The notes beneath the pieces are model-generated. The model did no database searches and was not told where the DNA came from. It saw nothing but the letters and a program-made list of their open reading frames with translations. A stretch of DNA of 64,000 nt from Owenia fusiformis (Eukaryota > Annelida > Polychaeta > Sabellida > Oweniidae): NCBI GenBank assembly GCA_903813345.2, contig CAIIXF020000012.1, forward strand, positions 7,091,615 through 7,155,614. The letters are read 5' to 3'. Positions 1-64,000 of the stretch are shown piece after piece. Each line of letters begins with the position of its first letter. Positions within the stretch are counted from its first letter, which is position 1. The position numbers and the translations under genes are program-made.

Positions 1-62
1 ATTAAATGGATTTTGAAAACCTGATTTACAGGGAACCTTTAATTATAGAATAAAGGTCTTAC

Positions 63-130
63 CATGGCACAAAGCAGCGGGCAAAATCGCGCTCCAGAGC
101 GAAGGGAAGTAGCGAACCGGGGGAAAGTTG
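63..130 (-). other. possible first exon of a leftward gene (edge of window)
   Basis: On the minus strand a GC-richer stretch ends in CCATG followed at once by a consensus donor (gtaaga), with the ATG at 65-63. This looks like a 5' UTR exon whose only coding codon is the start Met, the rest of the gene lying beyond the left edge. No protein homology can be checked from one codon, so this is a weak call. It could equally be a chance donor. Confidence 0.2.
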
Positions 131-680
131 GCATCAAAAATTTCGGGTAAGGTCCTTAACAGGAAGGTCAAACTAACCGGAAGTTCAAAAGTATGAAAAG
201 CCAACCCGGGTCGCTACACAAGGATTAACAAAGTCTAATTTCACAATTAGACTATTACCCCAGTAGTGCCTCTAAGATTTATCAACATTGGATTGCCAAA
301 AGCAAAAGCCGAATCGCCCTGTTCAACTATAGTTAAATCCTTGAATTCGAAGTGGACAACTCACGAACAAAGAAATAAATTTTCATGATGATGATTTCAA
401 ATTCAAGAAGTTTCCATATGTTTTCAAATATGTCATGTTTTCCTTCCATTCCAACAACAGGTGAATCATATACAATAAATACGGATACATACGTGATGAT
501 GCTTAATATGAATAGCTTGTGGGATCGTAACCAGCAGTAGAAAACGTCCCGATATGCACTTATGTTCGTGTCAACATCCTGATCAATGTGGTCACTCGTC
601 GCTCCTGTCCGTAATGGCTGCTTTGTTTTATTTGTCAGCAGATGGCGACACTTGTTTTAAAGTATTGGACCAATGAAATC

Positions 681-760
681 ATTTGTAACAAAGGGTGTTA
701 CTAAATACCACCTAGGTGTCCCACACCTAGGTGCCCCTTTCCAGGTGTCCCTTTTCAGGT
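681..760 (+). repeat. CACCTAGGTG-rich repeat, left member of inverted pair
   Basis: The stretch reads TACTAAATACCACCTAGGTG and continues with further CCTAGGTG and CAGGTG copies. The same sequence in reverse orientation lies at 8395-8486, just before the SKA2 start codon. Both copies point inwards, so they could be the terminal inverted repeats of a ~7.8-kb unit or two independent insertions of a small repeat. No transposase ORF is visible between them. Confidence 0.6.
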
Positions 761-1283
761 GGCGGCGTGAGGCTTGGAATATAGGGAAATATTGGTCGAT
801 TAGACCTTGATATAAGTCAAATAATAGTACTAGAGTATGAATGGAGTTGTACTTTTCTTGATGAGGTAAGAATAAAAGTAGTTTTGTGACATTTAAAGAG
901 AAAAAACTAAGATATTTTTTCTAGATTTTTTTCTGACGCCATGTTGCTTTCGGAAAATAAAAATCTCTCAACTTTCTATCAGCATTTCCAACACTGGTCT
1001 TTGTTATTACAAAACCAAAAGTTGTTTTATGTTTTCATCGTTGTATCATTTATATGAGATGTTTACAACAATTCTAAAGATTCAACTCTCTTGACAAAGA
1101 TGACCCAGGAACCCCAGGACCCTATCCTACAGATTTTCTTTATCAACCAGATCAGCTGGTCAGTTAGACTATATATCCTCTAGTCTGATATTAGATATAG
1201 ACTAAGCAGCCAGTGTACAATGTACATGTCAGAGATCCTTAGTACAGTACTAAGGAAAAGTGTATGTATATGTAGACTGAGCA

Positions 1284-1410
1284 ATAAAAAGTACATGACT
1301 TTGAACCCATGCACAGTAAAATTCAATAATTCTAGGATAGAAAATACTATTTTCTATCCTAGAATTATTGAATTTTACTGTGCATGGGTTCAAAGTCATG
1401 TACTTTTTAT
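1284..1410. repeat. perfect 127-bp palindrome
   Basis: Two 63-bp arms are exact reverse complements around a single central base at 1347. The arms begin ATAAAAAGTACATGACTTTG. There is no loop, and similarity stops abruptly at both ends. Open frames reading through it are by-products of the symmetry. It could be a recent inverted duplication, a foldback element or a sequencing/assembly foldback. Confidence 0.9.
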
Positions 1411-2484
1411 ACAATACATAGAAAATAATGTTTGTGCATCTTCAGCATTCAGCTGAGAAGATATCTAATGATCTCTCTAGACTCGGCACGATGCCTTGTT
1501 CTGTAGGCATCTGGATGAGGAATGGGAGCAGCTATTCTGCCATCAACTGAATACTTTGGGGGAAAAAAACAGAAGCTGATGTCAAGTCAGTTCAACGTAA
1601 TATACGATCCCAACATCTCAGTTTTACATACAGACATGGGCTTTCAACTTGATAATTATGAGAGTGCTTTAAAGCTCAAATATTGTTATATATCATTTTG
1701 CTACCAAGATACGACCACTTCCAAGTCAAGATTGTCCATTCATGAGTGCCTCGATAAGATCTACATTCTCTAAGTCATCATTTTTTTAAATAATTCAGTA
1801 TTCGTGTATCCTAATCATTCAATGTTCACTTTCAGCATTTCAACTCACCATCAAAGTGCTGTACAAAATCTGATCAAAATGATGTTGAAATAGTGAAAGG
1901 CTGTGTGAAAGTGTAAGCTTGCCTGCACCCAAGCTTTCCCCAAGACTAGAATCATCATCAGGTTTGATATTAATGTTCAAATAATTATTGTCACTAGTTC
2001 CAGGCATAACCTAAAAGAAATTATCAGTATCTATGTAAATTGTTCATATACTGGATTTCATTTGCTTGAACAAATTTACTCAATATTTCATTAAGTTTAT
2101 AGTCAAATTGGTTTTTTGCTCTTGTAAATGCTGATATATGCCTCATGGTGTCATTTTGTATTACATGTAGCTTAGCTTTTTTCATGTATATTTTGTAACA
2201 ATAATAATATAATATGTATAATGATAATTTGTGAGTATGCACTTAAAAGTATCATTACTATACTTGTCCAAGTATAACCCAGTGGTCGAAACCCTTTCAA
2301 ACAGATATGTTGATTTTTCTGTTATTTGGACACCACAACACAAAACATGAAAGACGAACAGTGGTTTGTGCTGACTCATTTAAACCAGACAACAATAGTC
2401 TTAAAAATAACTAGAGGTAGGATATTATATAATATTGTGATGTCACCAAGCATTAAGCATAGCAAGTTAACAAAATTAGAAAAA

Positions 2485-4045
2485 ATCATTTTTCAACTTA
2501 ATTTCTTTTTTCCCTGGAAAAGAAAGGTATTATAAAAAGAATTTCAAAAACAATATTCAATTTGGAAGGTGTATCTTAAAGAAAATCAATTTTAGGGATC
2601 GGTCCTACTGAACTCAATTTAAATGTTCAAAACAGAAAAAACGGCTCTTACCCAAAATCATTTACTAGCTTTATTTTTGACATTTTAATGTTCTTTCTTT
2701 GTAATATACAACATGGCGCACTCTTTTGAGAAAAATCACTAAATTATTCCATGATTTCAACATTTTACGGTTGTTTGCGTTTGATGGTTTGGTGAGCCTC
2801 TATAGCCTATAGAATGCTAATGCAGTTGGAGTGAAATATAACAAAAATAAAAAATTCATTTTTCAACTTTGATTTTCCTTTTTCCTGGTAAAGAGAGGTA
2901 TTATAAAAAGAATTCAAAAACAATATTTAATTTGGAAGATGTAACTTAGAGAAAATCAATTTTAGGGATCAAACCTACTGAACTCAATGTAAAATGTTCA
3001 AAACAGAAAAATAGCTCTAACCCAAAATCATTCGCTGGCTTTATTTTTGACATTCTAATGTTCTTTCCTTGTAATGTATAAGATGGCGTACTCTTTCGAA
3101 AAAAATCACTAAATTATTCCATGATTTCAACATTTTATGGTTATTTGCGTTTGATGGTTTGGTGAGCCACTGTAGCCTATAGAATGCTTTAGTGCAGTTG
3201 GAGTGAAATATAACAAAAATAAAATAATCATTTTTCAACTTTGATATTCCTTTTCCTAGTAAAGAAAGGTATTATAAAAATAATTTCAAAAACAATATTT
3301 AATTTGGAAGATGCAACTAAGAGAAAATCAATTTTAGGGATCAGTCCTACTGAACTCAATGTAAAATGTTCAAAACTAAAAAAAACGGCTCTGACCTAAA
3401 ATTATTCACTAGCTTTATTTTTGACATTTCAATGTTCTTTCCTTGTAATATACAACATGGCGCACTCTTTTGAGAAAAATCACTAAATTATTTCTTGATT
3501 TCAACATTTTACGGTTGTTTGCGTTTGATGGTTTGGTGAGCCTCTATGGCCTATAGGCTAATGCAGTTGGAGTGAAATATAACAAAAATAAAAAATTCAT
3601 TTTTCAACTTTGATTTTCCCTTTTCCTGGTTAAGAAATGTATTATAATGATAATTTCAAATAATCAATATTCAATTTGGAAGATGTAACTTAGAGAAAAT
3701 CAATTTTAGGGATCGGTTCTACTGAACTCAATGTAAAATGCTCAAAACTGAAAAAAACGGCTCTAACCCAAAATCATTCGCTGGCTTTATTTTTGACATT
3801 CTAATGTTCTTTCCTTGTAATATACAACATGGCGCACTCTTTTGAAAAAAACACTAAATTATTTCATGATTTCAACATTTTACGGTTGTTTGCGTTCGAT
3901 GGTTTGGTTCAGCCTCTATAGCCTATGGAAAACGGCTCTAACCTAAAATCATTCGCTGGCTTTATTTTTGACATTCTAATATTCTTTCCTTGTAATATAC
4001 AACAACTTTTTTCAACTTTGATTTTCCTTTTTCCTGGTAAAGAAT
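2485..4045. repeat. tandem repeat, ~370-bp unit, about four copies
   Basis: The phrase CATTTTTCAACTT recurs near 2488, 2858, 3230 and 3598, followed each time by the same ~370 bp (including ACTGAACTCAAT and TTTGATGGTTTGGT). Copies differ by scattered substitutions and small indels, and the last is truncated after 3930. No open frame persists across copies, so this is non-coding satellite-like DNA. Confidence 0.85.
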
Positions 4046-5312
4046 CCAATCAAAGCAAAATCTATTTCATCTTGACAAAAAGAAAGAGATTAAAATTTTC
4101 AAAGAACTTGTGATTATACATCTTACATGATAGCATTTATAAACAATGCTTTGACTTAATTGTTTGCATTAACATGTTGCATATTACCCTTTTATCAAAC
4201 AATAATCTGCTACAACTAGCCAAATATGGACTAAGGATTACAAAATATATTCTTTAATGATAGCTTCTCAAAACAATGCCTTGACTTGTTTACAAATGCT
4301 GTTGTATAATGCCGCTGTTATCAAACTCCAATCTTCTTCAACTAGAGAAAGAGATTAACTATTTCAAAGAACTATACATTTTACAATATCAATATATACC
4401 ATTGGGCATATGAATTTTTAGATGACTGCAATAATTAAAACTTTAACTTAAATCTTCTTAAATAAGTTTTTTCAATATAAGTCATACATAAGATTTCTAA
4501 TAGGGGATTATTTTCAAATGACAGTAAAAAATGAACTCCCTTAGTAATCATTGCTTAGGGAGATGAAGGGGTATCCCATGTAAAAAAACTTGATGATGTT
4601 TGGAATTACACATAATTTGTGTCTTAATACTGTAATTGCAGGATAGAGAGTTATGAGAAGGTCGCAGGTAAACTGTTCTCCACTTTAATGCTGCCGTAAC
4701 ATCTTGCTCCATCTGGCCTTGGCACAGGGTGTATGAGATATATACAACCAACTATGACTACCACCAGCAATACCCTGTTGCCATCTCTCATAGTCCTTAT
4801 TCCAGGTGTGGATGGTCAGACGTAGAAACAGTTGTACCTTGATCTGCAGATAAAACTTATAGTGAGAATCTGGCTGCATCTGATCAACCATAACCACTCA
4901 GTGTTGGATTGTTAATATATGAAGTGAACTAGTTTATCAATAATGAGTTAAAGTCTGGATTACATCAGAGATTATTATGAATGTACTACGTCATGGATTG
5001 TATTCTGCATTGTGGATTACATGTATATACATGTAGTTCAAACTACATCCTGAGTTGTATAGTGCATTATGGATCATATACTTCAAGCTGACTGTATCAG
5101 CAATTATGACTGACTCTGTCTGGCTACCTCCTCCTCCAACATATAGATTAGGGAGAATAGCATTAGTCCCTTTAATGAACTGTAGAGCTAAGCTTGAAGT
5201 TTGCATAATTTCAAACTTGCACTGCTATGGTATCTATAGTTATAAAAAGAGGATCTACTGCTATTGATGCCTCATGTTGTTGCTTTGTGAAATAATTGAT
5301 TTGTAGTTTTGT

Positions 5313-5828
5313 TATGTCACCACCAAAAAGTGGTGACATATTCCATTTTTTGACAGCGGTTGGTGGTTGGCGGTTGGCAATCAGCATCTGTAACAAATTC
5401 TTACAACTTCCAATAACTTAACAAATACTGTTTAGACCAACTTCAATTTTTTTCAAAATCATCTAAAAGTTTTCAGAAGTTCAAATCTGACTTTACATTT
5501 ATGTTTGACCTTGACTGACCCTCTCAAGTCAAAAAAGGTCAAAAAGGTATTTTTTCAACTTGCTTCAAATTGACCAATATCTTTTTTCAAAATCATCTAC
5601 AAGTTCTCAAATATTCAAATCTGACTATAGATTTGACCTTCAATGACATTCTAAAAAAGTAAAAAAGATTTGACCTTTAATGACCTTCTCAGGGTCAAAA
5701 AGGTCTTTTTTCATCTTGCTTCAAATTGACCAATTTTTTTTTCAAAATCATCTACAAGTTCTCAGAAAGTCAAATCTGACTTAAAGATTGAACTCATAAT
5801 ACTGTGAACACCTAGGTGGTGACATGTT
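5313..5828. mobile_element. MITE-like element with ATGTCACCACC ends
   Basis: The left end is ATGTCACCACC followed by a short hairpin (GTCACCACC, spacer, GGTGGTGAC-like). The right end is GGTGGTGACAT. The interior repeats a CAAATTGACC/TCAAAATCATCTA phrase about three times and codes for nothing. Related sequence occurs at 13020-13450, and shorter scraps at 11060, 11980, 30700, 41790 and 58470. Classification below MITE-like is not possible by eye. Confidence 0.6.
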
Positions 5829-5829
5829 G

Positions 5830-6780
5830 TTATTTATGCCTTGTTGGCATCTTGTCAGGGGTAGGGGAAAATTCAATTTTTATATAATTGTCATTGAAAT
5901 CATGCTTAGAATCTTTCAACCTTTAATATCTAATATTATGTGTACATGAGACCATGTTGTTTAAATATTCAATGTCTTATATCATTATTTTGTGAAATAA
6001 TTGACGTGTAGTTTTCTTGGCATCTCTAGGGGAAAATGTAGTTTTAATATTGTCATTGAAATCATGCTTAGACTGGTTTAATCTTTAACATCTTATATGG
6101 TATGTACATGAAACCATCTTGTTTAAATTCAATGTCTTATGGCATTATCTTGTGAAATAATAGTTTTCTTGGCATCTTGTTAGGGGTAGGGGAAAACACA
6201 AAATTTCAATATTGTCATTGATATCATGCTAAAACTGGTTTAATCTTTAACAAGTGTATCAGATGAGAAAATGAAAATTATGTAAATGCATTATTTAAAG
6301 ACATTGTTCCCTATTCATGTAATTCTCTTGTAAGTTGTTCTCTATGTTAAATGTAAATGCATACGTTGAGGATGCATATATATCAAATTGTTCTATATGT
6401 CCTATATATCTATTTGTATGTTTATATATTTATTGTACATATTGTTAATAATTTTAAATTATCACTGGGCCTCTAGAAAGACCAGTTTTGTACTGATAGA
6501 GCTACCCAGAATAAATATAGTTTTAAAATCAAATCAAATCTAATATATTATGTAAATGAAACCATTTTGTTTAAATATTCAATGTCTTATGTCATTATTT
6601 TGTGAAATAATTGACCTGTAGATTTGTTGGCATCTCATTAGGGGTAGGGGAAAAACGCAAATTCAGTAATATCAATGTTAATCATGCTTAGCCTGGTTTA
6701 ATCTTAACATCTAATTATTATGTACATGAAACTACATGTATGTTGTTTAAATATTCAATGTTTTATTTCATTATTTTTTT
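5830..6780. repeat. degenerate tandem repeat, ~160-180-bp unit
   Basis: The phrases TTGGCATCT, AGGGGTAGGGGAAAA, ATTGTCATTGAAATCATGCT and AATATTCAATGTCTTAT recur in order from about 5840, 6010, 6165 and 6620. A ~250-bp unrelated segment interrupts the array at 6290-6530. No coding potential seen. Confidence 0.7.
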
Positions 6781-7084
6781 ATCATTTAAAAGTACAAGTG
6801 GAATGTAGAAAACAAGTTTTCCTAATAAAGTTCATTTATACACACAAAAAGATTTTGAGTCAATATTGTTTTTAGGAAGGAGTAATGGTTTCGGCCAACA
6901 AACCACTGCATGCCACTTAAAATGTTTGTGAATCCTTCCCTGTGAATTTCATCTTATAGTGCATTTGATCAGTTTTTAACATACAGGGTGTCCTAAAATA
7001 TATGCACTCTGTTTATGTTGTTCTGTTATGTTTTCCAATATTTACAATATTTTGTCCATTCTCCATACTTAATACATGATGAAC

Positions 7085-7310
7085 AATAGACTAGATGCGA
7101 GTAGAAATACTTTGATTTACGTCATTACATATTCATAATTCAGTCAAAGTGATGTCTGAAATCTACATGTTAAAGGACATCTAGAAATATGGTTTTGAAA
7201 ATTGCTTATCAACTTTGAGGATTTAATCTATGGGAAAAATGTTATTTCTAGTTCTGGGAGATTCCCCATAGGCCCCATGTTATAAAACCACAAAAGTCTC
7301 ACAACCTCTG
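7085..7310 (+). repeat. dispersed repeat, copy 1
   Basis: About 220 bp starting TAGACTAGATGCGAGTAGAA matches 59355-59590 with roughly one mismatch in six, including the shared phrase CAGTCAAAGTGATGTC. No ORF and no clear inverted ends, so the type of repeat is not known. Confidence 0.65.
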
Positions 7311-7549
7311 ATTTTTCAATTTCAATCTAACAGATGTTTTTTATATTTGAAGTGAGTAAAAGATGTGGCATTGTCCAATATTGTGAACTCTATAATATAG
7401 GCCTAGTATCTAATATAATATAATAGCAAAGACTTTATTTGGATAAATGTACTATGCTGTGTAAGGTGAGGCAATTGCCTCATCCCTGGCCTCACCTACG
7501 ATGTAGATGTTGTACACTAGCAACACTTATGTTGACATAATTCAAACAG

Positions 7550-7720
7550 GGTAGCCCCATTGGTCTGAATCCCATTGGTCCGAATCTCACTGGTCTGAAT
7601 CCCAGTCGTCCGAATCATTGCTGAATCCCAATCATCCAAATTGTCCGAATCCCATTAGTCCGAATCATCTGAGGCCAAATTCCATTGGTCCAAATCTGAA
7701 TCCAGTGGGATTTGGACGAT
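7550..7720. repeat. short degenerate tandem repeat (TGGTCCGAATCCCAT-like)
   Basis: About ten imperfect ~14-16-bp copies of CATTGGTCCGAATCC. Low-complexity, non-coding. Confidence 0.7.
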
Positions 7721-8394
7721 TGCATTTTGGACAAATGGTGTGTAGTCATTCTAACAAAATATATGGATTTTGAACTATGATTATAATAGTCATCATTCAG
7801 GCCTCATTATTCTAATGTCATGTGGATAATTGGTATCCATTGGCAAAGTGCAATTTGTGGTATGGGTCTTGGCTGAGACGATCATAAAAGTTGTAAACCT
7901 TGTGTTACTGTGTTAAAATGAACAATCGCAACACCAATGTGCTATTTCTATACAGAATTAGAGTGTAACATACACAGTGACTGACATAATCGAATCGGAA
8001 ATGACTCTTGTTATAGTCTATGTGACTACACATTTATAAATCATAAGTTGATATATTATGACCGTCGATTAACCTCATTATGCAACATAATTTCGCAAGA
8101 AATACTAGTTCGTGACTTTTGTGGACAATATTTCGGTATTTTGAGCAAATTTATTAAGCATATCGTCGTTAAACATTATGTATTTCGACCATACACGACC
8201 ACTCGTAAACCCAAGTGGCGGCCATATTATTTTTTCTCGTCGAAGCCCTCTTCTTTAACACTTTTTTCATGCTATACAATGTCAGACTCGTATTAATTTA
8301 TCAACCAACGAAATATTTACAAAGCCATTTAAGTTACTGTAAAGTTTCAAAGAGTTTCCTTCACTAAAACATCGTTAATCAGTAGTCTAAAAAT

Positions 8395-8486
8395 CCAGGT
8401 GCCCTAGGGGACACCTAGGTGTCCCCAGGTGGGGGCACCTAGGTGCGGGACACCTAGGTGGTATTTAGTATTACCCGTAACAAATG
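8395..8486 (-). repeat. CACCTAGGTG-rich repeat, right member of inverted pair, in SKA2 5' region
   Basis: Reverse complement of 681-760, with at least four CCTAGGTG cores. It ends 8 bases before the SKA2 start codon, so if transcription begins upstream it lies in the 5' UTR, and otherwise in the core promoter. The palindromic CACCTAGGTG cores contain E-box-like CACCTR half-sites, but no factor can be assigned. Confidence 0.6.
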
Positions 8487-8494
8487 TTTCAAAG

Positions 8495-11400
8495 ATGGAG
8501 GCCACAGTTGATAAACTTGAAGCTATGGTATGTAATTTGGTCTGTATGTCTCCATGGCTATTGTATTATGGAAAAAACTATGTTAGACTATTTGGTCTTA
8601 ATCAGATACATAATTTGATATCCTAATTACTCTGTAATTTGATCGCTAGGTCATTAAATATTCTTCTTTCTTACGAAGAATTTTTTTGAAAATAGAAAAA
8701 AAGTCGAAAAACAGAAATCGAAAAGAATTCCGATTCGAAATCTTGTGATTGATTAGTGGTTATTCAGGTAATGTTGAGCTTTGTGTCAACTGCTGACAAC
8801 GTTTTTCAATCGCAATATTTCAATACACAAGTTGTTGTGGGCTTGATATGCAAAATTAGACTAACTCAAATTTATGGAGGTACAGTTTGGAACATAAATA
8901 AATGACAGGTGGATTTGCTGAACTGAGGATTTCCCATGTTAAAAATAAGAGAATTTTCAAAAGGCCATACATCAGTGGATGAGATAATACAATGTGAAAT
9001 ACACAAATTTTAAGGGATAGGGGAAATGGTCCTAAGTTTCCAGAGTACCTGTGCCGTGATAGGACCATTTCCCCTATGTATCAGGACAATATTGGAATTA
9101 TGGGCTTTCAGATGACCATGATTAGGAAATGGTGATCGAAAATCAACGTGTCATTTATTTTTGTTCCCAACTTTAGATCTTATCCCGTGCCAGGACTATA
9201 GTCCCAAGAACGTATAACTTATTTCAACCGTCAAATTCCTCCATTTATTGGTACTTTTGGGTTACTTCCGGGCCAGTCAAATGGGGAATCGATGAAATCT
9301 CTCTCGATGAAAAAGAAAAAAAATTCAAAATCGAACATGGCTCTCGAAGTAAGTAAGAGTGAGTAAAAGTAGTCTAATAAGCAATTTGGTGAAAATATAT
9401 TTTACATTTTCAGTTCAGCAAAGCTGAGTCAGATCTGGACTACCTGGAAAGGAAATTAGACAATGAATTCTCCCAAACTCAGACTGGGGAAGGTGACCAG
9501 GTAAAATGATATTCTTGTATTAGTACTTACCAAAAATTTCAAAAAGACCTTAGTTAAATATGCAGTATACATACCAAGACAATCAATGGTGTCCCATCAT
9601 TAGTGCTCATATAATATCTCACGCACCATGGATACATTTTGAGAATAACTTTTGGGTATATTATTGCCAAAATATTGATATAATCAACAGAACAACCAAC
9701 CTCCAGAATTAAACACAATCGATTCCTTGGCTAGCGAGGGGAATCCCCGTTGAGTCACACTTGTGAACTATTGAATTAATTTACACGAAAATAATTATAT
9801 CGGTCAGCACAAATGCAAAATTAACACTGAACGCGGAGATTTGGAACTTCTTAATTGGTAAGTAGATGTATGTAGTGAAACTCAATATTTAAAAAGGTGT
9901 CTTGATTGTGCTATCTTATGGTATAGAGCCTCTTTAAGCTTTAATGTCCTGTTTAAAAGCCCCTATTTCTAATGTCGAAAATGGATTCTAGCAATACGTA
10001 CTATCCCACATAAATGCCTCTTGTTGAGATTCAATCAATTTGAGGTCTCGAGAACTCTCTCAGAACTCCAGTTGATCAAGTCTCAACAATTACTGTAGAA
10101 GTCATGATTCATGTTGGAGAGTATTGCTAGAATCCATTTTCAATAATAAGAATAGAGGTTCTTTAACAGGACGTTGCATTTTAGAACTTTTTGTTGGTAC
10201 CATATACATGTACGATTGTACGTGTTTGTTCACTTTGGCATGGTTCAGTTAGACTCAGATAAGGACAAAGGATTATTCATATGACCATGCCATACGCATC
10301 ACATGTTTCTATCTTAGTTTCTTTGAATTTGGCATAATTGTTACAGGTCCATGGTAAAAATTCTTTCAACACCCTACAGTTTTTCACCATTCTGAGCACT
10401 TTAAAAGTGATATTGGCCAATAGTTGTCAAATGTGAATCCCCTCAAAGTTTTGAAAAGTGAACCCCCTTGGCAAAAGCTGGCTACGGGCCTGAGTTAATT
10501 GTATTTTTTTTTATCACATCTGCATCTCCAAAAAGCAGATGATAGTTCAGAATCAGAGAAACAAGATAATCTGGATCTAGGATGCACATCTGTTTAGTTT
10601 ATTATTTGCTTGGTTACATCTCTAAATATTCACATTTATTTGTTGTTGTTTTGATTATCATAGTAATTTTTCTACAAAGATTTTTTTCACGAAGTTGCCA
10701 AAGCAAACATTATTGGCAACTATACATATAAACATACTACAATTAAATTAATACAAAAGTAAACAGATTATGACAATACTAAAACGGGCTGCTGGTGGTT
10801 GGTTGGTAGTTTTTATTTCTTAAATTATGATATATTTTCCTACTACATGTATACACATTATCAATTTATGTTTTCTGTTTAGGTTGAAGTCAACCCTGTT
10901 GAGATGTTAGAGAGGGTGGCAAAAGTGAAAGAAGAATTTGGTGGCATTGTTGATGAGACCAATAAAATCAAAGAGGCCCAACAGGTAATAGTTTGTGACA
11001 TGTTGTTAAAGTTTCCGACTTTTTTGTGGATGCAGTTGGTGTTTGACATTCAGCATTCGTAACAAGTGGGAGGTGTGGTGACATTTCTCATATTATGCCT
11101 TGTTTAAATTCATTCAGATTTGTCTATTTCAGTCAGAACCCAAGGGTTTCTTTAGCTCCAGGCAACGAAAGATTTACTGGCCAAGCAACAGTTATTTGCA
11201 ACATTTTCTCGCTAGATTTTGTAACCTGATGGATCACGATCAGATGAATACATCCAACCCTTTGTTTAAAGTCTGTCAGAGTCATTAATATAAGATACCC
11301 ATTCCTTACCTGGCTATATAAAACAAAAGAGTGGAGATTTCCGAAGATGTTATCATGTGACGACATCTTGTCGTGTGATCAACAGCACCTTTGCTTTTTT

Positions 11401-14400
11401 TATTGCGGACTTGGTCCTTCCTAGTCCTACTAGGTTTGGGTCGGGTGGCATGTCCTATGATAACGTTATACAATTATTAACTTGTAAAAAGTAAAATGTT
11501 TTTTTTGCTGAGATGGAATCTTGACTTGATCTTGATGGAATCCTGAGCCAGATCTAGTTGCCATATTAGTATATTTAATTTTATTGAGCCTTGAGACCAA
11601 CAAGGAATCTGGCAGAGGTCTGTGTGTTGTGACCACATATTTGTTGAGCCACACTTAACTTGCATTCCTTATCTTCTTATTCTTATTCCAGGAAGCTGTA
11701 GAATTTTTCAAAACACAACTCTCCACATTATGTGTTGCCATGACGAAGCTACAGGAACAAAGTGGTATGGAAAAAGGGGAGGAGCCTGAGGAATTACAAC
11801 AATTGAGAGAAACTCTAGGAATAGAACTGCCTACTAATGATGCTCCGCCCACTTCTCTAGAGACAGCCACACCCACTCAACCAGTTGTTCCACAGTCTGA
11901 TCATCAATGTCAATCTAATCAAGATCAATCACGTATGTGTTTACATCTCACTTTGAAAAAGTGCTGTATTGTCATCTTGTGCTGCTACCACCACAAGTGG
12001 TGACATATTGTCTTGCACTGATGTGTCTGCATGTGGACGCCACAAAAATCTTGTCATCAAATCAGGAAAACTGCTGACCTGTTCAACTTGAAATCTTTAC
12101 AGATTCAGAAGCAAACTAGTGACAATATGTAAGATCTGATTAAATTTTGGGCATACTTGGTAGATAGCATGGTGACCGTTTTGCTAGATCCAAAGTGTAA
12201 TAATTATTACTGTGTGTCTTGAGAGGATACCACTTAATTCTGCACAAGCTATGACTCCATTTGTAAAACATTTGTCCCTCCTTTGGTAGAAACATTTGAA
12301 GAGCTTTATCTTACCAATGTCATCTCATTTTCAGCTGAACCATTAGACACAAGTGAACGACAGAATAGTGACTTAAGGGCACAATCTAGTGAGATGATAT
12401 CACTAAGTCCTGCACAAGTTATGACTCCATTTGTAAAACATTTGCCCCTCCTTCGGTAGAAAAATTTGAAGACCTCTTATCTTACCAATGTGATCTGATT
12501 TCCAGCTGAACCATTACACACAAGTAAACCACAGAATAGTGACTTGAGGACACAATCTATAGAGATACTTATACCACTTAGTTAGATTAGATTTATTTCC
12601 ACACAATTTAGTTCTGCACAAACTTTTGCCCCTCCTTTGGTTGAAACATTTGAAGAGTTATTATCTTACCAATGTGATCTTATTTCCAGCTGAACCATTA
12701 CACACAAGTGAACCACAGAATAGTGACTTAAGGGCACAATCTAGTGAGATAATTCCAGTTAGTTCAAAAGAGTTCATGTCAGTTTCCTCTTTAATACGAG
12801 GGAGAGTAAAGCTAGAAGATGTTAATAAGGTATGTTTTTTGTAGTTAAGTTAACAAATAAGCTAAGCTCCTACCATTTACTCATGGAATTCAGACTAAAA
12901 GGTTGTTCCAGTTTTTATCATCATTGCCATTTTATGATTCCTCTTTGTTTTCAAATGATTGGCAACTGATTCAAATTTTGGTAATAGTTGACTGTGCGTG
13001 CAGACTGCAGGGGCTGTGGAGCTTTATCATGTCACAACCAAAAAGTGTTGATGTATTGTTATGTTCTCCGTTTTTTTGTGAAAGCCGTTGGTGGTTGGCG
13101 ATCGGCGGTTGGTGATCGGCGGGTGGCTGTTTACGTCTGTAACAAATTCTTAAAACTTCAGAGACCTTTTCAAGGTCAAAAGGTCTTTTTTCAGCTTGCT
13201 TCAAATTGACCAATTTTTTTTCAAAATCATATACAAGTTATCAGAAGTTCAAATCTGACTTTAGATTTAAGATTTGACCTTCTCAAGGTCAACAAACGGT
13301 CAAAAAGGTATTTTTACAGCTTGCTTTATATTGATCGTTTTTTCGAAATCATCTAGAAGTTCTCAAAAGTTCAAATCAAAGATTTCACCTTCAATGAGCT
13401 TCTCAAGGTCAATGAAGGTCTTTTTCAACTTGTTTCAAATTGACCAATTTTTGCAATGATTGCAATTATTGTGCAGTAAAAAGTGGAACAGTGGCTTTCA
13501 TCAAAGTGTACACCAAACATAAAATGTACATAAACTCACCTCATGTGTTTTTCTTCATTGTTGCAGACATACCAGATGATATGGACAAGATTTAAAGAAG
13601 AAGGCAAAACGTAAGTTGAATGATTATTCACTAGGATCCTTCAGAGTGCAGCTTCATATATTTTAAAATACCTTGTTCTCTCTTGTTCTTTTCACATTTT
13701 CAGCTCCTAAATTTAGATATTAAGCTGTTTGATATTTTATTCCAATCTCTGAGTAATTTATTCAGTCCTATCGTGTTTTCTGTCTTGAAGTTGTTTGATT
13801 TCACAAATATTGAGTTCATTCAATGTTGTTTCACTAAATGTAAAGGGAAAATTCCTTGTTAAGAATTGTGTGCGTTGAAAAATTCAAAAACATTTGTCTA
13901 GAGATTTAACATCCTGATTTCAATTAAATTACAACATTTCCCAAGAGTATAAAGGGTATGAATTTAGGATCAGCAGAGGCAAGGAATGTACTGAAATTAC
14001 TTTATTTCTCTTCTACTTCAGAGATCCCCTCACTCCAGGAGACATGTACAAGATGGGACTTAAAGTGACTGGCCAGACAGGAGAGGCAAAATTAAAGGTA
14101 AGTATTCAATTTTGCACTTTATTTAAAACTCTAATTTTTAGTCTAGTCTTTTAAATGTTGTTGACTACTATATGTCTTTCATAAGGCATCTAAAGAGTTA
14201 ATAAAAGATACATACTCCCAGAGTATCTTTTCACTCTTTGGATATTGAATTTGAATATTGGGCATGCTGGGTAAATGACATAGTGGCTATATTGACATAG
14301 GAAATTCTGTTTAATATCAAATTTTTATCAGAATTCCAGGAAATTTGCGCCCATTTAACTTGAAACTTTACGAGCACATTTTTACCATTTTGAAGTTAAA

Positions 14401-14512
14401 TATCATCATTGTATTTTGTGTTTTGATATATCATTATTGTTTACATTTCCAGGTTTTAAGGGCACTGAAAATCGTACATATATCCAACAAAGGAGCTGTT
14501 AAACTTTTATGA
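8495..14512 (+). CDS. SKA2: SKA2-like spindle/kinetochore protein with SKA1-like C-terminal domain
   Basis: Eight exons can be joined in frame across GT-AG introns: 8495-8527, 9414-9500, 10883-10984, 11692-11932, 12690-12829, 13567-13610, 14022-14097 and 14453-14512. They give 260 aa. Residues 1-110 follow vertebrate SKA2: MEATVDKLEAM at the start, then FSKAESDLDYLE, and a coiled coil with NPVEML. SKA2 assembles with SKA1 and SKA3 into the complex that couples kinetochores to microtubules. Residues about 155-177 are a polar linker. Residues 178-260 (EFMSVSSLIRGRVKLEDVN to the end) resemble the winged-helix microtubule-binding domain of SKA1, which human SKA2 (about 121 aa) lacks. An ATG at 9337 with its own donor (M-A-L-E) could be an alternative first exon, but the exon at 8495 matches SKA2 far better. 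The exon-5 acceptor region is triplicated upstream. Confidence 0.88.
9006..9077. repeat. inverted repeat (hairpin) in SKA2 intron 1
   Basis: ATAGGGGAAATGGTCCT at the left and its exact reverse complement at the right enclose about 38 bases. The following ~90 bases (GGGCTTTCA, AAAATCAAC) recur near 29510-29600. Probably a small degenerate transposon. Confidence 0.55.
12225..12789 (+). repeat. triplicated intron-4/exon-5 boundary of the SKA2-like gene
   Basis: Three ~170-185-bp copies each contain intron end (CTGCACAA, CCCCTCCTT, TTATCTTACCAATG), an acceptor and the start of exon 5 (CTGAACCATTA). Exon starts would be 12335, 12506 and 12690. Only the third copy runs into the SKA1-like segment and a good donor at 12830. 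Entering at copy 1 runs into a stop (TAG) about 120 bases on. Copies 1 and 2 are therefore decoy exon starts or decaying duplicates. Confidence 0.8.
13020..13450. repeat. degenerate copy of the ATGTCACCACC MITE-like family
   Basis: Begins ATGTCACAACCAAAAAGTG and shares with 5313-5828 the GTTGGTGGTTGGCG stretch, CTGTAACAAATTCTTA and repeated CAAATTGACCAATTTTT blocks. Non-coding, within intron 5 of the SKA2-like gene. Confidence 0.6.
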
Positions 14513-14666
14513 GGGACCCTATGGACACTTATAATTACAACTTGGCAAAGTTCCACTATTAAGAAACTTCGGACTCAACCTTTTGTGATAGCTTGAACGA
14601 CATATAAGGATATACAGTAAAGTTGATTTTAAGTGACCTACATATTACTTCTTAATATGCAAATGT
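14513..14666 (+). other. 3' region of the SKA2-like gene
   Basis: Short spacer between the SKA2 stop codon and the 20-bp minisatellite. No AATAAA is visible in it, and AT-rich sequence continues. Nothing else recognised. Confidence 0.4.
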
Positions 14667-14925
14667 CAAGCGAGGTAAAAGTGGGTAAAGTGAGGCAAAA
14701 GCAGGTGAAGTGAGGCAAAAGCAGGTGTAATGAGGTAAAAGCAGGCCAAGTGAGGTAAAAGCGTGTAAAGTGAGGAAAAAGCATGTGAAGTGAGGCAAAA
14801 GCAGGTGAAGTGAGGCAAAAGCAGTTGAAGTGAGGCAAAAGCAGGTGAAGTGAAGCAAAACCAGGTGAAGTGAGGCAAACACAGGTGAAATGAGGAAAAA
14901 GCAAGTGAAGTGAGGCAAATAGCAC
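14667..14925. repeat. minisatellite, 20-bp unit
   Basis: About 13 copies of GTGAGGCAAAAGCAGGTGAA with point differences. The three overlapping open frames on the minus strand (rich in F, S, L, H, P) arise from the repeat itself and are not taken as genes. Confidence 0.92.
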
Positions 14926-15474
14926 ATGTAGTGGGCACTTGCTCTTAAGTACACTGTTGGATTACTTATATTCAGGATTACCCTACATGTATGTGACTTT
15001 ATGTGATGATCACAATAATACGATATACAAGTTACAGTGTATCCTGTAGGGCATTCTAACTGTCAAGAAGGACAGGGAAGTAGAAAGCCTGGCTTTCCAC
15101 TTTGATAGTACAGGGATTGAACTTAGCTGAGTGAACCCTGATAACTGCTCATATCAGAATCCAGATTATGTCAGGGATGAAACAGAAAACATGAGGACAA
15201 AGTGATGTATAAGTGAGAGACTAATTATCCTGTAGATTTGCAACCAAAGCAGAATAGAAACACTTATATTGACAAGGCTGAATCATGGGTACTAACAAGA
15301 TCTCATGAGTTCGCTTGGCAGTAACATAGCAAAGGAATTGGGCTATATGTATTGAGCAATCCTGTCTGTAACATGGTCTGTATTATAATCAGCTCAAAAG
15401 TAGATGCTTAAATGCGTATGGTATGTTGAGGTCTGGTTAGTGTGTATAAAGGGGGAAATGCATGCTTGTGTTAT

Positions 15475-15606
15475 GTCGCGGTCACATATGCTCCGATTTT
15501 CAGCACTGGCGCCCGGCCGATTGAGTATTGTGTTCAAAATTGAACACAATTTTGAACACAATACTCAAACGGCCGTAATAAAAATTGGAGCAAATGTGAC
15601 CACGAC
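15475..15606. mobile_element. foldback MITE, ~132 bp
   Basis: Outer arms GTCGCGGTCACATATGCTCC and GGAGCAAATGTGACCACGAC are near-exact reverse complements. An inner palindrome (ATTGTGTTCAAAATTGAACA) sits at the centre, so almost the whole element folds on itself. The interior codes for nothing. An open frame across it is a by-product of the symmetry. Confidence 0.8.
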
Positions 15607-16077
15607 AATAAACGAGTGCAGCATGGTTGACACATTACATTGCAATAGTCTTAGTGGAACATTTAAGTAGAGAAAAAAGGAAGAAAAGGGCATCAATTTT
15701 CTTTGGAATAATTAGAATTAATAATTTTGTTTGTTATCCTTAATCACATTACAAAGTTTAACTTTTGATATTGTCATATAATTGGTCTCTTTGTTTATAG
15801 ACAAATAACAAAGATTTGGTTCAAGATAAGCAAATTCCTAAATGAGCAAAAAAATCCTATTTTAGCAAGATTTTTGTTTCTCTAGACTTGCAAAATATCT
15901 ATGTTTAATCAAAATGAGTGGAGGGTTTGACTAGTGAGGGAAAGGCAAAAACCAGATAAAGCACAGTGTTAAACAAATACTTTTCTGTAGTGGCCTAACA
16001 TGGATTTCACAAGTCACTTGGCTTTAACATGGATGTGTAGTAAAGCATGTAACGATTAAGATTAAATATATTTCAAT

Positions 16078-17847
16078 TTATTTATGAACAATATACACAC
16101 CTTTTGGGTTGATTTGAAAAATTCTAAAATAGCTATGCAAGGGAAACCCAGTAAAGACTCGTTTCTGAAAATATCGATGAACGACATAGTTTAGTATTCC
16201 CATATCGCAGTTCATATCTGAAGGGGCTTCATTGAATGCCTCCGTCATATGATGAAGAAATTCCAAAATTATACTCCTGCTGCCACCTATTATTCCAGCA
16301 TTATAGAGAAACTCTTGTTTATGAATTGCATTGACCTTTTCACTTGCGGTTTTTCCTAAACAGTTTTTATAAAGATTATTCACCCATATGTTAGAGGTTG
16401 ATTGCTGAAATTCACATTTATCTTGACCTACATATAACAGATCCTCGTTTATGAATCCCATCAATTCAAATGGGTTTTTCAGAAATTTGACATCAGCTAT
16501 ATCGGTGAAAAGCACCCATTTTAGTTCTGGGTGATTTTTCACATACTCGTAATAAATGTAAAATCTGGCATCATTCACTGAGTTTGGACCGAGATCAGCT
16601 TTAACAAATGAGACATTCTCATTGGCTACTCTGGTTTTGAAATCGAGGTCAAGGTTATCATAGAAAATTAATCCTTTCATGCCTACATCTTGAAGACTCC
16701 AATACCATGCAGCAAAGTACTTGAAATTGTTTGTGCTCTGATTGGTCGGTCTTTGGGGGTCCTGTTTACTTGTGAAATATGTACTGAAAACTGCAGAGTT
16801 GAGTTTACTAGGATAAATATCTTTCTTCATTCTATTGAACCAAATTATATGCTTCAGAATTGCATCTTTTATATTAGTTTGAGCCATGTATGAAAGACCT
16901 ACATCACAATTGCAAATTAATTTTTCGACGTCTGCTGAGGCAAATGCATTATGGGAAGTGTATGTATTATATCCCATGATATCTAAGATCATTGATTCAA
17001 TCATAGAAAGGTTTGCTTGTAAGTAGCACTCTATAGAAGACCTTTGGAATGTTGCTGTATTTTCACGAAGATGCTGAACTAAAAAAGCAGCTTCTTTGGA
17101 GGATAGATAGTGTAGAACTTTATTGGTTGTCTCCTGTTTGTTTTTATTAGGAATAAAATTATGCTCCACATTTCTTATAAAAGTATGAACATTTGAACCA
17201 ATGCAATATGGGCCCAACAAGATTGGAACTTTGAGCAACAAGACTTTATTTTGTTTGCTATATTTGTGTATGACATAATCTACAGCTCCTTGCCAATCAT
17301 CTGGTAAACTGTCTTCTGCAATATCCATTGCATTATGGGTAATTATTGTAATATTAACAGAGTTCCTTTCAATTGTATCCAAAATGGCTGCCAATTTTGA
17401 CAACTTATCTCCATTTGTATTGACAATGTCAATTATTAAAATATTCACCATTTTGATCACTGTATTATCCACATCAGACAGAATTGTAATGTCACTACCT
17501 GATTGTTTTAAAGATTCAATAATGTCCTCCTTGAGTTGTGTATTTAAAGTAGGATTGAATCCATTTTCGGGTGCCAGAGAATTATTAAAGCAATCGACCA
17601 CCTGAATGGTATGGCTGTTCAATAAACTCACTAAAGGTAGCGTGAGACAACTTATTCCAAATATTAATATAGTTGATTTTGAATTTTCTTCGATTTGATT
17701 TTTACCTTGTCTGGTGTATATTTGATAATCATAGATTTTGTTGAATTCGTCTGTGTGTATATACTTTAAAAGAATATAAAATAATATGCATTTTATCAAA
17801 ATCAAAATTCCTGACACCAAAATAACAAATTTAGTCTTGAATTTCAT
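16078..17847 (-). CDS. membrane-anchored SDR-like/GT-A glycosyltransferase fusion, intronless
   Basis: A single uninterrupted 589-aa frame. Residues about 8-29 are a hydrophobic segment after a short basic start, the usual signal anchor of a type II Golgi enzyme. Residues about 60-330 look like a degenerate extended short-chain dehydrogenase/epimerase: an early ILIFGIS strand, NILIIDIV, ITIITHNA and a late KVPILLGPYC like the R-VYGP segment of sugar-nucleotide epimerases. The GxxGxxG loop is not intact, so catalysis is doubtful. Residues 376-589 look like a GT-A glycosyltransferase: KYFAAWYWSL, a DxD-like VLFTDIADVKFLKNPF (445-460) for metal/nucleotide-sugar binding, and LYNAGIIGG (514-522). 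The acceptor substrate cannot be told. Lack of introns in an intron-rich region suggests a retrogene or horizontal acquisition. The start is preceded by about 90 bases and then satellite DNA. Confidence 0.75.
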   Translation of the reverse strand: MKFKTKFVILVSGILILIKCILFYILLKYIHTDEFNKIYDYQIYTRQGKNQIEENSKSTILIFGISCLTLPLVSLLNSHTIQVVDCFNNSLAPENGFNPTLNTQLKEDIIESLKQSGSDITILSDVDNTVIKMVNILIIDIVNTNGDKLSKLAAILDTIERNSVNITIITHNAMDIAEDSLPDDWQGAVDYVIHKYSKQNKVLLLKVPILLGPYCIGSNVHTFIRNVEHNFIPNKNKQETTNKVLHYLSSKEAAFLVQHLRENTATFQRSSIECYLQANLSMIESMILDIMGYNTYTSHNAFASADVEKLICNCDVGLSYMAQTNIKDAILKHIIWFNRMKKDIYPSKLNSAVFSTYFTSKQDPQRPTNQSTNNFKYFAAWYWSLQDVGMKGLIFYDNLDLDFKTRVANENVSFVKADLGPNSVNDARFYIYYEYVKNHPELKWVLFTDIADVKFLKNPFELMGFINEDLLYVGQDKCEFQQSTSNIWVNNLYKNCLGKTASEKVNAIHKQEFLYNAGIIGGSRSIILEFLHHMTEAFNEAPSDMNCDMGILNYVVHRYFQKRVFTGFPLHSYFRIFQINPKGVYIVHK

Positions 17848-17939
17848 TGTTATTAGGTTCTTGGGAGCTCTATCATTCGTTTCGATGTTATTCCTAATCT
17901 ATTGTCATTAGGTACTATTTCAAAAGCTGTTCATTCAAT

Positions 17940-19215
17940 ATTTGATCCTCATTGTTGTCAGGTTAAAGGCACTTGTTGAAAGGTTACAGTGGTTAAAGGC
18001 ACTTGTTTAATTCCTCATTGTTGAAAGGTTAAAGGCACTTGTTTAATTCCACATTGTTGAAAGGTTAAAGGCACTTGTTTAATTCCTCATTGTTGAAAGT
18101 TTAAAGGCACTTGTTTAATTCCTTATTGTTGAAAGGTCAAAGGCGCTAGTTTAATTCCTCATTGTTGAAAGGTTAAAGGCACTTGTTGTATTGTTAAAGG
18201 TTAAATGCACTTGTTTAATTCCTCATTGTTGAAAGGTTAAAGGCACTAGTTTAATTCCTCATTGTTGAAAGGTTAAATGCACTTGTTTAATTCCTCATTG
18301 TTGAAAGGTTAAATGCACTTGTTTAATTCCTCATTGTTGAAAGTTTAAAGGCACTAGTTTAATTCCTCGTTGTTGAAAGGTTAAATGCACTAGTTTAATT
18401 CTTCATTGTTGAAAAGTTAAAGGCACTAGTTAAATTCCTCATTGTTGAAAGTTTAAAGGCACTTGTTTAATTCCTCATCATTGAAAGGTTAAAGGTACTT
18501 GTTTAATTCCTCATTGTTGAAAGGTTAAAGGTACTTGTTTAATTCCTCATCGTTGAAAGGTTAAAGGTACTTGTTTTATTCCTCATTGTTGAAAGGTTAA
18601 ATGCACTTGTTTAATTCCTCAGTGTTGAAAGATTAAAGGCACTTGTTTAACTCCTCCTTGTTGAAAGGTTAAAGGTACTTGTTTAATTCCTCATTGTTGA
18701 AAGGTTAAATGCACTTGTTTAATTCCTCATTGTTGAAAGTTTAAAGGCACTTGTTTAATTCCTCATTGTTGAAAGGTTAAATGCACTAGTTTAATTCCTC
18801 ATTGTTGAAAAGTTAAAGGCACTAGTTTAAATCCTCATTGTTGAAAGTTTAAAGGCACTTGTTTAATTCCTCATCGTTGAAAGGTTAAAGGCACTTGTTT
18901 AATTCCTCATTGTTGAAAGGTTAAAGGTACTTGTTTAATTCCTCATCGTTGAAAGGTTAAAGGTACTTGTTTTATTCCTCATTGTTGAAAGGTTAAATGC
19001 ACTTGTTTAATTCCTCATTGTTGAAAGAATAAAGGCACTTGTTTAACTCCTCCTTATTGAAAGGTTAAAGGTACTTGTTTAATTCCTCATTGTTGAAAGG
19101 TTAAATGCACTTGTTTAATTCCTCATTGTTGAAAGATTAAAGGCACTAGTTTAACTCCTCCTTGTTGAAAGGTTAAAGGCACTTGTTTAACTCCTCTTTG
19201 TCACAAGTTTAAAGC
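17940..19215. repeat. satellite array, 36-bp unit
   Basis: About 34 head-to-tail copies built from GTTAAAGGCACTTGTTTAAT followed by TCCTCATTGTTGAAAG. Variants (AATGCAC, GGTACTT, CACTAG) recur in blocks, as expected for amplification of multi-unit segments. Copies abut directly with no unique spacers, which rules out a CRISPR array. The array begins about 90 bp upstream of the start codon of the glycosyltransferase-like gene, so that gene's promoter lies in or beyond it. Confidence 0.95.
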
Positions 19216-19559
19216 CACTTACTCATGTTACTTGTTAGTTTGTATCTTCTCAATAAAAAAACTCGGAAATGTTCACACATTGAATCACTGTTGTCTGAAT
19301 TCAATAAAAGAAAAAGCCTGGTAGCTTACTTTATAAAGTTCGACCCTGTCATGATTTATTGGTGTATAATTGTCAAATAGCCTATAGCATACAACTATTA
19401 TCATTCTCGCCAAGCTTTCATGTCAAAATATACATTTGTTATGTTTTCTTAAACATAAAATATAACTTTCATAGACAATCTCAGAGCCTTTCTTCCAGTG
19501 CAATCCGTGCCTCCTCTCCTGGTAGTGAAGGTACGCAACGAACAAAATGAATTTTGAGA

Positions 19560-20600
19560 ATGTTTCATAGAAACATTGGGAGAAAAGATGTTTTTCATTG
19601 GGAAAACACAACGTCTAAATTGGAAAACACATAAAATTTTTCATTGGGCAAAACACAACGGCAGCATTGGAACACACAAATTAAATTTTTCATTGGGAAA
19701 ACACTAATTGCAACATGAGAAAATTAAATCTTTTAAACAAAGATACAAATGGCAAAATGAGAAAACACAAATTGAATCTTTTTTGGAAGATGCAAAATGT
19801 CAATCTTGGAAAACACAATTAAAGTCATTCATTTGGCAACACTAATAATAAGGTAATATTGAAAAACACAAATCTTTCATTGGAAAACACAAATTAAATC
19901 ATTTATTGGAAGACAAAAATGGCAAAATTGTAAAACACAAATTAAACACTAATGGCAACACTGCAAAACACAAATTAAATAATTCATTTAGAAAACACTA
20001 ATGACAACATTGGAAAATACAAATTAAGTCATTTATTGGGAAAACGCTAATGGCAACATTTGAAATCACAAATAAATACTTTCATTCGAAAACACATATT
20101 AAATAATTCATTCAGAAAACACTAATGGCAACATTTGAAATCAAAAATAAATATGTTGATTGTAAAACACAAATCAAATCATTCATTCAAAAAACACTAA
20201 TGGCAACATCTGAAATCATAAACTAGGACTTTCATTGGAAATAGAAATCAAATCATTCATTCCAGAAACACTAATGGCAACATTTGAAATCACAAATAAA
20301 TACTTTCATTGGAAAACACAAATCAAATCATTCATTAGAAAAACACTAATGGCAACATTTGAAATCACAAATAAATACTTTCATTGGAAAACACAAATCA
20401 AATCATTCATTAGAAAAACACTAATGGCAACATTTGAAATCACAAATAAATACTTTCATTGGAAAACACAAATTAAATCATACTTTTGGAAAACACTAGA
20501 TCTAACGGCAGCATGAGAAAACACAAATTTAATCTGTCATTTTGAAAACACTTACGGCAACATTGGAAAACACAAATCATTCATACACTGTAGAAAGACA
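19560..20600. repeat. tandem repeat based on GGAAAACACAAAT, with 75-bp higher unit
   Basis: The phrase TGGAAAACACAAAT recurs throughout. At 20225-20500 three near-identical 75-bp units (TTTGAAATCACAAATAAATA, then CATTGGAAAACACAAATC) are in tandem. Because 75 is a multiple of three, a 93-aa repetitive open frame appears there. I treat it as a by-product. Confidence 0.85.
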
Positions 20601-21551
20601 CAAAATTTGACAAATGGCTATTTGAAAATTCATTGATTGAACTTGAAATGTTAATTGCAAAGATTCAATTTCGTGAGTACCAAGTCGTGTTCTTTGACCT
20701 GGCTCATTCGACGAACCGGAAGTCGAATAAAAAGCGGGATATTTGTCATTCTTGCAAGTATTTCTAGATTTTCAAGTGAATAGGTGAGTAGAAGGCAATG
20801 TGTTTTACACCAGTTAGTAGAGATTTGAGTCAGAATATATGAGGCGTAGTTTTTTTTATTCAAATGCTCAATTTGATGAGCTTTTCTTTCAAAATCATAA
20901 ATGGGAAAACGCTCATGGGTATCTAGGCTAGAACAACAACATTAGACCTAGCCTGGGCCTCGTTTCTTAACCTCCATGATCATTTTGCCAGCTTGATGCG
21001 TTAATTTAATCGTTCCGCAGGTTTCGACCTAGTATGTATCCAACAGACCGAATATAATATTCGGTCTGTTATGATTGATATATTTCCTGTGGAAATCGCG
21101 GTGATATTTTTTGCACATTAATTTCTCGTTTATTATAAGAATGTTCACCTTGAAAATTGGTGAATATGTTGAAGAGATGTTCATCTTAAACTAGAAGCAA
21201 AAATATTTGTATAAGGCGGGTACAAGTTGATATAAAATAATGAAATGTTCAGACTCACCGAAACTTCAGGATGTGTTCATAAGTAGATCGCGAAATCAAT
21301 GTCAAGGACGTTTGAGTTCACGAGATCCAAACGAGATATGCAAATTTTGAACTTTGACAACACATGACCACTTGATTACCTCGGCCTTCTTCATGAATAT
21401 TTCCGCTCTATTTACTATAAATGAAGAAAATTAATCGGGATAATGATAATAAATGACTAGATCTAATAAATTCCCGCACAAATGGAATTTAGCAATACGC
21501 TTCCGTAATGTTGCTCCGCCTGCTCCATGTGTTATTTGTTTACAAATAGAC

Positions 21552-21559
21552 TGACGTCA
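21552..21559. promoter_or_regulatory. consensus CRE (TGACGTCA)
   Basis: A perfect palindromic CREB/ATF site 58 bases upstream of a candidate start codon at 21618. An 8-bp site can occur by chance, but its position before an ATG-plus-donor exon is suggestive. Confidence 0.35.
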
Positions 21560-21617
21560 CTGGCTAAATCTCGTTTATCGTGATAATTGGCATTGCCAAA
21601 ATGGCTTGACCTAATCA

Positions 21618-21663
21618 ATGGCTTCGCTACAAGAAGCGTCTGTACATTTTATGAATATCTTCA
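21618..21663 (+). CDS. candidate first coding exon (unsupported by homology)
   Basis: ATG followed by 15 codons (MASLQEASVHFMNIF) and a donor (A, then gtaaga). No continuing exon could be identified downstream on the plus strand, so this is a guess from signals only. Confidence 0.2.
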
Positions 21664-22548
21664 GTAAGAGGACAATATACGAAAAAATAATATTGTAAGT
21701 TCTTTATAAGGTAATCATTTTATCATTAAACAAACTTATTTGTAACATTTATACAACACCACATTTTACAATAGGTGACTTACAGTCTGAATATTTATTC
21801 AGACGAAGGATACAGTCTAGGTTTCGACCAGCGGAACTAATTAAACACTGAAAACATGGTAATATTACATAAAGAATGTGATTCAAGCATGCATACATAC
21901 CTTCCCCGTATCCCTCTTAGACCCTATTGATGCATAATTACGAAAATATTGGAGACAGGTTTGGAATTTTACGAAAATGTCGGTCAGCTCCGGTAACATC
22001 GAAATTGCAAATCGTATCAGGAATTAACCGTCATTGCGACACTGCATCAACGAACAGTAGGTTTGCAATTAATAACTATTTTGCGTGTATACAAGCGCTA
22101 TATAAATCAATCAAAGATACCTGTTATCCTCAAAATTGATCTTTATATCCCGAGTAATCGCGTGATAATTATCAATCTATTTGACAACAATTTCGTTTCA
22201 ATAGTTTAAATTTTAACCCGGGACGAACAGACACAACGACGGACATGCGGAAATGTCATTTTAGAGATTGGTAAGTTTAACCTCATTTTACTCGTATAAA
22301 TGAACATTTAATACAATAATATTGTGTTGAATCGCTTGATGTTATGTGTTTTTATATTGTTGTCAAGTATCAGTTGCATGTTATCGCGGAAAAATGGTTT
22401 CGGTGGATCCAAAACTTGCATCAAAGGAAAGAATAGTAAAGAGGTTAAACTCAATAACGGCCCCAAGAAAATTCCTAATAATAAAGAACGCCGTTATTGA
22501 GTTTAACGACGTTGAACTAATGGGTATCTAGCCTACCCCACGAATAGT

Positions 22549-22990
22549 GGGAAGTCCTCCATCTAGGAGGTATATACACCAGGTTATGCTACTAATAATT
22601 AAAAAAAATATGAAAAAAATTTCTACTGCGCATGTGTGAAACACTGGACGAAATGGTTTGGTAAATTTCAAGCTATTTGATTGGTCGAAAAAATCACATG
22701 CCTTTGCGTGATTTGCTTTATTCTCGTGAGATAAGGCGCTCCATCCCCTTAAATTTTTATTTTGAACAACCATTATGATTTGGTGCATTATCTGACCAAT
22801 AAAGCAGATTTGGAGGTATGAATATTTTTTTTATTTTTCTGTTTAGTGTTTCCTACAGGCCCTATGTGTCTCAGGATATTTGTTTAACGAAAACTAGACA
22901 AATAATTTATTTTAAAAATACATATTTTTTATTTTGAATGGAAGCTGCGTAACCTGACAAATAATATAAGTAATATATGGAGGACTTCCC
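22549..22990. mobile_element. MITE with GGGAAGTCCTCCAT terminal inverted repeats
   Basis: The left end GGGAAGTCCTCCAT and right end ATGGAGGACTTCCC are exact inverted repeats, 442 bp apart overall. The interior is AT-rich and has no convincing protein. Superfamily unknown. Confidence 0.7.
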
Positions 22991-23079
22991 ATAACCGTGG
23001 CCTACCCCCATAAATGGAGACCCTATCTGTTGCAAGACTAACGTAACGGTCACCATGTTATTCAGTGTTTTTTAAGTAG

Positions 23080-23570
23080 CGCAAGGATCCTGCCGTGACC
23101 GTGGTAATGTTATCGTGAAAGCCTGGTATAACCGCGACAATGCTGTATTATATTGCAATGCCTGCCATGACCGGGACAATGTAATATAGTTCTGCAAGGC
23201 TTGGCATGACCGTGACAATGTAATTATATAGTACTGCAAGGCCTGGCATGACCGTGACAATGTAATATACTGTAGTGTCTGCAAGGCCTGGTATGACCGT
23301 GACAATGTTGTATAGTTCTGCAAGGCCTGGCATGACAAGTTCAGGTATGAGAGTGGTAATGTAGAAACTGTTACGATTTGGATTGCTATAACCGTGACAA
23401 TGTGTATTGCAAAGCCTGGCATGACCGTGGCAATGTATTTTATTATGGGATCGCAAAGCCTGGTATGACCGTGACAATGTAATATAGTATTGCAAGGCCA
23501 GGTATGAGGGTGGCAATGTAGAAATTTAGGCTTAGTCCTACTATGACCGTTATAATGTATTGCAATGACT
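23080..23570. repeat. irregular tandem repeat of CATGACCGTGACAATGTA
   Basis: About ten copies of an ~18-bp core (ATGACCGTGACAATGTA) separated by 15-40-bp spacers containing TGCAAGGCCTGGC. Reverse-orientation copies of the same core lie at 28480-28615, on the other side of the split MITE and its insertion. Open frames here are repeat by-products. Confidence 0.8.
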
Positions 23571-23670
23571 AGTAAATATGTATGACATTAATGCAAGGAA
23601 TATCCTTAACAATTTTAAGTGATCGTCATTACAATTAAACAGTTTAATACTATGATCATGGTGTTTAGGC

Positions 23671-24074
23671 TTAAAGGGTTCCGATTAGCATCCCGTATAA
23701 AAACAATATGGCGGCTCCAGGCGAATCAACTGGATCAGTCCATTTTTAAGAAATAAGGGGAGTTCTGTAAAATCCAGTTTATTGAAATTGTCTTTGAGAT
23801 AATGTAATCCGTTTATAATGATTTTGAAAACGTTATCCAAAGAGTGATTGCGTTAAAATAATACATGTACAACAGCCAATATAAATTCTTGTATTAGAAA
23901 CCGGTTTGTCTTGCTTTGTCTCATTTGTAGGATATTGCATATGCCAAGCTGTGTGCTATTACGTTACGGGGAAATTTAGATGCCAATTTTTCCTTATTAT
24001 ACACAAATAGAAGATCCTGAAACTTCACCCATAAATGTGGAATTGATTTGTCAAAATAAAAATCACCCTTTTTA
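23671..24074 (+). mobile_element. left part of a split MITE (TTAAAGGGTTCC family)
   Basis: Begins TTAAAGGGTTCCGATTAGCA. It is nearly identical to 54652-55041, where the same element is uninterrupted. The matching right part lies at 28199-28376. The two parts are separated by an insertion of about 4.1 kb. Confidence 0.85.
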
Positions 24075-25350
24075 TTATGTCCCCACCACATAGTGTGGGG
24101 CCATATTGTCGGCCTAGGCGCGTCCGTCTGTCCGTCCGTCTGTCCGTCCGTCTGTCCGTACGTCCAGGGGTTTTCTCCAAAACCGCTACAGATATCACCT
24201 TCAAATTTTCAGGGATAACTTATGAGTGCATACAGATGTGGATGAAAAAATCTTAACTCGATACCTACTTCCTGTCGGCCATTTTGAAGTCAAATGCTAA
24301 AATCCTTGTCGATAATACTTTGTATCATATTGAATGGTGTTTTTGAGTTTTCATACTTTAACTATTTAGTAGCTTTATAAATAATTTCAGATGTACTTTC
24401 TTGTAAAAGCCTATGTTATTGTTAACAGTAGTTATATGTGATAATTTTGTAAGAAGAAATTAGCAAAAACACTTAATCACTTTTTTATTGTCGGCCATTT
24501 TGGATTTTTCCGTCCTAAAATCTTGTCTGTGAAGTCTTGTCTACGTGTTTTTAGGTGAACCGTTTGGTGGATCAATTTCAAATTTTCAGGGATGATTCTT
24601 AGTATAAAAATCTAGATCTGATTTGTTTTTTGGCATTCTGGGTAAATGTCAAGGCAGCCATTTTGGATTTTCCGTCCTAAAATCTTGTCTGTAAAGTCTT
24701 GTCTACGCGTTTTCAGGTGAACCGTTTGGTAGATCAATTTCAAATTTTCAGAGATGATTCTTAGTATGAAAATGTAGAACTGATTAGTTTTTTGGCATTC
24801 TGGGCAAATGTCAAGGCAGCCATTTTGGATTTTCTGTCCTACAATCTTGTCTGTAAAGTCTTGTCTATGCATTTCCAGGTGAACCGTTCTGTAGATCAAT
24901 TTCAAATTTTTAGGGATGATTCTTAGTATGAAAATCTAGATCTGATTAGTTTTTTGGCATTCTGGATAAATGTCAAGGCAGCCATTTTGGATTTTCCGTC
25001 TTAAAATCTTGCCTGTAAAGTCTTGTCTACGCGTTTTTAGGTGAACCGTTTGGTAGATCAGTTTCAAATTTTCAGGGATGATTCTTAGTGTGAAAATCTA
25101 CATCTGATTAGTTTTTTGGCATTCTGTGTAAATGTCATGGCAGCCATTTTGGATTTTCTGTCCTAAAATCTTGTCTGTAAAGTCTTGTCTACGCGTTTTC
25201 AGGTGAACCATTTGGTAGATCAATGTCATATTTTCAGGGATGATTCTTAGTATGAAAATCTAGGAACAGATTAGTTTTTATGTCCCCACCACATAGTGTG
25301 GGGCCATATTGTCGGCCTAGGCGCGTCCGTCTGTCCGTCCGTCTGTCTGT

Positions 25351-25373
25351 NNNNNNNNNNNNNNNNNNNNNNN
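25351..25373. other. assembly gap (23 N)
   Basis: Run of N within a GTCC/GTCT microsatellite, immediately before the terminal repeat of the mariner-like element. The nested structure around it should be treated with caution. Confidence 1.
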
Positions 25374-26432
25374 CAGGGTGTTCCATATGTTTCAGGAATG
25401 ATGCTGTATTTTATTGGTTTTCTTTTCAATCTAGCTGATATTTTAACAAAATGTGTCCAAATATGTTGTGAATAAGTTGAAAAAGTTTCATATCATGAAG
25501 CTCAGTAGACTGAATAATAGGGTTGCTATAGTAACCTAGGGGTAGGGTAGGTGGAGCAGGTGTAACACGCAAAACATGACATTTTTGTAAAAATAGTAGT
25601 TTTTGTATAAAGTGTTCAAAGTATTAATTTGTCATAGTCGCATCAAACTTGTTGGAAATTAAAAAGAATAAAGGTGGATTCCTAGAAATTAAAAATGTTA
25701 TCACACCCTTTATTAGCCATCATCATTATTTCAGCATCTGTCCCTTCCGCATTAGGTAGCGCTCTCACTGTTCTCAGAAATCCACATTTTGGATAATCGG
25801 CCTCAGTTTCCCTTCCAGATTTGAACCGCTTGTACCACTCATACACTCTAGAGGTTACCATCATTGACTCCCCATGTGCATTCATCAGGAGTTTAATTGT
25901 GTCTGCTGCAGAAAACTGTTATTCACACTTGTCATGTCTTGTCACAGATTGATGTGTGTTGCCTAAGTCAAAGTTTTCCTTTGCTAATGACTTTTTCACT
26001 TTTCAAGATGGCCGTTCGTCCAAAATGACCTGTGTTTATTCTCCTTTGTGACTCATGACATGACAGGTGTTTAAATTGTGATGTGATCAAGGGTGATGAC
26101 ATTTTTTTACTTTCTTGGAATCCACCTTCATTTTTGTTTAATTACTGACAAGTTTGATCCAACTCTGACAACCTAATACTTAGTCACACTTCGTACAAAA
26201 AAAAACTATTTTTACAAATATTTCATATATTTTGCGCGTTGTTACACCTGCTCCACCTACCCTACCCCTAGGTTACTATAGCAACCATATAATTAAGACT
26301 ACTGAACTTCACGATATGAAACTTTCCTAACTTATTCAAAACATGCGTAGACACATTGTGTCAAAAATTCAGTTACATTGAAAAGAAAACCAATAAAACA
26401 CAGCATCATTCCTGAAACATATGGAACACCCT
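25374..26432 (-). mobile_element. mariner-like element with long terminal inverted repeats
   Basis: The ends CAGGGTGTTCCATATGTTTC and GAAACATATGGAACACCCTG are exact inverted repeats. Similarity continues inwards for about 300 bp on each side (for example the GGTGGAGCAGGTGTAAC block, and AAGGTGGATTCC near 25675 and 26115). Between them the minus strand keeps only a fragment of a mariner transposase. Confidence 0.75.
25682..25885 (-). pseudogene. mariner-type transposase N-terminal fragment
   Basis: A 67-aa frame contains VYEWYKRFKSGRE, the signature of the N-terminal helix-turn-helix region of mariner-family transposases. The catalytic DDD/DDE domain is absent, and the whole element is far shorter than the ~1.3 kb of an autonomous mariner, so this copy cannot move itself. 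Confidence 0.65.
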
Positions 26433-28198
26433 GTAGACACTTCTTGTGTGGCATTCCCTGAAAATCCAAAATACCACAGTAGATGGGTTTTTACATCCAT
26501 TGAGAGATTTTGTTGTGTGGATAACCACACAAAAAAATTAACCACAGAAGCTATTTATTTTACTACCCGAACAACCACACATACCCCCATTCAAGAACAC
26601 GGTGTCCGTCTGTCTGTCCGTCTGTCTGTCCGTCCGTACGTCCGGCAGTTTTCTCCAAAACCGCTACAGATATCACCTTCAAATTTTCAGGGATAACTTA
26701 TGAGTGCATACAGATGTGGATGAAAAAAAATTAACTCGATACCTACTTCCTGTTGGCCATTTTGAAGTCAAATGCTAAAATCCTTGTCTGCAAACTTTAA
26801 GAAAAACGGCATCACCGTTGCTTTTAAAACTTTAACATCTTGTTCAGCTCACTTCATTCTAGATCTGATTAGGTTTTGGACCTGTTAGCTCAGTCATGTC
26901 AGCCATTTTGAATGTTTTAAGAAAAGTTAGCGCACGATAATACTTTGTATCACATTGAATGGTGTTTTTCAGTTTTCATACTTTAACTTTTTAGTAGCTT
27001 TATAAATAATTTCAGGTGTACTTTGTTGTAAAAGCCTATGTTATTGTTAACAGTAGTTATATGTGATAATTTTGTAAAAAGATTTCAGCAAAAACTCATA
27101 ATCACTTTTTTATTGTCGGCCATTTTGGATTTTTCCGTCCTAAAATCTTGTCTGTAAAGTCTTGTCTACGCATTTTCAGATGAACCGTTTGGTAGATCAA
27201 TTTCAAATTTTCAGGGATGATTCTCAGTATGAAAATCTAGATCTGATTAGTTTTTTGGCATTCTGGATAAATGTCAAGGCAGCCATTTTGGATTTTCCGT
27301 CTTAAAATCTTGCCCGTAAAGTCTTGTCTACGCATTTTTAGGTGAACCGTTTGGTAGATCAATTTCAAATTTTCAGGGATGATTCTTAGTATGAAAATCT
27401 AGATTTGATTAGTTTTTGGGCATTCTGGGTAAATGTCAGGGCAGCCATTTTGGATTTTCTGTCCTAAAATCTCGTCTGTTAAGTCTTGTCTACACATTTC
27501 CAGGTGAACTGTTTGGTAGATCAATTTCAAATTTTCAGGGATGATTCTTAGTATTAAAATCTAGAACAGATTAGTTTTTGGCATTCTGGATAAATGTCAA
27601 GGCAGCCATTTTGGATTTTCTGTCCTCAAATCTTGTCTGTAAAGTCTTGTTTACATGTTTTCTGGTTAACTGTGTGACGGATCAATTTCAAATTTTCAGG
27701 GGTGGTTCTTAGTATGAAAATCTAGAACTGACTAACTTTTTTGGCATTCTTGGTAAATTTTAAGGTGGCCATTTTGGATTCTCCGTCCTCAAATTATGTC
27801 GGTAAAGTCTTGCCTACTCATTTTTAGGATAACCATTTGACGGGATCACCCATAGGTGGGGACATATTGTACACATTTGTGTTCTTGTTTGACATTCTGG
27901 GTAAATGTCAAGGCAGCCATTTTGGATTTTCCGTCCTAAAATCTTGTCTGTAAAGTCTTGTTTACATGTTTTCTAGTTAACTGTGTGACGGATCAATTAA
28001 AAATTTTCAGGGTTGGTTCTTAGTTTGAAAATCTAGAACTGACTAAATTTTGGGCATTCTGGGTAAATTTTAAGATGGCCATTTTGGATTTTCCGTCCTC
28101 AAATTGTGTTGGTAAAGTCTTAGTCTACTCATTTTCAGGATAACCATTTGATGGGATCACCCACTGGTGGGGACATTTTGTACACATTTGTGTTCTTG

Positions 28199-28376
28199 TA
28201 TAAATGTGTGACGATCTATACTATACTTATGCTATATAACAGTTAGAGGTGTTGACACAACGACCTCGAACCTGTGAACCCTTGAGTATTATTCCGGGAT
28301 CGGGCCTTTTATATTAAACGGTGAGCAACACCAGAAACGAGCGTTCGATTTGCTAATCGATATGCGTCACCCTTTA
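28199..28376 (+). mobile_element. right part of the split MITE (ends CACCCTTTAA)
   Basis: Matches 55041-55219 nearly base for base, including GTGACGATCTATA and GAGCAACACCAGAAACGAGC. It ends in CACCCTTTAA, the inverted counterpart of the TTAAAGGGT left end at 23671. Confidence 0.85.
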
Positions 28377-28479
28377 ACTACATATACCTTAATCATGTCA
28401 AAATCAAAATTACTACCATACATTAATATTCACATTCGCTTATAAACCACAATAAAGGCTACGGTCGCGCCAGGCTTCC

Positions 28480-28615
28480 ACGATAACACTTCCAGGGTCA
28501 TGACAGGCCTTGCAATATAATACAGCATTGTCACGGTTATACCAGCCTGTCACGGTTATACCAGGCTTAAACGCTAACACTACCACGGTCATGGCAGGAT
28601 CCTTGCGCTACTTAA
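28480..28615. repeat. reverse-oriented copies of the CATTGTCACGGTCAT repeat
   Basis: About four copies of CACGGTTATACCAG / CACGGTCATG-type cores, the reverse complement of the 23080-23570 array. The inverted arrangement around the split MITE suggests this whole 23.0-28.6-kb block was once a compact inverted-repeat locus. Confidence 0.65.
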
Positions 28616-28894
28616 AAACACTGATTAACATGGCGACGGTTGTGGCAGGCGTAAGTCTTGCAATAGATAACATGTGCATAAATGTGGGGTCAAATTGGCG
28701 TTTTTTCTTATTTTTTAATATTTTAGTGCCAATTCTCCCCCACAAATGAAACCTATTCCTAATCGTGTATCTGGGTACCTTGGTAATTCAAGTAGAAAAT
28801 CCAAAATAGGCAGTTTCCTTACCTCTTCTCTTGACTTTTTTGACAAAACACTTTCCCGGAAGTTATTAACGATTAATATGTGTAAATGATGCTA

Positions 28895-29480
28895 TGTATC
28901 GGCAACTCTTCAGCTTAATGTGTGAGCCTCCAATTTTTGTGAGATTTTTGAAATCTGAACTGCATTGTGGGATTACCGAGTTGCTGGGTAAATGTAAAAC
29001 TTTTGATGGCAAAACAAAATTACCTTGTGATATTTACAGAAAATGGCGACTTCCAGTCCTTGCCCTCAATAAACGCCTCAAATGTCGAATGTTGCTGTTG
29101 TTTCAAATTTACAGACTGATGCTCTACCGACTGAGCTGTAAAGGCTTAAGCCACTACAGCTGGGCCATAGTAGCAACTTGCTATCAAGGGTCATTACACT
29201 ATCCCCCACCTTTTAAAGGACCACGCCCTCGTGGTCAGCCCTGCTTTCCCTAGCAGTGACTTACCATACACACACGGGCGTAAAGGATACAACCAATGCT
29301 TTGATCCCACTTCTGACACCAATGTAATGACCCAAGGGCGCACCAGGGGAATGACTTGATGAGCATAGTGTAACAAGCCAGACGAAGAAATTGAAAGAAA
29401 GTGTGCTCACTTCAATGCCCCGTGTGGGAATCGAACCTACAGCTGGGTCGTAGTAGCAACTTGATATCAAGGGTCGTTAA
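28895..29480 (-). mobile_element. tRNA-derived SINE-like repeat, rearranged
   Basis: On the minus strand 29441-29421 reads GTAGGTTCGATTCCCAC, a tRNA B box. Near 29140-29112 the minus strand has AGCTCAGTCGGTAGAGCATC, a tRNA A-box region, but in the wrong order relative to that B box, so at least two partial copies are joined. The 29105-29330 segment matches 61955-62160 (TAGCAACTTGCTATC, AAAGGACCACGCCCTC). Confidence 0.6.
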
Positions 29481-29843
29481 AATATACAAATTTTAGGTGA
29501 TATTTATCTAGACAATATTGGAAACTATGGGCTTTCAAACCACCGTGGTTTGGAAGTGGTGGTAGAAAATCAACTACTCATTTATTTACTGCTCAGACTA
29601 AAGGCAAATACCCACCTGAGAATTCATCTGCACCCACTTGAAGATTAGAAAAATCGTGAAAATAGGTATATTTTGACCAAATTTTGTCTAAATCATGAAA
29701 ATAAGAATTTTGCATCCACTTGAGATAAAATCCTGGGGAGAACATTGCACTGTGTGTACCATACCATTTTTCTATGATGTACAGCTAGCTAGTGTGGGGA
29801 GTGAACTCTTGTTCCTGGGCCTGTGGTAATACAGTGATTAAGA

Positions 29844-29982
29844 AATATAGACCGAAAAGCAGGGGCAATATTGTTGAATACACCCCACGTGGCTAGGCAC
29901 AAATGTTTTCTGTTCGAAAGCTTTTGTGCCTAGCCCTAAGGGGTGTATTCAACGATATTACCCCTGCTCTGAGGTCTATATT
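29844..29982. mobile_element. foldback MITE, ~139 bp
   Basis: Arms AATATAGACC...GTTGAATACACCCC...GGCTAGGCACAAA and their reverse complement meet at a short loop near 29915. Arms are imperfect (about 85-90% paired). No coding capacity. Confidence 0.75.
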
Positions 29983-30005
29983 ATGATTCGAACATGAAAA
30001 CTCAC

Positions 30006-30039
30006 CAAAATGTTTCGAATATTCATCATGGTCCGCCAT
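30006..30039 (-). CDS. candidate first coding exon of a leftward gene
   Basis: Minus-strand ATG in a GCCGCCAT-type context (ATGGCGGACC) followed by 11 codons (MADHDEYSKHF) and a strong donor (G, then gtgagt). It lies back-to-back with the extended-PHD gene, with a consensus CRE at 30058-30065 between them. No further exons to the left could be identified. Confidence 0.35.
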
Positions 30040-30057
30040 TACTATGACCCACTGTTA

Positions 30058-30065
30058 TGACGTCA
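30058..30065. promoter_or_regulatory. consensus CRE (TGACGTCA) in putative bidirectional promoter
   Basis: A perfect palindromic CREB/ATF site 19 bases from the candidate leftward start and about 170 bases before the first recognised exon of the extended-PHD gene. CRE palindromes are common in CpG-type divergent promoters, so the placement fits, but there is no direct support for transcription start sites. Confidence 0.4.
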
Positions 30066-30236
30066 CACATTACACATATTACCAGGGGTATTGATCGCGA
30101 ATATACCCCGGGTGAAATGTTGACCTTGTTCATAGTTTATAGAAGGCGTGAATACAGTCATGTTCGAATACCAAATACAGTGTAATGTTTATCAAAGTCA
30201 CAAAGTATTTCAATGTGTTTTTCAGATGGTAGAAGC

Positions 30237-33200
30237 ATGAGCACAAAGAAGAATATTTTCTATGGGTCGGAGGATTGTTGTGGATTCTGTGGGGGTGGAT
30301 CAGAGACGCAAAATATTTGCGGGACTCTGTTTGCTTCTAAAGGATGTGTTGCACACAAAAAATGCATGGTAAGTAGAAGTACAATCAGATCATTATGTAG
30401 GGTATCAAGACTTTTCACCCCTTGGACATTTTACCCCTAGACTGTTCACCCTGTAGACATTTCACCCCATAGACATTTCAACCCTTAGACATTTCACCCC
30501 CTGGACATTTTACCCCCAGTCTCTATTTCACTCCAGTCTCTATGGCTTACTCTACATCTCTATATTATAGCAATACAGCTCAAATTTGGCACAGTATGAG
30601 AGTGATATGGGATTTGGAGGTTTCGAAATCGACGAAGTCCAGAAAGAAATGAGAAGAAGTCATAAGTTGGTGAGTAAACAAAAAGTCTGTTTTTCTGCCA
30701 CCACAAGAACTGGTGACATAAAATTGCTAGTGTCTAACTTTTTTATTGATGCTATTCAGCAGTTTGTGTTCGGTGTCTGTAACATCATTTGCAGTGATCT
30801 CCCCAGCATTAAAGCAAGTGGGCGTAGCACCTACCTGAGATTTTGAAAATAGGCTTGCACCCACTTTAAAATCCATTTGCAACCACTTAAAATGATAAAA
30901 ATCATGAAAAATTGGCATATTTTGACCAATTTTGTTCTGAATTGTGAAAACGAGAATTTTGCACCCACCTGAGAAAAAAATCCTGGGGAGATCACTGATT
31001 TTGCAGTGTCATTAGCAACAGGCTATTTTGGTTGGCTATTTTAACAATAATTGAATGTTGTTGTTATAGGAATTTTACATTTATTTCCATGTAATGCTAA
31101 AATGATTTTTAATAAATAGATTTGCTCATTGTTTTTCATTTTTTGCCCATTGTTTTCATTTGGTTTTCCCATTATTTTCATTTTTGCCTGTTGTTAGAAA
31201 TTCTAATGAAATCCTTGTTACATATATTTTCATTACTAACACTATGTTAATTCTGATAAATATTCCTAGGATTTGACATTCTTCAATTAAAAATTCCAAG
31301 TACTTGAAATCCAACAGGCTATTTGACACACTTAATAGATACTGACATTTAAGCCCAACTGACATTAATTTTTATATTTCAGACATGTTTTAAATGCAAA
31401 ACTGAGGGTAATACACATGCCAAGCGGGGCAGTGCTGGGTGTGCCTTTGACAAATGTGCCAAATCTTTCCATTATTTCAGACATGTTTTAAATGCAAAGC
31501 TGAGGGTAATACACATGCCAAGCGGGCCAGTGCTGGGTGTGCCTTTGACAAAAGTGCCAAATCTTTCCATTATTTCAGACATGTTTTAAATGCAAAGCTG
31601 AGGGTAATACACATGCCAAGCGGGCCAGTGCTGGGTGTGCCTTTGACAAATGTGCCAAATCCTTCCATTATTTCAGACATGTTTTAAATGCAAAACTGAG
31701 GGTAATACACATGCCAAGCGGGCCAGTGCTGGGTGTGCCTTTGATAAAAGTGCCAAATCCTTCCATTATTTCAGACATGTTTTAAATGCAAAACTGAGGG
31801 TAATACACATGCCAAGCGGGCCAGTGCTGGGTGTGCCTTTGACAAAAGTGCCAAATCTTTCCATTATTTCAGACATGTTTTAAATGCAAAACTGAGGGTA
31901 ATACACATGCCAAGCGGGCCAGTGCTGGGTGTGCCTTTGACAAAAGTGCCAAATCTTTCCATTATTTCAGACATGTTTTAAATGCAAAACTGAGGGTAAT
32001 ACACATGCCAAGCGGGCCAGTGCTGGGTGTGCCTTTGACAAAAGTGCCAAATCTTTCCATTATTTCAGACATGTTTTAAATGCAAAACTGAGGGTAATAC
32101 ACATGCCAAGCGGGCCAGTGCTGGTTGTGCCTTTGACAAATGTGCCAAATCCTTCCATTATTTCAGACATGTTTTAAATGCAAAACTGAGGGTAATACAC
32201 ATGCCAAGCGGGGCAGTGCTGGGTGTGCCTTTGACAAAAGTGCCAAATCTTTCCATTATTTCAGACATGTTTTAAATGCAAAACTGAGGGTAATACACAT
32301 GCCAAGCGGGGCAGTGCTGGGTGTGCCTTTGACAAAAGTGCCAAATCTTTCCATTATTTCAGACATGTTTTAAATACAAAACTGAGGGTAATACACATGC
32401 CAAGTTGGCCAGTGCTGGGTGTGCCTTTGACAAATGTGCCAAATCTTTCCATTATTTCAGACATGTTTTAAATGCAAAACTGAGGGTAATACGCATGCCA
32501 AGCGGGCCAGTGCTGGGTGTGCCTTTGACAAATGTGCCAAATCTTTCCATTATTTCAGACATGTTTTAAATGCAAAGCTGAGGGTAATACACATGCCAAG
32601 CGGGCCAGTGCTGGGTGTGCCTTTGACAAATGTGCCAAATCTTTCCATTATTTCAGACATGTTTTAAATGCAAAGCTGAGGGTAATACACATGCCAAGCG
32701 GGCCAGTGCTGGGTGTGCCTTTGACAAATGTGCCAAATCCTTCCATTATTTCAGACATGTTTTAAATGCAAAGCTGAGGGTAATACATGCCAAGCGGGCC
32801 AGTGCTGGGTGTGCCTTTGACAAATGTGCCAAATCCTTCCATTATTTCAGACATGTTTTAAATGCAAAGCTGAGGGTAATACATGCCAAGCGGGCCAGTG
32901 CTGGGTGTGCCTTTGATAAATGTGCCAAATCCTTCCATTATTTCAGACATGTTTTAAATGCAAAGCTGAGGGTAATACACATGCCAAGCGGGCCAGTGCT
33001 GGGTGTGCCTTTGACAAATGTGCCAAATCCTTCCATTATTTCAGACATGTTTTAAATGCAAAGCTGGGGGTAATACGCATGCCAAGCGGGCCAGTGCTGG
33101 GTGTGCCTTTGACAAATGTGCCAAATCCTTCCATTATTTCAGACATGTTTTAAATGCAAAACTGAGGGTAATACACATGCCAAGCGGGCCAGTGCTGGGT

Positions 33201-36200
33201 GTGCCTTTGACAAATGTGCCAAATCCTAACATTATTTCAGACATGTTTTAAATGCAAAACTGAGGGTAATACACATGCCAAGCGGGCCAGTGCTGGGTGT
33301 GCCTTTGACAAATGTGCCAAATCTTTCCATTATTTCTGCGCCTCCCAGGATGACAATTGTATAGCTGATCGCATGGTGTGCACTTTCAAGAGGAAAAATG
33401 AGAAGAAAAAGAGAACAGAGGTGCATTACAGGTAAGGAGATTTGAAACACCATATTGTGCTGATGGGCTTTAGTCTAGGCACCTGTGAAACTCTATGCAC
33501 CCTGTTGAAATAATATGCATCCTGTTGGAATTCTATGTAGCCTGTTGAAATTTTATACACCATATTGGAATTCTATATACCCTGTTGAAGTTTAATGTAC
33601 CCTGTTGAAATTCTCTGCACCATGTTGAAATTCTTTGCACCCTGTTGAAATTCTATGCACTCTGTTGAAATTCTATGCACCCTGTTGAAATTATATACAC
33701 CCTGTTAAAATTCTGTGCACCCTGTTGAAATTCTATACACCCTGTTGAAATTCTGTGCACCCTGTTAAAATTCTAGACACCCTGTTGAAATTATATGCAC
33801 CCTGTTGAAATTCTATGCACCCTGTTGAAATTCTAGCCACCCTGTTGAAATTCTATGCACTCTGTTGAAATTCTATGCACCCTGTTGAAATGATGTGCAC
33901 CCTGTTGAGGTTCTGTGCACCCTGTTGAAATTCTATGTACCCTGTTGAAATTATATACACCCTGTTAAAATTCTGTGCACCCTGTTGAAATTCTAGGCTC
34001 CCTGTTGAATTTATGTGCACCCTGTTGAAATTCTATACACCCTGTTGAAATTCTGTGCACCCTGTTAAAATTCTAGACACCCTGTTGAAATTATATGCAC
34101 CCTGTTGAAATTCTATACACCATGTTGAAATGATGTGCACCCTGTTGAAATTCTATGCACCCTGTTGAAATTCTAGCCACCCTGTTGAAATGCTATGCAC
34201 CCATCAAAAGGGAGATGTAGACCAAATAACTAAAATAAATGGTTAGCACCTGGTTGAGAAAATATGAGTGAGATCATGGTTAACTGTTTTTTTCTCAAAA
34301 TTGAGCCAGTTCAGTATATTGTAGTCTGATTGTAAAAACATGTCATGAAATATGTTTTTTATTTATAGGATATTCTGTGGAGATAAGCACAAAGAGATGT
34401 ATATTAACTTACTGAAAAGGAAAGCTGCAAACAAAGGCGAGGAAATGACTGGTAGGTATTACTAAATACATGTATAACATTAAAAGCTGCAAACAAAGGC
34501 GAGGAAATGACTGGAAAGGTATTACTAAATACATGTATAACATTAAAAGCTGCAAACAAAGGCGAGGAAATGACTGGAAAGGTATTACTAAATACATGTA
34601 TAACATTAAAAGATGTGAATCTTAAAAGACAGTCTGAATTTATTGTTTTTTCCAGATTAGAATATTTTCAGAATGGGTATAAAGCAAATACAATATCCTT
34701 CCAGTTAAGTTAAGAAATACCAGAATATAATGAATATCCAAAATCCAGAAAATATTCATTTTGTCTTAGAATTAACAAACAAACAAACATATTTTACCTA
34801 AAAGTTAGAATCTTGCAGTTACATATATGTATACACAATAATACCTATACACACAACACTATTTCTATAGAGAAACAGTTTTGGAAATACATTGTGTATG
34901 AAAATCACAGAAATGTCTCAAAGTGACATTAAGATTATGCTGCCCTTCAGAAAGATGTTTTTTACCATAAAACTTTTTAACTTGTAGGAGTCATATTTTG
35001 TGTAGTATTGTCTAGAAAAATAATGTCCTGTATGTTTCAGTTGAATGTGATACGCTATCAGATGACGAAGATGATGTTAATAATGATGATATTCCCAAGA
35101 AAAAACTTGTGAAAACCACCAAAAAGCTGATGCCAGCCTCTAGTGAATCTGACATTGGTGAATCGATGAAAAAAACAAAAACATCAAAAAGGGTTTCAGA
35201 TCAGTTTGAAATTGAAGGAATTGAGGCGTTTAGTACTAGTGCTAACTCTAGTAATGATGATTCGGATGATGAAAAACATCCTAAAAAGCCACGGGCCACA
35301 AAATCAAGAAAACGACAAACAGACGGGTCATATTCTCCTGTGGCTAAGAAACCCAAGCGTGATGAAAGTTCTGACATAAGTGATGAACAGTCTGCATCAT
35401 CATCGAAAAGGCTGTCATCAAAACAACCAGAAAAAGATGTTTCGAAAACAAAAGATGTCAAAAAGCCCACGAATGACAAGAATCTGGAGGGAGGTTTTAA
35501 AAAGAAAGCTGTGAATGATGAATCACCAACAATCATAAATGATGGAAAAGGTGACAGACTAAAAAAGAAGATGGTGGAAAATGAGAGCAACAAACGGCCT
35601 GTAGACATGAAAGGTAAATTTAATGCATTGGTACTTTTTGTTTGATAGAGGAAACTTGACAATGAAAATATTGAAGCCTATACATAAGAGATAGCTATTT
35701 TCAGTTGAATTATTCTGGTATGCCAGAGCCCCTCTTATCTGCCGATTTCACTTTGGAAGGATGAAGACAAAGGGGGCGTGGCTATATTGCGATGCAGTTG
35801 AATTAATAACTGAACAACTGGTTGGCAAAGATAGACAAATTCATATATAAGCCAGTTCAAAGTACATGTAGTTATAATAAATCACTTTCTGATTGACGAT
35901 TTCCAATAAGAACAATTAGATAAAATATGTCACATCATCATTGATCTCACAAAAAAAAATACAATATGTTTTCACATTTTCAGAAATGGCCCTGTGCTTG
36001 GTCGATGACACCCGTGCCCCAAACTTTGCCATAGATATCCGTGAAACAGTCCAGAGCATGGTCCATGCCAACTATAACCTCAATGGAGATTCTATTGCTC
36101 TCTATACAGAGACTTCTCGGTAAAACTTTAAATAAATTAGGCAGGGGTGTTGCTTAAACCAAAATTTTCTAGAAATACATTTTGTAGATTTTTTTAGATT

Positions 36201-39200
36201 TTTTGACTAAAACTGCTAACATTAGAAAACAATTAGAAAACTTGCAATCATTATGCGATTGGCCTCTGAAAGACTCCATTTCAAACATGTTCTCTGAAAT
36301 TGGAATAACTGACAGATTTTCAAGCTTTTCTATGCAATTTTAGATATTAACAAATAACAACACCCTCTCCCTTTTACTAACTAGAAACTTGCAATCTTTA
36401 TGTGGTTGGCCTCTGAAAGACTTCATTCGAAACATGTTCTCTGAAATTTAAATAACTGACACATTTTCAAGCTTTTCTATGCAATTTTAGATATTAACAA
36501 ATAACAACACCCTCTCCCTTTTACTATTTTCCTCACTGATTCCTCTCATTTTCACTGCAAAACTGTATTTGCCCGAGTGTCATGTTTCTACCATATATTT
36601 CAAATACTAGTATAAGGAATAAATTATAGATGTCACTTCAGATGATGTCCATAGTCCTACATGAATCACACCTCCATAAAACTCTCTTTTTGGGTTAAAT
36701 GAAACAAGCATAGGATATTTATAACATACATAACAATGTGTACATTCACAAACAGTACATTGACTCATTTAAAATGAAAACCCCTTATAACATATGCCAT
36801 TGAAATAGATTACCTGTTATATGCTCATTGCCTATTACATTGTAACAAAGTAAAAATAGTAAAATGTAATAGTTACATACGTGATGTTTAGTCTTATTTT
36901 CTTTTCTTCAGGTACCAGTTTGTGTCTGGTGAGAAGATTCTTTTCTTCATGGAAGATATTGCACGAGCACTTGTCAGATTAAGGTAGATAAATTAATTAA
37001 TTTGTTTATTTATTTATTGACACGGCCACTGATTATCAGGGAATGGCCTAAACTTTTATAACAAGAACAATATGAATACAGTTAAGGTGCTGTGGTACTT
37101 AACAGGAAATGACAAAACAGGAAGTGACAAAACCATGCTAGATTTCAAAAAATATCACCTTAACAGAGAATATAACTAGATAACGGCAACTCCGCGGAGT
37201 AGCAAATCCCAACGAACAAAATATCAGTTACCGAATTCCAATCAATCATACTCATTACTTTTGGTTAAAATTGAAAAAATTAGATTTTAGAATTGCGAAT
37301 TCCTGCAAAGCAGCCATTTTGAATTTTCTGAGGTACAAATCTGAAAAATAATACCATAATTGTGATCTACTCCAAAATTCATTCAATTTGAGTATAATAT
37401 AGCCATACTTTGAAGGGATCGAAAAATTATTGCAAAATCTTAGATTAGACGGCCATTTTGCCCCTACACTGCCCCTGGGGGTCAGGATGAAAAACACAGA
37501 ATATATGTGAAATAGATAAATGTTGTGAATATACTACCAAAATTTCAAACAATAATATTAATTACTTTGGTTTAGAATGAAAAATTTATGATTTTTGCGA
37601 AAAAGTCCCGTCATTTTTAAAGCGGCGGCCATCTTGAAAAACTGCGTAAAACTATTCACCAATATACATCTTTCCACTAAATATGAAGAAAATCCGTCCA
37701 CTAGTATTTGAGTTATCTTCCGGACAGACGGACGGACGCACTGACTGACTGACTGATTGACGGACTGATGGACAGACGGACGGAGGGCTTCACTATATCC
37801 CTACCGAACTTCGTTCGTTGGGATAATAAAATGTAAAAATAAATTTATAAATGTTGTGATGAATTGACTTCAGGTGTAACATTTGTTATAAATGAAATGA
37901 GGTAAGGGCAGCATCAAAATATCAATGTCAGAGAGGAAACTAAAAAAAGTTAGTTCTAAGGGGGGTTAATGCATGTTTTGTTTTTTCAACAATTCAATAT
38001 TTCCAAATTTATATTTCCTATCTGATATTGATATTTTGAAGCTGACTCGTTTTATTTTGTCTTTGAATTGAGATACATGTGGCCTTTAAATTGAGGTTTA
38101 TAGTGAATTGAAAGTCTGTGAGGAATGTTTTATATTTGAGTTGAGGTCTTGAATTATAGAAATCTATTTGAATTGTTTTATTTAATTTAAAATATATAAT
38201 GAAACAAATTGAAGTTTTACAGACTTATGTTGTATTTTAAATTGAGGTAAATGTTGTAATTGAAAAAGGCTGAAAATTGTATTTGACATTTAATGTGAAT
38301 TGAAGATGGAATTTGAAATGATATATACAGAACATGTATCTTATACACGTATTAGGAATATAGAATTTGCTTAATGAAAACAAAAAATAATTGTATATTT
38401 TGGTACAAGATCTGGCACAATCAAGTGGGACAGAGGGTCTAAATCGACTGAACTATTTTTATTTTTATTTGACTTTTATAATCTATATTAAAAAAACATT
38501 AATACTCATACATTAATGTAGTTATCTAGATTTTGCCTTATTCAATGCATTTTCATCAAGTACCTCCATTTTGCCTTGTTTTGATAATAATGTACCCTAA
38601 AATATTTCTAATCTATTTTTCAGCGAGGAAGGGACGAGTGACAAGTTGAAGGATCTCATCCTAAATGTTGATGGCAAAGTCAAGAAAGATTACGCCTTCA
38701 AGGTTGAAGCTAAAAACAATTATAAGGACTTTAGTAAGAAGATCGAAAAGCAGATCCGCTGTGATATTGTTACAAAAATGGAAAAAACAAAGGAGACATT
38801 AGCATCAAAACTTTCTGCACCAAAGGTTGGCAATCTCCACCTATTACAAATGGAGGGTGCGGAAAAAATGAAAATGTACGTGTTAGTGATCATCCTAAAT
38901 AAAATAACTGATAGCGATGGTGGAATTAGACGGTGGTTGAAGTCTGGGGAGAAAGACCCTGTTCAAAGCTCCCCCTATTATCAATGGACACCAAGCACGA
39001 CATTCACGTCGGGTCTCCCCTATAGTAACAAAAACCGTGCATTTCATGAGGAGGCAACACGGATCAAAAAATGCCTGAGCCAGAAATTAGGCGATGGATA
39101 CGAAGTAGATGTTTTGCCCAAAGATGAGCTGATTCAAGATAGCACCAAATCTGCATCGCCAGCCATGGTTGCAACTCAGATGCATCTGATGAGCCAAGGG

Positions 39201-39479
39201 GCTGAGGATGGAGACAGCATTAACTTGGTGGGGGTGACAGTCATCCAACCACTAGATTCAAAGATTGTACATCAGTATACATACATTAAGAAAGCAATCA
39301 CAAAAGCTGTAGAAGACTCTAGTACAAGTGCTTTCTTGATAGATGTTTCATATTTGAAAGAATTAGAAGGTTTAAAGTCGATTATTCCCGATTCGGTCAC
39401 CAAAGACGTTCAAGTATTTAGCGCATATAATCCTGAGCAGCAGCCAATCACGTGTGTACTGGTAATTTTAAAATTGTAA
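30237..39479 (+). CDS. extended-PHD (ePHD) zinc-finger protein, PHF6/PHF11-like N-terminus
   Basis: Eight exons join in frame: 30237-30368, 30571-30669, 33241-33431, 34369-34451, 35041-35613, 35984-36119, 36912-36983 and 38624-39479. They give 713 aa. Residues 1-175 form an extended PHD: CCGFCGG, then AHKKCM, a mid-region ending VQKEMRRSHKL, TCFKCKTEGN, AGCAFDKCAKSFHYFCA and FCGDKH. The order and spacing match PHF6/PHF11-type domains, which act in chromatin or nucleic-acid binding in the nucleus. Residues about 175-358 are Ser/Lys/Asp-rich, disordered and carry likely nuclear-localisation clusters. Residues 360-713 look folded and conserved in style (ALCLVDDTRAPNFAIDIRE, MKMYVLVIILNK) but I do not recognise the family. 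An acceptor at 30225 and an open frame above the ATG leave a more upstream start possible. Exon 3's acceptor is repeated 20-fold and exon 4's donor threefold. Confidence 0.85.
30405..30540. repeat. short tandem repeat TAGACATTTCACCCC
   Basis: About seven imperfect ~17-18-bp copies of ATTTCACCCCATAGAC in intron 1 of the ePHD gene. Confidence 0.75.
30792..30997. mobile_element. MITE with CAGTGATCTCCCCAG terminal repeats
   Basis: The left end CAGTGATCTCCCCAG and right end CTGGGGAGATCACTG are exact inverted repeats ~206 bp apart. A second copy is at 58094-58289 and a fragment at about 29610-29745, all sharing AAGTGGGTGCA-type and TTTTGACCAA blocks. Confidence 0.8.
31383..33338 (+). repeat. 20-copy array of an intron/exon boundary (3' splice site plus start of ePHD exon 3)
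   Basis: Each 98-bp unit (two are 96 bp, starting at 32755 and 32851) runs from ACATGTTTTAAATGC through the first part of exon 3 to TTCCATTATTTCAG, an intact acceptor. Unit starts are 31383, 31481, 31579 and so on to 33241. The 20th copy alone continues into unique exon sequence and the donor at 33432. As 98 is not a multiple of three, entry at an upstream acceptor shifts frame and meets a stop within two units. Copies in the left half often have AAAAGTGCC (Lys-Ser) where those from about 32430 on mostly have AAATGTGCC (Lys-Cys, the zinc-ligand form). The open frames of 77 and 141 aa in the array are by-products. Confidence 0.95.
33480..34205. repeat. minisatellite, 20-bp unit (CACCCTGTTGAAATTCTATG)
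   Basis: About 36 near-perfect head-to-tail copies in intron 3 of the ePHD gene, starting about 50 bases after the donor. No spacers, so not CRISPR-like. Confidence 0.95.
34421..34608 (+). repeat. triplicated exon-4 donor end of the ePHD gene
   Basis: Three 62-63-bp copies begin AAAGCTGCAAACAAAGGCGA. The first contains the donor used in the model (ACTG, then gtaggt, at 34452). Copies 2 and 3 carry ACTGGAAAGGTATT instead, an insertion that offers a weaker gtatta donor. Skipping to a later copy would extend the exon through intron sequence. Confidence 0.85.
36984..38623. other. last intron of the ePHD gene, with MITE-like insertion
   Basis: Apart from the element at 37205-37826, this intron holds AT-rich sequence in which GAATTG/AATTGA phrases recur at 38020-38300 (degenerate low-order repeat). 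No coding sequence seen. Confidence 0.5.
37205..37826. mobile_element. MITE-like element with ATCCCAACGAAC ends and GGAC microsatellite
   Basis: The left end ATCCCAACGAAC is inverted at the right end (GTTCGTTGGGAT). The interior has GCCATTTTGAA blocks and a GACGGACGGACGC/GACTGACTGA microsatellite near the right end, the same design as the TTATGTCCCCACC elements at 24075 and 50917 but with different sequence. A weaker relative may lie at 40440-40990. Confidence 0.6.
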
Positions 39480-39589
39480 ATTTTTCCCAGTGAAGTCATG
39501 TTTTAGCAGAAATGTAGAATGACCTGGTGTCGTTGTGTATATGTATTGGTAAAAAGTTATAGGTGTATATAGAAATTATTTCTGATATA

Positions 39590-40219
39590 CAGGGTGTCCC
39601 AAAAAATTGAACTGTGACCTAAACATAGAATAACTCCAAGTGATGAAGAATATTCTTGAATTATGGTTGAATAATTTTATCATCATAAATCTGAATGTTT
39701 CATCAGATAATTCTATAGCATCCTCCTAAGCAGGTGTCCAGAATCCGTACCTCCTTCTTCCCCCCTGCTATAAGCAGTAAGCATTTCCCCGATTAAGAAC
39801 TCGCAATTTGATTGGCTGTCGCAACACTGCGACAGCAATCATGTATACGTCATCGGCGCATAATTAGATCACGTGATTCAGTTTAATCGGGCGCGTCCAA
39901 CTTGGTTATAGCAGGGGGTAAAAAGAAAGAAGATATTCTGGATTTTGAAGCCCTGTGATCGGATGATGATTCTATAGAGATTCTCATTTTTCCAATTTTC
40001 AACAGCGCATTCAGCTCTGCTTCAATCACGATGGACGTCATTTAGAGCATGACATCTATATTGTCGAATTTCTCAGTAAGTAATATACAAATTTCCGTGA
40101 ATTTTTATCAGCTAATCGGAAAATGAATTCTATTTATGATGGGATGAATTCAACTTATTTGATGAAGAATAGAGGCTATTTCTGTTTTTATTTAGGAACA
40201 ATTATTTGGGGACACCCAG
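39590..40219. mobile_element. Tc1/mariner-type MITE, TA target site
   Basis: The left end CAGGGTGTCCCAAAAA and right end TTTGGGGACACCCAG are inverted repeats flanked by TA, typical of Tc1/mariner-derived elements. A second, inner inverted repeat (CTGCTATAAGC / TTATAGCAGGGGG, CTCCTTCTT / AAGAAAGAAG) lies inside. No transposase frame. Confidence 0.7.
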
Positions 40220-42339
40220 TATGCATTTGTCTAACCCAGCAACATAACCTATATTAGGTAAAATAAGGTATATGCCTTACTTTCAGCAGAGAAAATGAAC
40301 CAAATATAACATTTGAATATGTATATTATTGCTTTCTTTACCAAAATATTTTTAACATGTAATAATGTACAGTGTCGTTGAAATGCATATAACATTTAGT
40401 ATGTAAAATTGCCTGCATCTTGTATGTCTTAACTATCCCACCAAACCAAACAAAGTTTTGGATGGATATAGAGGAGTCATCCATCTGAGAGATAACCCAA
40501 ATACCAGTCAACTGATTTTATTTGGGAATTTCATTCAAGAAGAAATGCTCACCAATGTTCAAGATGGCCACTGAATTCTAAAGGTTATAAAGATTTGGTT
40601 CAAATGTAGTCTAGAATTCTGCCTGGTTATTTCTATCATGAAGTGTTCCACATGATGAGTGATTTAAACAGATATGTTTTGATTGGTGGGATTTTTCGCG
40701 TAAAACTATCTACTTCTATTACCACCTTGCCGGGCCAGTTCTAGGGGTTTTAGTGCTAGTTAAGAAGGCATTCATTTTACTATATCGACCTGAGCAATAT
40801 GTGACGTCATAGTGTACTATTATACATCTGTCCATGGAATGTGAATAAAATCTGTTGACTAGTATTTGAGATATTTTCTGGATGGATTCCATTACTTATT
40901 TGAGGTGAGTCAGAAATGAAGAGAATGAACACATTTCAACCAAATATTTCATTTTAGTTGGGCACTTGTTTAACAATCCCACTGAACTTCGTTATCTGAC
41001 TATTGAAGTATATCCATGACTCAAACATATTTTCTTGCCTATTCAGGTCAATTTCTTTTTATCAATTTTAGAATATAAAAGACAAAAATAACTAGTCATT
41101 ATCTGATCTTAAATAAGGGGACTGTTGAATTCTGACCTATGGGGATTATTTCATCCCTCTTTCTTTCATTTTGCAAATATTCAACTTTGAATTTAATATC
41201 AGCCAAGGTCAAAGTAGCCCCACTGTCAAATTAGCCTCAGGGTCAAATAATCTCCTGATTATAGGTCACAGTTTGACGAAAACCCTGTGTGTAATACCAA
41301 CTTCTTACCTGAATTACTGTATACTTTTGAGTTGTATAATATGCTCTGTACATATAATGACAATTTTATACTACAGTGTAGCATAGACAACTGTAGCCTA
41401 TATGTTTGAAAAATATATAATTTGATGAGATACTAAGAATATTTATTTTTGTATTTCATTTATATTGTATTATAATTCATAACAGATTCAAATATAAATT
41501 TTTGGACAATTTCCACATGACAACAAATCTTGATTTTTGATCACACAAAAATATTGCTATACCATTCTATACACTGTCTCACCATCATGGGTCAGTTGTT
41601 TTACTTCACAATGACCAAAATGGTCATTTATTTTTTCTTTGAAATCAGGAAAAATCTTTTTTAAGAATTCATTTACTCCTAACTTTCCTAGAAATCCACA
41701 TTTTACCCAATTTATTATTTACTTGACATGAATTTTTCACATGAAGCATTCCATTTCCAGCAGAGACATACAAGGCATTAACATTCAAAATGTCACCACC
41801 TGCCATTTGTTACATACACCAACCAATGAACACTGTCCACAAAAAAAGTTGGAAACTCAAAACACACTTCATATTAAGAAGCTTAATTTTATTGGTCTTA
41901 AAAGATTAGCACCAAAGCTGTAAATCATTTGTAAAAGTGAGAGGGCAGTAAAGCTACAGGATGGAAATACAGAGTATTGTATTCTTTCTAAAGACTGCAT
42001 ATTCACCAAAAGGCACAAATGCAGCTTTTAAGACGAATACATTCATAGAAAAATCGACTTGCAAACAAATGCGATTTTACTCTTTCCAGCAGGGCTCAGA
42101 GCTTTTGGATCTTCTTGATTTCATTTGATATAAAGAAAGTAAAATGGAAGCCATACTGAAGTGATAACAACTAAAAAGAAGTTGAATTATTGTATTTGAT
42201 TATCAGCAATATTTTTTCCCTAAATATGTCTGTACAGATTATGTGCAGTCTAGGATTTCTCAATATTTCACTATTTTCCATGTTGATTTCCAGAGTGCAC
42301 TGTGTGCTTTTAAGAGAGAATACGCTGCATGTATTTCAA

Positions 42340-42440
42340 ATGGTAGCACTCTATCAACCGTGCCTCTCTATCACCTAGGCCTCTCTATCACCTAGGCCTC
42401 TCTATCACCTATGCCTCTCTATCACCTAGGCCTATTTTAG
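42340..42440. repeat. minisatellite, 17-bp unit (CCTCTCTATCACCTAGG)
   Basis: Four to five copies immediately downstream of the HIRIP3 stop codon (42444-42442), so probably within its 3' UTR. Confidence 0.85.
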
Positions 42441-42441
42441 T

Positions 42442-45400
42442 CTATTCTGACTCACTATCTGAGTCTATGATTCCTTTTAGATTCTTGAATTTTTCTTTAA
42501 CTGGAGTATACTTCATAGTAGGAGAAGTGTTCGCAGGAAGGTGTTCATCGTGGGTTGAGGTGTTTGTTGTTCGATTGTAAAGACTTTGTACTTTTCTCTT
42601 ACCACGACCTGCAATAGGAAGGAAGAAGGGTTACGCTTAATTTTTAGTTCTTGTCAAACTGCAACATTTGCCTCAAAAAATTATTTATTTCCTATCAATT
42701 CAGATATCTAAGGTATGTATAACCACCCCTACTGGAGTAGAACCCTTGAATGCCACTTCGTCATTTCGGCAGACACTGGCTATGAAGGGAATTTCTGGAT
42801 GTTTCATTTGGTCATTTGGAGCAAAGATGACTTGTATCTGCCACTTATGGTTAACTAATGGTTATTTTTTTATCAATTCAGATTCTGTATTATGTAGGGT
42901 ACCTGAGTCAATTATGCTCTCTGATCCAAGATCTGCAAGTTCCTTCTTCAGTTTATATTCCTGGGCTGCTTGAAGGGTTGGTGTCCCTGAAGATGGTTTT
43001 GAATAATTTAACAACTGATTAAGCTTTATGTATTTTACGCAACTTTTTTTATTAAAGTATTTGAATATCACATATATTACACTATTCTCTGTAGCCTGTT
43101 TAATTAAAAGCTTTGATTATGGGTTACTATGAAGCAACCAATGCATCAAGGGTAAGTAAAAACAGGCGTGATATAAAGCAATGTTCATTCCCCATCCAGT
43201 TCACATTATTAAATACATGTACTATCTACAAACATGTAGGGCCAAATGGAACAGTGATTTAAAAGTGATAATCAGTTATCTTCAGCAGCAGACAAAGCAT
43301 TATGGGTAATATAAAGCAAGCAATGCATCATGGGTGAGTACAAATAGGTGTAAGATTAAGTAGTGCTCATTCCCCTATCCAATTGACTCTATTAGAAACA
43401 TGCAGGGCCAAATGGTAAAGTGGTATAATCAGTACTCAATCATCTTCTACAGCAGACTAAGCATTATGGGTAATATGAAGCATTATGGGTAATACCAAAC
43501 AGGTGTTAGATAAAGTAACGCTCATTCCCCTACCCAGTTGACTCTACTAGAATTATGTAGGGCCAAATGGTACAGTGGTAAAAGCAATGCTCAACAATTA
43601 TATTCTACAGTAGACAAAGCATTATGGGTAAAATGAAGCAAGCAATGCATCATGGGTAAGTAGAAACAGGCGTAAAATGAAGTAGTGCTCATTCCCCTAT
43701 CCAGTTCACCCTACTTAATACATGTAGGGCCAAATGGTACAGTGGTATAAGCAGTACTCAGTTACCTTCTGCAGCAGACAAATCATTATGGGTAATACCA
43801 AACAGGTGTTAGATAAAGTAACGCTCATTCCCCTACCCAGTTGACCCTACTAGAATTATGTAGGGCCAAATGGTACAGTGGTAAAAGCAATGCTCAACAA
43901 TTATATTCTACAGTAGACAAAGCATTATGGGTAAAATGAAGCAAGCAATGCATCATGGGTAAGTAGAAACAGGCGTAAGATTAAGTAGTGCTCATTCCCC
44001 TATCCAGTTCACCCTACTTAATACATGTAGGGCCAAATGGTACAGTGGTATAAGCAGTACTCAGTTATCTTCTGCAGCAGACAAAGCATTATGGGTAATA
44101 CCAAACAGGTGTTAGATAAAGTAACGCTCATTCCCCTACCCAGTTGACTCTACTAGAATTATGTAGGGCCAAATGGTACAGTGGTAAAAGCAATGCTCAA
44201 CAATTATATTCTGCAGCAGACAAAGCATTATGGGTAATATGAAGCAAGCAATGCATCATGGGTAAGTAGAAACAGGTGTAAGATTAAAAGTAATGCTCAT
44301 TCCCCTATCCAGTTCACCCTACTTAATACATGTAGGGCCAAATGGTACAGTGGTTTAAGCAGTACCCAGTTATCTTCTGCAGCAGACAAAGCATTATGGG
44401 TAATACCAAACAGGTGTTAGATAAAGTAACGCTCATTCCTCTACCCAGTTGACTCTACTAGAAGCATGTAGGGCCAAATGGTACAGTGGTAAAAGCAATG
44501 CTCAACAATTATATTCTACAGTAGACAAAGCATTATGGGTAAAATGAAGCAAGCAATGCATCATGGGTAAGTACACACAGGTGATGGATAAAGTAATGCT
44601 CATTCCCCTATCCAGTTGTCCCTACTACCTACTAACATGTAGGGCCAATTGGTACAGTGGTATAAGCAATATTTATCAATAATATTCTGCTGCTGACACA
44701 AAAGTATAGGTGATATAAACCAAGCAATCGAGGCAATGCATCATAGGTAAGTACAAACAGGCAATGCATCATGGGTAAGTACAAACAGGTGTAAGATTAA
44801 GTAATGATCATTCCCCTATCCAATTGTCTCTACTAGAAACATTGTAGGGCCAAATGGCACAGTGGTTTAAGCAGTACTCAGTTATCTTCTGCAGCAGACA
44901 AAGCATTATGGGTAATATGAAGCATTATGGGTAAGAACAAACAGGTGTTAGAGAAAGTAACACTTGTTCCCCCATCCAACTGACCCTACTAAAACATGTA
45001 GGGCCAAATGGTACAGTGGTATAAGCAGTACTCGGTTATCTTCTGCAGTAGACAAAGCATTATGGGTAAGATGAAGCAAGCAATGCATCATGGGTACGTC
45101 CAAATGTAAGTATGTACAGTAGTAAAAGCAATACTACAATAGTTTATGCATCAAGTCTTTTGCATTCTAAGTAGACTCCACAGATAAAAAGCAAATGAGG
45201 CACTATATGTTACTTTTCCTACTAGGTGTTATTTGAATGAAACTCAATCCCTTGTACTGATTTAGCCCTGTGCATATAATAGGGCCAAAAAGGTACAGTG
45301 GTCTAAGTTTGGATTAAATACCAAGCTGAGTTCTGGAAAGCAAAGCAGATGAAATCAGCTTGTGCATTCTGGGTAGAGAAGTGCATGAAAGGAGACCTTT

Positions 45401-48400
45401 CATATTGTTAGAGAATCACAATGGTAGTGTTGTACATTTAGTAACATGATGCATTCTTGGTACAGGAGGAGCAGATACAATCCCATGCACAATAGAGACC
45501 CTAGATATACAGGGCCACTATAGTACAGTGGTTTGCATCAGTACAACATTTATACTGGCATGGACAGTAAGTTAGTTGTAAATTGCAAATCATGAACTAA
45601 AGCTTGCAAATGATTAATTACAAAGCTGCACTAAAATAAACAAAACAGCTATGATTTTCTAAACTGACAAACCTTTGAAACCCTTTTCAGCCAAGAAATC
45701 TAATATTTTGGTTTCTTTTTCTCTGGCAGTTGTGCATTCTTTGAACAGGTGGACGTACCAGAGGCCAGCTTCTCGACAAATCTTTTGTAGTTTCTGTAAT
45801 TTACCAGAAGTCACTTGAGAAGGCTTTGATGATGTCGTCTGCAAGAAAAATGCATTATGGGTAATAATGTTGATCTCCAAAAATCTTAAACATCTTTAAT
45901 GAAGTAGTTCTCCTATCATCAAAGTGTTTTCACATATCAAAAACTTGTTTCTATATGCAGATATGTTAACTAATGGTGATAATAAGGATACACTGTAGAG
46001 TCTTCTCAAGATTAGAAAATATTAATTTCTGCTAACCCAGTTGCATTATGGGTAGATGTGATCCCACACACAACAGGTACACAGGGCCAATGTGATACAG
46101 CCACTTACAATGCATTATGGGTTAAAAAGCAGGAAAGGATGAATTCGGAATAGCAGAGGAGGTAGATGCAATCTAATGCACAAGAGAGGTACAATATATT
46201 CACAGTGCTACTAATGTACAGTGGTAACAATGTATTATGGGTGATTAAGAATATGAGATGCATTCTGGGTAGAAGAAGAGGTAGATGCAATCCCATGTAC
46301 AAAAGAGACCCTAGATTTGCACAGGGCCACTAAGGTACAGTGGTTTGTATCTGCCCTAAAATGTAGTTGTATTAATAAATCACAATAGTAGAAGCAACTA
46401 AAAGGTGGCACAGACTACATGTATATCAAGCAAGGAGATATGAATTCTGGGTAGCAGAAGAGGTAGATGCAATCCCATGTTCAAAAGAGACCCTAGATTT
46501 GCACAGGGCCACTAAGGTACAGTGGTTTGTATCTGCCCTAAAATGTAGTTGTATTAATTAATCACAATAGGTAAACGCATTACAAAAGGTTATTACAGAT
46601 TATATCAAGCATAAAGAGATGAATTCTGGGTAGCAGAAGAGGTAGATGCAATCCTATGTACAAAAGAGACCCTAGATTTGCACAGGGCCACTAAGGTACA
46701 GTGGTTTGTATCTGCCCTAAAATGTAGGTGTATTAATAAATCACAATAGGTAAATGTAATACAAAAGGTTATTACGGATTATATCAAGCAAGGAGAGATG
46801 AATTCTGGGTAGCAGAAGAGGTAGATGCAATCCCATGTACAAAAGAGACCCTAGATATGCACAGAGCCACTAAGGTACAGTGGTTTACAGCTAACTACAT
46901 GTACATGTTAGGCTATATAAGAGCAAGCACTTAAAAATACATGTTCATTCATGTACTTTACATATAAACATATCAAAAATTGAAAAAAATTGAAACAGGT
47001 TTTGAGAAAATAAAACTACAATACGCGATCTTTTTGGGGAAAACCAAACCGAAATACTAAAAATGTAAGGGTATCAGACACGTGAATGAATAAGAATGTG
47101 AAAATTCTTCATAGTCACCTTTTTAGAAACAGCTGCTTTCGATTTAGTATCCTTCTTCTTTCTTGAAGCTTTCTTTAATTTCTTATTTTCAATTTCACTA
47201 TCTGATGATGCTAAGGAGTCAGAAGAATTCTCACTGTCAGAACCATTTTCCATTTTTCTTTTTTTTAAATTATTGTTTATTTTAGTTTTTGTCGATTTCT
47301 TAGCTGGTGAATTCATTGGAGTGTTATCTGATTTTGAATCATTGGAATGACGATGCTGTTTTTTATTGGTCAATGGTTTTAAAGTGTCATCATCTGAACT
47401 CGACCAATCAGATGAGTTCTCTTCATTTTCAGAATTACTAGTATGTTTTCTCATCTTTGGTTTGTTATTCACTTTAGGCTTTGTCGTTTTTTTGGCAGGT
47501 GAATTCATTGGAGTTTTATCTGAATTTGAGTCACTGGAATCATGTCGCTGTTTTTTATTGGTTGGTGGTTTTAAAGCATCGTCATCTGAACTTGACCAGT
47601 CCAATGGATCATTGTCTGGCTGATTTTGTGTTTTTGACGGCATTTTCAGTTTTTTAGCAGGTGGTGCTTTATTCAGTTTCTTTTTGGTATTTTGTTTGCT
47701 GTCGTCTGCACTGCCTACTGCATTATGGGAAACATCAGAATCCTCCTCACTGGAACTTAATTGTTTTCTTTTTCGTTTTTTGATTTTTGATTTGATAGTT
47801 TTGAGAGGTGAGTTGAATTCTGAGTCATCTGACAAATCATTTTCGACTACGGAGCTCGCATTGGATTCAGATTCACTTATAAGTGTTTCTTTGAAAGGAG
47901 ACATAGTGTCACTTTCGTCACTCTCAGATATCTTACGTTTTCTTTTACCATGTTGAACAACACCATCATCCGATTGGTCGGATTTGTCAGACACTTCACT
48001 TTCAGCCTCACTTTCACTTCCAGCCTCACTTTCAATTTCATCCTCTGATTCAGAGCTAGCCTCTGATTCTGGGTCTGAATTACTAATTGCGGTTAGCACA
48101 TCTTCTGGTTTCAGCCTTGGGGAAATCTTGATGTTCTTGCGAGTTGGAGTTTTTTCCTTCTTTGCTTTCTTGTGTTTGGTTGGAGTGTCCATTGCACTTT
48201 TATATTTTCTGGAAAAAACAATTGGTCCAAAACAATTAATGTATAAAAAAATTAACATGACACTATATTTGCAAATGTTTACAAAAGCGTAACAATCTGT
48301 CACAAATCCTAAATACCAACTGCTAACACAGAATGCTAAGATCACAAAAATGGTGGCTATAAAATCATGTCATCACTCATGTCAATACATGTGATGTAGA

Positions 48401-51400
48401 AACATTAAAATTATAAAATTACATCAGGAAAAACAGGAAACAGGGATCATCTCAAAACATCAGTAAGCACTCAACAATTGAGTTAATTTGATCTGTGGTG
48501 GGTGCTTGGTAAAAGGCTATTGATATATATTTTGATTAAGCTTGATTGAAAACATTCATTTTTTGATTAAATGGCTGCGTACAACATCAATTCCATGTTT
48601 CAGTTTAGAGGGATAATGGGGATTAAAGGGGGAAAATAAATTAAGTTTGCTGTTTGAAAGGACCCCTTAGTTATGTGAAACAATTTTTTCACATAGATTT
48701 CCAAAATTTAATTTAGTTTCATTATTGTATAACCTCATGTTTTATATGTAAATGAATTGATATAAGTTAATATATTCATTTAAGTTAAAAGAGGTTATTA
48801 AAATAATTACTCAAATTTCTATTTGCCTTGGGCTTACAAAACTGACCTTTATCCCAATTTAGATCATAGTTTAATTATAAACTGCCTTTTAACCAAACTA
48901 TCAAATTAATTTGATATTAGTCTGATATCAAATTAATGTTAAAATTAAATTTTTAACAGAATAATAATTGTAATTGATGATTTTAGATTTTTTCAAAGCG
49001 AGGTATGAACTGACTTCTCGATCTAAATATTTTCAGTCTTTAATTTTATACTTTTCCTTTAAACTAAAAATGTGTTGTTTGATTGGTTTTCAGTATTTTC
49101 TTTGATTATTTCAAACAATGACGTTATGGATAAATTATCAATCAATTAATGAAAGAACAATTTAAAATTAGCGATGTGATGCTTTTATCATGGGCTTTCA
49201 CGAGAGCCCTTAATTTTGAAAGCCTATGCTTTTATGCATTACCAGGAGCATTTGTAAGGAAAATATTCCTTGGCTGTTAATGACACCTAGAATACCAATT
49301 TAAATGGAGGTACAGATATAATGTTGCTATGCCAAATATAATTAATGCACCAGGCTGTCTGCGCCCAAGTGAATCTGGCAGCTTGATTTCAGTTATAGTG
49401 TTACAACCCCTTGGCCCTGTTTCTCTGAAAGATTGTTAATTCATATTTGGCGAGTTCAATTAAATGTCATCTATAATATTGTCATAGTTACATCATTAAA
49501 AACAGATAGAATTCAGAAATAGTGATTGAGAAAATCTACTTGAATAATTGTTCTCATTTCCAATGTAATGCAGCATAGAAAATGGTGCAGATCTTAATGA
49601 CAAAATAAAAATTGGCTGTCAATTTTTTTTCCTGGGAGCAACATAGTGAATAAATTTCTCCACCCTTGGAGAATAAGTATCTTTCGTAAGACCCTCCTGT
49701 TGGGATAGAGAACTCTGTCAAATTCCCTCTCCCTAGGACAATACTGTGTGTCAAATTCCCCCGCGAACTTGCTCTTATCCAAAGCTTTGAATGGGGCACC
49801 GGGGCATAATTGTAAAGAGTTTCAATACTAAAATTACATACTTTGGTTTCCATTGGTCATGTTCACCATCTTCCTCTCTTTGCATCCTTTTCTCATTTTC
49901 TTCATCTTGTTTCGTTCTAAAAGGAGACTGCTTAGCAGATTTCTTCCTTGCCACATCTTCCTAAAAAATATTAAGAAATTAGTTTGATTTAGAACACAGC
50001 TTGTACAATTTTAAAGTAACTTAAAGATATTGTTTCATTCCTTAATAAAAGAAAATGAAAAATCTAATTAAGAATTTTGATAAAAAATTATTACATGTAC
50101 ATGTAAATGATGTGTTTTAATTAAGTAGATCATTTAGAAACAAAATACCTTTAGGAACAATATATTGAACTATCTATTTTGAACCTTTACCTGTATATTG
50201 AACTTTGGGCTCTCAAATGAAAATACTCTAACTCACTAAAGATCTATCAAAATTAAATATTTTAATCTTGGAAAATTTAATGCCAAATACAGTGATTTGT
50301 AAACTGTAATATATTGATCACAAAATACTTTTTAAATAAAAAACTTTGTTACCTACTGTTTCATTGTTAAAACTCCCTCAAAATAATACTATAGCTACAA
50401 GTTTTTAAGCCTGTGAGGCAATGCCTCATATCCGTCTGCTTTTTCTGTTGCATTATGGGATATCAATAAAAGCTAAATGATTCCAATGTTATAAATCACT
50501 CTCAAACTGCTTCTGATTTTTAAGTATGAAATGCTTCATTATATACCCAAATGTTGATTGTTCTATAAAAGTGCATTATGGGATACATATAATCGTGATT
50601 AACAAACATCGAGTAACAGATTGATCAGTTGAGTCTTATCAGACGGTTGATCAAACAATTGATGCATTGATATATCATCATCGGGGCATAATTAGATAAT
50701 AATTGTGCAAGATCACAATAAAATAGTAAATTAGTGTAACCTAGAGGCCTCCAACATAATATTAATATCACCCAACACAATTTTTATATCATCTAATAGA
50801 AACTGAGGGCATACAAATATATTTTAATTAATTTAATTGATTCAATGATCATTTTTAAAATCAAATATTAATAAAACAGACAAAATTGAGGACTGGCCAT
50901 GGAGACAGAGTTTATACAAGAACACAAATGTGTACAAAATGTCCCCACCAAGTGGTGATCCCGTGAAATGGTTATCCTGAAAATGAGTAGACAAGACTTT
51001 ACCAGCACAATTTGAGGACGGAAAATCCAAAGTGGCCACCTTAAAATTTACCCAGAATGCCAAAAATTTAGTCAGTTCTAGATTTTCATACTAAGAACCA
51101 CCCCTGAAAATTTGAAATTGATCTGTCACACAGTTAACCAGAAAACATGTAAAGAAGACTTTACAGACAAGATTTCAGGATGGAAAATCCAAAATGGCTG
51201 CCTTGACATTTACCAAGAATGTCAAAAAACTAATCTGTTTGTAGATTTTCATACTAAGAATCATCCCTGAAAATATGAAATTGATCTACCAAACGGTTCA
51301 CCTGAAAACGGGTAGACAAGACTTTACAGACAAGATTTTAGGACAGAAAATCCAAAATGGCTGCCTCAACATTTACGCAGAATGCAAAAAAAGTAATCAG

Positions 51401-54400
51401 ATGTAGATTTTCATACAAAGAATCATCCCTGAAAATTTGAAATTGATCTATCAAACCGTTCACCTAAAAACGCGTAGACAAGACTTTACAGGCAAGATTT
51501 TAAGACGGAAAATCCAAAATGGCTGCCTTGACATTTACCCAGAATGCAAAAAAAACAATCAGTTCTAGATTTTCATACTAAGAATCATTCCTGAAAATTT
51601 GAAATTGATCTACCAAACAGTTCACCTGAAAACGAGTAATCAAGACTTTACAGACAAGATTTTAGGACGGAAAATCCAAAATGGCTGCCTTGACATTTAC
51701 CCAGAATGCCAAAAAACTAATGAGATCTAGATTTTTATACTAAGAATCATCCCTGAAAATTTGAAATTGATCCACCAAACGGTTCACCTGAAAACGTGCA
51801 GACAAGACTTCACAGACAAGATTTTAGGACCGAAAAATCCAAAATGGCCGACAATAAAAAAGTCCTTATGAGTTTTTGCTGATTTCTTTTTACAAAATTA
51901 TCACATATAACTACTGTTAACAATAAAGTAGGCTTTTACACCAAAGTACATCTGAAATTATTTATAAAGCTACTAAATAGTTAAAGTATGAAAACTCAAA
52001 AACACCATTCAATATGATACAAAGTATTATCGCGCGCTAACTTTTCTTAAGACATTCAAAATGGCTGACATGACTGAGCTAGCAGGTCCAAAACCTAATC
52101 AGATCTAGAATGAAGTGAGCTGAACAAGATGTTAAAGTTTTAAAAGCAACTGTGAAGCAGTTTTTCTTAAAGTCTGCAGACAAGGATTTTAGCATTTGAC
52201 TTCAAAATGGCCGACAGGAAGTAGGTTTCGAGTTAAATTTTTTTCATCCACATCTATAGGCACTCATAAGTTATTCCTGAAAATTAGAAGGTGATACCTG
52301 TAGCGGTTTTGGAGAAAACTGCCGGACGTACGGACGGACGGACGGACGGACAGACAGACAACCAGACAGACAGACAGACGGACGGACGGACGCGCCTAGG
52401 ACGACAATATGGCCCCACACTTAGCGGTTTTGGAGAAAACTGCCGGACGTACGGACGGACGGACGGACGGACAGACAGACAACCAGACAGACAGACAGAC
52501 GGACGGACGGACGCGCCTAGGACGACAATATGGCCCCACACTATGTGGTGGGGACATAATAATAAAATGAAGGGTATTGGGTACACATCCTTGGGTCTGG
52601 CCGTTGATGCCTTTTCTGTCAAATGCTTTAAAGAAATTAAAGGATTGACTAATAATATAACTCATCTGAAATTATTTGTGGAGATTCTGCCAACATGAAT
52701 AATTCTTGGAAGTTATCTAAGGTTCAGAATCAAGAATAAAAAGATTTTCAGATTTTACTTAAACACAATGTCTGTTTAGCAGAATTTCATACAATTCTTT
52801 CTTTATTATTTTACTCTAAACTGGAAAACATGCTAAAACAACAATTCCGAAAAAAGGTTTTGGGTTAATCAGGGCATTTAATTTTTCAAGGAACTTATCC
52901 AACCTCCTTGTACTTATGATTCAGGCATTGTTATCATCATTCAAAAATGCTATGAAATGCAAGAAATGTTTTACATTTCATAAGAAATTGATTGTCTTAG
53001 GCTATTTATTGTTTGTTTATCTATTAATTTAATCATTTGATTATTTAGCGAGACAACATTCTTAAAATTGAAATTTGACAATTTTCTGGGCAGTATACAG
53101 TTGAATTTAAAATACTTAAAAATTAAAATGTCTTTATTTAAAAAAAATACTGAGACAATCTTGATTGCAATCGCTGCAGATAACCTTATCTTGAAGAAAT
53201 TTTTGATTTGAAAAACAGCTTGTATTTTGACTTTTGATCTTGAGTCACATATGCGCCAAAAACTAATGGCCAATTCTATAAATGTTTGGTCTGCATGTAT
53301 TTAAAATATATCATGTTTATATTGATTGGTGATATCGGTTATTGATTATAAAATATTAAATAGGAAGTTGTCTGTCTAGTAAATATTCAATCAAATTAAA
53401 CCAATCATTTATAAAACTTCTCATTTTGATGGTATTTCATGAACAGTGTATCTCTAATTTTCAGGGCTAAAGGAAATAATATCTAGAAAGTTGATAAAGA
53501 AAACATGTACAATGGCAAAGACTATCACACTGAATTTGAACTATTTTATAAGTATTGTGACATTTCACAAAAATATTTTTTCTTCTTTTCACAACCTTTA
53601 TTTTACTAAACAGGACGTTTCGGATCATATTTTACTAAACAGGACTATTCGGATCATATTTTACTAAACAGGACGTTTCGGATCATATTTTACTAAACAG
53701 GACGTTTCGGATCCTGTTTAGTAAAATAAAGGTTGTGAAAAGAAGAAAAAATATTTTTGTGATTTGATAATCCAACCTGAAGAACATGTTTAAAAAAAAG
53801 ATTGTGACATTTGTTTTATATAAGACACATTCAAGAATTAAAATGATGGTTAAACATAGTTATGGAGATATTGTTAAAATTCCGAAAGTTGATAAAATTG
53901 AATATATGGTTATTATGGGAAATGTATTTTTTAAAGCCAAATGAAATGTGATCAAACATTTAAGTGTTATTGTTAGAGGTTGGTGATTCTAACTGATGGG
54001 TCAGGGTATACATACCTGTTCTTCTTGTGGTAGGACACCTTCATTATAGATCTTCAACACAGCTTCTTTTAGTTTTTCTTTGTCTTGTTGTACCAGGGTT
54101 TGTATATTAAAGTGCTCCAGATATTTCTGTCTGACGATCTTCTGAGTCAGGGCTCTAGAAATAGATGACAGAACAAATGAAGACTTAAAGGGGCAGAAAA
54201 GAATAAAGAGTGAAAAAATGTTGGGGGAAATTTTTTTTCGAAGAATTTGGTCCCATTTCCATTTTAATCTAAATTCTATTATCTGGGGAAAAATTAAGAT
54301 ATTGATCAAATCAAGAGGTTATTATAGATCTAAGACGAAGAAATGTCACAATTCATTAGAATTAAAAAGAGGAAGGACAGTTTTCAGGAAACCTACCAAA

Positions 54401-57400
54401 TGACCTAAAAACAAAGTGTTGTCATGAAATAAAACCAAAATTGTCAGATGGATGGTCTGTTTAGAAAACAGGCAAAACGGAATGTTGCAAACAAAACATA
54501 TTATAAAATTGTGAGAATCTTTTATTAAGTAACTATAAATATGTCTTTATTCTATGCTGTTTAACTTTAACTTGGGTGATCATGTGTGTAAATATTGGCA
54601 TAGCTAGTTAAGTATATATTATCTCTAGCAAAACTATTTCTTTAAAGGGTTCCGATTAGCATCCCGTATAAAAACAACATGGCGGCTCCAGGCGAATCAA
54701 CTGGATCAGTCCATTTTTAAGAAATAAGGGGAGTTCTGTAAAATCCAGTTTATTGAAATTGTCTTTGAGATAAAGTAATCCGTTTATAATGATTTTGAAA
54801 ACGTTATCCAGAGTGATTGCGTTCAAAGAATACATGTACAACAGCCAATATAAATCCTTGTATTAGAAACCGGTTTGTCTCGCTTTGTTTCATTTGTAGG
54901 ATATTTCATATGCCAAGCTGTGTGCTATTACGTTATGGGGAAATTTAGATGCCAATTTTTCCTTATTGTACACAAATAGAAGATCCTGAAACTTCACCTA
55001 TAAATGTGGAATTGATTTGTCAAAATAAAAATCACCCTTTTATAAATGTGTGACGATCTATAATATACTTATGCTATATAACAGTTAGAGGTGTTGACAC
55101 AACGAACTCGAATCTGTGAACCCTTGAGTATTATTCCGGGATCGGGCCTCTTATACTAAACGGTGAGCAACACCAGAAACGAGCGTTCGATTTGCTAAAC
55201 GATATGTGTCACCCTTTAAGGCAAGGGTTTACCCCCCAAAAACAGATTTTTTCTGTTTCTGGATATAATGATATATCTTTTTTAAGAGTGGATGGATTTG
55301 CTTCAAATTTTCACACATTGTTTATTAGATCAATATAATTTTTGTGAAATTAAATTTTTGAACCTAATTAGCTTTTTATTTGGTCATTTGCATATTCAAA
55401 ATGGCCACCATTCATTTTGGGGGTTCAGTCGATTTCTGTATACAAATAACTTATAAACATGTATTTTGTGTACATATATTGCATTTTGATAACTTTATTG
55501 ATCACTATATTCATTGTACATATAAAATTACATTTTTTATCAAATGAATTACTAGATTTTGGTTATGAATTTTGGCAAATTAGCATTTATCGAAAAATGA
55601 CAACTGTTGAACATTAGGTCAGAATGTTGCCAAATTGAGAGCCTGTGTTGGGCCAAACAGCTATTCTTTATGTTTCTTTATGCACTATATAGTTTATATT
55701 ACATAGAAAATCAAATATATTCTTCCAAGTTATTATATATTTCATGTAAGGCTAGTGTGAAGTCATGGAAAAACATGAAAATAGCGAAAAAAGCAAAATA
55801 AATGGTCATTTACTTCAAATATGATATCTCTGCACCAAGTCATCAGAACATTGTAAAACTTGCTATATTATTAGTTCATATCATTATCTATGTGGTGAAT
55901 ATCAGATATCTTAGGAAAAATGTTGAACAACTTTGTTTTTGAATATTAATTGTTGGTGAAGAAAAATATTTCAGAAAATGTTTGACCCCCTACCATACTA
56001 TGCTACTTTCTGAAGTGTTCAAATGTGTTTATTTACTTAGTTCAGACATTTACCACATGCTAGATAGAGGAAAGATTAACTTGCTTTTTATTTGAACAAA
56101 AAAGCTTTAATACTTTTCGAGATATCTAATTTGAAGTAAAATTTCTTGTCGGAAAAAATGCGCTTTTGAGAAATCGAGCTTTTAGTAAGAATTTTATTTT
56201 TTTTTTCTTAAAAATGGAGATCTGACATAGATTTCAAGTCAAAATATCAATTTGATTAAACCAGTATCTTCATATAAGGCACATAGAGGTCCATGATCAT
56301 AATATTATGGAATTTAATGTCCACCTGCTAGATAATTGTCATTGTCAGGGCGAAGCATCCTATTGCGTCGCGCGCGAATTATAGCATTACAGCCAGCGAT
56401 ATATGCATAATCTACACGTTTCCCATCAATTGCTGCCATTGCTTTCAGAGTATAATAGCCTCCTGGCATCAACAGGTGTTCAAATATGGGTATCCTTCCC
56501 AATTCTCCATCATTGAACACTATAGTGGCATCATATACACCGATTTCGAGACGGGAGCGCCCGACGAATTGTGTCTTGGGAACTCGTTCCCAAATCAAGT
56601 TATGAAAATGTCCTTGAATGGATTTGATAGCCTTTTTGGTCAATTTATTTACGCCACCGATGCCTTTCACTGGCCTACCATTATCATCGACAAACGGGGT
56701 TGCTTTCAGTTGTGACACCTTATCTAACAGGCGTTTCCCCATCCTCTTTTGTATGTGGCCTGTGCACTCAAGTTTTGTTATATCAACATCTGGATATATC
56801 GGGGGATCTGCTTCTGCGACAGTTTTATATGCTTTGCTATCGCCATCTCCTAAAAATCCTGTATATCTTGAACTATGTTCAACTAGCGACCTGTTGAAGA
56901 TAGTTGCTGTACCAGCTGGCTCCATTGAACCAGCACTACCTATGTGGTTCTGTTGGCACTCATTTGCAGCTATGTGAGCCTCTTTCCAAACTGTAAAGTC
57001 AGCCTCTGACAGTTTACTTTTGTTCTTTGAACATTGGTTACAATAGTTCGACATAGTGTGAGTGTCCGCAACTTTACAGTTCTGCCCATTGACAGTAAGG
57101 GCCGTAACTACTCCATTTTTGCTTGAGAAGCCTCTTCGTTGCCAGGAACCATCCAACGGTAATGTCATGTCAATAATGTCATTAGGATGACAGTCTGGGT
57201 TGATAGAAACCCGAGCCTCTGTAACAGCAGATGCCATAGACTGCTTGGCTACCTTTCGTGTAGCAGTCAGGATTCTCTTCTTGTGCCGATTCCACGAAAC
57301 CTTTGCTTGTGGCTGAGGCATATTCATATTTCCTAGAAATCGCTGCGCTTTAGAGCGGTTACCCCCAATGGCGAAAGTTGACAAAACAAGTCTCCTGTTA

Positions 57401-60400
57401 ACATCATATAGTCCATTATGCGTCCCTAACTTTTCTGATGTGCAGAAGTCAATACTGTGACGACAAGATTCACACACAAAGGTGAATATACATGCTTGGC
57501 CAATCCGCTTTTCAGATAGATCTGACCCAAAGCGTTCTCCACATGCGGGGCAAGGAAATTGTTTCACAAATTCATGAAACAATACAGTGTCCACAAACCT
57601 ATACCCAGATAATGTCACATCTTCATCAAAGTCCTGACTGATTTTGGACTGTCCAAGTTTAGCAAACGAAGCTGATTTTTTCTTTGATTTTTCTTCAGAT
57701 ATTTTTGCTTTTTTTGGTTGAGATTCACTACTTTCTTTCTTGCTAGGGTAATACTTTCTCTTTTTACTTGTAGATTTCCTTCTACTAGTGCTTCCCATTG
57801 TTTATTATATATCCAAAGCTATGTATAACTACTATAAAATATCACAATTCACTATAAAATGTTAGAAATAGTCCCTAATATTCTTCCTAATAAATGATTG
57901 GGACTTTTTCTAATAAAAAGCCATTTCCTTTTAAAATTCATGAAAGCTTACAGAAAACACTCTTGGATATCATGCCTGTGCGATACGGAACCAATTATTT
58001 TTTTATTTGAATTTGTGATATTTTATGAATAGATAAAAAAGAAGTTGTATAAATACTTGATATCAACCACACCACACCATTTTTGCAAGAACCACAGTGT
58101 TCTCCACAAGATTTTGTCTTTTTTGGTTGCAAAATTCTCATTTTCACAAATCAGACCAAAATTGGTCAAAATATGCCCATTTTTCTCATTTTCAAGTGGG
58201 TTCAAAAGGATTTTTAGATGGGTGCAAGCCTTTTTTATAATCCCAGGTGGGTGCTGCACCCACTTGCTTTAATGCTGGGGAGATCACTGAACCATCTGCA
58301 TAGAGTGTAACAAAACGTAATGGATCTTTACCCTTCCTTTAAATGTCATATCATATGTGTGGGTAAATATCAATATTTGTCCTGAGCTTGCTCAAAGGAA
58401 GTACAATTAATAGAGTGCAAAATGTTAGATGCAAGCGATCTTTAAGAAGGCATAAACATGCAAATTGTCACCACCTGTCATTTGTTACAGATACTGAATG
58501 CCAAAAGCCAACCACCAAACACTGTTCACAAAACTTACTCCCAATGCATTGCTATTCAATCTACATGTACTTCCTTTTAAAATGACTCATTACATTACAA
58601 TAGATTTTATGAGGTATTTTATGAATACTATAATACATGTATAGTCTACCTTTGTGAAAGTATTAAATCTATTTTCAACCTAAATTGATTTGAGATATAT
58701 GTACATTCAAAATTGAAAAGTGCTAAAAGAGAGGGTCACTTTTGGCAAAATACATTAAACATAAAAAGAGATGCAAGAAGGTACTGTTGGTGGTTTGCAA
58801 GTTCATGAATTTGAATGAACTTACTAGGCCTATTTGGCAGTTTTAATTTTGACGATTTTTTATTTAACATTTCTCAATATCATAGGACTATTGTGTGGAT
58901 GTGTCCATATTGTTTGTTGTTTTTTTGCTGGTGATAGTATAATATTGAGAGATTTGGTCCATACATCAATCAAAATTGGGATAATCCTATTGACTCTGAA
59001 ATCCAGAATATTGTGATAATCTGATCTTTTTCATTGCTAGCACACTTTAGTTTAAGAAAATGAACACAAACAGTTATATAATGAGCATTCATTTATTTTA
59101 TTCTTTAAAAAGTTATAATAACAGTTTAACATATATCTCAGTGGTTTCATTAGGAACAACCAACCCGCAATTTTCACTGGTTGTTTTCACAAAATCGCCT
59201 GATGTTTTTAGGGGCTTTTAGGGACTTTTCAACTTTTTCATATTAAATTTACGATTTCCATTAATTTTGCCTCTTATTTTCATTTATTTAGCCTGTTGTG
59301 AGAAATTCTAGCAAAACCCCTGTATCTAGTCAAAAAAATTTTTCACTTAAAATATATGTGAATAGACTAGATGCGAGTAGAAATAATCTTGATTTATGTC
59401 CCAAAATATTCAAAATTCAGTCAAAGTGATGTCATATTTGAAATCTACATGTAAAAGTGCATCTAGAAGTATGGTTTCGAAAATTGTTTATCAACTTTGA
59501 AAATTTTATTTATTTTGAAAATGTGATTTCTAGTTCGGGTTGAATCCCCATACACCCCATGTTACAAAGTCACAAAAAGTGAAATATCTTTTCTTGTAAT
59601 CGACAAATAACATTTTCCTTTACTGGACATTTTTTAATTTGCATAACTATTAGATACATAAAGGTTATATAAAAATTGAACCACTAAAACAGATGTAATT
59701 TAAGTTAAAGGGAACTTTCTACTATACCCGCCATGCTATCTGACCCGAACGAGCCACCTGGTGGTGAAATTGGTAACTACCTACTCGCATCTGCGTTATT
59801 ATGTACTGCCTATGAGTAGGCAAGGCATAAGTCTACTAATATTCTATATTACAATTTAGGCGTTTAGTTTTACTGCATCTAAAAATCTATTATCCCATAG
59901 AAGTATAATATTGTTCTACTTCGAGTTTTGCCTGTTTGCCTCACCTATTTCAATTTACCTACCCTATTTGAATGTGACTCACCTATTTGAATTTGCCTCC
60001 CCTATTTATATTTGCCTCCCCTATTTCAATTTGCCTCACCTATTTCAATTTGCCTCACCTATTTCAATTTGACTCACCTATTTCAATTTGCCTCCCCTAT
60101 TTCAATTTGCCTCCCATATTTCAATTTGCTTCACCTATTTCAATTTGCCTCCCCTATTTGAATTTACCTCCCCTATTTGAATTTGCCTCCCCTATTTCAA
60201 TTTGCCTCACCTATTTCAATTTGCCTCACCTATTTCAATTTGCCTCCCCTATTTCAATTTGCCTCACCTATTTCAATTTGCCTCCCCTATTTCAATTTGC
60301 CTCACCTATTTCAATTTGCCTCCCCTATTTATCTTTGCTACTCTTATTTGAATTTGCCTCGCCTATTTCAAGTTGCCTCACCTACATATTGCCAATTAAT

Positions 60401-63400
60401 TGTATATTCCAAGCTCGGCATCAACTGATTGTTATATCACTAATTCAGAATAGGCCTACTGAAAATTCAAGACTTAACATACAAATGTTTGCAACAAATG
60501 TTGTGTATTACATGAGTATAATAAACATTAGTAAATTGTGTGTATACATGTCATAGATAAGCATCATTCCTATAGACTATTTTAAGAGATTATTTTTATT
60601 GGTAAAATTGTTTTACATCTGTTGTAGCCGGGCATGAGGTGAGCAGGTGCCTCACCAAAATTTGATCAAAATAAGTAAAATTCAAACTTTTTACTCAACT
60701 GTGAAAAAGAAGCAGAATTACATCCTCTTAATGTTCATTTTTCCTTGCCTATTTTTGGCCCTGGCTACAGCTCTGATATTGGGACAAAAACAAGTTATTT
60801 CACAAGCGAACCAATAATGTCTTTTAGTCTAGCTCTATAGTTCCTTACATAATCAGAAGTAACTTCATCCAAATGATCCAGTGATTTGCCAGAAAGAAAA
60901 TTCTCACAGATTTTTTCAGTATTGCAAATGACGTACATGCCACAATCATACGAATTACTCTGCTTTGGTGATTTGCATTCAGTATAATTAAATGCATTAT
61001 TTCCAGTAAAATTTTTGATTTTACTTGCAACATTTTTGGCAATGTTTCCATTTGATTGTCCACAGGAATCAAAATGCATAAAGGTGGCGCTGGATGCACT
61101 ATAGACCATTAAACTCCAGTGAGATCCACCAGTTACATCAGATGCATTATCGTTCACAGCCAGAAATATCAAGTCCTTTTCTGAGAGGTTTAATGGCTCC
61201 AGAAACATCCCAACCTCTTCAACTGGACTAAGTTTTATAAACTGCGTCACTTCTGGGCTAATGAAACAAATATTGGCATTTTTGTCCTTCAATGTTTCAT
61301 TCTCAAAGTATTCAAATGCGAAACCTATGACTGTGTCATTCAGCCAATTAGGAGCATCGATCAATGTGACATCAGATTCTCGCACCAAACTGTCATGGTA
61401 ACTCAGAACAACAGGATCCATTATTGATGTATTATTGATACCTTATTGCAATAAAGTGTTAAATCTGTATAGATTTCAAATTGTAATTTTTGTGAAGCTC
61501 TATTCAACAAGTCAATATTCAATATGGAGAGACACGGCCAGTTTAATATCTACTGAATATAGCAATGGATCAAGATTGTCAACCAATCAAAACCATATGA
61601 ATTAGGCCTCGTGGGAATGCTGTTTTTCCTTTTCAAAATGTATGTTATGGCGAGTTTGCAGCGAAGGATCACTCAAATACTGTATCTTGGAGGCTTTACC
61701 TGGAAGCAAACGATGCATGTAAGATTTCACCGTTTGAAGGGATTTTGGGATGCTTACCAATTTAAGACTTGATGGTTTGATGTTAAAACCTTCATTGACA
61801 ATGTAACTCCATCAAGGGTCTTGGTCTTTTATTTTGGAATTAATCCACAAGGTAGACTTTTACAATGACTACCTAGCCAGAAACAGATATTGAAAGAAAG
61901 TGTGCTAAATTCAACGTCTCATGTGGGAATCAAACTTAGGACCCTTAGATCCAAAGACTGATGCTTTGAGCAATAAAGGCTTAAACCAAGTAGAAACTTG
62001 CTATCCAGGGTCGTTACACTTCCCCCTTTGAAAGGACCACGCCCTCATTGTCAGTCCTGCATTTCCTAGCAGTGATTTACCACACACACACACACACACA
62101 CAGGTTCAGAGGATACAACCAAAGCTTTGATCCCACATCTGACAACAATGCTCATTGCGGGAGTTGAACCAACCCAGGACCCCCCGAGTATGATACTAAT
62201 GCTTACCGCTTTGGCCAAAGGGGCTAGCCACTATAGTCGAGACTGTACTAACCCGGGGGTTCACTGTATACAAAATTTGACATGGGTTCTAGGCTGAACC
62301 CTCAGATATCGTTATGTTCCCATACCAATTTGTTAAATTTCAATATGTTCCCATACCAACCAAAACAACGCCTTAAAGCCATGCCAAATGTCTAATAACA
62401 ATAAGATCAATGCCATACCAAATACCTAAATATAGGACAAATGCCATATACCATCAGAGAAAAAAATCGAATATTCAAACTGAAGGCCCCGAGAAGAAGG
62501 CAGACCTTTGAGAAAAATAATCCAAAACAACCTTAAATTAAGGATATATGTTGCTACTAGACCAATGCCATACCACAAGTGTGAGGTAACATTATTTTCC
62601 ATACCAGAAAATGGAAAAATCAGACCATTGCCATACCTGTCCTCAAAATTAATAATTTGGGGGGCATTCTCATAACAGATCCTAAAATTTAGGTCCATTG
62701 CCACACCAAATGTCAAAAAAGGTATCCCATGTGCCCCGAGGATCCCCGTCAAGCTTTATACACAGTGAACCCCCTGGGTGTAATAGCAACATGCTGTCAA
62801 GGGTCATTACAATATGAACTCCTGTGTGGTTTCTCTATTCATTTGATAAGGTCTACAGTACTGTATATGTATGGTCTGCTTTATTATCTTTCTTTCTATC
62901 CAGTAAGCACTTTTATGCTGCTTGATTAGTCTCTATGTACTTTTTTGACACTAATTACTGGCACATCGTTACTTTTTCACTTGTTACTTTAATGTGGCTT
63001 ATTGTGGCTGGCATTTTAATGTTTATATTTCAGATTTTCTAAAATTGATTTTTTTTTTGTGTTTTTTTTTGTGTTTTTAGCAACTGGTTTATTTACACTA
63101 TATACACTGTAGATTCTCCTAGAATCTCTTAGAGTCTCTTATGTATATCTGAAATTCTCTTAGGATCTTGGCATTTGTAACTGCGCCTAATCCCTTTCTC
63201 TCTCCAGCTAGAGTTCTAAGATCATAACCAGCAGGTATCTGTTCCCCACTGTCAGATCCTAATAAAATCTTGAACACTTGATGGCTGCGAATGTCATTCT
63301 TTGCAACAAGTCGTTGGAAGTGGGTTCCTGTCTCAACAACTCTCATCATTCTATAACGGATGTGTTATCATTGACGAGGTAATTGAAGTTGAGCGGGGCA

Positions 63401-63642
63401 ATCGTGCCCGAACGTCTCAAATAAGTAAGTGAATTTTGAAAACATCGAAAAAGCCCGCCAGAAATTTTTTTAAATTTATCTCGGATGATTTCATCTTACG
63501 TACCACATAACATCTTTTGATTTAGTATTCTTTCAATTCTAGGTATAAATAGCGTATATAAATTATTGTATTTATGTACAATTGTACACACTTACCCTAC
63601 GTTTGGAGAGTTTTTGAACAGTTTTCGAACAAACTTTTCCAT
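42442..63642 (-). CDS. HIRIP3: HIRIP3 homologue (HIRA-interacting protein 3)
   Basis: Seven exons join in frame on the minus strand: 63642-63596, 54154-54016, 49960-49842, 48208-47119, 45838-45673, 42986-42903 and 42608-42442. They give 603 aa (human: 556). The N-terminus (MEKFVRKLFKNSPNVGALTQ, then KIVRQKYLEHF) matches the conserved HIRIP3 start. The long fourth exon encodes an acidic Ser/Asp/Glu/Lys-rich disordered region. The C-terminus has the HIRIP3/CHZ histone-binding segment: KLQKICREAGLWYVHLFKEC, FLAEKGFKGTPTLQAAQEYK, IIDSGRGKRK and a final MKYTPVK...LKGIIDSDSESE. HIRIP3 binds histones, with the CHZ motif recognising H2A/H2B, and works with HIRA in chromatin assembly. Exon 1 is tiny (15 codons plus two bases) but both its sequence and splice phase fit. 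Intron 1 (9.4 kb) contains SENP8 and a Mutator-like ORF. Other introns are filled with satellites and a transposon. Confidence 0.92.
43100..45120. repeat. higher-order satellite array in a HIRIP3 intron
   Basis: The phrase TAGGGCCAAATGGTACAGTG recurs about 12 times. From 43560 to 44640 spacings alternate near 136 and 168 bp, so the true unit is a dimer of about 304 bp. Each unit also has GCATTATGGGTAA and CATCATGGGTAAGTA. Non-coding. Confidence 0.9.
45280..46900. repeat. related ~180-bp tandem repeat flanking HIRIP3 exon 5
   Basis: ACAGGGCCACTAAGGTACAG recurs near 46320, 46500, 46680 and 46860 (one copy reads CAGAGCC), with AGCAGAAGAGGTAGATGCAA and GAGACCCTAGAT between. Single degenerate copies continue at 45280-45560 and 46080. 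The GGTACAGTGGTTT phrase links it to the 43-45-kb array, so both probably derive from one ancestral unit. Confidence 0.85.
48209..49841. other. HIRIP3 intron 3, no elements recognised
   Basis: AT-rich intron sequence without a clear tandem or inverted repeat. The short ORFs seen here have no recognisable domains and I do not annotate them. Confidence 0.5.
50917..52559 (-). mobile_element. ~1.64-kb non-autonomous transposon (TTATGTCCCCACC family), TA target site
   Basis: In reverse orientation this is a simpler copy of the 24075-28198 element. It is flanked by TA on both sides (50915-50916 and 52560-52561), with end CAAGAACACAAATGTG on the left and GGTGGGGACATAA on the right. The interior has about five ~190-bp tandem units. 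Near the right end a ~120-bp block with GGACGGAC/CAGACAGA microsatellite is directly duplicated (52305-52425 and 52425-52545). No transposase frame. Open frames through the microsatellite (rich in R, T, D, G or in P, S, V, R) are by-products. Confidence 0.8.
52560..53564. other. HIRIP3 intron 2, unassigned
   Basis: AT-rich intron sequence. A 100-aa minus-strand open frame at 52971-53273 shows no recognisable domain and is not supported. Confidence 0.4.
53565..53762. repeat. inverted repeat with perfect 51-bp arms and tandem-repeat loop
   Basis: The arm 53565-53615 (starting TCACAAAAATATTTTTTCTT) is the exact reverse complement of 53712-53762. The loop holds three further direct copies of a 29-bp unit (TTTTACTAAACAGGACGTTT, CGGATCATA) that begins inside the left arm. 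No coding capacity. Confidence 0.9.
54652..55219 (+). mobile_element. intact MITE (TTAAAGGGTTCC family), the empty-site copy
   Basis: A continuous 568-bp element, TTAAAGGGTTCCG to CACCCTTTAA, with short inverted ends. It matches 23671-24074 plus 28199-28376 with only a few substitutions, so it shows the state before the 4.1-kb insertion. It lies in intron 1 of HIRIP3. Confidence 0.85.
55220..56313. other. unassigned AT-rich region downstream of Mutator-like ORF
   Basis: No repeat or gene recognised. Part may be 3' UTR or the non-coding end of the Mutator-like element, whose ends I could not define. Confidence 0.4.
56314..57798 (-). CDS. Mutator-like transposase, intact single-exon ORF
   Basis: 494 aa without a stop or frameshift. 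Residues 1-60 are Lys/Ser-rich, a likely nuclear-localisation tail. Residues 83-112 carry two CxxC pairs (CPAC at 83-86 and CESC at 109-112), a probable zinc ribbon. The RNase H-like catalytic core follows the Mutator-like transposase family of invertebrate genomes: LPLDGSWQRRGFSS (first Asp at 216), NYCNQC, ECQQNHIGSAGSME, YTGFLGDGDSKAY (Asp 318/320) and LECTGHIQKRMGKRL. The C-terminal part (360-494) is less familiar. In the cell it would bind and cut element ends. No terminal inverted repeats were found around it, so it may be a single-copy relic under selection or a recent insertion with ends I could not see. It sits in intron 1 of HIRIP3, same strand. Confidence 0.85.
   Translation of the reverse strand: MGSTSRRKSTSKKRKYYPSKKESSESQPKKAKISEEKSKKKSASFAKLGQSKISQDFDEDVTLSGYRFVDTVLFHEFVKQFPCPACGERFGSDLSEKRIGQACIFTFVCESCRHSIDFCTSEKLGTHNGLYDVNRRLVLSTFAIGGNRSKAQRFLGNMNMPQPQAKVSWNRHKKRILTATRKVAKQSMASAVTEARVSINPDCHPNDIIDMTLPLDGSWQRRGFSSKNGVVTALTVNGQNCKVADTHTMSNYCNQCSKNKSKLSEADFTVWKEAHIAANECQQNHIGSAGSMEPAGTATIFNRSLVEHSSRYTGFLGDGDSKAYKTVAEADPPIYPDVDITKLECTGHIQKRMGKRLLDKVSQLKATPFVDDNGRPVKGIGGVNKLTKKAIKSIQGHFHNLIWERVPKTQFVGRSRLEIGVYDATIVFNDGELGRIPIFEHLLMPGGYYTLKAMAAIDGKRVDYAYIAGCNAIIRARRNRMLRPDNDNYLAGGH
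58094..58289. mobile_element. MITE, second copy of CAGTGATCTCCCCAG family
   Basis: Reverse-oriented relative of 30792-30997. The right end CTGGGGAGATCACTG is intact and the left end is degraded (CAGTGTTCTCCACA). Shares the GGTGGGTGCTGCACCCACTT palindrome. Confidence 0.75.
59355..59590 (+). repeat. dispersed repeat, copy 2
   Basis: Homologous to 7085-7310 in the same orientation (GACTAGATGCGAGTAGAAAT, GTTTATCAACTTTGA). Part of intron 1 of HIRIP3. Confidence 0.65.
59935..60385. repeat. minisatellite, 20-bp unit (CTATTTCAATTTGCCTCACC)
   Basis: About 22 copies with CCTCCCC/CCTCACC variants. Since 20 bp does not divide by three, all frames cycle, giving spurious open frames rich in F, P, S, I and L (189 and 83 aa). 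I do not take these as genes. Confidence 0.93.
60795..61421 (-). CDS. SENP8: SENP8 (NEDP1/DEN1), NEDD8-specific protease
   Basis: A 208-aa single-exon frame closely following human SENP8 (212 aa) from MDPVVLSYHDSL to the end. It is a C48-family cysteine protease that processes NEDD8 precursor and removes NEDD8 from conjugates. The catalytic set is intact: His101 in GGSHWSL, Asp118 in HFDSCG, Gln154 and Cys160 in YDCGMYVICNTE. The substrate-groove motif WLNDTVIGFAFEYF (26-39) is also present. The length is normal, and the Met chosen aligns with the start of the vertebrate protein. The gene lies inside intron 1 of HIRIP3 on the same strand, so it must have its own promoter within 61422-63595 or be produced from a shared transcript. 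Vertebrate SENP8 also has its coding region in one exon, so lack of introns is not by itself a sign of a retrocopy. Confidence 0.95.
   Translation of the reverse strand: MDPVVLSYHDSLVRESDVTLIDAPNWLNDTVIGFAFEYFENETLKDKNANICFISPEVTQFIKLSPVEEVGMFLEPLNLSEKDLIFLAVNDNASDVTGGSHWSLMVYSASSATFMHFDSCGQSNGNIAKNVASKIKNFTGNNAFNYTECKSPKQSNSYDCGMYVICNTEKICENFLSGKSLDHLDEVTSDYVRNYRARLKDIIGSLVK
61900..62230 (-). mobile_element. tRNA-derived SINE cluster
   Basis: Two degenerate tRNA heads on the minus strand. At 61990-61915 there is a TTATTGCTCAAAGCATCA-type A box and an AAGTTTGATTCCCAC B box. At 62230-62154 there is GGCCAAAGCGGTAAGCA and GGTTGGTTCAACTCCC. Mismatches and poor stem pairing rule out functional tRNA genes. 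The 61955-62160 body matches 29105-29330. Confidence 0.65.
62081..62102. repeat. (CA)n microsatellite
   Basis: Eleven CA dinucleotides within the SINE-like repeat. Confidence 0.95.
62231..63118. other. unassigned part of HIRIP3 intron 1
   Basis: Repeats of an imperfect ATGCCATACCAAAT phrase at 62310-62720 (about seven copies, irregular spacing), then AT-rich sequence with TTTTTTTTGTG runs near 63050. No gene recognised. Confidence 0.5.
63119..63349 (-). CDS. unrecognised 76-aa ORF
   Basis: A balanced-composition frame (starts MMRVVETGTHFQRLV, has AGYDLRTLAGERKGLGAVTN) that does not look like low-complexity translation, yet I do not recognise it. It lies in intron 1 of HIRIP3, 247 bases from exon 1, on the same strand. 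It could be an alternative HIRIP3 exon, a transposon fragment or chance. Confidence 0.25.
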   Translation of the reverse strand: MMRVVETGTHFQRLVAKNDIRSHQVFKILLGSDSGEQIPAGYDLRTLAGERKGLGAVTNAKILREFQIYIRDSKRF

Positions 63643-64000
63643 TTCTAATTTAGACGAAAGCTGAGACTCGTTAGGACAGAAATTTTACATTAAACGAAAA
63701 GAAGCCCGGGGTTATTTAATTTTATCTTCATAAACTTTTGCAGTATCCACTATACCAAAACCTTAAACACAATATCATTATGACTTCTGAGCTGTAAAGA
63801 AAATTCGAAATAAATTTGAAGTCGAGATATTTCTTCAAAATGATTCCTCCCGAGGATTATATTAATACGCATTTTCGTTCTGTGTGCTTGTTTCCAGTTT
63901 GAAGAGCTTGAAAAAGTTTTACAAAATTAGTTAGGGCTGAGAAGAAATGATGAGATGTAATGGTTTATCATGATGGCTCGATATGAGTAAATAACCTACA
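63643..64000 (-). promoter_or_regulatory. HIRIP3 5' UTR/promoter region
   Basis: Sequence immediately upstream of the inferred HIRIP3 start codon. No TATA box or CRE stands out, and no repeat is obvious. Assigned by position only. Confidence 0.35.

What the first reader, a model, noticed from the sequence alone, without database searches (positions are those of the whole stretch)
31383..33431. Twenty tandem copies of a 3' splice site plus exon start inside one gene
The boundary of ePHD exon 3 is repeated 20 times, each with an intact TTATTTCAG acceptor, and only the last copy leads to the exon's remaining codons and donor. Entry at the preceding acceptor shifts frame to a stop, and entry further left meets a stop within two units. 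The splicing machinery must therefore choose the last of 20 near-identical acceptors, or else yield truncated or nonsense-decayed transcripts in proportion to wrong choices. Each unit also contains GAGG followed by gtaata, a potential donor about 25 bases after the acceptor, so recursive splicing through micro-exons is conceivable. Copy number would then act as a tunable control of protein output. The array is seen directly. Its function is inference.
Basis: partly seen in the sequence, partly recalled or inferred. Interest (0 to 1): 0.85.

Follow-up and report, generated by a model that had tools for sequence, protein, structure and literature searches.

The report
Tandem splice-site minisatellite, one of many
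In one gene of what is probably a marine worm, the start of an exon with its splicing signal is repeated twenty times in a row and only the last copy can give the normal protein; similar repeats sit on exon edges of many other genes of the same genome, so it is one case of a previously named type of repeat that cells seem to splice around.

Summary
A 98-bp unit (intron end + exon start of an ePHD zinc-finger gene) occurs 20 times; only the last acceptor (33241) gives an open frame. The array fits a birth by duplication across a 6-bp match between the acceptor (TATTTCAG) and the exon's own TATTTC.

It is not unique. Boundary-straddling arrays occur in 7 of 24 kinesin genes and 5 of 12 Cpn60/TCP1-family genes sampled, up to 18 copies (KIF4-like), though in 0 of 17 ADH/globin/linker loci. 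For KIF4, KIF2 and OSM-3/KIF17 relatives, reading from the outermost copy restores the conserved protein. All 75 decoy acceptors counted keep AG. Straddling exceeds random placement, even with boundary numbers tripled (classified by eye).

This is the 'mirage' minisatellite known from amphioxus, here in a probable annelid, Owenia-like. Most likely mechanism: exon definition pairs the donor with the nearest acceptor across the exon, so decoys are removed as intron. Dosage control and recursive splicing have no support here, but no RNA was available. The kind is known; its frequency and copy number seem new.

The parts
30226..30368 (+). ePHD gene, exon A (candidate start codon MSTKKN...; CGFC zinc ligands)
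   Evidence: translation and splice signals
30571..30669 (+). exon B, phase 0, donor gtgagt at 30670
   Evidence: joined protein matches PHF6 ePHD
30670..31382 (+). intron before the first (original) acceptor, 713 nt; CTGAC branch-point-like motif about 20 nt before the AG
   Evidence: motif identity recalled
31375..33336 (+). 98-bp x 20.1 array straddling the 3' splice junction of exon C
31383..33240 (+). 19 decoy copies (acceptor + exon start + cryptic donor GTAATA)
33227..33229 (+). TAA unique to unit 19, just upstream of the coding acceptor (TCCTAACATTATTTCAG)
33241..33431 (+). coding copy: exon C, the only acceptor with an open frame; donor gtaagg at 33432
34369..34451 (+). exon D, completes the ePHD (IFCGDKH); donor gtaggt
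34421..34612 (+). [quoted passage not shown] exon joins the FIRST copy
35041..35600 (+). exon E (acidic); its 3' end is not settled, 35600 is only the cut used
12220..12763 (+). boundary array in another gene of the window: 184 bp x 3.1 over a 3' splice site; exon joins the LAST copy, donor gtatgt at 12830

Best explanation
It is a boundary-straddling minisatellite of the kind called 'mirage'. Step 1 (inferred from sequence): a segment from the acceptor to about codon 31 of exon C was duplicated across the 6-bp match TATTTC, which occurs both in the acceptor and in the exon. The exon's own TTTCCATTATTTC thereby became the pyrimidine tract of each new acceptor. Step 2 (inferred): unequal exchange or slippage expanded it to 20 copies and keeps them similar. 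Step 3 (shown as frame logic, inferred as splicing): only the last acceptor gives protein; the 19 upstream copies are removed as intron. Step 4 (inferred): the choice is made by exon definition. The donor at 33432 pairs with the nearest acceptor across the exon (191 nt) in a gene with long flanking introns (713-2571 and 937 nt). Wrong choices give premature stops and are presumably lost to nonsense-mediated decay. The same tolerance would explain the similar arrays elsewhere in this genome.
For: The array is 20 units plus 6 bp TATTTC. Only acceptor 20 of 20 is open. Decoys vary like non-coding DNA: 9 of 13 distinct variants nonsynonymous (69%; 77% expected without constraint), including Cys to Ser at an ePHD cysteine shared with PHF6 in 7 of 19 decoys, a Cys to Tyr, a frame-shifting 2-bp deletion and a stop, none in the coding copy. 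Independent cases in kinesin and Cpn60/TCP1 genes: KIF4-like 159 bp x 17.9, OSM-3-like 93 x 3.9 and 42 x 3.5, KIF2-like 87 x 3.0, chaperonin-family 83 x 9.1 and 96 x 4.2. Reading from the outermost copy matches solved relatives: OSM-3 without gap (7a3z, 2.1e-63), KIF4 (3zfd, 1.5e-42; its one gap lies away from the joint) and KIF2A (2gry, 4.2e-15). Published rule: with flanking introns over 250 nt, sites closest across the exon pair; in minigenes with two identical strong donors the upstream one was used exclusively (PMC9225289, abstract and passages). Amphioxus mirages are reported not to disturb regular splicing (PMC3087553, passages).
Against: No RNA data, so the use of acceptor 20 is inferred. 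That the exon remainder follows the last acceptor copy or precedes the first donor copy is geometry of a straddling repeat, not independent evidence; only the conserved-protein checks bear on use. The coding acceptor is not stronger than the decoys: its pyrimidine tract is weaker (CCTAAC instead of C/TTTCC). The OSM-3-like 93-bp array began in an intron of about 107 nt, where cross-intron proximity would favour the FIRST acceptor, so exon definition alone may not cover every case. In the minigene paper weakened donors led to exon skipping in large exons, and the direct experiment concerned donors in human cells, not acceptors in annelids. The 6-bp match is clear only for this array; KIF4-like and OSM-3-like units carry filler bases at the joint.
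Confidence: 0.74

Rival explanations
1. The array is a dosage device: a set fraction of transcripts picks one of the 19 decoys and decays, so copy number sets protein output.
For: Every decoy acceptor keeps its AG (19 of 19 here, 75 of 75 counted over eleven arrays) and every decoy path here ends in a stop.
Against: Similar arrays sit on kinesin and Cpn60/TCP1-family genes with no evident common regulatory logic; intact decoys are equally expected from young, homogenised repeats; conservation of copy number could not be tested.
Confidence: 0.1
2. Exon C is not used, or the gene is decaying: the array marks a gene under relaxed constraint.
For: Skipping exon C or using any decoy gives a stop; no expression data back the gene.
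Against: The coding copy and exons A, B, D and the tested part of E join in one open frame with an ePHD; in KIF4-, KIF2- and OSM-3-like genes the same architecture coexists with conserved protein.
Confidence: 0.08
3. Assembly artefact: true copy number is one or two.
For: Tandem arrays are hard to assemble; no reads were available.
Against: 15 distinct units with interspersed variants; arrays of different unit, length and copy number in 12 of 36 sampled genes; assemblers more often collapse than invent diverged copies (general knowledge).
Confidence: 0.05
4. Recursive splicing through 25-nt micro-exons between each acceptor and the GTAATA donor, as in the potato RdRp case where a duplicated boundary activated a cryptic donor (PMC4974935, passages).
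For: GGGTAATAC in 20 of 20 units; about 73 nt between donor and next acceptor is a possible short intron.
Against: 0 of 21,679 paths with 1 to 4 micro-exons keep the frame; no AG|GT ratchet site; the same cryptic donor lies in the coding copy and must be ignored there.
Confidence: 0.03

Closest known systems
[quoted passage not shown] PMC3087553 and PMC3902484, passages read; the founding Adh paper was not seen (a DOI recalled for it is not held)
   Same: Tandem units span an intron-exon boundary, carry AG/GT signals, authentic boundary at the edge, acceptor or donor side, similar units
   Different: Probable annelid, not a cephalochordate; 20 and 18 copies against 2-7 quoted for BflGb6 and PGBD5; in 12 of 36 kinesin/Cpn60-family genes sampled rather than a few loci; splicing and polymorphism not tested here
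Human internal tandem repeats at exon-intron boundaries in segmental duplications (PMC2812944, passages)
   Same: Minisatellites at exon-intron boundaries that affect, or are removed by, splicing
   Different: There: variable repeats between recent paralogues, with novel introns and alternative transcripts; here: no close paralogue, no new intron needed
[quoted passage not shown] potato RdRp, PMC4974935, passages)
   Same: Duplication of an intron-exon boundary with a cryptic donor inside the exon part
   Different: No open-frame path uses the cryptic donor here, so no new intron with product
Cross-exon proximity rule of splice-site choice (PMC9225289, abstract and passages)
   Same: Predicts use of the last acceptor and first donor when flanking introns are long
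   Different: A rule from human data; not a repeat family

Membership tests
Amphioxus-type 'mirage' boundary minisatellite | tandem minisatellite-like units that span an intron-exon boundary | tested here: met
   31375-33336, 98 bp x 20.1, over the exon C acceptor
Amphioxus-type 'mirage' boundary minisatellite | units carry usable-looking splice signals | tested here: met
   20 of 20 AG acceptors, 20 of 20 GGGTAATAC
Amphioxus-type 'mirage' boundary minisatellite | authentic boundary is the outermost copy, mRNA spliced regularly | not testable with these tools
   frame logic agrees; no RNA
Amphioxus-type 'mirage' boundary minisatellite | length polymorphism between haplotypes | not testable with these tools
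   one locus only in the assembly
Amphioxus-type 'mirage' boundary minisatellite | concerted evolution with edge copies excluded | tested here: inconclusive
   variants shared among nearby units, but the coding copy equals the consensus in its first 96 bases; in the KIF2-like gene the edge copy does differ from the decoys
Amphioxus-type 'mirage' boundary minisatellite | occurs in cephalochordates (where the cases read here were described) | tested here: not met
   annelid linker domain over its cut-off (annelid restriction recalled), 12 large contigs, no GFP-family match, the last a weak negative; taxon is history, not structure
Recursive (ratchet) splicing | AG|GT ratchet point and restored frame | tested here: not met
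   25 nt between AG and GT; 0 of 21,679 paths open
Intron gain by tandem duplication | new intron leaves a translatable product | tested here: not met

The most novel reading that the evidence does not exclude
In this animal, boundary-straddling arrays are a genome-wide, mutationally favoured class: exon edges are duplication hotspots, a large share of conserved genes carries 2 to 20 competing near-identical splice sites, and accurate expression rests on a strong cross-exon proximity rule. The arrays would then be a natural, polymorphic library for measuring splice-site competition and a nursery for new introns and alternative exons.
Probability: 0.4. Interest if true: 0.8.

Novelty: new member of a known kind. 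Interest (0 to 1): 0.6.

Why it matters
Twenty (here) or eighteen (KIF4-like gene) almost identical acceptors compete in one transcript, and the protein survives only if the spliceosome takes the outermost one often enough. Such loci test directly whether site choice follows proximity across the exon, exon context or scanning. If a third of conserved genes carry them, gene prediction, dosage and intron gain in this lineage need to be re-examined. Mirages, a curiosity of amphioxus in the papers found here, would be a wider animal phenomenon.

Tried and rejected
Amphioxus as the source: first suspected from the mirage papers, dropped after linker-domain hits over the cut-off (3 matches, best E 5e-7) next to a globin cluster and 12 large contigs. 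The missing GFP match is a weak negative because no control genome rang. Molluscan haemocyanin and COX1 gave nothing.

Intrinsic strength of the last acceptor as the selector: rejected, its tract is weaker; the CTAAC created in unit 19 lies only about 11 nt from the AG, probably too close for a branch point (recalled rule).

Selection against decoy acceptors: no sign, but no power. By a rough hand count (no call) about 1.5 variants would be expected by chance in the 9-bp motif, and none is seen.

Random placement as the whole explanation of boundary arrays: weakened. A first count (6 of 14 and 6 of 16 arrays straddling) treated 14 uninspected arrays as non-straddling. Looking at them added three: 42 x 3.5 in the OSM-3-like gene, 48 x 5.3 (L068) and 28 x 16.6 (L075), the last two degenerate. 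The recount gives 8 of 14 against 1.59 expected and 7 of 16 against 1.30 (0 of 4,000 runs each); boundaries doubled, P 0.001 and 0.003; tripled, 0.006 and 0.0295. I classified by eye and unblinded and left out units under 25 bp. The window and KIF4-like arrays are not in this test. The novel reading was raised from 0.35 to 0.40 for this.

Weak positives: L045 and L068 (30 x 2) have about two copies; L069 and L080 have two. Leaving out genes whose arrays all have under 3 copies, 9 of 36 remain. For L040 the exon beside the array lies outside the motor domain and its conservation was not tested. L064 (36 x 1.9) stayed unclear and is counted as non-straddling.

ADH, globin and linker loci: TRF on 17 loci showed no unit of 25 bp or more on a confirmed exon edge; shorter arrays there were not checked against exons. 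The five ADH loci L014-L018 lie in long open frames (355-384 codons) and offer few boundaries. Two long-period arrays (L013, L017) could not be tied to a conserved exon; flank fetched for them was not pursued.

One search ran with exon E unbounded, so its micro-exon count is void; one search replaces it. One search is superseded. In one search the loose anchor also matched 14 non-acceptor places in the window array and 1 in L080; only places preceded by AG are counted as copies. L048's array runs off its locus, so its copies are a lower bound.
Full report
Observation. The array is real and at the stated place. TRF finds 31375-33336, period 98, 20.1 copies. A pattern count gives 20 acceptors from 31383 to 33241, 18 units of 98 bp and two of 96 bp, 15 distinct sequences. 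TTATTTCAG is a common word in this genome (21,566 hits on both strands, against 11,202 for the same letters reversed), as expected of an acceptor motif. Nineteen of the 20 copies have it; the first has ATATTTCAG.

The gene. Exons A (30226-30368), B (30571-30669), C (33241-33431), D (34369-34451) and E (from 35041, tested to 35600) join in one frame. Exons A to C encode an extended PHD finger: PF13771 at 6.1e-11, nearest solved relative PHF6 (4nn2, 6e-13), then PHF7. No close copy of exon C was found beyond the array; one other match is weak.

Frame logic. Of 20 acceptors only number 20 stays open. Number 19 meets a TAA of its own unit after 28 codons; 15 acceptors stop after 68 codons of the exon, number 14 after 132, numbers 15 and 16 after 21. 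Paths that include 1 to 4 of the 25-nt micro-exons: 0 of 190, 1,140, 4,845 and 15,504 are open; skipping exon C is not open either. Recursive splicing with up to four micro-exons therefore has no productive route.

Origin. The array begins and ends with TATTTC, once from the original acceptor and once from the exon's codons for Y-F. This is what a duplication across a 6-bp match leaves (inference). The exon's TTTCCATTATTTC became the pyrimidine tract of the new acceptors.

Decoys are not constrained as coding. Of 13 distinct variants in decoys, 9 change an amino acid (69%; 77% expected at random); an ePHD cysteine shared with PHF6 is lost in 7 of 19 decoys; two units lack 2 bp; unit 19 has a stop. 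The coding copy has none of these.

It is not alone. The same gene has a donor-side array (34421-34612) and another gene of the window an acceptor-side array (12220-12763). A kinesin search returned the same exon 18 times at 159-bp spacing in a KIF4-like gene. TRF on 30 kinesin loci (97,851 bp; 24 genes by my grouping on strand and distance; 144 matches in all were listed) gave boundary arrays in six genes, seven with the KIF4-like one, whose array lies outside its fetched locus. On 20 Cpn60/TCP1 loci (65,931 bp; 12 genes by the same grouping; 60 matches listed) five genes have them. Total: 12 of 36 genes; 9 of 36 without those that have only arrays under 3 copies. On 17 ADH, globin and linker loci none was confirmed; several of these lie in long open frames with few introns. 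Only units of 25 bp or more were considered in the kinesin and Cpn60 samples.

Use of the outermost copy. By the geometry of a straddling repeat, the exon remainder follows the last acceptor copy (11 arrays, two of the window and the KIF4-like one included) or precedes the first donor copy (8 arrays), so this pattern is no evidence by itself. The evidence is that in three kinesins this reading gives conserved protein: OSM-3 (7a3z, 2.1e-63, no gap), KIF4 (3zfd, 1.5e-42, one gap away from the joint), KIF2A (2gry, 4.2e-15). Decoy acceptors keep AG in 75 of 75 copies found with loose anchors. Decoy donors keep GT in L040, L057, L069 and L079, have a shifted GT in 34421-34612, and are eroded in L045, L068 and partly L075, so some arrays look old.

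Enrichment. In the Cpn60 loci 8 of 14 arrays straddle a boundary against 1.59 expected; in the kinesin loci 7 of 16 against 1.30 (0 of 4,000 simulations each). With boundaries doubled, P is 0.001 and 0.003; tripled, 0.006 and 0.0295. An earlier count before full inspection was weaker (6 and 6; tripled P 0.11 and 0.064). Boundaries came from profile matches and undercount the real ones, and I classified the arrays by eye, so a blinded whole-genome count is needed.

Mechanism. In human genes with flanking introns over 250 nt, sites closest across the exon pair preferentially; in minigenes with two identical strong donors the upstream one was used exclusively, while weakened donors led to skipping of large exons (PMC9225289, abstract and passages). 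Here the introns are 713 to 2,571 nt upstream and 937 nt downstream, so the last acceptor is predicted. Two results do not favour a simple story: the last acceptor has the weaker tract, and the OSM-3-like array starts about 107 nt after its donor, where cross-intron proximity would favour the first copy.

Source organism. Linker domain of annelid erythrocruorin (restriction recalled) over its cut-off beside a globin cluster, and 12 large contigs making up about 477.5 of 498.3 Mb. O. fusiformis has 505.8 Mb and 12 chromosome-scale scaffolds (PMC9977687, passages). Owenia is therefore likely, not proven.

Known or new. The structure matches the 'mirages' of amphioxus, described in Adh3, TnC, globins and PGBD5, reported not to interfere with regular splicing. 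My searches listed no report of them in annelids. An earthworm paper reports intronic minisatellites, and exon duplications absent from the transcript, in metallothionein genes (PMC12783039, passages); human boundary repeats are known in segmental duplications. Kind: known. Frequency, copy number and taxon: apparently new, within a library of open-licence papers only.

Noticed in passing
window 34421-34612: 63 bp x 3.1 donor-side boundary array in the same ePHD gene; the first copy keeps G|gtaggt, copies 2 and 3 read AAAG|gtatta.
   Followed up: yes
window 12220-12763: 184 bp x 3.1 acceptor-side boundary array in another gene; exon continues after the last copy.
   Followed up: yes
L062 (G000:C2:23265600-23270000, minus strand): 159 bp x 17.9 acceptor-side array in a KIF4-like gene; each decoy ends in an in-frame stop.
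   Followed up: yes
L056, 2206-2464: KIF2-like array whose decoys have drifted (ESLSALGHKG) from the conserved last copy (ECIRALGRKG).
   Followed up: partly
L036, 455-595 and 1805-2169: The OSM-3-like gene carries two acceptor-side arrays on different exons (42 x 3.5 and 93 x 3.9).
   Followed up: partly
L045 1598-1760; L068 2025-2279; L075 1934-2408 (gene orientation): Degenerate donor-side arrays in which many decoy donors have eroded: possibly old, decaying mirages.
   Followed up: partly
window 24494-25279, 27119-28150, 50976-51848: A 162-bp satellite unit appears in three places and both orientations, i.e. a dispersed repeat.
   Followed up: no
window 56314-57801 (-): Mutator-like transposase ORF of 495 aa, PF20700 at 2.3e-49.
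   Followed up: no
window 60795-61442 (-): Ulp1/C48 protease-like ORF, PF02902 at 8.7e-14.
   Followed up: no
window 16078-17898 (-): 606-aa uninterrupted ORF with no Pfam match over a cut-off.
   Followed up: no
G000:C222 (L073): Small contig with Cpn60/TCP1 exons and a 136 bp x 6.2 array; perhaps an unplaced haplotype.
   Followed up: no
L017 2975-3331 and L013 2949-3336: Arrays of 97 bp x 3.7 (with AGAAAG|GTAAGT on the minus strand) and 79 bp x 4.9 (with TTTGCAG) beside ADH genes, not tied to a conserved exon.
   Followed up: partly
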